Positions 1 through 64,000 of a stretch of 64,000 nucleotides of DNA are shown here, piece by piece; the stretch's first letter is position 1, and every line of letters begins with the position of its first letter. Source of the DNA: Bryoerythrophyllum caledonicum (Eukaryota > Streptophyta > Bryopsida > Pottiales > Pottiaceae); the NCBI GenBank assembly GCA_963971425.1, contig OZ020516.1, forward strand, positions 11,954,593-12,018,592. Direction: 5' to 3'. The notes beneath the pieces are model-generated. The model searched no databases. It saw nothing but the letters and a program-made list of their open reading frames with translations, and was not told where the DNA came from. The translations under genes and the position numbers were made by a program.

Positions 1-1020
1 CAACTGGTCAGCCAGGGCCAAGGCTTCATCCAAGCTTTCAAGGACACTTTCCCTTTCAAAATACTTCTACCTTGTGGCCTCTTCTAGATCAGCGTAGAAG
101 CACACCAACTTGGAATACTCATTCATCTTTTTGCAAGACACCATCGTAGCTTGAAACACTCTGACATAATTTTTGAGGGAGCATTTCTCCATGCCTTGCT
201 TCAAGTGGACCATGGTTACGCCATCTAGGAAGTGTTGGTGCTTTGGCACAAACCTGACCAACAACAACTCTCTCACCTCTTTCCATGACCTTTCCATCCC
301 ATCAAATGCTTTGGCTTTCTCTGCCCAGTACCACTCCAGGACGGTACTCTCAAGCAGAGTGGGCAGGGTCTTCACCCTTCTAGCCCCCTTGATGTCCGTG
401 GCATCAAACCACACTTCTACCTCCTCCAGGAACTTCTTCATGGTCCTCTTCACCTCCATGTCGCTCCACTTCTTTGGAGTTGGCACCTTTGGAAGTGTGC
501 CCTTGTCCAACTCTTTGGCCCTCCCCAAGTTTCTCTTTCCTTAGTCACTTCTTCGCGCACCAACTTCATGATGTCACTAAGTGACAAGGTCATCTTGGTT
601 TCCTCCATTCCCTTTGCAATGAGGGGCACTGGAGTTGGTAGCTCCCTTGGAGGGCTCACCACTTCATTTCCTTGAGAGGGAGCTTTCTCCTCCTTTGGAT
701 TTCTTCTATCATTCCCTCATGTGGCCTCTAAGCCACTTGACTCACTTGACGAGGAGATGGAGCGTCCTTTGTACTCCCACTTAGAGTGAGAATGGAAGTC
801 TCTTTGACTCCCACCTTTTAGGCACTACCATCCACTGCTTGCTCACTAGCTCCCCCACTTGGGGAGCCCGTGGCTTTCTTGGAGGTGGCCCTCTTCTTCA
901 TGGGTTTTTTGGCAAATCGCCTTGGGCCCTTGCCAAGTCTTCTTGCCTTAGGACATCTTCAATGTCCACGCCCTCACCACTTGGTGGCGCTTCTACTAGG
1001 GCCTTTTTTCCCCTAGTCAT
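1..1020 (-). pseudogene. Decayed retrotransposon gag
   Basis: A start codon at 1018-1020 opens a lysine-rich leader beginning MTRGKKALVEAPP. The frame breaks near 900 and has further stops near 810 and 730. The best-preserved part (528 to 67) has the pattern of the retrotransposon gag family (PF03732): a Trp-rich segment with EWYWAEKAKAF and then LLVRFVPKHQH. At 64-66 an in-frame TAG ends it, but recognisable sequence (KYFERESVLESLDEAL) continues to the window edge. Gag would form the cytoplasmic particle that packages element RNA. No intact product can be made from this copy. Confidence 0.7.
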
Positions 1021-1092
1021 GGCTCAAGTTCTCTCTTGAAGCTTACAACCACAACTAGGTCTTGGTCCAGCTACGCATTACTAACTAGTCCC

Positions 1093-1104
1093 GCTCTTAT
1101 ACCA
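1093..1104 (-). other. tRNA-iMet primer-binding site
   Basis: The minus strand reads TGGTATAAGAGC. The usual plant initiator-Met primer site is TGGTATCAGAGC, so 11 of 12 bases match. It lies one base inside the LTR edge, as expected. Confidence 0.75.
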
Positions 1105-1105
1105 A

Positions 1106-1567
1106 TGTAATGTCCCCAATCTCACTAGACTAGTGACACTCTTTCACCTGCACCCCCACGCACTTATAATACTTACAACTTTACTTAGCTTCACTTAGTA
1201 GCCACACACTAAGTCCCCCTAATAGCCCAATAGGCTGGGGTCCCAGGCTGTCCCACCTAATACCCCAGACCAACTTCACTCTTTGGTAAGGAAGGATTTG
1301 CCCCTTTCACCCTTAATACTAAGGTCCTCCCCCAAGCCTTTGTTGGGGGATGGTGTTCCCTTAGCGTTGTGAGCCACCACAACGCCCATGGTGCTTTAGC
1401 ACCACGACAGGGCCAAGGGAGTCTCTAGGGTGCCTTTGCACCATGTGGCCTCCCTACCAAGTCATCATCCTAGGTTAAGGGTCCAAACAACTTTCAAGTC
1501 TCCACCCCTTGGTGGAGGCGTTCCCTTTGTTGTCACCCCCTTCCATCACTTTAGGGAGGTGACATTT
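1106..1567 (-). repeat. 5' LTR of the retrotransposon (outer edge approximate)
   Basis: The inner edge is fixed by the adjacent primer-binding site. The outer edge is placed where a diverged copy of the inverted terminal sequence occurs (GGTGACATT against the expected GGGGACATT). The second LTR is outside the window, so the two cannot be compared. Confidence 0.5.
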
Positions 1568-1669
1568 TGGACGAATGTGGGCATTGATGACTACAGAATT
1601 GAGTAGAACAACCATCAAAGTAGTAGATTTAGAGTTTTGCATTGAACGTGGTTGTTCAATCACTTACAA

Positions 1670-3058
1670 CATTTGAGAAGTTGTTGGACGGTTTTAATAT
1701 GCCACAACTTGCATTCTCCACATTGAAAGAAGTGCAAGCAAATTGAGTTATTTTGGAGCAGCTCAATAGCAGTGCCATAAAATATAGGGAAGAAGTTCAA
1801 CAACAAATTGAAATCGTCAACAACAAACAACGAGACGTTTACAAAATAGTCATGTAATCGAGCGCTTGACATCTTCAACAGATCTACTTTGTTAATGGAC
1901 TGGTGGTACCGGGAAGACGTACTAGGAGAATCTCATAATGAAGTCCATGCGTGCGCAAAATCAAATCGCATTGGTCATTGCTTTGTCCAAAATTGCCACG
2001 TTGCTGCTACACAAAGGCATGACTGTTCATTCAAGATTTAAAATTCTAATTGAATTAGATCGGACTTTTGTAAGCAGCATCCGCACTCAAAGTGATTTGG
2101 CTGTCAATTAGGCGGCATACAAAGCTCATTCTCTAGGACGAGGCGTGAGTGGTCAATATTGAGCTTGCTAGTGAAGTTGTCGACCGTATGCTTCATGATA
2201 TAACCAAGCACTTCACTTGTGGCCTTTGGACGAGATATTTTTGTATTGTGCAACATTTTCAGACAGATTCTATATGTTGTTCCAAAAGGTTTGCAGTCAA
2301 ACATTGTCACAACATCAATCCTAATATCCTATGTATATATGAGGCCGATTAAAGTGGGCGCTTTCTGTCAATGTTTGCGTGCCGCTGCAATCTCTTCAAG
2401 TGACAACGCTTGTTGATTTGAGGAATTGGGCTTTTGCGGATTCGCTTTTGGCATTTGGAGAAAGGAAGCTGGACAATGTTGAGGAAGATTATGTTGGCTA
2501 TCCACCCAATATGGTATTGCTTTAGCAGACTATGAAGGGTCTGATGGACGTCCTTGACGCCAAAATTGCGACAGCCGGCAGTGGAATGAAATTTTGCAGC
2601 AATCAAGCTATTCTTGTAGCACGCAATGAAGACGTGACAAAAATCAAAGTTGTGTGTTTGGCATGGTGCCTAGGGCAAGTCAAATTCTTTTAAGTGCTGA
2701 CAAGGTGGACAATGAAGATGACACAAATGTGATCTCATCCGAGTTTTTGAATATGCTGGAAGTCAACGGGTGGCCACCGCATAAACTTACACTAAGGTTA
2801 GTACACCGGTGATGTTTTTGCATAACTTAGATCTATCAAATAGACCATGCAAGAGCACCAAGCTCATTGTCCGCCGCTGCTCGGCTAAAGTGATTGGAGC
2901 AAAAGTCTTATAGATGATTGTCCAAGATAAGTTGCATCCATACCATGGATTCCTTTGGTGCCAAGCTTCCTTTCTCGATACGTCACAAGCAATTTCCAAT
3001 CTGCTTCGCATATCCCATGACTATCAACAAGCCACAAGGACAAACATAGCGCTTTGGT
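1670..3058 (+). pseudogene. Decayed PIF1-like DNA helicase of Helitron type
   Basis: Read in three frames, this stretch carries the helicase motifs of Helitron/PIF1 proteins in order. They are FVNGL followed by Walker A GGTGKT (1902-1919), QIALVIALSKIATLLL with a TVHSRFKI block (about 1960-2045), Walker B DEA with a stop just before it (2137-2145), FRQILYVVPKG (about 2255-2290), ILVARNEDV (about 2608-2640), VMFLHNLDLSNRPCKSTKLI (about 2810-2870) and YPMTINKPQGQT (about 3016-3052). In live Helitrons this C-terminal helicase unwinds DNA during rolling-circle transposition. At least four frameshifts and several stops separate the motifs. No Rep/HUH domain or Helitron ends were found. A host PIF1 pseudogene is the alternative, but the spacing fits Helitron copies better. 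Confidence 0.8.
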
Positions 3059-4275
3059 AATTGCAATTATTCTTCCATTTGATTCTCCAATGACTCTTCA
3101 ATTCTAATCATTGATTTTCCAATCCAAATCATCATCAGGGACAACCCCTGCCCCATCGGGGGAATCCAAGACTTGTCTTGATGTACAGTATAATAAAGTA
3201 GTCTTGGAACATACACACTTTAAAGACATAACACAAACATGCACACGAAGTAGATCCAACATGTTTAGAATTGTTTGCAAAATCAAGTGGATGAGTAATG
3301 GAATCGCTACACTCAAGAGAGATGCATGTTTCCTTCTCCATTTCGGACATCATAGCCAAACGAGACATACCCTCGCTGGTGGTAGAAGATTGCAGATTAC
3401 TATTCCGAGCTGCATGTAAGCTGCGGAATAAAAACCGGCAATCACATAGCCACACCTAAGAAGCCAAATAACGCACACCACACAAGAGCTGAAATGATAT
3501 GTACATGCTATCAATACACAATTAGGCAGCCAAGGTATGTCCCTCGACTCGGTTCCGGATCAGAAACGTCCTCACCATTCCATCCAATAGAAACCATTCC
3601 AACGAGAACCATTACAACCGCCGAAGAGGTTGGAGTGAATATCATTCGAACTGCCTTGTACAGAGCTCAATTATAAACACAACTGCTGCTGGCTCCTCAA
3701 TACAACGCATCCTCGCCAATTGGGCCCATCCTCTCTCCACAGATACACCCGAGGACAGTCGCAAGCTCATGCTGTCCAGAACCCCAGCAGCCTAGCACGA
3801 AATAAAATCCCAAATAAACATGATACGGATCAACCCCTATCGTTCTACATTTTCATTTTCTTTTTTCATTCTACAGAGCCTTTCCCACACGGGAAAGGTT
3901 GAAATCTCGGCGAATTCAAAGCAAAATCTTCACCCCGCTCATGATGCCAAGCCCAAGCAAAAACCAGCAACAATAACCTTCCAACAGGCTGGGCTCCGCC
4001 ATACCTGTGCTCTTCCCCACGCTTCCAAAACCTGCTGGATCCTTCCACTTGAAACCCAACCCCCAGCTTCACAGGCATCACTTCTAACTTCTTCTACATT
4101 CATTTTACAATCGCCAACGCTTCACATGATTGGCCCATTCTCGTGCTTCCATGTACCCCTGCATGTGCTTGACGATCTCACTACATCCCCAATGTCCCCT
4201 ATTCTGTGAAGCCTGGACTCCGCAATACAGGATTCCCTGCCTGCGACTTCACCACCATTTCCCTGGCCCACCTCC
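3059..4275. other. No gene seen; right part is probably the NF-YB 3' untranslated region
   Basis: Short open frames exist on both strands but none resembles a known family. The part nearest 4275 is downstream of the NF-YB stop on the minus strand and is likely its 3' UTR. No clear polyadenylation signal could be fixed. The left part may hold the unmarked end of the decayed Helitron. Confidence 0.4.
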
Positions 4276-5041
4276 CTATACTCCACGAGGCTGGTTTCCA
4301 CCAGACTGCATAGGCATCTGGTACTGCGGCATCATCTGATGAGGCGAGTACATCATCCCCGGGGGAGCCTGCTGCCCGTACGGCTGCTGCATCATCTGCA
4401 TCGACACCGGGATCCCATGCCCGTGCATGTTCCCGCCCATCGCCCCGTTCATCCCGTTCATCCCGCCCGCCATCCCCATCCCCACCATGCCTCCCTGCCC
4501 GCTCTCCTTCCCCCCCGACTGCTCCCCGCCCTTCGCCATCGACGCCTTCTCGCCCTCCAGCTCCCGGTACTTGTGCAGGTACACCTTCAGCGGCTCCACA
4601 TAGTCCTCGAAACCCAGCGTGCTCATCGCCCACAGCAGGTCATCGCCGTTGATGGTCTTCCTCTTTTCCCGCTGACACTTGTCGGACGCCTCCCCTGCAC
4701 TCGCCGCTCCCAAAGTCAGCCTCACTTCCAACCCGTGCACACAGACACCAAGTACACGACTTTGGCCTCGCCAACACAGCGGACATCAACACCAGGCACG
4801 TACCGGTGATGAAACTGATGAACTCCGACACGCACTCCTGCACAGTCTCCTTCGCGTCCTTGGATATCTTCGCATTCGACGGCAGCGCTTTCTTCATGAT
4901 CCGGCTCACGTTTGCGATGGGCAGAAAACGGTCCTGCTCCCTCACAGATGCATCGTGGTCCCTGTAGTGGCCTCCGGACTCGTTATCAGAATGCGGGCTG
5001 CTCTCTGGAGATCCTGCGTTGTGACCGTAGCTGTCGGCCAT
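4276..5041 (-). CDS. NF-YB: Nuclear factor Y subunit B (CCAAT-binding, HAP3-like), two exons
   Basis: The CDS is complement(join(4276..4694,4804..5041)), 218 codons. It encodes the histone-fold subunit that pairs with NF-YC and then binds CCAAT boxes with NF-YA in the nucleus. Exon 1 opens [12 protein letters not shown] and holds the start of the histone fold, [18 protein letters not shown]. Exon 2 continues with [20 protein letters not shown] and [19 protein letters not shown], which are near-diagnostic plant NF-YB core residues. The C-terminus is rich in Gly, Met and Gln. The 109-bp intron has GT at 4803-4802 and AG before 4694, and the frame closes exactly. An in-frame ATG 13 codons upstream (5078-5080) is possible, but 5041 gives the usual MADS start. 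The LEC1-type diagnostic Asp was not examined, so the subclass is left open. Confidence 0.95.
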
Positions 5042-6290
5042 CCGTCCCAGTCTGGATAGGTTTGTCACTGTCAACCTCACGTCTGGCGCGCTTATGGCCC
5101 GCTTGTGGTTATTCGCTCTTCGGATTTTCTGGGTTTCAGCTCATCACTTTCTTGTTCCCCCACGGAAGAGGGCAAGCTCACAGGGCACGAAACAATGCGA
5201 ATGCTATCTGCTTTCCACATACATAAGCCACAGTACACACACGTCAGTATTGCGCTACCACGTCCTAAGATCTCCATGCTCGTGTCCAAAATTGCCGTAA
5301 GAGCTTCAAAAAATGTAAAATGACTGATGCAATATCAAACATATGTACTCGGATGCACCAAAAACAGAGCATCCCACCCTACTATTTCACACCGACACGA
5401 AACTCCAAACTGACTCTCACCGTACGACAATACATTTCATAGACATGTACGTGGCAGAGGAGACCATCAGGAACGATCAAAAAACGGCAGATAACAAGGA
5501 ACAAGCTTCCAGCACCCTAATCGAACCAAAGCAGGCGCGGAGGCGTCGCTTACAAAAACAGAGACCTAAGATCCTTCCACACCAAAGCCACTACGCCAAC
5601 TCCTGACGCCTTCAACAGCCTTGTCCAGAACGCCTCACCAAGGCTCAAACTCCAAGCTCCCCGTCAATTGCACGCGGAATCTTCTCACGATGTACACCAA
5701 CTGAAACTCTCCTCACTGGGAAAAAAATACACAAACGTGAGCCCACGACGAAACGAAAACCTCCACAAACCCCAATCCCCTCTAAGAACACCAAAACACG
5801 CACAGATTGTCCCAAGAACGACGCGCGCTCGAGGCTCACCGCCCCAGGACGCAAATGCGCCTCAAGATCAAAGCTGAAATCGACGAATCTGCGACGAAAA
5901 TCACGACGCTCCCCCGCAGGAACGGGCGGACGCCTATCTTGCTCGAACGGCGGTGGAAAAACCTCAAACCGGGCTCAGAGAGCGCAGCGAAAGCGGCGCT
6001 GCGACGCCGATCGGACGCTGCTGCGACGGCGGGCGGGGCGTGCAGAAGGAGCGGGGCGGGCGATCGAGCGATGCAGACAGAGCGCGCGGGTGCGGATGCG
6101 GAGTCGGAGGCGGATTCGTCAACAAAAGGCGATGCGCAAACACAACCGATGTAAAAGGACAACACTCTCGGATAGGGCGACCGGCGCACCGGCTCCAACC
6201 GGTCTCCCCCCTCCCTCCTCATCCCAACCTTTTCCTCCTTTCCATCGCCCCCTACATCCTCATCCAGTAAAATTCCTCAATTCTACCGCG
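5042..6290 (-). promoter_or_regulatory. CpG-rich leader and promoter region of NF-YB
   Basis: Upstream of the NF-YB start, on the minus strand, about 900 bases of mixed sequence lead into a strongly CpG-rich block (about 5810-6160). It is typical of a promoter or transcribed leader rather than of the AT-rich flanks. GTGAGC near 5838 could be the donor of a 5' UTR intron with an acceptor close to the start codon. This is a guess from splice-like sequence only. Several short upstream ATGs occur. No TATA box was fixed. Confidence 0.45.
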
Positions 6291-7357
6291 CTAGCATCTT
6301 CGGAACCCACGAGATATCTACGTGGTCTCAAAATATATTTCTCGAAATGTAGACTCCAGAATCTTAGTTACTCGTCGTTCTAGAGCCCACGAGAGAATAT
6401 GGTACAGAAAATGAAGTTACTGGAGTCGTCTTGTTCCCGTGGATGAGTACGTCCGACTGGGATGAGGTTTTCGCGTATATGTCCGTCTGGGGTGGTTTAC
6501 GAATGTTGGTTCTAGGTTCTGTGGGAGTCTCGGACGTGGAATCCATTAGACACCCAAGACCGTCGCTGCACCTAAAAGCGCAGGTGATTCCGACCTCGTA
6601 GATCCGTGAAACACAAGCGTACCCATCTTGTAGATTCGCAACTCGGATGGAGCTCCCATGTTCCCGGCAGAATGGTTCTCACGGTTCCCAACAAGCAGGT
6701 AGAAAGGGAGATGTTCTAGTTTTGTTTTGCAGTACTTAGTTAATGGGAGGGTTAGATAAGGGATGGATTGATGCTTTTTACGGCAACGGATGTGGCCTCT
6801 TTGGAAGGTCAAAAGTCATCTGCAGAAATTTCAGCATGATGTGGCGGAGGCTACAAATAGGTTGTTGACTGGGTATTTGGGATGAGGACGCCACTAACCT
6901 CCCCATCATTTTCTGCAGTAGCAGTGCTCTGTAGCCTTTTCCGGTCTTGGGACATGGTTTGCTTTAGAAATCATGGAGGTGCGAGGTGGCCCACAGGGAG
7001 CATCGTCCAGGAGGTATCCAACACAAACATGGACACTGAAGATGGTTTATGGTTAACTTATTAGGATGTGGGTCATGTATTGGCTTGGAGTGCTGACAGA
7101 CATGAAAACTTCTGGTGGCTGGTGGAGTGGAAAATGCTAGAATGGCCTGGAAGGGAGGAGGAGTTGAGGGGGCTTCTGAATGTATGACTGAGCCCCATGT
7201 GGCTTGCTGCTGACAGTGGCCTCATCCACTTTTGACCAATGCTGGAGTTTTGGCCTTGGATACTTGCGGATTCATTTGTATGTGCCATGTGGGGAGCCTT
7301 AGATGTAGTTGCTCGGCACCATCTTGGACCCACACTCCTGAAACAGTTTTATAACTA
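6291..7357. other. No gene seen
   Basis: Mixed-composition intergenic DNA. Open frames on either strand are short and match no family I recognise. No repeats or terminal motifs were found. Confidence 0.4.
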
Positions 7358-7853
7358 AGGGGCGCTTTACACTATGGACCTTGAGGAGAGAAATCGTTTA
7401 TTTTCATGGTCACGGCTCTTGGTCTAGAGCGGTGACCAACAAAAATGAAAAATCATTTTTTGAGTGTCTTGGTCACTTCTCGTAGTGTAAAGTGGATTTC
7501 GACCCGGACAAGTATGGGCCGATTTTTTTATGTATATATACAAATATGGGGAAACTTTTTTTTAAAAATAATAAACAAAATAAATTTCAGCCAATCATTG
7601 ATTTTCAGCCCAACGGTCCCCTTGATTTCCGTAGAGTCGACCTATTTGCCTCAACTCAACGGAAAACCCGTTGGACCAAGACACAGTATCCACTCGGCAA
7701 AAATAGCATACTTAGGTAACCTCAAACTCCGTGGTCAATCTCTTTTTCTCAAGGTAGTGTAAAGCGAACTCGGACCAGGACAACTTGCTTGACCAATCAC
7801 AGATTTTAGAGGGCCATGGTCAATCTCCATGGTCCGTAGTGTAAAGTGCCCCT
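7358..7853. mobile_element. MITE with about 30-bp terminal inverted repeats and TA duplication
   Basis: The left end starts AGGGGCGCTTTACACTA and the right end, reverse-complemented, starts AGGGGCACTTTACACTA; similarity continues through GGACC. TA dinucleotides flank both ends (7356-7357, 7854-7855), so a TA target duplication of Tc1/mariner type is likely. The 496-bp element has no coding capacity. The TIR core GTAGTGTAAAG also occurs inside (about 7485 and 7754), suggesting a composite or nested structure. Confidence 0.75.
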
Positions 7854-8599
7854 TAACATCCTAGTAATTCAACCCTGAATAATTTTGCAGCCCATGTGGA
7901 AGGCTGGTTTTTATTTTTAGTTATTTTTAATTTTTAAAAAATTGGCACACACAAGTTGTTCTATTGCCCTCCTTTTATGTTTTGTGCATCTCCATCAATT
8001 AATGTTTTCATTGCTCGATGTGAGGTATGTTTGGTGGTGACTTATATCATGTGAAATTTACATTCAATTTTTGTGAGAGTTTGTTAGTTTTTTATTTTGT
8101 TAACTTTTTGTGAAATTTTTTTGCCTTTTTTTTTTACTATATCACATTATGCATAAATTCGCCAAATGTGATATTATCAAATATGTCACACTTTTTTTAT
8201 TAAGCCAATTAAAAAGACATTCACAAAAATAAACAGCATTGCCATCCAATATGCAATGTCCATACTTCTACTCAAACAAAAACTTGAAAATAACCAACCT
8301 CTCCAACAATTATATGATATCCCTTAAAATCTCACAAAAACACACAATTAACCTTACAAATTATCTTTTGGAATTTGTGCCATGTGGCTCTAGTTGGTCC
8401 TTGGTTTTTGGGTACTGGGTACCAATTACTGGTTATTTGTACACAGTGTCTACCCTCAAGAGAGGGGAGTAGTTCCATACTACTAAACTGATATCCGGTT
8501 GACATGGATTTAATGGTGGAACGAACAAACGTTTTATTTACTTCGGCCCCCCTTCGAAGACCAGACTTCTTCTTCTTGTAGATAATTTCATATACTTAA
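7854..8599. other. AT-rich spacer without genes
   Basis: Strongly AT-rich, with T and A runs. Short open frames only. Nothing recognisable. Confidence 0.4.
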
Positions 8600-8873
8600 C
8601 CCTTTAAGGCCTATCAGGGTGACCAGACCTGGAAGAATTTACAAATGTAATAGATCATGTAAAACATTATCTACATAGTAGGTACATTTCACAGCAACTG
8701 GTCATCACAAAAATCACTATAGTTTGTTTGCCAGACTTTCGTGCACATTTTCACCGCATTCGTTGGAAGCGCACCCACACTCGGAATCTAACTTCGGCCA
8801 CTGAAGTATTAATCCACCATATTCACAAATTACTACAAGAGTGAACATCTATGGGCCTCTCGTCGTTAAAGTG
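8600..8873. mobile_element. Short piggyBac-like MITE flanked by TTAA
   Basis: The 274-bp segment starts CCCTTTAAGG and ends CGTCGTTAAAGTG, and is flanked by TTAA on both sides (8596-8599, 8874-8877). TTAA duplication plus CCC...GGG-like ends is the signature of the piggyBac superfamily. Other members in this window lie at 23449-23750, 23790-24704, 24799-25074 and 60083-60870. Confidence 0.6.
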
Positions 8874-10320
8874 TTAAATGAACAATGTTCAAAAGTGTTG
8901 ATAGCTTTGCATTGACATACGACATGTAAAGTAGACATTTGTATATGACTAGTACATCCCCCGTTGTCATCAACTGGCAGAAGCAATCCCAAGTTAAATA
9001 AACATATGTAAATGCAAAAATCAAATTTACCCATTATATATGCATTATGTACTATATATACCTATTATTCACTTTAAATACCCGTTATTTATTTCATATA
9101 TGTGTTATTGTCTTTAGATAACTATCATTTATTTTATGTACCCGAGGTAGTATATTGTGTAGTTTCAATATGTTGGAAATTATGGTTTTATTTTTCTACT
9201 TTTGATACATAATACAATTTTAAAACTCAATAAACCAAATTTGAATAAAAGGGCACTATAAAGGATTCATCCAAAGGGCGCTACAAAGGATTCCTCCAAA
9301 GGGCACTACAAAGGATTCCTCCAAAAGGCACTACAAAGGATTCCTCCAAAGGGCACATATGGAGGATTCTTTCAAAGTTTACTTTCAATTCAAAGGGCAC
9401 ATTTGATTCAAATGGCAAATCCAAAGGTCACATGACCGGGAGCGGCGGACAGACAGAGTGACGCCTTTTATATAGATAGATTTTTGATGAATTTTCATCT
9501 TTTGACTACAACCTAAATTCTTTATATGTTACAATTCCGGAGCAGAAAAATCTTAACACATATAGTGTTATAACATATAGCTCTTATAAAACTTGATCTC
9601 AATAATTAGTAACATTTATATTTTCATCCATTGGGCTAGTTTTCATCTAACATTTTCATATGTCATGCTATTTTTCATCCAAAATAGTCATCCCAAACCC
9701 TAGATTGCATTTACCTAGCCAATTTCACTGCCCTGCACTATGTTTTGTTGCCCCTACTCATCTTCATTGCCCCATAATTCCCCCGATTTTTCACTAAAGA
9801 CAAGAAATGTTTTTTGACAATATGGATAGAAATGATATTACTTGCTAGTATTGAAAATCTCAAATTTACTAGTGTCCTAGCAAAAGTTTTTGGAGTTGCT
9901 CAACGTGCCCGCACTCAACAATTTTTTCTTTAATATGGCATACTTTTTTTTTTATAAATCCAATGAGAAAAAAATTATACTCCCACGTACATCTTGTCTT
10001 CTTGAATCTTTGTACAAACTTTCAAGAATTGCAAATATAAATTGCAACCATGGGAATGCGCCTGAGATTCGCAAAAGCCCACATTGGGACTTTTTCATTT
10101 AGGGGTTAAACACTAAAATCTATTCCACCATATGTTGGATGATGTGCAAATTTCAGCAAAATTTAGGTCATGGTTTGAGAGGTTGGATACTAAAATTAGG
10201 CCTTCTATTTCCATCAAACTTAGTTTAGTGAAAAAATTAGTTTTCAAGAAAAAATCAGCACATATATTGGTTTTAGAGAAACATGACCTAGCCGCTAAAG
10301 AGTTAAAGATGGCAACCATG
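8874..10320. other. AT-rich DNA with dispersed repeats, no gene
   Basis: Contains the 25-bp tandem repeat at 9251-9375, a short GATA-like run near 9470, and two dispersed repeat blocks. About 9790-9895 resembles 24385-24510 (shared KTTTTTTGACAATATG-type sequence). About 10107-10302 resembles 60690-60870 (shared GGTCATGGTTTGAG and AAATCAGCACATRT). The second block ends in AGAG|TTAA at 10303-10306, so it is probably the right end of another TTAA-flanked element whose left end I could not place. Confidence 0.5.
9251..9375 (+). repeat. 25-bp tandem repeat, about five units
   Basis: Units begin at 9251, 9276, 9301, 9326 and 9351. Each starts GGGCACTACAAAGG and ends CCTCCAAA with few changes; the fifth is diverged. 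A weaker continuation runs to about 9430. No spacers separate units, so it is a minisatellite. Confidence 0.9.
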
Positions 10321-10330
10321 TCTTTCCATA
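10321..10330. repeat. Left target-site duplication of MULE-1
   Basis: TCTTTCCATA directly abuts the left inverted repeat and is repeated exactly at 20712-20721. Confidence 0.95.
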
Positions 10331-10643
10331 CCCGCTCACTAGGTTCAATCCGTGTTCGGGCTGTCAGGCCCTGTTTTGGTCTTCTTTCCGTCTCCCGCGG
10401 CCGTCCCCCAAAAGCATCTTTCGGCCCCCTTGTCCGCATCTTTTCCTTCCAGCGCCTCTCGCCCTTTCCGAGATCCCTGCCCGATCCATCCCGATAAGCG
10501 CCTGCCCGCCCCTGCTATCGGCGCAGACCCCGAGACCCGATAACACCATATCGGCTATCGGCCTAGGAACGGATCCACGCCCACGTGTACCGGTGGGACC
10601 CATCCACCCGCCCTCCGCCGCCGAGTAGCCAGTATCATCCGGG
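10331..10643 (+). repeat. Left terminal inverted repeat of MULE-1
   Basis: Begins CCCGCTCACTAGGTTCAATC and is the reverse complement of 20399-20711 apart from two substitutions (near 10412 and 10439). It has several CGATAA/TATCGG words in its inner half and probably contains the transposase promoter. Confidence 0.95.
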
Positions 10644-10775
10644 CAATCCGAGGAGCGGATATGATGTAGATGATTTATGTTGGACTCGGCTTGCAACGTC
10701 TCCCCAGCCCGTGTTCATTGCGGCGCCATTTGTTGTGCTCGCGGGAGAGTAGAGTGTCACCGATAGGCAGCGGGA

Positions 10776-13700
10776 ATGGAGTTCCTCGATCTGAATCTCC
10801 TGCCGCCGGTCTTCCCAGGTGTGGATGCAAGTGAGGTACCAGTTCGGAGTGGAGCCGATAACGGGGTGGCAGCGAGAGGATGGAGGCGGCAGGGTCGAAA
10901 AAAGCCTGCTGGTGTGCGTGAGGAGGGTGTGCAAGATCTAGATACAGCTATCCGAGAAGGCCCGCACGCTCGGTACCTCATGAAGCATGGTCACAAGGTT
11001 CTTAGGATTCGTGATGCATTACATAAGCCTCCACCTGGTTTGCTAACTTGGAAAGATCTGAGGTGGAATATTGAGGCCGAGAGGGAGACGAAGTCCGCTA
11101 TTGATGACCTCCATGGTCTTCCTGATCATGACCCCGGTGAGGGAAAGCAATCGAAGCTTATCGCCTACATTCCATGGGATAGAGTAATGGATTTCGTGAA
11201 CGGTGAGCAATCAGGTCGAAAGGACGTCGAGACCACATTCGTGCGGGATAAATTCGACCTCACGAACGTGGGAGATAAGACCCACTATCGCTGGAACTGC
11301 CCCATCGAGCTTCAACGGTAAGATGGTCATTGCTGTTACGAGGGTTACTGTCATATCGTCTACTGCGTACTGTATCCATCACTAAAAGTTCTCGGCTGTC
11401 GTTGCAGATGGCGTTGTCAATACGGTCCCCAAGACAATAGAGACAAGATCGACGATATCACTCCCGATATGGCACCCACAGCACGACGATACAATCGGAA
11501 AGAAAAACAGATATACTCAGGACGTGGTCAGAAAGGCCCTCGTGCTACTGACGCGAAGGAGGGAGGGTCTATGAAGGTGGGCTGCCAATGTAGATTCTAT
11601 GTAAAGAGGTACTACTTTCTACCATCTATCGCCGAGATAGGGTACTTCTGCAAAGATCACGTTGATAGAGAGGGCATTATCGTTCACGATAAGGTAAACA
11701 TCACCAGGGGGAGACTCAGATTCCGAAAGTGCATATCGGAGGAGGTTAGAGATTGGGTTCTACGGCAGTACGACGAGCTCGTTCCTATGGAATCGATTAA
11801 ACTAAAGCATCAGAGGTTGGTACTCAAAGGACGCGATGAGGGCACGCTCACACCTTCTCGGGATTGTTTCCTGAGCATGGAGGATATTCGGAACATTTGT
11901 GGCGTCCGTGCGCAAGAACTCTACATGAAGCACCATAATGATGCCGAGAGTGTTAGAATGTGGGTACGAGAGAATCGAGAGATGGTATTCTACTACCAGG
12001 ATCCGGGGACTAAGATAGAAGGGGTCCTGAACTTTGACAACGTGCCCTTCGTAATAGGGATTCAGACCCCCTTTCAGCTGCGGATGATGCTCAACTATGG
12101 GCACGATAGCATTATTGCGATAGACGGGACCTTCGCTACAAACAACAAGAAGGTATGTGCCTTTACGATTCGCTCTGAATGTGTCTACTCATCCTATCTA
12201 CGAACTTCTGCTACATCGATTCGTATCTTCTAGTACTAATATTTCCTATTGTTTACAGTACCCTCTATTCACGATGATGGTGTTCGACGACTGGAGGAAT
12301 GGCGTGCCCGTCGCCTTTATAATCACCGCGAGATCAAAACAAAGTGATCTAGTGCCTTGGATGCACGCTCTAAAAGAGAAGCTAGAGCAAATCAACCCAA
12401 GATGGAGACCTACAACATTCGTACTCGACGACGCCGATAACGAGATCAACTCACTCCGGTAAGAAACTATAGAGACTCACAGAATACCCCCTCTGGTTTC
12501 ATATCTTGCCTTTTGTACGTCAGGTTCAGGTCGGGATGATCCGACATATCGGCGTTCCGGCTTTCTCGTATCGTGCCGGGTTATCTGATGGGTTATCGTG
12601 TTTTTACTTATCGCAGGGAAGTTTGGCCTCGGTCGTTTCTGTTCCTATGCTTGTGGCACGTGCGTCGAGCCTGGCAAAAGAACGCTTGTGCGAAGTTGAA
12701 AGACATGGAGACGAGAGCTGCTGCATTGCGTACTGTAGGGGATCTTATGTACATGTCGGAGACACCAAGTGATTGCGATGACCCTGCTCCGAGAGGACCT
12801 CCTACGAGGATCTGGACGTTGTTAGAGTGGATTCAACACGTCTATATGGAGGCAAAGGCACGCATTCCAGATGCAAAGGAGTACTGGAAGTATTTTGACA
12901 AGGAATGGATGCCGAAAATCCATATGTGGATAGTGGGAGACAGAAAGATCCCTCATGCGGGCCAGGATACCACAGCTGCGATAGAGTCATTCCATTCGAA
13001 CATGAAATCCGTCTTGCGACAGTCGAAAAGGAAGCTTATCAGCCGACAGATGGATTGGCTTATCTATGAGCTCACTGGGAATGTCATTGAGAAATATGAC
13101 TACACCGACTGGAGTAAACAGAACGGGTTCGTGAAGAACAAGAAGCTGAGGCAGATTATGGTAAACTCCATTATTCAAGCCAATTCGATCCCAAACGAGA
13201 ACGTCGTATTGCCAATGTATATTGGAGGACCGGCTTTGGTTAGGTCTTCGAAACGAGGTCACATTGCGTACGCTGTATACAATCCCTGCACAGAGTGGGC
13301 CGTCTGCGAGTGTGTGTATTCCCAGAAAGGGAACATCTGCAAGCATCAAGTTAAAGTACTCGAGTTAACGAGACCCGACCTCGCCTCGGGCAAGATTGCC
13401 CGATACCTCGGCTCTCTACGCGGCACGGCCCAAGGAGGTATGACAAATCTCCTGCTCTCCAACGACCAGAGATCGGAAATCCTACGGCCTGTTCTCGATA
13501 TCGACGCCAACGATATCTTGCCTTCAAGATCATGTGACCGAGATGTATGTTTCGAGACATCGCCAACACGAGAACTGGGAAGTGTGTGGTCAGATGACTT
13601 CGACCGCATGCACCAACTCATTTTGAAGCTCCTCGATAAGGCGTATCGGCAACCGATACTGGCGCGGCACTTGGACGCCGGGTTACGAAGTATGGATGCG

Positions 13701-13883
13701 ACATTGTCCAGAATCGAGGCAGATATTGATGCCGGCATGCTTCATCCACTGCTGCAGATTGCTCATTCCCTCCCTTGTAACCGAGACGGGCTCGGAATGA
13801 GGCTTCAAAGACTGCGCGATTTCTTAGATTCGCGAGGTTACCGACATTCCTCGGCTCGTGCTCCCGAGAACCTTACGCAGTAA
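10776..13883 (+). CDS. MULE transposase with SWIM zinc finger, four exons
   Basis: The CDS is join(10776..11317,11408..12152,12259..12458,12617..13883), 917 aa, with a consistent frame across three GT-AG introns. It is the DDE-type recombinase that cuts and inserts the element. After an N-terminal Cys/His region (RWRCQYGP, then KVGCQCRFYVK and YFCKDH) the catalytic core follows. The first Asp lies in IIAIDGTF (about 420), the second in FVLDDADNE (about 486), the C/H motif in LCLWHVRRAW (about 505-515) and the Glu in TTAAIESFHS (619). A SWIM finger CxC-x8-CxH lies at 726-739. The third intron's acceptor is placed at 12616 because the nearer AGs at about 12525-12531 lead straight into a stop. 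No internal stop is present, so the protein looks intact. Confidence 0.93.
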
Positions 13884-14330
13884 GCATAGCCAATAGGCTA
13901 TATTCTTAATTTAGAGATCCGATAACGCCACCGCGTTATCGGGTTGCCATATTGTGGTCCATCGTCCTCTCCTACATATGTTCATCTTATCGGAAGAGGT
14001 ATACTGCTCTCGCTCCTATAGTTCTTATCGCGGGAGGTATAGTCCTCGACAGGATACAAACAGGATTGGTAGGACAAATACACATTATTATGCATAGATA
14101 AACGATAGCCAGGATAGATAGACATCTTCGCGATCATTTCATTACCAACACATTCTTGTACATAATGGAATGTACAGTACAGATTCGTCCGGTATTTGAT
14201 CGGAAAATGAATGTATACACACCTATCGTCGGACGATATGTCTGAGCCTAACCTATCGTACATATAAAATACAAGAAGAAGAAGCTCTGAGCCTACTTCT
14301 TCTTCGGCTTTCTCTTCGTGCCCGGCTTCT
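13884..14330. other. Convergent 3' spacer between the two MULE-1 genes
   Basis: Both genes end here tail to tail. The spacer holds no ORF of note, several TATCG/CGATA words and presumably both 3' UTRs. Confidence 0.6.
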
Positions 14331-17300
14331 TCACCCCTTCCCTAGGTGCTTCGCCGAAGGCTGCCTCACACGACATCCCTTGAGCTGCAATGCTATGGTC
14401 TTCTCGATACCCAAGTCAACAGCAGCCCTCGTCGTATTCCTCCTTCCTGTTTCCGGGCTCATCTCCATGGTTTCATCATCGCCCTCCATGTTCTCGCTGG
14501 CGAGAACATATGCCTGTACAGGACTCCAGACATCAACTGTAGGCTTAGAAAACACATTGGGCGGGGAAATAAGCTCGAGATAGAACGCCTGAACTAACCA
14601 CAGTCGCGCTTTTGACCCCGCCCAGTCCTGCCATTTGTGGTTCTGCAGCAAATCCGGATCGGACACTGGACTACTCCCACGTATGACGAGGTACTGCCAG
14701 AATGCCAAGCACGACACGTAACCGCACTCCCACGACAACGCTTGCTTTGGAATCGGCAACCTCTTCACCTTCCGTCCTTGCCACTTCCTCCACATGGCCG
14801 ACTTAGGTGAAACACCCCTCGCCATCGCCCACGCCATGTGCAACACAAACGCGAAGTTGCCCGCTCGCTCGTCCCGGTGCATATTCAACGTGTCGAATTG
14901 TATCGTCTGGGAGTCCTCCACGACAAATATACTCCAGTGACCCATGTTCTGGTAGGGCACCACTAGTGTGTCCTCGAGTCGAGATACGGTACGCACGGTA
15001 CGATAGATGTAATACACGACTTCGTCCCATGTGCTTGCGTCATCGATTTTCGACTGCATGCAATTGGACATCCAGTTGTGAGTCAACGCGTAGTGCCGTC
15101 GTACCTCCGGGTCAGCGCGGTATACGATATGCCGGAGTAGGAAGTCCATAAGAGAGCCGTCGAGCTCTCGCCGGTCCTGGAGAATGCAGCCCCAGTCGGC
15201 ACGATTATGCGATATGGTAACAGCTTTCCTCTTGTCCGGGCCGAAGACGAGCATATCGTCTACAATGTCATCGAGTTTCTTGCCAGGGGGTCTGCGGGAC
15301 AGAAATGACACTGTGAGTTAGCAAACGATACGTGCATTTGTACAGTACAAGTCATATCGTATTAAGGGGTTATCGTTCACAAGATATCGAACATGAACTA
15401 TACTTGAGGAAGCAAATCGGAAAGTATCGGACGATAAGAGTAAAAAAACTAAACCTGTGCTTCAGAAGCTCGACGATAAGACCCAAACTTTGCTCGACCA
15501 GCTCCGGAGAGTGACTTGCTGCCTCGAAGCATAGAGTGGGCTCTCTATTCCAGTCGGGCATCCGAGACGTGCAGATGTGGCGGTTCTCGGGCAACATACA
15601 CTCATACGGGGGTGGATTATCAGGGACGCGTTTTGCGAGCGATTCCAGAAGTCCTGGATGATACACAATGGACTCCCTCTTCTCCATCACGCCCTCGATG
15701 ACTTGCGCTAGAGTTCGCTCTCTCCATTGTTCCGATAACCCGTCCTACAAAAACACAGAATCTATAGTCGTTAGGGGCGTAGTCTCTATGACACGGATTC
15801 GAGGGGAAGCAAACAACATAGCATACATAGGCGGATATCGCGATAGGTTAAAAGGACGGTTTTGTCTATTTATTCCCTCGGCAACCTTCACGGCTCGTTG
15901 TGTTCTTACCCCGTGTAATAATCGTAAGTCCTCGGGGGTTCGGTTCCCGTGTAGGTTTAGCAACCCATCTCCAAGCGTGAGGTCAGCCATTACCTGGGTC
16001 CATCCGAGAGGCGTTTCGTCCCCGTCGTCCGCCACAACAAGCTCCGATGGCGTTGCCGCTCCTTCTTCAGGTACGGTAGGCTCCGAAGGCATTGCCGCTT
16101 CTTCTTCAGACACAATAGGCTCCGATGGCTGCGAATCCCTCTCAACGATAGGCGGATCGTTGTTTTCCTTAGCCCGACATTCCTTCTCGGCTTCGATAGG
16201 AACCGGGACCATGTAAGAAGCGACGCCTGACATATCGCCTTCGGCAGTAGCACCGCCTGCAGATGTAGTGCGCCGGTCCGCTAGGTTCTCAACTTCCTGG
16301 CTGACCTCGGCGTTGTCAGGTGTGACATCGGCTTCTCGCTCCTCGCTCCCACGGCTTAAATTCGGGACGTTATCGAACCCGGGGTCGGGGATACTGGCAT
16401 CTCCTTCGTTACCCGAGATCTCCTCCCTCTCGGAGTCGACGTCCATCGTCTCCTCCCCCTCCCGAGATGCAGCTTCTGAAGGACTCTCATCTTTCTTATC
16501 GCCGACGTCCTCCACCACGATATGCGGCGGGAGAGAGACCTTCTCTACGTGCTCCCTTCTTTGAGCAGGTTCTCGTCGCTCTCCGAGCCCAATCGGAGTT
16601 CCCTCGTGGACGGCGATAAGAGCCTGGGCACCCTCGATGTCTCGAGTATTCCGAGAAGAATCCTCCGTGACGTCTTCGGATCGAATACGTGACACCGATG
16701 CTGCGCATTGCTTCCGGCAGAAACTTGTTATCGCCGTGAGACAAGCCTGCATCTCGGGCCCGTCATGGACTCCGATAAGGTGACCACCTACCATATCTGT
16801 ACACACGTGACAGTGGATAAACATAAGTACTCACACACGATATGCATAAAATTGTAAGTGAAGATCGTAAACGATGTGGCGGACGGCTTACTCGATCCAC
16901 TGCCGACATATAGTAAGTCGATGTCTTCCCGAAACAGGCATTGCTCTTCGAGAAGCTCCCATGGCATGTACGACGCCAGATCGGTTTGACACCACCTCAG
17001 CTCAAACTGGACCTCGTGTCTACAGGCCATGTCGATGACTGTCCGCGCTCTTACGTAATGGGTGAACTGTATTACAGCTCTGCCGCATTCACGCGCTTCG
17101 TTAACGAGCATCTGATGGAGTTTTACCACCTCCGGATCTTCATCCGCGTACTCCACATGCCCGAAGAGAAACCTCCCTAGCTTCTCGTACAGAAATAATG
17201 CGCCATCCCAAGGCGAATGTGCGTTATCGGAGTTCCTATCAATCATCAGCGGCGTCATTCGCGCGTGGGGATGGCACATATTTGTTCCACTGCAATTCAA

Positions 17301-19494
17301 ACAACAGTCAGCCGATAACTCATAAGCGATACCTCCAATCCAGTAGTTGTTAAAACGACAAAAAACTCTGAACTGGAACGAGAATCCGATAGCATTGAAG
17401 CCCTAAAATAGCTGGTAAAATAGATGACGATAATAGAGGGGGGACAAACCGGTTACTGAAACCGTTGGCGATAAACCAGCACTTCAGGAGCCTCGCTTCT
17501 CGTGGAGGACGCATGGGATCGATACTTGCTGCCTTCAAGATCGATAACACCACTCTCGCCTCTTCGGAGTTGTGTTTCCATGGCATGGGCGGCAAGAGCT
17601 CGCGAATGAAGGGGTTATCGGCGCAGAAGTGGAACAGGAGATTGTAGTCCCACACCAAGGCCTCCCATTCCACAGACCGCTCCTTGTCGTAGGAGGCAAT
17701 TCGAGAGACCAGTTCGGCCTCGCGGTCTTGTTGGATCCTGGCGGCCCTAGCTCTTCCCGAGACCTCCCATTCTTGCGCCTCCTTCTCTCGTTGAAGAAAT
17801 AGCCACGTCTCCCTCACAGTTGCAACCCACCGAATTCTCAGCTTCTCGCTCCACGGAAACTGCGCCAGCTCCACGATAGGCTTGCACTCATGTAGCTCGT
17901 CGGTGGAGATGGCTTGCGTGCAGAACGCTTGCCCGATAGCAGACGTAAAACGCCACTGCCCTTGCGCCACAACGTCCTGCATCATCTGAAGTAGATGATC
18001 CTCGGACGATATGCTGCGACGCTCCTCTTCAGACAGCAAACCATTCTTCATGAGAATCCACAAAGGGGTTCGGGTTCGCCTCACTGGAGGTATGTCGGTT
18101 TGGATGGACGCCGCGTACTTTTCGTCCACGTCGAGACGAATGCGCTCTATTTCGCGAATGCGCATTTCCTCCAATTCCCGCGCCCTGGCTTCTCTGTCCG
18201 GGTTACTGTACCTCGGCCTAGCGCCCCCCGCAAGGTATTGTCTGATACTTAACCTCTCGTCGGAGATATCGGCGAGAGTCGCGCTAGGTCCATCGTCCCT
18301 CCGCACCACCTTGTACTGTTCGCGCACTTCCGCTGCATTCCCTACGGAATATGGATCGTCTTCTCCATGGAAATTCGGGGCAGTGATGCTGTCAAAGGGA
18401 CACATCGCACGCGCAGTAAAGTTCGGTTTGGGGCTCCTCGCACGCCGAGAGGATGTTGCAACCTCCTGGCCTATCGTAGGCCTCTTCTCGACGTTCCCGG
18501 AGCTGCATTGCCCACCCTTCGCCGTCGCTGGATGCCTGACCGGGATCGTTTCATTGGGACGCGCATCGGTATCTTCGCGCGCCTCAGAGGATTCGCTATC
18601 CTCTCGCGACCCGTCCTGGTCCTCCTCATCCGATGTGGTCGTATCGGACGGGGGCTGTGCATGCACTGCTCTCGATGCCCGAGAGGACGATGCACCTCGC
18701 TTTATCGAGTGCATGTCCCGACCACGAGCACTTGATGTAACAATCGCCTGGCTTATCGGGGCTCTGGAAGCGACATTCCCGGAAACGAAGTGCCCACTTT
18801 CCGATGTCGCTGGAACGCTGTAGGCGACGATGTCCATGGGCCTAGCATCGACATCTTCGCGGTCCTCAGACCTATCGCCATCCTCGCCCGCCTCGTACTA
18901 ATCGTCGTCATCCGATGACGACTCCTCGTCATCGGCTTCCAATCGAACTGCTCTCGATGCCCGAGAAGACGACGCACCTCGCTTTCTTGCGCGCGTGTCC
19001 CGAGATCCAGTCCCGGCCGCTCTCTTCCCGCCGCCTCTCGGCTTCATGCTAGCCCTATCGAGTGGGACGATATGCTGGAAAGTAGCAATGACGTCGTCCA
19101 CTGTTGTAGAATCCACCATCTTCTATATGAATTGAGGTTGATTCTTGATGTCGAGGTTCGGATAAGCAGGCATTTTCCTGTTAGGTCGCCCAGGGCACTT
19201 CGCGTGATTCAGGTGCAGATTGATCCTATGTTTCTGCCCGACCTCCTTGCAATACGGACAGTGAAAAGCTTTCTTCTCCGGAGACAGTTCACTGGTCTTG
19301 TAAATCTGCGAGTCTGGCCCGTGCATCGCCAGAATCATTCTCCTGGCCGTGAGAGGATCCCAGCTGTCTTGCCAGTAATGCCCCTCCACCTTGAAAACTT
19401 GCTCTATCCTCTTCAGCCTATCGTTGTACTTCGGGTGGGTGGGAACAGCCTCCACCCCTCTCGGTAACTCACTGACGCAGTTGCATCTCGGCAT
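14331..19494 (-). pseudogene. Long MULE-1 accessory gene ending in a ULP1/C48 cysteine protease; two in-frame TAG codons
   Basis: Joined as complement(14331..15291,15455..15744,15910..16796,16892..17289,17450..19494), the five exons give one frame of 1,526 codons with good GT-AG sites at every junction. The N-terminus has a possible zinc finger (HCPYCKEVGQKHRINLHLNH), followed by an acidic, Ser-rich duplicated region, a charged middle and a second acidic stretch. The last exon is a ULP1-like (SUMO-protease family C48) domain with His in NMGHWSIFV (about 1325), Asp in IQFDTLN (1340), Gln and Cys in PKQALSWECGY (1390, 1396), so the active site is complete. TAG codons at 19123-19125 and 18898-18900 interrupt the frame. 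The first could instead be a real stop, with a new ATG three bases on, giving two genes. The second aligns with a CAG in the duplicated unit and looks like a recent C-to-T nonsense change. A splice-like acceptor precedes the start, suggesting a 5' UTR intron. Confidence 0.8.
18424..18987 (-). repeat. Internal duplication of about 282 bp (94 codons) in the ULP1 gene
   Basis: Two adjacent units both start KRGASSSRASRAV and share DARP, SGNV and a closing basic segment in the same order. Unit 1 is about 18987-18706 and unit 2 about 18705-18424. The TAG at 18898-18900 falls in unit 1. Confidence 0.8.
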
Positions 19495-20398
19495 TTTTGC
19501 AGACCTACAGCATACAGAGCAAATCAGTCATGAAACTTATTATGAAACGTGGTACATGAGAAGCTATAAACCCTAAACCAAAACCGAGAAGTTAAAGCCT
19601 TTTAGTATTCCAAACGGTACCTCCCTTGGTACTCCTATCAGCGCGGCACTTGGAATTCCAATCGTTATCTCCTTTCGTACTCCAATCGACACAGTATATT
19701 CTATCATGAACTCCACGCTCACGCTTACTTACAACGTAAGAATAGAAAATCACCTGAGTGCCTTATCGTATACGGCTAAACAAATCCGACAGATCGCTAA
19801 ATCCCAAAATCCTTATCGTCTACAGATAAACTTCAGTATGATTCCAGAAAAACTAGTACTGAGAATATCGAGTTCCAGAAACCCTAACTATCAACTTCCT
19901 GCGTCCACTTCACAACTCGATATGAGCCTATAGGTTTACAAACTGAATGAGAGCGGGAGGGTTTGCATGCTTACCAGAAGGCGTCGTCGGAGATGGAAGA
20001 TGTCAAGGAATTCTCTGAGATCGAGCTCGCAAAAGAACAGCGCAAACGATAATAGCGAGTACAAACAAACGGGTTTGCAAATGAGAGAGAAAACGAGCCA
20101 ACAGCAGCCTTCGCCATTTGAACAACGCCGCCGGAACATTTGAAATTGATGGCGACAATGATGAGACTCTAATTCTCCTATCGAGACTACCAGCCGCCAA
20201 CCACAGAACTATAGCTATCAAAACCATCTCACGCTTTACCATGAGAGCACATCGCCTCGACCAAATCAAGAGACCGCCCTATCATTCAATCCGCGATAGC
20301 TCCATCGAAACCCTATGCAAAAAATGATTGCTTTCAGATTCAATCGATTTGGATTCCGGCTGATTGCAACCCTCCTGCGATGGATGATTGTGACCATC
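19495..20398 (-). promoter_or_regulatory. Leader and promoter region of the MULE-1 ULP1 gene
   Basis: Lies between the gene start and the right inverted repeat. It contains TATCG/CGATA words and a likely 3' splice site just before the start codon (GTAG before GTCTGCAAAA). No further coding frame stands out. Confidence 0.4.
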
Positions 20399-20711
20399 CC
20401 CGGATGATACTGGCTACTCGGCGGCGGAGGGCGGGTGGATGGGTCCCACCGGTACACGTGGGCGTGGATCCGTTCCTAGGCCGATAGCCGATATGGTGTT
20501 ATCGGGTCTCGGGGTCTGCGCCGATAGCAGGGGCGGGCAGGCGCTTATCGGGATGGATCGGGCAGGGATCTCGGAAAGGGCGAGAGGCGCTGGAAGGAAA
20601 AGACGCGGACAAGGGGGCGGAAAGATGCTTTTGGGGGACGGCCGCGGGAGACGGAAAGAAGACCAAAACAGGGCCTGACAGCCCGAACACGGATTGAACC
20701 TAGTGAGCGGG
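20399..20711 (-). repeat. Right terminal inverted repeat of MULE-1
   Basis: Reverse complement of 10331-10643 with two substitutions. It lies upstream of the minus-strand gene, so each gene is fed by one repeat. Confidence 0.95.
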
Positions 20712-20721
20712 TCTTTCCATA
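20712..20721. repeat. Right target-site duplication of MULE-1
   Basis: TCTTTCCATA, identical to 10321-10330. The next bases differ on the two sides, so the duplication is 10 bp. Confidence 0.95.
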
Positions 20722-21715
20722 TGCTGCAAATTTTGCATGTGTACGGACACTGACATTCAATGCTTATGTCATAAGATGTAAGATACCAACCAATCAACCC
20801 ACCTTTTGCATAAAAAATTACATGCATATCATGTTCTCAGTACTCTTTTGGAATGAAATTTCTAGACAATGATCATGAATTGGAACACTGTTGAACCATC
20901 ATGAGCGTACACTTTGAGAGTGCAACACCGAGCCAACAACTCTTGTATTCATGCAAAGGCTCAAATTTACCAACTTGAAAGCAGGACTTCAAGAGGTGTA
21001 AAAAGTGTGAGCATCATTATGCCACAAGCATACAATAGACAGGACATTGCAATTGCACCTGACTAGAGCTTCAAAAACTGCACATCAGACATAGAAGCGA
21101 TAAAACAGGAGAAAGAAAGTCTTCATAGCTGAAAGATAGTCTGCAGGAGGTTTTAATTTCCTACACATCATTCATGTTTGAAACTAAAACAAAGACCGAA
21201 GGGTTCATAACACTCCATAACCGGTGACATTTCCTCATAACATTCTAGAACCAATGCGAGGGCAGCCTTCCATGATTCCTAAACAGCAGTAATTCATTCA
21301 CCAACCTGTCACCCTAGTCCTATAGAAGACAGATGGTCTATGGAAGATTTTTCACCTTTACAGTGAACTGACCAAAAACACTCACCAAGCCATTCTGCAA
21401 GTGGAAGAGTAAAGCGAGTGGAAGAGGCTAAAGCAAGTGGATATCAAGAGGAGAACCAAATGTGTCACACCTCATTAGAAAAGGAAAACAATCAAAGAGG
21501 CCACACTAGGACTGGTTGCAATGAATCAATCCAGCAGCACAAAAGTGCAGATTTTCAAATGGAGAGAGACAAACGCAGGGAACCAAACAGTCAATACAGG
21601 AGCAACAGAGCGCAGGGAACGAAAGAATCAATCCACGAGCAGATTTATCAAGGACAGAGAGACAAACGCAGAGAACCAAAGCCGATGATAATTAAAGAGG
21701 GTAAAGGGGTACATT
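20722..21715. other. No gene seen; right end probably RPL19 3' UTR
   Basis: AT-rich sequence. The plus-strand open frame at 21418-21735 has no family resemblance and partly faces the RPL19 3' end. The 100-200 bases before 21716 are probably the RPL19 3' UTR. Confidence 0.4.
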
Positions 21716-23063
21716 TCACTTCTTTGACTTCTTGACAGGAGCAGCACTAACGGGAGCCTCGGCAGCAGGAGCAGGGGCAGCAGCCGCCTCAGGAATGCCC
21801 TGGGCCTGGCGCTCCTCCCTCCGTGCGATCTTGCGCTCCCTGGTGGCTTTGTTCTTGGCACGCCTGGCCTCGAACTGGTCCGAAAGAGTCTTCTCGCGCG
21901 CCTTCTCTGCCTTCGACTTGTGGATGCTCTCCATCAACACGCGCTTGTTCTTGAACACGTTACCCTTCACCTTCATGTACATGTCGTGGTACATGTGCTT
22001 GTCAATCTTCTTGGCATCGCGGTACTTGCGAAGAAGACGCCTCAGGACACGCATGCGGCGCAGCCACAACACCTGTAATCAACCATCACAAAAACATCCG
22101 TCCATTACTCGTGTAAATGCCAGAAGATTAATAAGACCAAATACCTCCCAAAAAACGGCAGTCGGTTTCCAGAACATGTAGCGTGTGTAACGAGAACTGA
22201 CACCACTAAAAACCATTGCGAAGGAGCCGTTTAAAAAAACCAGTAATCCATTACGGCTCCACATGAGCAACTTGAAGCCTTCACAAACACTATCAAAAAC
22301 TTCAGAACCTGTATTCATGGAAATTCAGACAATAACCGAGAAAGAAACCCAGGATAACAATCCCACCATCAAACCTCACATTAGCAAATCGTACCCTTCA
22401 CAACTAAAAATCCTACACTACCAGAAACTGCAAAACCTTACGCTGTAATCATGGAAAATCAGACAACGTCCTAAAAAGAAACCTCAAACGAGGCCACGAC
22501 AAAGAAAAAAAATCCTCACGAGCAGCTTGACGCATTTCACAGTCAAATTCCTATACCACTGCAAAAAATCACCCTATATTCATGAAATCTCAGACGACGG
22601 CCCAGGAAAAAACTCAGGACGTGCACAAACCCTAATCTCTAACAATGGACTTACAGCATCAGACGCTCACCGCAACTACCTCATGATTCAGACAGGTAAC
22701 CCTAAAAAGGGCACAAGACCTAAAAACTTAAAAGAAAGTAGTGAAAGCACGAAAGTACTTCAAACCCTAAAAAAAGCATGAGCTGACCTTGGTCGGGAGC
22801 CTGGCCTCGCGCGTCCCGCGGCGCTTGCCGTAGCCCGAGTGGCGGCCCTTGCGCTTGGCCTCGAGCGCACGGCGCGCGCGCGCGCGCGAGTGGATCTTCT
22901 GCGGCTTGCGGATGACGAAGCCGTCCTTGACGAGCTTGCGGATGTTCTGGCGGCTGTTAGCCATGGAAATCTCGTTCACCTCATTAGGGTCCAGCCACAC
23001 CTTGCGCTCGCCGCACTTGAGCACGGAAGCGGCCAGCCGCTTCTGCAGTTTGAGGGACACCAT
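21716..23063 (-). CDS. RPL19: 60S ribosomal protein L19 (eL19), two coding exons
   Basis: The CDS is complement(join(21716..22072,22788..23063)), 210 aa, the usual size for plant eL19. It is a structural protein of the cytosolic large ribosomal subunit with a long basic C-terminal helix. Exon 1 opens [18 protein letters not shown] and continues with [20 protein letters not shown] and [19 protein letters not shown]. Exon 2 continues with [20 protein letters not shown] and [19 protein letters not shown]. The C-terminus is the Ala/Pro-rich tail of plant homologues ending KKSKK. The 715-bp intron has GT at 22787-22786 and AG before 22072 and separates at a codon boundary. An in-frame ATG 13 codons upstream (23100-23102) exists, but MVSLKLQ is the conserved start. 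Confidence 0.97.
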
Positions 23064-23370
23064 GGCTGGCGGAGCAGGGGAAGCTGGCGATGGCGGAGCC
23101 AAACCCTAACCTGTGCACTGCAAAGAGAGGGCTTCCCAGGCACGGGCCGCCCCTCTTGTCCCCTGCTCCGTCCCCGCGGGTGGAACGGGTGCTCGGGCGC
23201 CGCGTTGGGACCGGCCCGGCCTACGGCCCGCGGCCCGCGTGCGTAGGGGTCTGGGGCCGGTACCCGTGTCCGCCGCTCTCATGCATACATTATCCATAAC
23301 CGGATGCCTACGATAACCGGACTCTCACCATTAACCGGATGCTCATATATAACCGGATGCCTCCCATTGA
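23064..23370 (-). promoter_or_regulatory. RPL19 leader and promoter with telo-box and repeated AACCGG motif
   Basis: A telo-box (AAACCCTAA on the plus strand) lies at 23101-23109, 38 bases before the start codon. Telo-boxes are usual in plant ribosomal-protein promoters and leaders. Next comes a GC-rich block (about 23130-23270). Then four copies of TAACCGGATGC or a one- to two-base variant lie at about 23297, 23314, 23332 and 23350. Confidence 0.65.
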
Positions 23371-23448
23371 CCACCCGAGTATGTGTCACTGTCGCATTCG
23401 TTCAAACTTTGGAGCTTGAGGCTATTGTTGCATGGTAACGGTGTTTAA

Positions 23449-23750
23449 ACCCTTTAACGACAAAAGAACCAAAAAGTGGTCGGTGAGACCGGATATTGGG
23501 GAGCCACCGCTAATTGAACTGTTGGATTGATTTGCAGTCGTGAGAACGGTGACGCGCTTTGCTTTCCTCCATCTAACCCATCTTCTTGATCTCCAATTGG
23601 TTAAGGCATTGTTGACCTACAATGATTTATGTGAAAAAAAATAACAGTGAAATGTACACTCTCTGTAGATGTTGTTCACTTTTTTTTGTGACTAATCTAT
23701 TACCTTCGTATGTTTTTCAAGGCCTCGTGTAAGTCCTTGTTGTTAAAAGG
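23449..23750. mobile_element. piggyBac-like MITE
   Basis: About 300 bp, from CCCTTTAACGAC at the left to TTGTTAAAAGG at the right, followed by TTAA (23751-23754); the left flank reads TTTAAA. Similar over about 230 bp to 24799-25074 (shared GGGGAGCCAC, GATTGATTTGCA and CATCTAACCCATCTT-type blocks). No coding capacity. Confidence 0.65.
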
Positions 23751-23789
23751 TTAAAATGCCGTAGCTGGAAAAATGGTGACGATGTTTAA

Positions 23790-24704
23790 CCCCTAATGTA
23801 CCATGACAATTTCGCACCAAAAACAATTCAAAATTGTTGGATTCTAATTTAATGAATAGAGAAGGAAATTAAAACTTTTACTTCTAGTTATGAACTTAGG
23901 ATCTCAACTAATATCCACAAAAATTTATAACTTTGACCGCACATATTGAAAGACTATAGTGTTTGAAGTCAAGCAAATTGTTCATTTTTTTCACTAGGTT
24001 CAGTGGACTAGGAGACTTTGACTTCACTTGGTGTCAAATGTTTGCACTATACAAGGTCTAATTCCATTACTGTCATGTTAAGCATGATGTTAGTTCCTTA
24101 TACACCAATTTTTAGAGGTAGAGGAGGGGTGTAGCATATTCAAAACAACTGTGCAAGGAATGGAGGTTCAAAAAGGGCCAATTCGCATTTTCAATTTTTG
24201 GGAAAAAAATGTTTTAGAATGATATTCAAACAGCCAATAAGAAGGTTTATACCACATACTATTGTGGAAAAAATAAAAAGAAAAAAATATGAAGATCTCT
24301 AAGTTTTATGTGGAGAAGAAGAAGTTTTTGGGTAACTTCCCAACAATTTGTGACATTGTCTGAAATCTTTGACTGTGATTAATATGCTATTATTCACAAA
24401 AGACAAGAGCTTTTTTTTGACAATATGAAGGGAAATAATATTACTTGCGAGTATAGAAAATCTTACATTCAATTGAGTGTCCTAACAAAAGTTTTTTGAG
24501 GTGCTTGATGTGCTCGATTTTCCCTATTTAGAATTCAAAACCCTATAAATTTTTCATCAAATGTCCGATTTAGGAAAAAATTGTGCTTCCACTGAGGTTT
24601 TAGAAATGCCCTTTAACAATATAAGAGGAATGTTGGAAATTGACACCATAGGAACTTGACCAAACTATCAAAAAGCCCATTTTTTAGACTTGGTCCTTTA
24701 GAGG
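23790..24704. mobile_element. TTAA-flanked non-autonomous element, about 915 bp
   Basis: Flanked by TTAA at 23786-23789 and 24705-24708. Ends read CCCCTAATG and CCTTTAGAGG, a diverged form of the MITE ends on either side. Internal blocks recur near 9790-9895. No long open frame. Confidence 0.5.
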
Positions 24705-24798
24705 TTAATATGCCATAGCTGGTAATATGGAATCGGTAGCGATGTTTAACACGATAATATGGTAATACGATAACAGTGTTGAGTGCAAGTACCATTAA

Positions 24799-25074
24799 CC
24801 CTTTACCAACTAAGGAACTAGATTGTGGTCAATGAGATCAATTTTCGGGGAGCCACGGCTGATTGATTTGCACTAGTTAAAGCGGTTTTGCGCTATGCTT
24901 TCCTTCATTTAACCCATCTTTGTGATCTCTAATTTGTTGAGGCAATAACAAACTACAATGATTTTTGTCTAAAAGGTGAATAGTGAAATGGACTCAAAGT
25001 GTAGATGCTCTTGTGCAGAATCTATTAAATTGTAAAAAAAATAAGTGCATGTGCATGGCCTAGTCGTTAAAGGG
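24799..25074. mobile_element. piggyBac-like MITE with clean TTAA duplication
   Basis: TTAA lies on both sides (24795-24798, 25075-25078). The left end is CCCTTTACCAAC and the right end GTCGTTAAAGGG. The two ends are near-inverted, and the body matches 23449-23750. Confidence 0.7.
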
Positions 25075-25283
25075 TTAATATGGATCCATGCATCAGGGAG
25101 CTACGATCCGGTTAGATACCTTTTTAATGAATCATTTCTTTGGCTATCAAGTGCCATCCAATAGAATGTGTCTCAATCTGATAAACAATTTTGTTAGCGG
25201 ATGGGTAGTAAGCCAAAAAAAATATGTATACTAGGTGCCCTTGTGATTACCTCCAATGTCACATGCACTGATGGCGAAGGATA

Positions 25284-25650
25284 CCGTAGGTGAAGGGCAC
25301 CTTCGGCTATAATTAATTCAAAAAAGGCATGCCAAATTATTTGGGAAATTATTGAGTGAAAATGCCGAAATTGAAAAAATATTAGTATACAAAATCTTTG
25401 GACTCCAAGGACATCAATGGGGAGTTATGGCTTGAAAAGCCTTGATTCTTGGAAGTGTGTGCAAAAGAGCTCTAAGTAGGGAGCTTGAGGTCTTAGGTTC
25501 AATCCCCTTGGCCGTCAAAATAGGCTAATTATAATAATCTGTGAACTCCTGCCGGAATCTGCTAAAATTTCTTTTAGAAAGCCGAACCCACTTTTTTTAC
25601 TTTAATTAATTATTCGGCGTCCAAATGCCGAAGGTGCCCTTGACCTACGG
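25284..25650. mobile_element. MITE with 24-bp inverted repeats and TA duplication
   Basis: The left end is CCGTAGGTGAAGGGCACC and continues TTCGGC. The right end, reverse-complemented, is the same but for one base. TA flanks both sides (25282-25283, 25651-25652). The 367-bp unit is AT-rich and non-coding. Inside, near 25496, is a tRNA T-arm-like GGTTCAATCC without a complete tRNA. Confidence 0.8.
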
Positions 25651-25652
25651 TA

Positions 25653-26589
25653 GAGTGTATGGCATTCTTGGACTAATTCCCAACGTGAATATCATTCCTG
25701 CATATGATGACACGTCGCTTGTTATGGTGATGAAAGAATGTGTGAATGACCTCAAACAGATGGATCTACTGCACCTCACATTTGGTAGAAATGGGGAGAC
25801 GCATGGTAGCAGCTTGGGAATCTCTTGAGCATCAAAAGGGATGGGAGCGAAGCTAGTATGCGAGCTAGAGCAGGAGCATGGAGCGTGGAGCATGGAAACA
25901 AAAGCGTGGACATAAAAATTCTGGAAAATGTAAGGAATTTTCTAAAAGTTTATTGAGAATTTTGAAGGAAAATTTTGAAACATACAATCATGGACCTAGG
26001 TCCACGGGCAAAGACCTATAACCGTGGACAAAGCATCTAGATCCTAGGAACATGGATATAGACCCTGGCCCTACAATTGTGGACGTTAAACTCTATGAAA
26101 TCAGGCTCGGGATTAGTGAACATTATAATAAGGGCTGTGCAAGACTGCAGAGGAGATGCTGATGGGGCTAAAAATTCAAAAATTCTATACTTCATTGACT
26201 GTAAGATATTAGAGGATTGGGCGTTGCACAGGCTACTCGTTCCCTATAGACGTCTTGGTACCGAGACATCTTTGGATGTTGAATTCTTATAAAAAAACGC
26301 AAAGATTTGAATTGTGCAAGATGAAAACCAATTGTGTCCACCCAGATCAAATAGGATCAATGTCCCAAATCATCTTGAGTCAAGATCATTCTATTCAATC
26401 TATTGAAACTTCATTCCAAAGTCAATAACACTCATGCATGACAGGATCAAAAAACAACCAACATGTAACTAAGAGTAGAATGAATGGGGTAGTGGCCCTT
26501 TAGTCTCACTACATTAAAAATTTCAATTGGAATTCCAGAGTGTCAACCCGGTATACCTTTGCATTGGTCAAGTACATGGAGAGAGAAAT
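25653..26589. other. No gene seen
   Basis: AT-rich DNA with short frames only. No repeats or family resemblance noticed. Confidence 0.4.
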
Positions 26590-27930
26590 AGCACTTAGCT
26601 ATATGATGCAACTTTGCTTCAAGATGCAACTCTCAAGAGTACGTCTAATCCCATTGAAGCTAAAGCTTGGAGCGTGAATAAAAACATCTACTTCCGCACT
26701 AAATTGGCATATGGCAATCGGTATGAAATACAAATGCTTGCAATTCGTCCACTGCCCCCTCTTTCCTAGCGCCTTTGTTGACATTTCCTTGAAATTAGGA
26801 CAAGTGCATTTAGGAAACGAGCTTATTGTAATGATGTATTGTTGAATCGAAATTGCGATGCCTGAATCAAGCAATACAATGCATCCAAATCCGAGATTGG
26901 GAATCAAAGTTACCTGACGAATAACTGCCTTCAAGGTAAGTGCAAAAGCGCAATTGTTTGCTTGTTTTGTTGTTGATGCATTAGCATTTCTCCAAATCTT
27001 CTTTCCAGACCGTATACTCGGATGGTCGTCAAGAACAGGCGGAACTTGGAATCCTCATAAATTTGTTGATAGGTCACGATTCCCAAATAGCTTTCAAGGA
27101 GATATTTCAACACGTTGAGGAAGATGGAACCCTGCATTCTGAAAATCCAATATTTCTTTCGGTGTAAGATTAGTTCCAAGCTTGACTGGCCAAACGCTTG
27201 GGACTTGAGGCTTCAAAAGAACCCATTTCCGCTTGGAACCCTTAACGCACCGCTCAATGTCATCATTGTAGAAGAAGAATTGTATCCTTTCAATTTTGTC
27301 CTTCCGGAAATTTTCCATATTCCCTGTATAAGTTGGTGCAGCTATTCCTCTATTCTCTTGCACAATCAGCGACACATTTCTTCCTGTTTGCAGCTTGTAA
27401 GGCAAAACATGTTTTAGCCGACGTCTTGGGCAACCATGCAATGTGCCACTCAGACTCATCACAAATTGATTCTTCTATGGGAGTGATTGGAGGTGCGGCT
27501 GATGCGTTCAATGGGCCACTTGACATATGGATACCAGCCTCTTCTTCTACCGCATGAAGTAAGGAATCCTCTGAAACCGTATTCAAATGAATCATAGGTG
27601 GACCTACTTCGGTGGACCTGCTTGAGTGGACCGTGTATGTATACGTGGTCAAGAGAAATTCACCTTGTCGGGGCAGTGTGAATCATGCTCAGAAAAGGGC
27701 GACAAATCCGACATCTGCTTCCGAGAGCCAAAAACTTCCTCACCTTTGAAAGGTGGATCCCTCGTGCAATACTCTCCTACTCCGGGTACAGTAGCCGTGG
27801 CTTCATTAAGTCCTTTCGGGTTTCCGGTTTGCTGAGCATACCTCTGTGCTACTCGTATCTGGAGTTCGGCTTTACCAGGACCGGTTCCAAGATTCTCACC
27901 TTTTAAAAATTGATAATACCGAACCACCTG
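26590..27930 (-). pseudogene. Broken C-terminal half of a SWIM-finger MULE-like transposase related to the MULE-2 transposase
   Basis: Read downwards, the segments match the 1,188-aa protein of 30682-34339 in order. They are YYQFLKGENLGTGPGKAEL, CTRDPPFKGEEVFGS, EWHIAWLPKTSAKTCFALQA, NDDIERCVKGSKRKWV, GTNLTPKEIL and the SWIM finger CTCPNFKEM with NCKHLYFI (about 26700-26800). A frameshift near 27440 and gaps between blocks break it. The part with the catalytic residues upstream is absent. Divergence is large, so it is an old relative and not a fragment of MULE-2 itself. Confidence 0.8.
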
Positions 27931-29263
27931 CATTGATGCAAGAGGGGAGGGCAAAAGCGTGGACGTAAGAGGGGAGGGCAACAACCGGGGAGACGGCAGA
28001 GGCGGGAGAGGGCGACGCCAGCAGCAGAGCGTGATGGCGGTTGAGAATACACTCATCGAGGTATGTCGACCATACACAAAGTTTTGCAGCATAAACTTAG
28101 ATCCAACGAACCCATCTCGACACCGAGATGATACGTATTAAGTATGATTTGTGCTCCATGGGGCGTGCCTTAGGGTCTGACTCGACGCAGCTCTTGGCAA
28201 AGTCAGATGTTATGCATGAAGTTAGGCTGCTTAAACTCATCTCGGCACCGAGAAGTATTTCACAGACCAGGTTCTCCAGCAGTCACCGTGATGACATCTG
28301 TTGGAGGGGGTTTCAGTGTATACAACCTTTTGTTTTGGTTGTGGACTCATGATCGGGTGGTTTTCCTGATGCAGAATGTTGCATGAGTCCCGATGGCAAT
28401 GTTGTCCGGTGGCTCGGGGGCGCAAACTGTTGTTCGGGTTCGCGACGTTGTTGTGGTTTCGCTTGACGACGTTGTCGTGGTTTTTGCATGAGGCAGAATG
28501 TTGCATGATTCTTGGTCGAAAGAGTGCCTCTCGGTACCAAGATAGGAAATATGAGAGTTAATGCTGCATATTGAGAATCCCAGAGTTGGACTCTCGGTAT
28601 TGAGAGACAGATTTGAAAATATCTTATATTTACAACTAATCAAATTAGAGTTTGGTGGAATGTTTGATATGTCAATACTAATGTCTGAATGCTGTGGCTC
28701 TTTTGTTTGAAGTAGGGAAGTGAGATGGGAAACTGAGAGCTCCGCATTTTTAGGTGAAGAGGGAGTGAGGAGTTAGTCGCAGAGAACACTCTCGAGCCAC
28801 CAAGAAAGACTGGATCTTGGTGGAGCGTCCTTCTTGATTGTGTTCCTTGCATGACTAGTGAGTTGAGTGCACTAAGAGTGTTGGTCGGACGCAAGGGGAT
28901 TAGATCTGGTAGTCTGGGACAATGCTAGTGCATAACAGGGAGATGTCCGATTAGATCTACTAAAGGCGAGCGATCTAGTATGTTGGAAACGGACTTCCAT
29001 TGTTATGCTTGGCATGCTCATTCATAGACCATCTTGATCCCCTAGTAGAGAACTACGTGCACTACTCACATCACCCCTTACAACCTCCCACCCGAGAATC
29101 CATAGTTTTACCATACTTACAAGTAGCACACTGCCACACCCAAAAACCTCAACATTGCATAGAGATCTAGACACAAACATTAGATTCCAGCAACCAATAG
29201 ATCCACATCTAGTCCCACGCAACCAAAACCATCTAGACTAAGCGGCCTAGTTAATAGACACAA
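27931..29263. other. No gene seen; several short palindromes
   Basis: A plus-strand Arg/Gly-rich frame near 27960-28060 faintly recalls the RG-rich exon at 35004-35330 but is too short to call. Palindromic words with a CTCGG...CCGAG core lie at 28113-28130, 28241-28254, 28529-28540 and 28591-28606. Confidence 0.35.
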
Positions 29264-29439
29264 TATGTTGAGGAAGCAAGCCCGTAGAAAAGATACTTCA
29301 TACATAGCAACAAATCCTGTTAGCATCAAGAATGAGTGTCTGCAGATCCAGAGATTCAGTGCCGCCAAGAACAACCACCGCCCCCAGCAAACACCAGCAA
29401 GATCCACCCTTGTACGGAGTTTTGATTCAACTTCAAAGA

Positions 29440-30062
29440 TGATGGTGACACCGCTCAAGCTGGAGTACAAGAACCGCACCCCTGTATGGAGTTTTGACTC
29501 AGCTTCAAAGACGATGGTGACACCGCTGGAGTACAAGAACGGCATGCTGGAGTACAAGAACCGCAAGCTAGAGTGCAGAGACTGCTTGCCAAATAAGAGA
29601 GACAAGAGACCCCCAACGACCACACAAGTTGGAGCACAGAGATGCTCAGTTGGAGCCCAAGGACTGCTCGCCGATTGTGAGATACCAACGACCCCAGCGA
29701 CCGCACAAACTGGAGCACAGAGAGTGTATACCAAAACACAGGAGCTGCCTGCCGAATGAGAACCGCGGGCCACACCAGCGAAAGATGGAGTTCAAGGAAT
29801 GCTTGCCAAGTATGAACAGAGACGGCCTACCGAGTAAGGACTGCCGAAGACCCCAGCGACCGAACAAGCTGGAACATAGAGATGACAACATGGAGCACAG
29901 ACATAGAAAGTTGGTATTCAAAGACTGCCTGCCGGGTGAGAGCTGCCGAAGACTCTAGCGACCGCACAAACTGAGATTAAAAGACTATAAACAAGAATTT
30001 AGGGACTGCCTGCCGAGTGAGAGCTACAGGCGACCTCAACCTCTATTACCTTCTAAAGACAG
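29440..30062 (+). repeat. Degenerate tandem repeat with coding-like units (DCLP / RRPQRP / KLEHR)
   Basis: Units of roughly 90-110 bp recur, each carrying variants of GACTGCCTGCCGA, CCCCAGCGACCGCACAAACT and GGAGCACAGAGA. Translated, they give repeating KDCLP, RRPQRP and KLEHR motifs in the frames open at 29265-29759 and 29629-29958. Frameshifts between units break any single protein. I do not recognise the family. Confidence 0.6.
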
Positions 30063-30422
30063 CACCGGGCCGAGGATGAACGACCCCTCTCCAACAATCC
30101 AACAACTCCACACAGATACGCACATTCCTAACCCAATCTCAAAATTTTTACATTATTGCACATTCTCACACATATTAACGAGTCATATAGAAAACATAGC
30201 GCACAAATTAATGCTTACAGCACCTACACTAGGTACAAAACCTAAACATAATAAAAGCAACCCCACGAGCTATAAAGTCATAAAAACAAACAAAAATATT
30301 TCCGTAAACAGTTGTCGTCTAAAGAAACACAAAACTACTCACACGCTGTGGAAGAAGGGTTGGAATTGCTGCAGACAGAGCGCCAAAAAGGTCGTGACAT
30401 CCTGCACACAAAGCACGCAAGT

Positions 30423-30491
30423 CAACGACGCTAGTTTGTGAGCAATGAGCGGTGAGCGATGAGCGGTGAGCGGTGGTTTCATGAGCGGTGA
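30423..30491 (+). repeat. Left terminus of MULE-2 with subterminal GTGAGCGG array
   Basis: Starts CAACGACGCTAGTTTGTGAG and continues with about six spaced copies of (A/G)TGAGC(A/G)(G/A) up to about 30490. Confidence 0.8.
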
Positions 30492-30681
30492 GCAAAAAGT
30501 TACTAAAAATAAATAATTTTTACTAAAAATAAAATTATATTCAATTTTTTTTTCGAATATTTCTATTATTAATTTTTTTTTTCTGCCTATAACCGTGGGT
30601 TGTCGGATTTTGAGGCCTTCATTTGCAAAACATAAGAACTGTCAATTTGACCTATAGTAGTAAATATGCTTTTGGAATCCT

Positions 30682-33600
30682 CTACAGGAAACGATTGACT
30701 CCCTTGTCCATGACTTTCTTGATCTCGTTGAAGCTGAAAGTGGGGGCATGGACAAAATGGTCATCTTCGTGATCGAGATTGCACACCACACGGAAGATGT
30801 AGTAGAGGTGCTTGCAGTGGTACCAAGCGCCTCTCTTCTTGGTCCGTGCCAACATGTCCTTGAAATCTGCACAAGAACAATCGGGGAGAGGGCCGATTGT
30901 CAACCGATACTCGGCTGTAGTTTGCGCCTTTTTTGAGTGAAGTAAGATGATGCATCCATTAGCCGGATACGGAATTGGAATAATCTGCGAGATGTGAGCA
31001 TCGAGAATACCAGCTGACTCCCAACGATTTCTCTGCTTCACCGAGACCTTGGCGTTCGGGAGACGGCGAATGTGGCGACAATCGCGGGTCGTTGGATGTG
31101 CATTGGGTTCAGAAGGTAGTGGAATAGCACTAGGATGTGCTGCTCGATTGGATGCGTCTCCAAACAGACGCCTTGGTGAAACTTCTCGATGTTCTTCTAG
31201 CTGGAATCCAGCTTCCTCCAGTCTAAGAATCTCAGCCTTCGTGAGATTAGTGCCCTTCAGCACAGGCCATACTGTAGGGACAGGAGGTCGGTGGTTCACC
31301 CACTTCCTCTTCGTTCCCTTTACACAACGTTCGATGTCGTCCGCACAGTGGAAGAACTCCATGACCTGGTCCTTCAATGTCCTTCGAACGTGTAGAATTC
31401 CAGAATAGGTAGGAGCAGGAGTACTTTTACCCAGGCGCACAATCTTCTCCTTGCACGTCCTTCCTGTCCGGGCCTGCTTAGCAAAGCAACTCTTCCCTGA
31501 ATTTTTAGGGAGCCGAGCAATGTGCCATTTCTTCAAATCGCACTCAGACTCATGGACGCTCATGACATGCGTAACCCTTAAAGACATGATAGGTGCTGAC
31601 GCCGGTGGGGACATGATTTGGACGTTGTCTGAGGAAGTAGGAGAAGAAGGGAGAGATACATCAAGGGCTGAAGGCGCACTCTCCCGGCGTGCTCTAGTGG
31701 ATCTGGTAGGGACTTTGGGATGGGAGAAGTTCATCTTGTCCGGGCGGTGGCTGTCAAACTCGGATCCAAGTGGAAGGTCAAGCTTCCGCTTGCTAGACCC
31801 AAAGACTTCCTCTCCTTCAAAATGAGGCGAACGGGTGCACCACTCCTTAGCTCCAGGCATGCAATGAAGAGCTTCAACAACTTTCTCGGGCTTTCCCATT
31901 CTCTGGGCATGGCGTAGTCGCAACTCTTGCTTGGAGGGTCCACTACCGGAGCGCCCTCCCTTCAAGAACTGAAAATAGTTAGTGCATTGCATGAATGCAC
32001 GTACGAAGTCGTCCACTGTTGCATCGTACAAGTCGTTCCCCTTGTTTCCAGACTGTTGAAGCCAACGGTTATGAATTGACTCCGCCAAATTACAAGATGG
32101 CATTTCAGCCCGTTCTTCATCGGTGAGGTCCTGTGGAATACATGTCAACAAGAAGGATTTAGGTTGGTGGATCCAACAACCAATACGACTAAAATACTTC
32201 AGATTCTCAAAGGACTCTTACCATTTGCATGGAGGCACCCCATTGCCGGTAGCGGAAGTGCCAAAATGCGAGCCATTGTCCAAGCTGTTTAAGAGCTTCA
32301 TCGTTTGAAGCTCCACAGGATTGCCACCATGCCCGAATTGCAAGGTATCGAACTTCGGATTCGGCTGAAGTCTTGGAATCCTTGTATTGTTTGCATAGGA
32401 GACGATGCTGATTCTGGAACTCATTCTTGATGTACTTGTCCGTGTGGCGATTCATGGAGGTAGTCCAATGAAGGAGGCAAGTGCGCTCACGATCGGCCAT
32501 CACCTCTTGCGGATCACCAGAACCGTAGATCTTCCTCACAGCATTCCAGTTTGCACCAGCGCTATCTGCCATGAATCCTTTGAAGTTGATTGAATTGAGT
32601 CCATTTCTGGCCATTACTTCGTTGATTCCCTTCCACATGAGACATTGGGCCTCCGTATCTTCAGATTGCATGTCACACACGGCGATCGTCATCACTCTAC
32701 AGTACTGGGAATCGTACACATGGCACGCCATAGTGGTCCACTGTTTTACGCGTTTGACATGATCAAACATGAGCAACGCATCTTGCAAGTCTCCGCCCGC
32801 TTGCATCCTTGTCACGAGATCAACGCCTGAGCCGGGTCCTATCTCACTCATTTTAAATACAAAGACTTTATCCTTGTCACCCCCTTGACCAGGAAACATA
32901 TTTCGCTGGACAAAGGGCCATGTTGTACACCCCCTCATCTGACGGATGCCATCCATTGCTCCAGTGCGTCCAACCTGCTTGAATGATGAGATGGCATTCT
33001 TGACGTTTGGAGAGGCGAGGTTGGCGTACTTTTCCATGACGTCCTTCATATCTTCTATTGTCATGGTCTTCTCTGATTCTAGGGGACGAAGGAGATGTTC
33101 AGCAAGGAACTCCTTGCTTGCTGCCATCGCAATAGCTGAATTTGTAGCTAATGGGTTTCGCTCCACGTGTTCACCCAATAACATGTTGATCTTTGCCTCG
33201 GACTCTCGACAGGTTCCAAACGCAACAGGGTGGTCATGGGTGCCAATATGCACACAAGCACGAGTCATCCATGCAGGTCCTTGGACGTAGTAGATAATGG
33301 CATTACATGTAGCAATAACGGTAGGCGGGGTTTTGCATACCTTACATACTAGAGTTGAACCTTTGGGAGCTTGAGCCCCAGGGCCAACTGGCATAGGGGT
33401 GTTCCCCACCCACTCCTTCTCGTTGAAAGGCTCTTCTCTGTTGGGGCACTTTAAATAATCGCATTCCATGTTATCGCAACGAAGATGTCCAGAACAAGAG
33501 GATCTCCTAAAAGTGAGACCCATTCCATTCGAAATGTTTGAAGTCTTTGTAAGGCACCAACAATGGCCGTCGTATTTTTTATCCATACCTTGCATGTTTT

Positions 33601-34339
33601 TAGCTTTGGAGGTGCTAGCGTCCATAGAAGTAGGAGGCAACTCGAAGATGACATCACCGTCGTACGTGGAGGGGAGGAAGTCCACTTTCCTGTGGGGCAC
33701 TGTAGCATAGTTGACGGTCTTCAACGCGTTCTTCATCCCCGGCCTAGAGGCGAGACTCTTCAAACACGCCACAACACTAGTGCGTTCTAGGGTTTGGGGA
33801 TGCAGAGGGGGCCGTGATGCGGAAGATGGAGTCGGATGAAATTGATGTTGGGAGTGCATGGACGCCAATGGCGGGCTGAGGGTTGAAGGAGTACGCGCTC
33901 CGATATCTTCTTCGGGGAAGTCATCTTCGCTGTCCGAGATATGAATGGGAGAAGCAGGAGTAAGATGTACGAAAGCCGAGGGTGAATCTGGTGCGCCCGT
34001 CCGTGGAGTGTTAAACACCGGGTTGACGTTGGAAGTGGTGGATTTCCCAGGCGTCAAGATCTCCGTAGATGCCTGCATCTGCAAGTCAGTCAAACCGATC
34101 ACTTTGTAAGTACCCTCCTTCAAAAACCAAGTCTTTTGGTCATCCACAAGTATACTGAGTTGAAGCATGGTGTAGCTGATATTTCCAGCATCATCTAAAA
34201 CCTCTTCCTCTATATGGATAGTATCTACACGGTAGCCAAAACGAAGTGCAAGGAGCGATGAAGTAACCAAGGCAAGCCCATCAACTCCTAAAGGGATTCG
34301 GATTGGAATGAATTGATCATCAGTTCTAAGTGTTGCCAT
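30682..34339 (-). CDS. MULE-like SWIM-finger transposase of MULE-2, two exons
   Basis: The CDS is complement(join(30682..32130,32222..34339)), 1,188 aa, with one 91-bp GT-AG intron at a codon boundary. The N-terminal third has an acidic Ser/Pro region and a Cys/His cluster (GHCWCLTK, SGHLRCDNMECDYLKC, CKVCKTPP and HIGTHDH). The RNase H-like core has Asp in LLMFDHVKR (about 526), Asp in GFMADSAGANWNAVR (592), C/H in RTCLLHWTTSMNRHT (621, 624) and Glu in CNLAESIHNRWL (723). A SWIM finger CxC-x18-CxH ends the protein (1124-1147). This order is that of MULE-type DDE transposases; KDZ-type transposases are an alternative I could not exclude. There is no internal stop. The pseudogene at 26590-27930 is a relative. 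Confidence 0.85.
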
Positions 34340-35003
34340 TGAATAGCCAAACTTTGAGAAGAGTCAAAAGGTGGGGAGGAAGCCTAAAGAGAGTGACGAG
34401 TGTTGTGGAGCAGTTCTATTTCTCGAAGACTTGAAGTTGAGAAAAGGGGCACATCATGGGACGGCGTGACGTTAGACGGGCAATAAATTGAGATTTAGTA
34501 GATAGTAATAGCACTATACGTTGTATCTACTATTAGATGATGCACGATGCAATGACGGCTGCTGACAGTTGTTCCTTCAAAAATGATTTTAGGTGGATCG
34601 GTTCAAAGAGTAATATAAGTCTCCATTATAGAGTTGGGATGAAGGTTAGAAGTCCCTAATTAGTCAAGAAGATTCAGGATTTGAAAATGATCTAATGAAA
34701 GAATGAGTAATGTAATGGAAAGTGCTATGATTTATTGTAATACTCCAGTATAGATTTTACTAGATATGTTAGAGTGTATGGTGTTTCTTTGTATGCAATA
34801 AATAGTTGGTTGCTAACAAAACGTGGTAGCTCTAAAACAGATCGCCGTATTAGCGACGCGATTTTTTTATTGGTCCACTGGTACATCTTATCCCGTGGTT
34901 GATGTTGTTCCAATTGTTGCTTTTTGTACATGATGGTGAATGAAATGGGAGAGTATATCATAGAAAATGGGGTTCTGGTTAGATCATTTCATTTCTAAGA
35001 CAA
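34340..35003. promoter_or_regulatory. Divergent promoter region between the two MULE-2 genes
   Basis: About 660 bp of AT-rich DNA separate the transposase start (minus) from the first open frame on the plus strand. A shared bidirectional promoter is likely from the layout alone. No TATA boxes were fixed. Confidence 0.4.
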
Positions 35004-35330
35004 ATGCAAGAGTATCCATCTAGAGTGGGCGAACCCGGTCGAAAGAGAGGGAGGCGTCGGGCTGTTTTTTCCTCGCGGAGGGAGTTGAAGAGGTCTAGGA
35101 TGAGGCTTGCAAGCAAGAGGTTTGAGGGTGTATCTGAAACAGTTCGAGCGATAGATTTTAATCAAGAAGTAGAGCCTTCACTTGTCGACTCTTTAGGATT
35201 TGAAGGAGTACAAGTTTCATTGGGGGGGAGAGGTCGTGGGAGAGGTAGACGTGGAACAAGTGGAAGAAATGGTGAAACATCGGACCTAGAAGACCCAGAT
35301 GCTGGAAACACGAAGTCAACTAAAGCACAG
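35004..35330 (+). CDS. Candidate first exon of the MULE-2 methyltransferase-like gene (basic, RG-rich)
   Basis: The frame starts MQEYPSRVGEPGRKRGRRRA and has a glycine-arginine block GGRGRGRGRRGTSG, suggestive of a nucleic-acid-binding tail. It is the only sizeable plus-strand frame between the transposase promoter and the gene at 38416. At 35330 the sequence CACAG|GCAAG could be a GC-type donor; the phase (0) then fits the next exon at 38416, preceded by GTGTGTGTAG. If so, the protein gains 109 residues. Without the GC donor the frame simply ends at 35360 as a 118-aa ORF. Confidence 0.4.
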
Positions 35331-38300
35331 GCAAGATTTGGTTTTCATATTTGCCTTTGAGTTGTTGATACATGAATTAGCATGTTGTATTTGCTAAAGT
35401 AGAAATTTCATTTCAAGTATTTCATTAATTTAATTTTGGGGCCTATACATTCAATTCCTGCATAACGTTTGGGGATAAAAACAATGAAGTATTTTGGACG
35501 AAAACGTTTGGATTTAGGATTAACACCTCTAGATTGAAGGTTCTTTCACCTTACATCTTTAATGAGGTGGTCATTTCAGTTTCAGTACCAGTTGTCATAT
35601 CAAAATACGGCACCATACATGTTGAATATTATGACCCCCGGTGACAGTGAATGATATTTATAAGATAAAGATCCTTTTTAGAACTCATGCATTCATTTAA
35701 AATATCAAAACCATAAGATAATGATTTGGATGGTTGAGCAATAAATTTGTAGTCTAGACTAATAAGTTCGGTCGTAAATGTAGACTAATGACATTTTATG
35801 AAAATTTGAATTTGAAATAGTCATCGAGATCCAAGGTGCTATACCACTGAATGGATGCATGTTCTTGGGATTTTGTGGAGTCATGCACTTAGATTAAATG
35901 TGGAGGAACCCGAGGGTTGAGGAAATGGTACTTGCATGACCTCGTACTCCTGTTGACTTTTATCATCCATATCACCAGGAACGAAGATTCCTCGGAATCT
36001 TGGGTTGAGCCGGTGCTCCTCATAGTCTGTCGCAGCTTGGTTGTCAAACTCCCCTGCATCTTCACAATTTCTATGCCGCCGTTTCAGAACGCCGTAAGCG
36101 TCTGCTTTCTGGAACTTAGGTCAGCTTTGTGGTGTACTTGTGTGACTTGTGGAGTGTAGAGTCTAATTTGTTGATAGACGTTGATGCAGGTGATCTTGAG
36201 CGGTGGCAGTTGTGGAGGTGAGGCTGGTGGAACCGCGGAAGAGCGAGGAGCCGTTTTGGTAAGCACCAAATCCAAATCTGTATTCTTCTTAGATGAAGTC
36301 CGAGAAATGATTTCTTAGGGTTCAAGTTTCTGGTTTGCTTGAAGATGATATTGCACTTAGGGTTCAATATGAGGATTGCTTGAATATTAAATTGCGAATG
36401 CCGATTTGCTTCTTCGTCTTCTTGATTTTCGACGCCGTACACCTGCAGATCACATGAAATCTGGAACTCTACAGCTGAAGTGTCTAGTACTTGACAAGTT
36501 CTTAGTGAGATAATATGTATCGAGAAGGAGTCCTATAGTCTTCAAATAGTGACAACTTACGTTGTCGGCTCCAACAGTGAGATCATTGAGTTGATTTCTT
36601 TTTTTTGAATGAATCCTAGCTTGGTTGCGGCCTGGTTATTGAGTTTTGTCGACAGAGGTTGGGAGGGGTAAGGTGGGTCGTGTGATTTCCTTCTGACTGG
36701 ACACGGTAATGATACTATCTTTGCCGATCTAGAGTTGTGTCGATATTAGAGTGTATCTATGCACTCAAGTGAGAATTATGTGCGGCAACTGCTAAGGTGC
36801 TCAGCGTCTGTGAGCCACGCAAGTAGCAACTTTGAGATCTAGTCATGCTTGATTGCAGCATACGAATCTACCTGCATCGGGAACAAAAAAAAACAGTGTT
36901 GCCATTGCGGATCGGTTTTAAAATTGATCTAAACTTGTGCATATACGTCGATGGTATATGCACGTCCAGTCTCTTCAACGCCCTGTGATATAATATACTA
37001 AGTACACTGAACCTGGAATGTAGTAGTTCGGAGCAGCACTACTCGCGTCTATGCCATTGGAGCCGTGTCTAATTTTTATTCGAAGTAATTTACACCTAAA
37101 CTCAGGGTTCACTTTTAAATTTTCTTTAATCATCTTGTCCTCAGTGATGTGTACATTCAGGTTGTAGGATCCGATAACCGTGAAACTGTGAACTTGTGCA
37201 TGGATTTTGTGTCGCTTAAAATGTTGATCTTGCTGGTGCGCGAGTAGTGCTGATCCGAACTCATGTGATACTTGACGTAGCATATACGAGTATTAGTGTT
37301 CACTAGAATACTCAACCTGGAATATCATTCGATCATTGAACCTGGAATATCATTAGAATACTGAACCTGGAGTGGGAATATCAAGAGATCATTGAACTTG
37401 GAATATCATAAGAATACACATCCTGGAGGTCAGTGTTCATTAGAACTCACGTGATTCTTGTCGTAGCTAAGTTACAATTCAGTCTACATGGTTCATGTCG
37501 AAATGGCTGAGTTACGACTGTATCATGTCGAAACTCATGTGATAATTGTCGATACTCATGGAGAAGTCGTAGCTGTCAGTGGACCAACGTGATTTCGGGA
37601 ATTCTAAATTCAGGTTGTAGGATCCGACAACCACATCGTGGAGTTTTTGAATCCTGGAATTCATTGTGTCGATACAAGACTTGAGTCGCATTGCAATGCA
37701 TGTGAATGAGAAACTGGTGACGTGAAATTGCCTTTGTAGTTGAATGTCGTTCACTGATCTAATGATATTCCAACTCCAGGTTCAGTGATCTATTGTTTAG
37801 TGATTCATGATCATTGATTGTGTGATGTTCGTTGTGTGATGTTCAGTGATCGATGTTCATTGATCGTGTGATGTTTAGTGAACACTGCATTTCGGATCGT
37901 GTCAACACTGCATTTCAGATCATTGATTACTGACCACAACATTTTGGATCAATGTAATCTAATGTTCAGTGATCGATGTTCATTGATCAAGTTCATTGAT
38001 CGTGTTTAGTGATTCATGTTTATTGATCCAGGTTCATGAATCACTGAACATGAATCATAGATTTCTAGGCACAACACTCATTGATCGCTAGGATCTTCGC
38101 AACATTTCAGTTTCAATAATGTAATTTGGATGCAAACCGAAATGCATGTGTAAGAGAACTCTGTGATAAAATGTGAAACTGTGTTTAAACTCATGTTGAT
38201 TTTTGATAACTTTGATGAATCATTTTTTGAGTGTTCTAATTGATATCATAAACAATCATTTATGTTCATGCATAACTTGTGCTTTCAATGCGTAGTGTGA

Positions 38301-38415
38301 GTTGTCTGAACTCAATAAATACAAGAAAATCTGAAAGCTAGTCTAGGGTGCTAGAATTGGTCATTGCACAAGTACTTTGCCTTCATATGGTTTCAACATG
38401 ATTCGGTGTGTGTAG
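35331..38415 (+). other. Probable long intron or spacer of MULE-2 with repeats and palindromes
   Basis: No coding frame is convincing. Between about 37310 and 37430 CCTGGAATATCA-type words repeat, and between about 37770 and 38060 TTCAGTGATC/TTCATTGATC words recur many times. GGATCC-type palindromes lie near 36556, 37161 and 37613. Confidence 0.45.
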
Positions 38416-41400
38416 ATGGCTTCAGATGGAGAAGCCGAGCAACTGAGTGAAGCTTCAAATCCAACGAATGACATGGTGGATGCTGTGATGGACTCTCCGA
38501 TTGGCAAGGACGCCGAAAATCTAAATGAAGAGGAGCCAGAGTCTTCAGGTGAGCTGTTAATTCGAAAACGTTCAAGACCTTTACTTCGAACCCATTTGGG
38601 GACCCCTCCTGAGACTGATACACCTACTAGCATCCATTCAAATGAAGGAGGAGCATTAGCAGGCGAAGAGCCTTCTTCAACCAACCCCCCCATGGAGATC
38701 CAAAGGAGTCCCATGACGACAGAGGAACGTGCTCGCCGTCAAGTTGTGAATCTGCGAAATGCTGAACTTAAACTCCAGGAGGGTCATATTCAAGGTAACT
38801 TATTCCAGGTGATTGAGAATATGCGCCGGATTCCAAGCTCGAAGTCTTTGATAAAGATTCCACTCTGTCGGCTGATCCCATTGCCTTTGGTAAGACCCAC
38901 CCTACGATCTGACATTCTCAAACTAATGGGTGCATTTCGATTTGGCTATCAACCGCATGCAGCAGCCATGTATGTATCAGAATACAATGAGAATGGCCAG
39001 AAGCGGGTGGTTACTACTGACGACATGAAGTCTTGGAGTGTTTTGTGGATTGAGGAAAATTCTGCATTTGAAAAAAGGCTCTTGGCAGACCCTGATTTGG
39101 AAGATTTATCAGGTAGCATGTTTTTTGTCTATGATGGCAATCACCGATTGCTTGCTTGGAAAGAAGTTCTTGATACATTGCATGCGGAGGATGTTAACTG
39201 GCATTCTAGGCATGGGAATCCGGATTGCGTTGTTTTGGACACTTCCGGAGGTCAAGGTGATATTCTAGAGGCCATGCACGACATAAACAAGTAAGCCATA
39301 ATTCTTATTTTCATTGATTGTTCATATATTGAATCCTGGTGCAGAAAATCTAATCTATATATTTGAATGTGTAGGGCAAACCAGAATGCTCACGTCAAAA
39401 CTACATTGGTGCACACGCTTCATCGTATTCAATTGTACGGAAGTCACAAGTTGGAGTATTATAAATCAATGCTAACAGAAGATCAATATAAAGCCTGTGT
39501 AACGAAGACCATCAAAACTTGGTATCCCTTAACCAAGAATCTCATGGTTAATTTTATTTTTCAAGTAAGTTAACTACATGTTCATTATCAATATTTATAA
39601 TGGCGTCGTACTTATTAATTGGTTCTTACGGGATTATATTGGATCAGGATGAAATTGTCCAAGCCTCACAAGAGGCCGGACAAACATACTCTGAAGATGT
39701 TGAGGAAGCTGACCAAAGTGAAGAAGGATTTCACAAATACGTGGAGAAGGTGGTTACTAAAAAACGAGATGAACTTGCCAATCTATTCAACAAGTGCAGC
39801 TCCATTGCAAATCCGGCATACAAAGGATTATTAGAACAAGTAAGTTTCCTGGCAAAATTCTTAAGTTCAAGATTGTATTATTAATCTACTTGTGTACTCA
39901 TGATAAATTTATTTGTGTCGTTTGAATGCTTGGCATCTTTATCCATGGTTGGATTCATTTGTTGTAGTACTTTGATCTCCTAGGCTTTAATGAAAGTAGG
40001 ATTATCTTTGGACTTTTTTAGACTCTATATGATGTTGGATCCAACAACCTAGATCCTTGAGAGGAAAGTACGGTGCATTTCTTTAAGGTGAAATTTGTTT
40101 AGTTAAATTCAAAGTTTAAAGCACCTTGCAATATTTAAAGAATGAGTATTTGTCGGATCCGTTAGCTGGAGGGAACATTTACATACCAAACATCATATCC
40201 AAGATCTTGGACTTAGGGTTAACTAATCTAGAGTCGAACCATTGGGAAATATTGGTCTATGTTTGATGTTGGATCCAACAACCTAGATCTTTGTGATTTA
40301 AGTATGGTGCATTTCTTCATGGTGAAATTTGTTTAGTTAAATTCAAAGTTTGAGCACCATGCAATATTTTAAGAATGAGTAGTTGTCGGATCCGTCAGCT
40401 GGAGGGAACATTTACATACCAAGCATCGTATACAAGATCTTGGACATAGGGTTAACAAATTTAGAGTCGAACCATTGGGAAATATTGGACAATGTTTGAT
40501 GTTGGATCCAACAACCTAGATCCTTGTGATTAAAGTATGGTGCATTTCTTCATGGTGAAATTTATTTAGTTAAATTCAAAGTTTGAGCACCATGCAATAT
40601 TTTAAGAATGAGTAGTTGTCGGATCCGTCAGCTGGAGGGAACATTTACATACCAAGCATCATATACAAGATCTTGGACTTAGGGTTAACAAATTTAGAGT
40701 CGAACCATTGGGAAATATTGGACAATATTTGATGTTGGATCCAACAACCTAGATCCTTGTGATTAAAGTATGGTGCATTTCTTCATGGTGAAATTTATTT
40801 AGTTAAATTCAAAGTTTGAGCACCATGCAATATTTTAAGAATGAGTAGTTGTCGGATCCGTCAGCTGGAGGGAACATTTACATACCAAGCATCATATACA
40901 AGATCTTGGACTTAGGGTTAACAAATTTAGAGTCGAACCATTGGGAAATATTGGACAATATTTGATGTTGGATCCAACAACCTAGATCCTTGTGATTAAA
41001 GTATGGTGCATTTCTTCATGGTGAAATTTGAGCACCATGCAATATTTAATGAATGAGTAGTTGTCGGTTCCGACAACAGGAGGAAACATTTACATACCAA
41101 GCATCATAAACAGGGCAGAGTGTATGTGATTTTGCTTATGGATAGATTTTGTGGAGATAATGAGGATATAATCTGTAATTAGTAGTAAAAATAGCTGGAA
41201 TTGGTATAAAATAACTACTAATTTGATATTTCATGGTAGAATTTATAGCCACGCAGTATTTAAAGCCATGAAATTGCACATTAGATTTTATCATCCTGGA
41301 TTAGAAGAGCAGTACTTGGAACTATTTAATAGAGTTGTCGAATCCAACAACTTGTTTTCAATTGATGACTCAGTGGTGACAATGTTAGAGTTCCCGAGTG

Positions 41401-44400
41401 CTAAATATCGACAAAATCATTATTTCAAGAAGGACTCTTTAGCCATGCAGTAATCAATGCCATATAATTGCACATTACATTTATCATCTTGGTTTAGAAG
41501 AGGAGTACTTGATAATTTTTATTAGAGTTGTTGGATCCGACAACCCGTTTCGAGTTGATGACTATGTGGTGACAATGTTAGAGTTCAAGAGTGCTAAGAA
41601 TATATATTTGTCAGTTGTTGGATCCAACTATCGATTTTGAGATGATAAGTAGCCAATGAAATAGTTAGGATTCTTTGTGTTGAATCGGTGTTGTTCCTAG
41701 TTGTTGGATCCTACAACCAGTTCGGAGATGTTAAGCACGTCATGATTGTGATAGAGTTTTGAGAGCTTAATTTGTAAAATTCTCAATTGCTGGATTTGAC
41801 TACATGTTTAGAGATCATTAGTAGCTTGTGTCAATGGTATGAATTTTGAGTTGTCGGATCCAATAACCATTGATGAAAGTTAGAACAAGACATCAAAAAT
41901 ACTTTGGAATAATACGTAGTGGAATTGGTGGCTGGTAAGCATTTGCTTGTCTCAATAATTTAACCACATACTCATATGTTTAGACACATATATGTTGTGG
42001 ACAAGTGTATGGCTCATAAGAATAATTATAGTCTATTTGATGATCCATTCAAAGTATAATTTTCCATTTAAATGATGATTGCTCTATTTCATGAGTTTTG
42101 GGCATGCTTGACTGATCTTGAAAGTAGTCACCCTTGTCTTTAGTTTTTGCCATGCTTGAATCAATATATTCTCTTATGTTTCGTAATACTTGAATGGCTA
42201 TACTTTTCAAATATTGTTTCTTGGATGATGAGTCTTTGATGCTTCAATCAATGAATATTTAGATTGATATTATACGTTATCAAATTAACTTAGGGGAAGA
42301 AAGTGATTGCAGCGTTCACAAACTTTATGTCTTGATTTTGTAGGTTATATTCCACTACAGCGTCCATGTTGCATCCAAGGTTGAGATGACCTTGGAAAAA
42401 TTGCAACTCATTGCAACCTCATCGGTTGAGCCACAGTATAAGATTCGCTGGCTCAAATGGTGGAATAGTTCATTAAGCGTCAGACAAGACCTTTGCTTTC
42501 CAAAGCCCCCTGCTAGCGAGGATCATTTAAAGAAGTTTCTTATTCGCGCGTCATTTTGGGCCGGTCTTGAAGAGATGGCCAAGAAAGAGCTTCTTCCATA
42601 CTTAGATCTTTGTGGTGGGGTGGATAATTCAAAGGATTTCATGTCCTTTGAAGACTATGTTGAGACATGGCGGATTACACTTTGGGACAAAGCTTTCTTC
42701 GGGTATTTCACAGGGGACATGGTGCATCAAAAGGGAAAACCTTTTGAGAGTGTCAAGGATGCCGACAAAGTAGTGAAACGGCTTTGCCTCAGGTATTTCT
42801 ACGTTACCCACACCATTGAGCTAGAGTTCAAATTCCATTGTATTCGCAAATTTGGCTTCTTTGAATTCTAACACCAATTTCCGTGAGTTTTAAAGGTATA
42901 TGAAGCGGGAACTCTTACGTGCTGGGGCTATCAAGAAGCTGCCACCAATGGTTCATAGTTGGTGCGACCCCGCCTCTTCAATGGAGACATTTATCTTCAA
43001 TCCTCTACAGAAGAAGAACTATACTAGGGAGCATTTCCGCGAATGCTGCTGGTATCTGGAGTGTCCTAAGAACTTCTGTCCAGATGCAGAGGAGGAAGTA
43101 AAGTGTCTACTAACTCATTCTACAGAGGTATCAGACGACGATGAAGATCCAGGGTTGGTAAAAGAGACATTGCTTGAAGTCGACAAGTCCTCAGGAAAGA
43201 AGAATAAGGGCCCTGCTACGGGGGCATCTGTGACAGAGGTTACCACGAAGAAGGGCAATGCAAAAGGTGCAAAGCTGACTAAATCCTCAGCTGGGGCTTC
43301 GAAGGTGGCCTCCGTTGTGAATTCTGGAGCTGAAGAGGACACCACCATGACTGAAGCAACGAGCTCCCCGGTTACCCTCACCTCCGCCGTTTTGAAAAAA
43401 CCAAATCCAATGCCCAAGATCACTATGTCGACTTTGGCTTGCCAAGTGCGTATTCTAAACACCTCTATTTTGAAACAGCGAGATTTCATTCATAATGCAT
43501 GTCGGTTTGCTCTGGAGTGCAGTCCAAATCGGTCTTGCACACGTGGCGGGAAACCATGGATGAAAGGCGCTGCTGATCTTGTGATCACGGATGTCCCTGA
43601 AGGCTTCCCTGTCCCGAACGTGTCAGATCCTTCTTCAGATGTTCCACTCTGGAACATTCGTGATGAGCAATACTTCGATGAACTATTTGATTTTGCTGAT
43701 GAGGTATTGCATGATGACGGAGCAATGCTTCTATTTTTTCCTTCTGATAATGGAGAATTGCTCGATGAAATATCTTCATTTTATGGGGCTTTTGGTTTTG
43801 AAGCACTGAAGGATTGGACGGGAGTTAATCACTTGCCTATTTCTTCGGCAAAGACTCAGTTCACTACGACCAACCTTTTCAAGGTCTTGCTTCTCAAACG
43901 GGTCCGTCGGCCCGCAGATTCCACCATCTGGAAGTCCAAGTTCTCTTTCCAGGACGTGCCAGAGCTTTTAGCCATGGGATACGATCTTAGTGTCAATGAC
44001 ACCATTATCAATTATTGCACAACTCCTTTGATGAACGGTGAACGCGCTTGGCGTGGTTCAAGGGAGAAGGATGAGTACTTCTTTTCCTCTCTCATATTGT
44101 CTCTGACACGCCCTGGCGATGTGGTGGTTGACGTTTCAGTTGCTACAGGTAATTCCAATACTATCTATTGTCTCTTCATTGTTTTAATGAATTTTCGATT
44201 TCTCTCTTTTCCATTACCGTGAATTTATTTTAATTACACTTTGAACTCTTTTTAGGTAATAGCATTCGTGCCTGCAACGCTACTGGTAGACACATCTTTT
44301 CTCTGGAAAGCGAGAAGGAGTTGTATGAAGCAGTCCTTTCTTCAATGCAGACCCAGGCATTACCTTTGGCAACTCTTCCAATTGCAAAACAAACCTTGGC

Positions 44401-44754
44401 ACCAACTACTTCCAAGACCATGCGTCCTCCAGCGGTGAAGAGGCCAAGACTTGAAGATACTGAGTAAGTGAGTACACTGACATTCCTCTTCACTACATTT
44501 CTTTCATCAAGAAGCTTCTACTAAGTCTGTGTTTGATGTATATTGATTCTTGCAGAGAGTATGTTTCCCCCTCGAAGACTTGGGCTCTTCCGTCGTATGC
44601 GGAAGATATTGCGAGGCTCCAAGCTTTACAGTTCTCGCCGCCTTCCCCGTCTATATCACGTCCTAAGTACAACTCCGATGTCTTTATGTATCTTGATGTT
44701 GAAGTTGAGGTAGATCTTGAATTCTCAGAAGCATCTACATCGTCATTTCAGTAG
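38416..44754 (+). CDS. ParB-like domain plus beta-class DNA methyltransferase-like protein, seven exons
   Basis: The CDS is join(38416..39290,39375..39564,39648..39839,42344..42792,42896..44148,44256..44463,44556..44754), 1,121 aa, with every junction GT-AG and in phase. After an acidic N-terminus, VYDGNHRLLAWKEV (about 239-251), CVVLD and INKANQ fit the ParB/Srx fold (GxxR core). A helical middle follows, then a low-complexity Lys/Ser/Thr linker (about 650-740). The C-terminal part has DLVITDVPE (796-804) in the place of DPPY motif IV. Near the end, PGDVVVDVSVATGNS (975-989) with TGRHIFSLESE fits motif I (AdoMet binding). This IV-before-I order is that of the beta class (PF01555). The DPPY-like site is altered, so activity is uncertain. 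ParB-methylase fusions are common in phages and bacteria. The gene diverges from the transposase and lies wholly within MULE-2. Confidence 0.7.
40031..41113 (+). repeat. 233-bp tandem repeat, about 4.6 units, inside intron 3 of the methyltransferase-like gene
   Basis: Units start with GATGTTGGATCCAACAACCT at 40031, 40265, 40498, 40731 and 40964. The middle units are almost identical; the last has an internal deletion. Each unit holds two GGATCC-centred palindromic words. Confidence 0.95.
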
Positions 44755-46819
44755 TGTTGTTATTCTCTGGTTGTACTCTCTATGTTTGTTGTGTTACGAT
44801 TCTATTGTTTTAGTTAAAATGATCCTAACTATCTTAATATGCTTCGGTGACAATGCTTTGGTCTTGTGTGATTGTCAAATGTATTTAAATTTCAAACTTC
44901 CAATTCTTCTGACAGTCGTTGGATCCGACAACCTCAACCATCTACAAGAGTAGATGCAATCTTGGCATTGAACCAAGTTCTCCATGTAATTTCCACATCC
45001 TTGTTTAACGGTTCTCGATTACTCAACCTTCTATTAACGGTATTTGTTTTTTCCATTTTCGACTCATTTTTCTCCTACTGTTCACTTTCCTTCATTCTAT
45101 TTTTTTTTTAAAATCTTTTTTCATTTGTAGCCTACTTATTCCCTCTTAAATTTTATTTTCTTTCTCTTTCCATCTTCCTCTTCTTTCTCCATTGTTTATA
45201 TTTCTTCTCTTTCCTCCATGTACTTATTCTATTCCCTTCACTGTTCTACTCTTCTTCCCTCTAATTTTCAAAAAAACTTTCTCTCTCCACATTGATTTTT
45301 CTTCTTAACTTGGTTTCCTAAATCCTTAGTTTTTGATATTATCTTCTTTCTACTTCTCTCCTATTTTCTATACTTCTATTCTATATCCTCCGTCTAACAT
45401 TTCATCCTCTTTGTAGATCAAATCCATTCTCTAACAAGAGCAAAACTCAATATTCTCCGTGGTTATAATGGTAATTGAATAAACATGATATAGTATAAAA
45501 TTTCTCCAATTTCTACATATATATGTCTTAATCATTTTAGCAAATGCCATGAATTGGCAAAAAATATCGTACGGAAGTATATTGTGCACTACCTGAATTG
45601 GCATGACAAATCATTCGTTGGATCTTACAACCCAAATGAACAAAAAATTAAAGGGTGGCCACAGAGTCCCACCACGTCTTCAGCGTTCTACCCAAACCAC
45701 CTCATTTTCGACTATTAGCATGTATTTATGTTTCACGAGCAACAAATGTTGATTAAAATTAACAGTTCAAACCCCGCCATTGTTGGGAGATTTTTTTGTC
45801 GATGTACATGAAAATTGGTGCCACCCAAAATTCATTTATCCAAAGCAAGGTACAAATTATAGTTCTTGACTTTGGAAATTCAATTTTGTAAAGGAAAAAA
45901 TTGATGGTAATATAGCATCATTCATACATAAAATTGAAAGACCCTAAAGACCTTCATAGAAACTACAATTTCAACAGGTCCTCTATAGCAATTATTTGCG
46001 AATTCCCGTTTAAATCCTAGAACAATATGGGACAACAATGGCAAGAAGAGTTTGAATTCTAGTTTTCACATGTTTCCTTGTTTGTAATGGTCCCACTTTC
46101 TTGAGGAAGTTAATTACAAACCTATCAATGTTTTAAATTAATTCATTGAAACAACTTGCACGTGGCATTCAGGTGGCAAATAATTGGTGTACAGTGGAAT
46201 AAATCTTACATACAACTTAAAAACTAGCCCCTTCATAAAAACTAAACTTTCAACAATATAAAAGGAGATGCTCTCTCATGTCTCCAATTTTGAATCTAGT
46301 TTAAAATTTGTAAATATATCTTCAATCCTAATACAATTTACCATTAAGTATAAGCTAAACTCTAAATTATAAACAGCTAAAACACTTTGAGGTTTTTGAA
46401 TGATGTTCATAATATATTGGGTGGTTCTTTGTTTAATCATTTTCTCCTCTAAACTTCTAAGGTTTGTAATCCTAAGGCTTAAACACTTCTCACGAGGCAT
46501 TAATATATAGTAAACAAATTAATCATAGAATATAAACTACTTAAATTTTACGAAAATGTGATTTATGCAAAAATTCATTTCAGTAGAAAAATGAAATCTT
46601 TATGCATATTCAAAAACAAGAGAACATAATCCAGGTTTCAAATGTGGATATTGCAGGCTCTACTACTGCAAAAGTTCCACAGAAATAGGCAATACGACTC
46701 CAAATTTTCCACGGGTATTGGATACACTAGTGCCACATCTCCACGGTTAATCATCCAATTTCTACAAAATATCATCCTCAAATTTCCAACAATTCAATGC
46801 TCAAATTCCCACCGCTCAC
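44755..46819. other. Non-coding right part of MULE-2 with a pyrimidine-rich tract
   Basis: After the methyltransferase-like gene, about 45040-45410 is strongly T/C-rich on the plus strand. Palindromes occur near 44915 and 45613. No gene is seen up to the right terminus. Confidence 0.5.
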
Positions 46820-46870
46820 GTCCCACCGCTCAGTGAGCATTGCTCACCGCTCACAAACTAGCAATCCTGG
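46820..46870 (-). repeat. Right terminus of MULE-2
   Basis: The reverse complement starts CCAGGATTGCTAGTTTGTGA and contains further GTGAGCGG-like words in both orientations. The outer 8-9 bases differ from the left end, so the ends are asymmetric outside GCTAG. Confidence 0.8.
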
Positions 46871-46881
46871 CACGCAAGTCA

Positions 46882-48864
46882 GTCTAGGGACACAAGAAAA
46901 ACGATACACATCAACATTGAAGCCATCCCAATCTGAGGAGCACCTAGCAAGACATGGCAAGGCGAGTGTCATCCATCATCTACATGCAGTGCTAATTAGA
47001 AGCACACCCACATGCAGAGGAGCAAATTACGCACCTGGTGGAGAAAGAAGCCTCTGCTGCAACCACATGTATCACACAGGAACCCTGCCAAAGTACTGCC
47101 ACGCAACCCTTCACCTACGACGCACAGAACACTTCCAATGACGCAGGAAGCTGCCATCATCAACAAGAAAATGAAAACAAGTACCAACAGACAACACCAT
47201 CACCAACGAGGTAAATTCACTAACCTCCCTTGAAATTCACTCCACTACAAAGTATTACCACGGGAAATTCGTGCAGAAAAATCCAAGCTGACGAGCAAGG
47301 GAAGGAGCTACAGCGCTCAATCATCCAAAGACAGCCAAGCTAAAGCACCCAATCATCGCTCAAAAGGCATCTTTGACAGCCACGACCCCACAATGCTCCG
47401 CTCCAAGCCTCCTTTGTCAAAGGACAAGTTGACAAATAACGCCATCCCTATGCCACCCCAAATCCGGCTCTAATCAGCTTGGCAAGTAAGATTCCCACGA
47501 TTCTCAATCAACGACAATAGATCAATCCACTTGCCACCAAACCCTAGAACGCAGGAGATGGACGAACATCGCCTCGACTTCCCCCACGACTCATCCATCC
47601 AAACTCTACACCCAACAAGTAAGTATAAACATCTTCACTTCAAACCCTACCGCTCATCATCTCAACTCGCCTCTCACTGCTTAGATTTCCAGAGACATCA
47701 CTACAATAGCCGAGACAAGCAGATAGTAGTGATTAGGTTTTTTGTGAGTAGACAAACAGAAAATTACAGTAGCAGTACATGCACCGCACCTCCCAAGAAC
47801 ACGCGCCGCACCTCTGCAGTGCACCTCTCCAGCCTCTGGTTCAAATCTCATCTCCGACCAAGGAAGACTCCTTGTAGAAGTGACAGCCGCCTACTCTCGT
47901 CAAGTCCCGAAGTGGAGCCGTTGCGAACCGGGTGGCATCAAGGAGACGCGAATCAATTCAATACAGGCTCGAAGAGGAGAAAACCTCTGCGACAGCTGGC
48001 GGTGCTGTTGCGAACGAAGAGACATTAAGGAACTGCAGACCTCCACCACACGGCGCCGGAGAGTTGGAGGTACCTCAGCCAATTCCGATCGGGGGAGACA
48101 CGCTACGGGAGAAACTGTTGTGCGGTACTACTGCGGGCTGGGCAGAGTTGTGGAACTCTCATCCCGATAACCACCTGGGTGGTACTGCTGCGGGCTGGGT
48201 GGAGCTGTAGAGCCCCCGCCTCCCAGGGTTCGGGACCCATCGTCAAAGCCTATCGTCGAGGGACGCTGTTATCTCGAGGGATGTTGGCCCATCGTCGGAG
48301 CCCTATCCACCCATCGTCGAAGCCCATCGTCGAAGTCCATCGTCGAAGCTCTACTCACCAAAGAAGAAAACAGGCACCTAGAGGCAGACAATAGGCTTAC
48401 GCACCGCGAAGGCGCTCAGACTCCACGCAAGTCCGAAAGTCGGCAGACAATCAGAGCCCCTACTCTGACGCGGCCCCCAAAATAGAGGAATGCCGAGCGC
48501 CCCTGTTCCTACCAACACCGGCAGTCTCTGGACAGACTACCCTTGACATACCCAACCGAGAAGCGGATTCAGGTCAGGAGATGCTCCAAACTCAACAGTG
48601 TAGGTATACACTTCAGAGGCGACTACCTTACAGGCTACTCCTCCCTCGAAGCGTCCATCAATCAATCAGGTAAGCACCCCCCCCTTGTATTCCTTTCTTT
48701 GTTTTGCTCCATTTCCTCTCTTTGTATGCTTCTATATGTTTTCACAACCTGCAAGCCGACAAAGTAAGTTGTGGGATGGAAGTGATAACATAATATTCCA
48801 TAGCAACTCAATACTTAAAGCTGCAGAAAAAACCAATAACAACCTCTTACTGTTGACATGCAGA
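46882..48864. other. No certain gene; possible 5' region of the ORF1/LINE unit
   Basis: Plus-strand open frames near 47531-48028 and 47932-48210 match nothing. About 48110-48210 contains two near-copies of a GGTACTACTGCGGGCTGGG block, and about 48235-48345 repeats CCATCGTCGAAGC. The part before 48865 ends in a splice-like TTGACATGCAG. Confidence 0.35.
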
Positions 48865-50547
48865 ATGACAAAAAGTACCACCGCATCTTCTTCCATAGGA
48901 CCAAACCGTATGTCAGTTGACTTCACTGCCCCTAATGGTCCAATACAAATGGAAATTGTCGAGAACACATGTGAAGTTGTTACAATGCACAAAAGGACCA
49001 TTCGTGAGGTGGAGAATATCCCCTACCTTAAGAAGGTTAGAGCATCGCAGTTGCATCGTCCACCTTATTGGCTGGGTTTTAACACGCTCAATACTATAGC
49101 TATGCATAGTGGAATTGCCAAAGAACCAATCCTAACGGTCCCTGAATTGATTGCATTTGGACTAACTGAGACAGAAGTACAAGAGAGGGCGGTTGCATTA
49201 CCTTCCTTCCCCTTTGTTGTCCAAGAAGAGTGGCCTTTGCGAAGGGCAGATGGGAAAGAAGGTAATCACTTTAACCTAAACCAATTACCCAGTGAGGTGG
49301 AGATTGATGAGTATGGCTATGCATTAGATTACCAAGTTGTTGTCTTCTTTGAAATCGGTGAACAAATCTTGTCTAGAGATGTAATTTATGACATGGTGAA
49401 AACACGTCTCCTCCACATGGACATTGTCCTAGGCGAACTATTAGGGAAACCAATAGCAATTCTATGTCACCACAAGATGGACAGATGGAGTGGCATCATC
49501 AAACTGCACCTCAAAAACCCTGTAGTGGATGGTAAAGGACTTCTCAAAGGTACGAGACCATTCATCTTGAATCTCAATGATGGTATCCCTTGTAGAGGGA
49601 AGGTATGTAAAAGCTACGACTCCCTAGCTCTTGCAAACCTTTTATCGGTAAAAATTTCTGGATCAAACTTGGCCCAAAAGTCATGGTATGTCTTGCATGA
49701 GGAAATTGTGAAAGAAAGGTTTGCTAGAGGGTTTGAGTATGAAATAACAGATGTTCAGAAAAAGCTAAAACTAGAGTTTGCATGGTTAAAAACCCCCTCC
49801 CCATAACAAGCTCAGAAGGTAAAAGTTCAAAAAATTGCCTTCGCGAACGAGATCTTTAACCCCTATTCTGCTAGCACAGGAAAGCTGAGTGAGAATGATA
49901 AGGCAAAAAAGAATGCTCTCATCTTGATTGCGAAAAACTTAAACAAAACAAAGTCAGTTGTTGTGCTGGAAGAGGGTATTAACGCATTTATGAGAAAGGA
50001 AAATGTTGTGGACATGTATTTCAAGCTGGAACATGGGCAGCTTGTTGGTATATGTAACATCCAATGCTTGAATGCTGTAGTATACAAGAAGCTAATAAAT
50101 ACCAGCAGTAAAATCCTAGGTAAATATGTTGAATTCACCCTGCACTCCAAAAGTCTTAATGGAATTAGTGCCCCTTCGGAGGAATGTGTTGCAAAGTGGG
50201 GTTGTAACGAAGTGAACACTGCAGTTGCTAACGCGGTCATTGTCTTAGAGAATGCACCAAAGTCTGGATACATCAAAGAAGACCTACACAAGATAGTCCA
50301 AGAGGAAATGAAGAAAGGAACCAATAGTACTATTATGGAGGTACGGAAGGAGATGGCATCACTAAAGACAGAGATCGTTCAAGAAGCTAAAGTATATGCG
50401 GACAATGTACTAGACAAGACAGCAAAGACACTTCGAGGAGAGATGTCCTCACTTCGCATGCACCTTGTTCAAATAATCCAAGAACATGAAGAGGAAGCCT
50501 CAAAAGAGACATCCATAGTTGCCAGACGACCTGATTCAATAAACTAG
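48865..50547 (+). pseudogene. Unknown ORF1-like protein, about 560 codons, one in-frame stop
   Basis: From MTKSTTASSSIGPNRM to the stop at 50547 a single frame runs with one interruption, TAA at 49804-49806, after which the same frame continues without loss of character. The product has a globular first part (VVVFFEIGEQILSRDVIYDM and GRPFILNLND-like strands) and a long C-terminal helical, Lys/Glu-rich region suggestive of a coiled coil. I do not recognise the family. Its place before the LINE ORF2 suggests an ORF1 protein, an RNA-binding chaperone in other LINEs. Base composition is normal here and changes sharply right after the stop, so it could also belong to a different element. Confidence 0.45.
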
Positions 50548-51501
50548 CTTCGACCCACAACACGACAAAATACCTAAAAATATATTTATATACTCATTTA
50601 CCAATAATAATAATTTTAAAAAAATCCAAAAAAACAATAGTAATGCTTTAATATTATACTCAATAGTATACTTATATACTACCCCAAAAAACACCAGGAA
50701 AAACGCACCCATATATGTAAAAATACACCAACTCCCTTCTCAAAGAAACCTTAACCGCAACACAATCATAAATGAAAAACCATACCTTAAATCCAAACAT
50801 ATGACTATCAATAACAAATACAAGAGAAACCCACTACTATACCTATACACCTTACGCAACAAAAATAACAAAACAAGAAAAAATCAAAAAGACATAAATA
50901 AAAAATCCAAAACCAAGAGGAGTAAATCCAAACCAAACCCGAGATATTGTACTAAAATATTAAAACCCACACCAAACTATCAACAATCCAAACTCAACCT
51001 CAAACTCAAACAAAAAAATACACACCATAAACATTACCATTATCCAACCATACATTCCTATCTCCATACCTCTAGAAACCATCACAAATTAACCTCCCCC
51101 TCCAATAGTCATCCCATCACGTGGACATACTACAAAATAGAAACTAGACTCATAAAAGAACTGCCCCATCTCCCACCCTATACGGTCCCTTTTTCCCCAC
51201 TAAAGCACTACGTCAACTTCCACAAACTCACCCCAAAAAAAATTGCCACTAAAAGAACGCTCTACATCACACCTACTACTAAATATATCTCTTCCCATAA
51301 AATACCTACACTAAAGAAAATAACCCTTAAAAATTAAATCCCCGCATAAACCCCTACAAACCAAGTACATATACGCACACATATACAAAGACAACTATAC
51401 ACCATCAAAGAAACACATACAAATACACACACACATACAAAGACAAAGACATATACTCAAAAAATCATAAAATAAAATACCAAAGCCACATGCAAAAATA
51501 A
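50548..51501 (+). other. A/C-rich spacer between ORF1 and ORF2; open frame 50801-51337 of doubtful reality
   Basis: From 50548 on, the plus strand is very rich in A and C and nearly lacks G. The 178-codon frame at 50801-51337 is Lys/Thr/Asn/His-rich with no family signature and may be open only because of the skew. Confidence 0.35.
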
Positions 51502-51546
51502 AAAGAAATTGTTGCAAAATATAGAAAAAACCCCACATACTACAAA

Positions 51547-51591
51547 CTACTAATACTAATTGGTGGAGACATAGAGACTAACCCAGGACCC
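51547..51591 (+). other. 2A-like ribosome-skipping motif
   Basis: The frame reads LLILIGGDIETNPGP, matching the consensus D(V/I)ExNPG|P with an upstream hydrophobic run. 2A motifs at the N-terminus of LINE ORF2 are known from some animal and protist elements. The next codon block starts MPNVLKRH. Confidence 0.8.
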
Positions 51592-53817
51592 ATGCCGAAT
51601 GTACTAAAAAGACACCCCGCCTCACACAAAAAGAATGCCAAAACATATTTCATACCAAATACCATAAAACTACAACCCGAATACGAACACATCGCCCAAA
51701 AATTTGCCCCCCTTCTCAAAACCAGACACATATCACATCAACAACATAATGGCACATACCCAAATATTGCCATATATATAAACCAACACAACAAACACCC
51801 TCCATCTCACATCCTACATGCCCTAGTTATTACTATACACCCCAACATAGACCTCTGCAATCAACTCCTAAACACACAAAATCAAAACACAACCCAATGG
51901 ACCAATATACTCCTACACACTCTACATAATCTACAAAACCCACCCAAAAGACACATTAGCACCCCACACCCTTACACAACATTTCTTGAAACTGACCTAA
52001 ACACCATAAACCACAACACCTCGATAAACAAAGAACTATATGACTTTATACACAACCAAAATACACCCCCATCAAACAACATGATAAAACAAAGATTCCC
52101 GTATCTCCCAAACAGAATCATAAATGAGTCATTAAAATGCCTAAAATCCCTCCCGGAATACCCACACCCACCCCCACCGCTGAACCACATCCCATCACAA
52201 AACCACAATCCACAAACGAATAACAACAACTCAAGCATAATATCATGGAACGCCTCATCCCTCAACACCGCGCTCCCAAACTTACAAAACATAGTTATAC
52301 ACAATAACACACCCCCGGCGCTCACAATCATACAAGAAACAAAAATATCGGCCATAAAATCCACAAAATACATACAAAGACTATTTCCCGACTACAAACT
52401 TATCTTCAATAATACACATGCCCTAACACGATGCATACAACAAAGAAGACCATATACACCGAGCCGAGGGGGCCTTCTCACTCTCATACACAAAAACTAC
52501 GCTTTTCCAAGCAATGTCAAAAAAATTCTTACCCCAATGAACATATCCCCATACCTCCAAATTATGGAAATCTACAATCACCCACTACAACCATGGCTAA
52601 TACACCACATATACATGCCCTCCCACCCCAAAGACATCAGACTCACCGAGGACATCAAAACTAACATCACTACCCACATTACCAACAACCCCAACCCCAA
52701 CCACAACCACATCTTATGTGGCGACTTCAATAGAGACATTGCCCTCATAGGAAGACAGAACGGAAACCAACACACACCACCACAAATAACAGACCTACAA
52801 TGAAAACAATTTACAGAAAATCTAAACTTTAATTATATCCCCACAAACACTACATACTCTAGACAAGGAGGATACAACTATAGCAACTGGAGCCTAATTG
52901 ATGGATTCTACGTCCGTACAACTAACCATACCACATTTACGTCTACAACAAATAATAACATTCACCTAAACTCCGATCACTCACCTATACAACTCCACAT
53001 TCCAAACAACACATTCATAAACCGTAAATCAACCAACATAAACAATGACCACATACGTATCCTCAACCCCATCCCACAAAACAACATAGAATTATTCAAC
53101 ACAAAATTCTTTGAGGAAAACTCACTATGCATTGATTCCCTAATAAACAAATTAGAATCCAATAACCATCTTTCCCAAACACAATGGCAAGAAGCCTGTC
53201 ATACTCTAGATACACTCATCAACAACATATCCAATACAATTTAACAAACTTGCAAAGCCCAATCCATACCACAAATGACAAATCAAACATCACAACAAGG
53301 TGGATATTTACCCCGTAAATTATCTAAAACATGGAAACAACACCTAACTATTTGCCACACTATTCAGAAAACCATAAGAACCGTAAATAATAACCCCCAA
53401 TGGCGAAACCACCCTATCCTCAATGAACTACAAAACCTTCAACACTCACAAATCCCTAATCCACCCCCCATACATCTACCACACGACACATGGATAAATA
53501 ATATAGCACTAATTGCAAAAAACGCCAACATACAAGCCCGAAAAATCACCACCAAATATACCCAAGAAAACATTCGAAAAGCCATCTCAAAATACAGACA
53601 ACTATATGAAACTAACCCCAAGAAAATAAACAGAAGAATATTCAAAAATATGGAGTCCCCACCTTTAGACTCCATCACCGACCAATATCACAACATACTA
53701 ACTAACCCAGAAGACATTGCAAACGAAATATATAACCAACAAACAAAAAATAACAGACCAACAGTAGACACATGCAACTATCAACTAGATCACCCCACCA
53801 CATGTACATGCGCAGTA

Positions 53818-54276
53818 CAGTCTACCCTCTTTAAATGATACTCTTCGGGAGTGGTCAAAAGCATAACACTTATCGAGGTATAACACATATCGAGTTCTGA
53901 CCTAATTTTTAAGCCATTTTCCATTCATTTTTCATCAATTTTTCATCCACCAATATATTTTACATTCATCTTTTCCATCCACTAAGACATTTTCATCCTA
54001 AAGAATCACCATAAACCCTAATTTGCATCTTACTTGGCCGATTTTACTACCCTGCATTATATTTTACTAGCCTTGCTCCTTTTTATTGCCCCATACTTTC
54101 TCCGATTTTACTAACTTTAACATTTATAGAGGTGAAATTAACAAAGGAGGGAGCGGATAATGTCATAACACTTAACATATAACACTTAGTAGTGTTAATT
54201 TTTCGGGAGCGAGATTTTTCATAACATTTATCGAGGAATAACACTTATGGAGGTAACATTTAAAGAGGGTGGACTG
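53818..54276. mobile_element. pogo/Lemi-like MITE inserted in LINE ORF2
   Basis: The left end is CAGTCTACCCTCTTTAAATG and the right end, reverse-complemented, is CAGTCCACCCTCTTTAAATG; TA flanks both sides (53816-53817, 54277-54278). Ends starting CAGT with CCTCT and a TA duplication are typical of plant pogo-like (Lemi) elements. Removing it joins the frame TCTCAV to RQYPWHDLDGY just before the RT domain. Inside are several TAACAYTTATCGAGG-like words. Confidence 0.85.
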
Positions 54277-57200
54277 TACGACAATACCCATGGCATGACC
54301 TAGATGGATACACATTAGAAAAAAGAGGAGACCCGGAAACACCACTACACACATACTTCAATCAAGCTACATATGACACTAGCCTACAAATCCTGGGAAA
54401 TAATAAGGCCCCCGGACCGGACCGGACCGAACTCCATACTAAAAAACATGCCCCCAAGGTTCCACAAACTACTAAAACTCTTTTTCTCCCACTGTTACAA
54501 ACAAAAACAAATCCCTGCTTCATGGAAAACAAGTACAACAATCCTACTATACAAAAAAGGTGACCCATCCATGCTACCCAACCATAGACCCATCGCATAA
54601 GCGAATACCATCTATAAACTATTTACAAGCACACTCACATCAATACTATCATCATATGGCGAAAAACATAAAATATTACATGATAGCCAAGAGGGGTTTT
54701 GCGCTGAAAAAAGTACCGCTAGACAAATCCAAACAATAATAGCCGCATTAGAAGATGCACAATTCACAAACCAAGACATATTCACACTATATGTTGACTT
54801 TAAAAATGCCTTTGGCTCCATTGACCACACTAGACTCTTAGCCATAATGATGGACCTTGGATACCCCAAAGACGCCACCACACTAGTGGGAAATATATAC
54901 TCGGAATCCTCAACCTCAAACATTGGAGAACACTTCAGAAAAACCAAACCAATAGCCATCCAAAGGGGAACAATACAAGGGGATACTCTAAGCCCATATC
55001 TATTCATCATATTCTTAAAACCACTAGATAGAGGCAACAATGGATACACATTTGGGACATCACAAACCACCATCAACTCCACGGCATACGCGGACGATCT
55101 TGCGGCCATAACCAACAAAATCGAAGCTATAAAAATACAACTCAACAAAATAGACGGATACTGCAAATGGACAGGTATGGACGTAGGTGTCTCAAAATGT
55201 GTCGTCAATGGATGCCCAAATAAATCAAAAACAAATCCCACCGCATTCAAAGCCCTTTTACAAACCTCTAACATTAATTACCGAAACCAACCAATACCCG
55301 TACTACACCTAAATGAACCATACACATATTTAGGAATAAATCTCGTCCCCTCCCTAAAATGGAAAATCCAAATCCATGCCACCACCAAAAAACTAATTAA
55401 ACAATGTAAAGAACTAGTAGCTTGCCCGGCCACTATGAAACAAAAAATAAAAATGATTGACACAGTGATAAGACCGGCCGTGGCATACCGCTTCTACGCA
55501 ATACCATACTCAATGCCAACCATCAAAAAATTGGACCAAAAATAGTGGCCACACAAAAAACTGTATGTGGCATGCCAAAATGTATGTCTAATATAATAAC
55601 CCAATTACCGCACAACCTCTTTGGACTAGAAGTTTTTTCGCTAAAAAATGCATACCTTAGATGTATAGGAGAACAACTACAGAACGCTTTAAATGACAAC
55701 GGAAGACTTGGAACAATATATAGGGCCTTAACACACCACATCCTCGCCCAATATGGGGGGGCCGAAAACATACCTAGAATAAAAAAGACAAATTGTACAA
55801 GATCACCAATAACACGTACCTTTTTCCTACTAAAACACGTAGCAAAAGTCCACTTAAAAAGTAAGCTCGCCAATTTTCTTATAGAACCAACAACACTAGA
55901 AAAAGCTTAGACTCTCGAAACACAAAACCATAATACACTCAACACACAATTATCCCAAAAGTTATTACAAAAACTCCTATCAAAAAACATCTACGAACTA
56001 AAAAAATCTCCCTACCTAATGGAACACACGTCATGAATAATGAAGAGTTCAAAACCTACCACTTTATCCCATCAAAACTAATTAAAAGTGCCCTCAAAAT
56101 AGCACGACAACTCTTTTGCCACCCAATATACCCCCCCCCACACACTAATAATAACAACACACATACATACTCCCATACACTTAAAGACCCATTCATCACT
56201 ATAAACAACGACATCATCCCAAAAAATACCCCCCCACCACCGATACATCCTCCCCACTCCCACCCAAGCTACCCCTGCCCCCCAAATTACATCCTCAAAA
56301 ATCCCACTATATACCCCATAGACATCATCATACACCACGAACATAAAGAAAAAACAGACAATAATCAAATTGAAAACAAATACACGAGATATCTATGCCA
56401 ATGGGACCACAATAACAACACCTACAACAAATGGCTCCCCCAAAGAAACCTCTTCCCAAGACACAACCAAAACACCATTACACACAATATCAATAAACTG
56501 ACACAATACTATCGAAGAATTCAACATAAATTCTACTCCGAAATTATCCAAGCTCACCACCCACAAAATCAATCCTAAGACACAAGGTCCGTCACCCCAC
56601 CCACAATAATCCCCCTAGTAAACATTCACACAACGGAATGTAACCCCGAAAACAACATTCTCACCTAATCAACACAATTAAAATTGACAAAGACCAAGCA
56701 CACTTATACGAAGAAGATGGACGACACCTCTTTACCATCACAATCACTAGGCTCACATGGTTATGGAATCAATACAATACTAAACTACAAACCCATACAA
56801 ACATTGAACCAACAACCCAACCATTTGAAACCGAAGTCATATGGCTATACCAAAGATACAAATATAGAATACCAAAAAATAACCCCCTCAAACTTACACA
56901 ATATACACTACCGACACCTATACTAAACTCATTAATCTCAACATTCAACATCCAACACTCATATTTTTCCTCCCCCGTCACATGCTCCACCAAACTCAAC
57001 AAATTCTACTCCTCCTTTGAAAGAGATAAAATATTTGGATCACTAGGTAAAGCTTTTGACTACAAATGGATAGGCAATGGTATAGCTCACCTCCACAATG
57101 AAAAAGAAACACAACAAGGACTACACTGGGCCCGCCTTGCAGCCAAACATGACCCAAACCACACCTCAACCCTAATCATAATCCCCGACAAAAACTGGTA

Positions 57201-58189
57201 TCAAAACCCTAACCCACACTCGGGCCCTTTTTCTGACTCACACATCATTGCACTATTTGAAGCAGATTCAATAACATACGAAGAACCCACTATTCCACCT
57301 GAGCAAAATAAACCTAGGCTTGAACCAGCTATACTACAAATACTATATGTCCACCACCAAAACAAAACTATGGGAACCTTTGAACAACTCACCACGCTCA
57401 CATCCATAGCCAAATCTTTGAACATAAACCGAATATACACAAACATTGCCTCAACCACAGCCCCCCAAACACCAGTAAACCGTAGCAAAAAATGGTCTAA
57501 ACTAGAATACAATAACAACACACTAAACTACTCCATGACAAATCCCCCTCTCCCTAATTACCACACACATACATACCCAAAATATGATCCCATACATAGT
57601 TACTACACGGATGGATCCTTCAAAGAACTAGTAGAAAGTAGCCCTGGACACTGGCAGAGAGAAAAAGTCGGATATGGCATATACAATCCCAACAAAGAAA
57701 TCAAATTAGCCAAAAGACTCCATGGACTTCAAAACATCCTCAGAGCAGAGATGATGGCCATACATAAAACACTCCAAATCATCAACACAAAATATGCCAA
57801 CGAACCCGCACACATTTTTACGGATTGCATCAATGTATTATATCTACTAAACACACAAATAACACACCCTACTCTCCACAATAGCCACCCCGACAAAATA
57901 ACACTCATGTCCATGGTACAAATGCTTCAAAATCGAACACAACCTACTACTCTCCATAAAGTTAGAGCCCACGCTAATATTGAAGGAAATGAACAAGCCG
58001 ATAAACTAGTCAAAGAAGGAAGAGAAAAATCTCATAAAAATGCCAAAGACTCACATGAGCATGCACATGCCACCCCATACTACTTCCAAAAAGAGGATTG
58101 GCCCTCTAAAGATGACACCCCGGACAAAGGCCCGGTCCGACTTTTAGGAAAACATCTCAAAAAACAAGACACATACAATGACATTGACA

Positions 58190-59971
58190 CTAGGAATGCT
58201 AGAATGTGAGCAGTGAGAAGTGAGGAGTGAGTAGTAAGCAATCTATTTTTTCCAGTTGGGCACCCTATAACCACAAATTTTGGATGATTTACAAGAAACA
58301 ATTTTACATTGTGACCTATTTCTCTGGTATGAAAAAAGATCGAAATGGGAGAAAGTTGGCTTAAAAAACCCGAAAATAAACTATTTGGAGGATATTTGGA
58401 TGAATGAAGATAGATGAATGTAGATGAATGACTGCTCAGCTTATAGTTAAAAAAAACATAGCAACTTCTAAACTATTAGTAAAAAAAAGAAAAAAAAAGA
58501 AAAAAAGAAACCAGCCGAGGGGCTCTTCGGTACTGAGGAGTGCCCTGAGGGCGAAACCAAAGGAAACCAAAAAAAAAATACAAAAATACAAAAAAAATAA
58601 AAAAACTATCGCCCATTAAGAAAAATTCTTCTTAAGGGATTATTCAAATTGCCCATTTGGCACTTCAAACTTCTCCGTATATTTGAATACAAAAATTCTT
58701 GCTTTCACTACAATTTTACATAGTTTTACAATTCTTGCTTCCACTACAATTTGAGTGAGGGGAAAAATGGCACCTTGGTACCAAAGTGCCCATTTGGCAC
58801 TCCAAACTTTTATGAAATTTTGAACACTAAAATTCTTGCTTCCACTATAACTTTACATAGTTTGAGTGAGGGGAAAAATGGCACCTCGGTACCGAAGTGC
58901 CCATTTGGCACTCCAAACTTTTATGAAATTTTGAACACTAAAATTCTTGCTTTCGCTATAATCTTCATCGCAGTGGAGCATTAGGCCAACGCAAAGCGAG
59001 GGTGAATTGCAAACACTTGTATTATGTATACAAATTTTTGTGCAAGGCAAACCTGGAAGACGACAAGTAAATACATGCACCAAGTCTTAGTTTCAATGAA
59101 GTACAGCTCCTACTCCGCAATAGTAATCTCTAAGTTTTTCTTGTTTTGGTCATAGTAGTTATAGCAAGTTATTGCCTCATTTATAGTTTAACTTTGAAAA
59201 CTACACAAAATTTTGGAGGGCCAAAATGGCTCCTTGGTACCGAGGAACCCTTTCGGACTTCACAAAAAACTTGTGAAGTTCAACAATTTTCACTTGTAGA
59301 AATAGTAGAACTTGTTGAGGAATTTTTTTTTGAAACATGTTTTACCCGTTGTTGGGAACGGGAAAAAAATCAAATAAATTAGACAAAAAAAAAAATTAAA
59401 ATGGGCCTAGTAGGCTCTTTGGCACAGAAGAACCTCTTTTGACTTTTTTAAAACCTTGTAGTTCAGTGATTCATCTTCACTCTTGAAAGGTATATTTTTT
59501 ATGCGGCATGAATTATGAAGGAGTGTAAACTAACATAATTTTTGTTTCCCATTAAATTTCATGTCGCTCATAGAGAAATTTTCATAAAACTAGATGAGAT
59601 TTTGAATGGATGCCCTAAACTTCATTCATCCATAAACTTTGTCCATCCATGAAATATATCATCCAAATTTATTCATCCATTTAATGACGAGAAATAGTCA
59701 ACTCCATATTAAAGTTTGGTTAGGTTTGTCCCTAAAATTCAACATTTATTTTTATGTGAAGCAATTTCATAGCCCATTTGTAAGTGAAAAATCACAGAAG
59801 ACATTTGTAAACCACGGTAATAGGTTGCAAAATTTTACTTTTTTTAGAAAGTTCCAAATATCATTTATAGAAAATTCCTATAATTAGAATATGCATGTCC
59901 ATTTTTATCCTCCCTCCTCACTACTCACTGCTCACCGCTCACCGCTCACTGCTCACATCCTAGCGTCGTTG
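58190..59971. mobile_element. Non-autonomous relative of MULE-2, about 1.8 kb
   Basis: The left end reads CTAGGAATGCTAG followed by AATGTGAGCAGTGAG. The right end, reverse-complemented, reads CAACGACGCTAG followed by GATGTGAGCAGTGAG. These equal the right and left ends of MULE-2 respectively, so it is the same family in the opposite orientation. Subterminal GTGAGCGG-type arrays are present at both ends. There is no coding capacity. No clean target duplication is visible; CATTG occurs at unequal distance on the two sides. Confidence 0.75.
58750..58972 (+). repeat. 111-bp tandem repeat with KpnI-centred palindromes
   Basis: Two full units (58750 and 58861) starting TTTGAGTGAGGGGAAAAATG are nearly identical, preceded by a partial unit. 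Each holds a 22-bp near-palindrome with arms GGCAC and GTGCC around GGTACC (58769-58790, 58880-58901). Diverged forms recur near 58517 and 59228. Confidence 0.85.
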
Positions 59972-60082
59972 GTGCATTGCGTACATCAATTTATTCAAAG
60001 CCTTACATTGTATTTTCTGAACAGATGCAATCTTTGCAACAATTGACTACTCCGGAGGAAATGTGAAACAAGGTTTTGTTAA
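59972..60082. other. Short flank between two elements
   Basis: No feature seen. Composition is ordinary, unlike the A/C-rich LINE that ends at the other side of the 58190-59971 element. Confidence 0.3.
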
Positions 60083-60870
60083 CCCTTATTTGCCCAAGAG
60101 ACCCAAAATGGGACTCTGAAGGTGCTAAAACTCAATTTGAATGAAATCCAAGAGGAATTTGGTTGTGAAATTTGAAGTTTAGATTTGCGCATGCAATACA
60201 TGAACACTCTGCAAAAGTCAAATTGTGATTTGGAATTGTAGAACTCTAAACACAGCTAGGAAAAGAACTCAAAATACATCAAATACACTAAAATACAACA
60301 AATGTCATGCCGCATACTATGTTGTATTTAATACACATGCAAAAGAATTGTGGCCTTAAATTTTGATTGAAATTTGTCTTTAAGAAATTCTTGGTTATTT
60401 TGTGATTGTTGATTTATCATTTCTTACAAAACTTCTATTCTAGTTTTAATAGGTTTGGAACATCCTCGTATACAAATAGATAGACAGAAGTAAAAAAACA
60501 TCAATAGTCACGTATACATGTTGTATTCACATATGATATGAAAATGTGAAGCTATCAACCTAGTGCACATGTAAACCTCTTTTATTTGAAACCCTAGACA
60601 ATTCTTGCAAGAATCTATTGATGGATAAAGTGGTATGCCTTCCAGAGTCCACAATTTTCAATACCAATATATGGAAACTTTGAACGCTATAATCTATTCC
60701 ATCAACCGTTGGATGTTGTGCTAATTATTCCCAAAGTTAAGGTCATGGTTTGAGTTCAATATTGTAAATTTGGGTACAAGAATTAGGCATTGTATTTCCA
60801 TCAAAGTTAGTTCAAAGACAAAATCAGCACATGTCTAGATTTTGGAAAAACAATACCTAGGCGCTAGAGG
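60083..60870. mobile_element. TTAA-flanked piggyBac-like non-autonomous element, about 790 bp
   Basis: TTAA at 60079-60082 and 60871-60874. Ends read CCCTTATTTG and GCGCTAGAGG. The right part (about 60690-60870) matches about 10107-10302. No coding capacity. Confidence 0.5.
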
Positions 60871-60874
60871 TTAA

Positions 60875-62394
60875 TAGTCTTCCTTATTGCAACCTTATTA
60901 GAATGCCCTATCATTGCCCTCAACCTCACTATAACATGTGTTTAAGGGGTCCATAGGCGATGTTTACCATCCACTTCCAAAGTACGGCTATCTTTCGTCA
61001 AGGACAAAACACACTAGAAAGTTTAGTACATCTAGGTTTAGGTTTTAGGAGTGCTTAGTTTTGTTTGAAATATTTTTTAACAACTAACACATTCTCATTT
61101 TCCATGGAGTGAAGGAAGGGGGATTTCATTAACGATCGTAAATGAAGGATTTTAGGTTTTAGGGTTCATCCAAAACAAAGATGTTGGCGGTGCCTTGGAG
61201 TTGATTTCATTGACCTTTTGGCCTCATAGCCTCCATTCATTCTAGGCTTTGGAAAAGATTTGTACAATAGGATATAGGGTGCTCCGTATCGTTTCAAGTC
61301 GTTCTTACATTTGACAACTTAGCCGAATCTTTCTTTTCCATGGAAAGAAAGAAGAACAATTGCATAGGTAAGTGTACAATGGGATTATAAGGTTTTAATG
61401 GAATTTCATAATTTACCTAAAACAACGACGTCGGTGGTGGGTTCAAGGGTTCATCTCATTGACAATTAGGTTGTATACGACATAACTGTTCTTTGGCGTT
61501 TCCAATAAAGGTAATATTTTTCTATATGTGTGAAAATCTCAATGTTGATAGACACTTCAAACTAAAATTTTGGGGCTACCCAAAGTCCCAAATTTTACTA
61601 CAATGGCTAGTAATCAATTTCACATTATGGATCCAAGAAAAATTTAAAAAAACTTCCACAAAGTACTTGTCAAGGACAATGTATTATTAATATTTCAAAG
61701 AGTAGTTTAGTTCTTAAATTCTATGAATGTAGTACCCAAAATGGAAAAATATCTCCCTAGTGTTACATGGGCCTTTAGAAGGTGAGGGGTAGGAAAAATT
61801 AGAAACTTTGGAGTTTCCTACAAAAGTATCTTTCAATAAAAGAGCATTTGGTTCTAGGGAGCATGCAGTTTTTAAAATTGGATTTAGGATGAGATATTAT
61901 GAAATAGATGTGAATTTTGAAGTGGTGCTTCCATGGAATTTTATTAGCAACATTAGGTTTAGGATCCAAGGTGGCCTTGAAAAAGACAAGTGATTGCCCA
62001 TTCTATGTTCTTTGGGTGTGAGTCCTGAAATTGGTTCACATTTGATTTTAGAATAAACTATTAAAATTTGATGATTATTGTCAGAAATCAGTGGTTTAGG
62101 GTATAGTTGACTTTATTAGTGTGGAAGCTCCTAGAAGAGCATTGTATCAAAGGTAGGCCAAAAATCGGATCTTAGTAGATAAACATGAAAAACGTGGAAA
62201 TTGAAAGAATTGGAATGGATACTTAGTGCTACAAAAAGGAAGGCAACAAAAAAATTAGGATTGGAAATAGGAAGATGTGGAAGGAATAGTTACAATGAGA
62301 AGTTCAAAATATTACTGGTTAGTTGCAGTAGAAATTAGTGATAGAAATAAGTATACAAAATTGCGGTAGACGAAAATTTAGTGAGAAAGATGTG
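60875..62394. other. No gene seen
   Basis: AT-rich intergenic sequence with short frames (for example 61493-61690) that resemble no family. Confidence 0.4.
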
Positions 62395-62640
62395 ATTTTA
62401 TAAGTAGTAGAAGAGTAAGATTGTGGAAGAAGGAAAAAAATAAGGGATGCTAAACAAAAAGGGAATAAACGGAGACGAAGCTGGAGGGAGTAGTAGGAAA
62501 AGGAAATAGAAAATATGGAAAGACGAAAGAAAGAGAGTCAAAGGGAGAAACAAGAAGAAAGAATTGGGCATGGGAGAAATCAAGAAAAAGAGATAAAGAA
62601 AAAAGCTGAAAAGGAAAAGGAGAAGAAAAAAAGATGATGG
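62395..62640 (+). repeat. Polypurine tract
   Basis: About 245 bases are almost entirely A and G on the plus strand, with GAAAGAAAGAGAG-like runs. The opposite open frames (62398-62752, minus) are low-complexity Phe/Ser/Leu artefacts of this skew. Confidence 0.8.
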
Positions 62641-64000
62641 TTGGAAGGAAAATACGAGGCATTAGATAACCTAGGCCGGACAAGGTACCAATCTTCACAA
62701 GTACCAACATGTAGGTTATTGGGGTCTCACGAGGACCAAGTTTCAACAGCAACCGAGATTATAGGGTGGAGGAGGGCATCAATGTCAGGGTGTTGGTGCA
62801 ACTCACGCCCAAAGGATAAGGCGAGAAGAACAAGGGACAAGGCACCAAAGGATCTGGAAGAAAAAGAAGCAAACAACGCGGATACGGTGCATTGGATGAT
62901 TGGGAAAAATTATTGGATTTGGTGCAGGGGCAACAAACGCGCCACATCTTTCGGACCTAGGTTTAGGGCAAGTAACAACATCAAGGGGAGTACCCACGGG
63001 GTCTGCGGCTTGTTCACTCTCAATATTTTTTGCTGACCCATGTAGGCTACTACGGTGGAGAGCGACATATTGTATAGGTGATTTAAGAGGTGTGAGAGCT
63101 GAATGGGTTGCCGAAAGGACCCAGGTGGTGTAAGCGTTCATCTTGTTGGAGTAGGATAGTGTTGAACGTTGTTGAGGATTGTAGAGGCTTGTTAGAAGAG
63201 GTTGTGAATTTGGAGCTGCTAGTGCTCATTCCAAGGGTGTTGTTCTTAGTAGACCTTGTTGTGATTACGGCGTTTTGCTACTCTTTGCGGAAGCGCAGGT
63301 TGAATTACGACATTGGCGGCCATGATATACCTTTGTGGTATTTTGAGTGCCCATTGTTGCTTGTTGGTGTTGGAGGAGGTTGACGTCACTACGAAAGGTG
63401 GCATCCTGCAAACCGTGGCAGTCGTCTCTTTCGTTGATGCTTTGTGCCGTGGATTTTGGTGAAGTCCAGCGAAGTGCAGAAGGTGCTAAAGCAATTGATA
63501 AGACACTCTCTCGCCGGGGGTTTTTTTTTTACGATCTACAGACCCATATAGCCTGCTGCTTTGTTTCCTCGTTTGTGTTGATAACTACAATGGCGCTCTC
63601 CTCATGTAGTTATTACTCACCCTAGTGTCAAGTAGGTTCCTAGAACTGAGTTGTGCAAGCGTGGAAAATTTCAAACACTGGCTGAACCTGTTCCTTAGGT
63701 AGATAATCTTTTATTTTTTTTGAGACGATCTATTGGTTTATGTCTTTCTGTGCAAGCCACTAGCAACCAAACAAGAAGCATAAGATGGTGGACGTTGTGA
63801 TGGGGCTCTCACCGTTTTTCAGCTCCTATCGTAGGGGTGTTCGCAACACCAAGTTTGTGCCTGTGACGATCCAAGGTTTTGGAAGAAGCAAGATTGTTGT
63901 TTTTTTAAAATAAACACAACTTTGTTGTTTACAGCCTTGCAAACAGAAACAAGTTTTGGATTGCAAAAGAACTCACTTGTTGACTCCATCATTGTGTGAA
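62641..64000. other. Open frames without recognisable function
   Basis: Plus-strand frames at 62641-63036 and 63108-63383 and the shadowing minus frame 62803-63141 match no family I know. The stretch near 63210-63290 translates to a hydrophobic segment (LELLVLIPRVLFLVDLVVIT) that could be a membrane helix, but there is no supporting context. Sequence beyond 63640 shows nothing. Confidence 0.3.

Follow-up and report, generated by a model that had tools for sequence, protein, structure and literature searches.

In plants, DNA methylation keeps transposons silent, and to our knowledge few transposon-encoded countermeasures to silencing are known. A gene of the moss Bryoerythrophyllum caledonicum raises the question of what a protein resembling a prokaryotic fusion of a ParB-like domain with a DNA methyltransferase might do inside a plant transposon. 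It lies in a stretch of 64,000 nucleotides (contig OZ020516.1, positions 11,954,593 to 12,018,592 of the forward strand), hereafter the window, and a preliminary description had seen in it a captured prokaryotic modification module with three possible roles: marking the DNA of the element, countering host silencing, or acting as a DNA-binding accessory of transposition. Its interest is that a prokaryote-type modification fusion has apparently been kept while a catalytic residue was replaced throughout the family, and this near a dense set of candidate sites. In our preferred reading, to which we assign a probability of a little under one-half, the protein would be a transposon accessory, derived from a ParB-like plus beta-class methyltransferase fusion, that binds the element's own palindromes and acts against silencing.

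A 16-kb element with a transposase and a seven-exon accessory gene

The element occupies positions 30425 to 46869 (16,445 bp) between two exact plus-strand copies of the 12-bp repeat GCACGCAAGTCA (30413 to 30424 and 46870 to 46881). These form a candidate target-site duplication, the length of which compares with the 8 to 11 bp given for MULEs (PMC6446971). Inside the repeat copies are terminal inverted repeats (TIRs; 30430 to 30475 on the plus strand and 46817 to 46862 on the minus strand) that are 76% complementary across 46 nt, with the outer 14 nt perfect. Similar termini occur a second time in the window, at 58198 and 59951, and have a few bases beyond the TIR core in common with the main pair, which suggests that the true ends of the element are located just beyond the core. 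On the minus strand (30682 to 34339), two exons (34339 to 32222 and 32130 to 30682), separated by a 91-bp GT-AG intron (32131 to 32221), provide the open 1,188-aa frame of a putative SWIM-type DDE transposase. Its candidate residues we take to be D543, D592, and E723, along with a CxC(n)CxH motif at 1124 to 1147, as recognized by eye from MULE motifs; no MULE or SWIM model was matched when pieces of the transposase were compared with Pfam. The TIRs, the 12-bp repeat, and this open frame bear out the earlier placement of the gene inside a 16-kb element beside an intact transposase. The window also has a candidate third gene (34983 to 35360) and an NF-YB gene (PF00808 match), which is presumably plant-like and in keeping with a plant host. 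No hit came from Rfam or tRNA scans of the window.

The accessory gene is encoded on the plus strand, opposite to the transposase, and comprises seven exons (38416 to 39290, 39375 to 39564, 39648 to 39839, 42344 to 42792, 42896 to 44148, 44256 to 44463, and 44556 to 44754, the last including the stop codon). These join in phase into 1,121 aa and a stop, with 0 internal stops, and all six introns are of the GT-AG type, so that the gene structure agrees with the one first proposed. The ParB-like DGNHR region is borne by exon 1, the methyltransferase-like domain with its motif IV (DVPE) is borne by exon 5, and exon 6 has the remainder of the motif I-like block. The joined protein contains the VYDGNHRLLAWKEV core, as well as a motif IV-like block followed by a motif I-like block.

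Relatives were sought by searching exon-sized queries against 5.8 billion proteins and were counted at an E value of 10 or better. The exon 1-3 query recovered 57 relatives (E values down to 3.1e-75), and that from exons 5 and 6 recovered at least 21 (to 1.1e-122, among the best 8,000 candidates by shared words); judged by these relatives, the gene is more than a product of chance. They also bear on its splicing. Exon 1 runs into exon 2 without an intron in 7 of the 57 exon 1 relatives, two proteins (P0075 and P0077) are continuous across the exon 4-exon 5 junction, and exon 6 sequence is present after an in-frame read-through in another two (P0059 and P0064). Moreover, 36 of the 57 stop one residue past H[DN]IN, the end of exon 1 in the window, which is what a GTAAG donor placing a stop there would produce. 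For the exon 2-exon 3, 3-4, and 6-7 junctions, no intronless or read-through backing was found among these relatives.

Captured host fragments are common in plant MULEs, which prompts the alternative that a host gene was picked up by chance in pack-type fashion and has no role in the element. We consider this highly improbable, given a frame that is open throughout seven exons, the number of relatives of each half (57 and at least 21), and the similar proteins found in transposons of three algal groups (PMC12477816).

The probable ParB-like half and the age of the family

ParB-methyltransferase accessory proteins have already been published for algal transposons (PMC12477816). That of the Ectocarpus transposon Sola1-1_Ec32 is described as 1104 aa long with a ParB-like domain and an N4C/N6A DNA methyltransferase, and the same source cites similar proteins from green and red algal transposons (Iyer et al. 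2011, Petroll et al. 2025; via PMC12477816). The moss protein is comparable in length (1,121 aa) and in the two kinds of domains, the ParB-like one being probable here, and in both cases a large DNA transposon encodes the protein, its gene and that of the transposase lying on opposite strands. By description, which is the only level at which we compare them, the algal element is of the Sola-1 type, whereas ours is from a plant and of the SWIM-type DDE kind. The moss system is further set apart by the acid that replaces the catalytic aromatic and by its noncoding arrays of palindromes. The titles and abstract openings of the open-licence papers that were listed revealed no ParB-methyltransferase transposon protein in a land plant and, for such proteins, neither a replaced catalytic residue nor palindrome arrays. 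Two features of the moss system, the family-wide acid and the element-specific palindrome array, can be tested at the bench.

The N-terminal half is quite likely ParB-like, an assignment for which the published algal pairing of the same two domains raised the prior. Residues D140, G141, N142, H143, and R144 are conserved at 90% or more (alignment A1), and the order of strand, helix, strand, and DGNHR agrees by eye with that of ParB/Srx plus an insert of about 45 residues. This core, in itself weak evidence, carries most of the assignment. None of the 58 family members matched a Pfam model of the ParB N-terminal domain; two matched the ParB C-terminal model PF18064 at chance level (best E value of 0.089), and PHROG 1033 ("ParB-like partition protein") weakly matched 34 members, the window's own row not among them (best E value of 0.038). 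With the motif held fixed, the family profile aligned with 13 canonical ParB sequences no better than its shuffles did, 97 of 150 of which reached the real score; against 96 DGNHR proteins from viral contigs, with the insert cut out and the motif again fixed, 5 of 150 did so. Ten of the viral-contig DGNHR proteins were themselves scanned, and ParB_N was recovered at an E value of 1 or better in five and above the cut-off in two. The 97% probability that hhalign gave for the match to the viral DGNHR proteins was set aside as proof of a ParB fold because these proteins had been chosen by their DGNHR motif. A tblastn search of phages with the ParB-like part yielded five records (best E value of 0.2), aligned upstream of the motif, and a Spo0J scan of the viral contigs produced no confirmed hit. 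Thus, of the ParB-like part as first described, the DGNHR core stands, and a significant match to a ParB profile, be it Pfam, PHROG, or canonical ParB, was not obtained.

Where the fusion came from is a related question. ParB-methylase fusions occur in prokaryotes, as in Bce_0392 (PMC5512222), and one open reading frame from the viral contigs (L071:308-1735) has ParB_N (E value of 0.0064, below the cut-off) followed by N6_N4_Mtase (E value of 3.4e-27). The moss protein shares with both the order of a ParB-like domain, probable in our case, and a beta-class methyltransferase; it differs in being longer, in having introns, and in having DVPE, where L071 has DPPY, as motif IV. Used whole as a query, it had no match at an E value of 0.001 among the 7,999 candidates scored. 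Pattern-seeded scans gave 128 pattern matches in 2.9 million viral contigs and 133 in prokaryotes (84,980 species, each represented by a single genome), with 0 confirmed relatives in either. We infer from these searches that the accessory protein belongs to a eukaryotic-type family of some age and is no fresh bacterial gene. The idea of a captured prokaryotic module accordingly keeps its prokaryotic-type domains, and the capture would at best be old, neither scan having brought up a confirmed relative.

A methyltransferase fold with an acid in place of the motif IV aromatic

The spliced C-terminal domain matched PF01555 with an E value of 5.3e-5 and 23.7 bits, under the gathering score of 26.7, in an alignment that covers residues 94 to 272 of the piece sent and starts after motif IV. 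Among 22 family members, only the window's own row gave this match, and most other rows end near motif I. Its best sequence matches in the PDB were CcrM (E value of 0.0014) and DpnA (E value of 0.0047), both in the motif I half only, and family profiles gave matches of chance level against the PDB, with CcrM at an E value of 1.2. A clearer result came from a comparison of profiles. The comparison set consisted of nine methyltransferases, L071 and eight that carry this annotation in phage records; the eight had been retrieved by tblastn with the window's own domain and hence are no independent draw. Against the nine, the 22-row family alignment obtained an hhalign probability of 98.6% and a score of 109.9, the best of 99 column shuffles scoring 23.8. 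Both blocks were aligned, and motif IV fell within the confident range, ADLVITDVPEG being placed opposite VDMILCDLPYG. On the strength of these profiles, we assign the C-terminal part to the beta-class N6/N4 methyltransferase fold. The profiles agree with the methyltransferase-like part of the preliminary description, the PF01555 match being below its gathering score, and the beta-class order of motif IV before motif I is seen both in the joined protein and in the hhalign alignment.

Beta-class methyltransferases hold the flipped base with the aromatic residue of motif IV. In the family, motif IV has D (21 of 22 rows) or N (1) at its first position, V, L, or I in all 22 at the second, P (21) or A (1) at the third, and E (17) or D (5) at the fourth, where none has an aromatic. 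All nine comparison enzymes do have an aromatic there, in the forms DPPY (three), DLPY and DIPY (two each), DLPF, and DPDY (one each). Read from the alignment, the sole abnormal feature of an otherwise conserved block is the acid that the whole family has at the aromatic position. Two further candidate marks of a dead enzyme were dropped: the first proline of motif IV is equally absent from 5 of the 9 comparison enzymes, and the proline missing after the motif I aspartate is likewise missing from L133.

We conclude that normal aminomethylation has probably been lost and the protein kept for another use. This predicted loss rests on one residue, the replacement of which is no proof of lost activity, and the alternative of an unusual but active DNA methyltransferase that marks the element has several points to its credit. 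D-[VLI]-P is present in 21 of the 22 rows, as in the D-[LI]-P-[YF] of 5 of the 9 comparison enzymes, with the rest of the block conserved; every one of the 19 rows that extend far enough retains the last glycine of the motif I loop; and the enzymes matched in the PDB were the methyltransferases CcrM and DpnA. Self-modification has moreover been proposed for the brown algal protein (PMC12477816). Opposed to this, the fourth residue of motif IV is an acid in all 22 rows and an aromatic in 9 of 9 phage enzymes, and just 8 of 19 rows retain the first glycine of the loop. Because the aromatic is replaced in every row, we do not favor a modification module marking element DNA, and we regard an active enzyme as unlikely. 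The overall interpretation in the preliminary description was therefore half right, in that a mobile element does encode, next to its transposase, a protein of methyltransferase fold with a probable ParB-like part, the modification module being the half that we do not favor. Together with the sites described below, the replaced aromatic calls into question the published idea that proteins of this kind modify the transposon that encodes them.

An element-specific palindrome array and a possible role against silencing

The second feature of the element, absent from the preliminary description, is an 18-bp palindrome, GTTGTYGGATCCRACAAC. With site counts and coding share computed on coordinates 30426 to 46882, the element has 19 copies at three or fewer mismatches and the other 47.5 kb of the window have 0; at four or fewer mismatches, there are 21 in the element and 1 outside. 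Dinucleotide shuffling of the element, repeated 20 times, yielded 0 sites at three or fewer mismatches and a mean of 0.15 at four. Fifteen sites, 14 of them at three or fewer mismatches and one at four, are in intron 3 of the accessory gene (40031 to 41867). That intron has five plus-strand units of a 233-bp tandem repeat (families D1 and D2; 40018 to 41118), which contain 10 palindromes, 9 of these at three or fewer mismatches. The remainder consist of one site in the transposase intron (32163 to 32180), three between the two genes (36561 to 37631, beginning at 36561, 37161, and 37614), and two 3' of the accessory gene (44915 to 45631, beginning at 44915 and, with four mismatches, at 45614).

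When sites were grouped by similar flanks, 10 contexts were left, in which the motif is much better conserved (identity of 0.79) than the flanks are (0.27). As the palindrome was discovered in the same sequence that was used for testing it, near-copies were counted, as a control, for every 18-mer on the plus strand of the window apart from simple sequence. Five motifs had six or more near-copies, with the palindrome occurring in 10 contexts, its overlapping version in 4, and the remaining three in 2 each. All 21 listed sites are noncoding, the coding share of the element being 42%, and the chance of ten independent sites all being noncoding is about 0.004.

If the enzyme were active, it would read the palindrome and methylate the A or a C of its center, GGATCC. 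The T, C, and C of the center do not vary among the 19 sites, and the GATC within it would suit an adenine methyltransferase, which counts against our preferred explanation. GATC also exceeds expectation inside the element (93 observed versus 70.1 expected) and falls short of it outside (116 versus 156.1), an excess of which the palindromes themselves supply part. The sites vary at their CpG positions, with CG in 7, TG in 10, and AG in 2 on one side and CG in 8, CA in 10, and CT in 1 on the other. This variation resembles the deamination of methylated CpG, and the sites themselves may be methylated and decaying.

Transposons often bear repeated sites for their own proteins, and the palindromes might be sites of the transposase or of a transcription factor, with the accessory protein having a separate role in transposition. 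The palindrome in the transposase intron and the three between the genes would suit such an arrangement. Against it, 15 of the 21 listed sites are in intron 3 of the accessory gene, away from the termini (the closest sites of the array are >1 kb from either TIR), and the termini bear a repeated unit of their own, GAGCGGTGAGC, which differs from the palindrome and is the likelier transposase site. We hold this second use of the palindromes to be doubtful.

The layout of the sites is instead reminiscent of the targets of VANC, the accessory protein of VANDAL elements. VANC is described as binding short motifs repeated in noncoding DNA, among it the introns of VANC and VANB and the stretch upstream of VANA, and its binding leads to methylation loss across an Arabidopsis VANDAL element (PMC5735166). 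In both systems, the accessory is element encoded and short motifs are repeated in noncoding DNA, introns included, and partly in tandem (VANC21 and VANC6; PMC5735166). VANDAL elements too have a transposase with a SWIM finger (PMC6446971), a feature that we assigned by eye in the moss. The proteins themselves are not alike at the level of Pfam, where the accessory protein matched only N6_N4_Mtase and DUF5300 (E value of 0.14) and no VANC-type model. Their motifs also differ, ours being an 18-bp palindrome and that of VANC21 being YAGTATTAY (PMC5735166); the VANC6 motif, AGTTGTCC/AGTTGTAC, is similar to one half of the palindrome, GTTGTYGG, perhaps by chance.

Given this likeness in layout, we think that the palindromes are bound by the accessory protein, which would thereby protect or open the element. 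Under our preferred reading, the protein would descend from a prokaryotic-type fusion of a ParB-like domain and a beta-class methyltransferase. The methyltransferase scaffold would have been kept with an acid in place of the base-holding aromatic, so that the protein is probably no normal DNA aminomethylase. It would bind the palindromes across the introns and intergenic DNA of the element, and this binding would keep the chromatin of the element accessible, as VANC does for VANDAL elements. The remaining options of the preliminary description, a counter to host silencing and a DNA-binding accessory, appear the better ones, the palindrome array being consistent with both.

A more specific and rather speculative version involves loading of the parS kind, with the ParB-like half acting as a nucleotide switch and the nonmethylating methyltransferase half reading DNA, so that the protein would spread from the palindromes against the silencing machinery. 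If it were true, a counterpart of VANC would have been invented a second time and independently, from a prokaryotic conflict module. Accessory genes aimed at epigenetic marks, as we propose for this one, are found also in fungal DNA transposons that carry TET/JBP (PMC12730594), which is a 5mC dioxygenase and thus of another enzyme family than the moss protein. For gel shift or DAP-seq testing of binding by the accessory protein, the sequence GTTGTCGGATCCGACAAC is available.

Terminal repeats and motifs of the main element

The left end of the 16.4-kb transposon (the main element, 30425 to 46869) carries repeated GAGCGGTGAGC units (30436 to 30493), three of them exact, and the right end has one exact unit and two with 2 mismatches; we regard these units as candidate transposase sites. 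The motif TTCAnTGAT occurs in both orientations in ten copies at 37332 to 38048, 5' of the seven-exon ParB-like/methyltransferase-like accessory gene, and 12 of its 13 copies in the window fall inside the main element. The ATG at 38416 comes immediately after a TAG, a possible splice acceptor, and an arginine/glycine-rich open frame (34983 to 35360; GRGRGRGRRG) may be a small gene, which would be the third, or else an exon lying upstream. In the palindrome sites of the accessory gene's intron 3, which span 40031 to 41867, the half site GTTGTYGG is similar to the published motif AGTTGTCC/AGTTGTAC of VANC6, an anti-silencing protein of VANDAL MULEs (PMC5735166); this likeness may be due to chance.

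Related and MULE-like elements in the window

The remnant of another SWIM transposase (26602 to 27054) shares 40% identity over 139 aa with the main transposase, and near it, at 25852, lies an element end similar to those of the main element. Termini of the same kind also bound a short element (58198 to 59971), within which no palindrome sites were found at 3 mismatches and which is perhaps a non-autonomous relative. Another MULE-like element (10767 to 15317) combines a SWIM-like finger with an opposite frame resembling Ulp1 protease, these labels being assigned by eye; its regions 11322 to 12233 and 14331 to 15317 had no Pfam match at E 0.01.

A non-LTR-like element and a 2A-like peptide

In the non-LTR-like element, the frame that follows the reverse-transcriptase frame (56644 to 58209) matches RNase H (E = 1.6e-12) and also PCIF1_WW (E = 2.8e-11, exceeding its cut-off), an unusual pairing for such an element. 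The frame starting at 51502 contains, 15 residues in and within 51502 to 51591, LLILIGGDIETNPGP, which resembles a 2A ribosome-skipping peptide.
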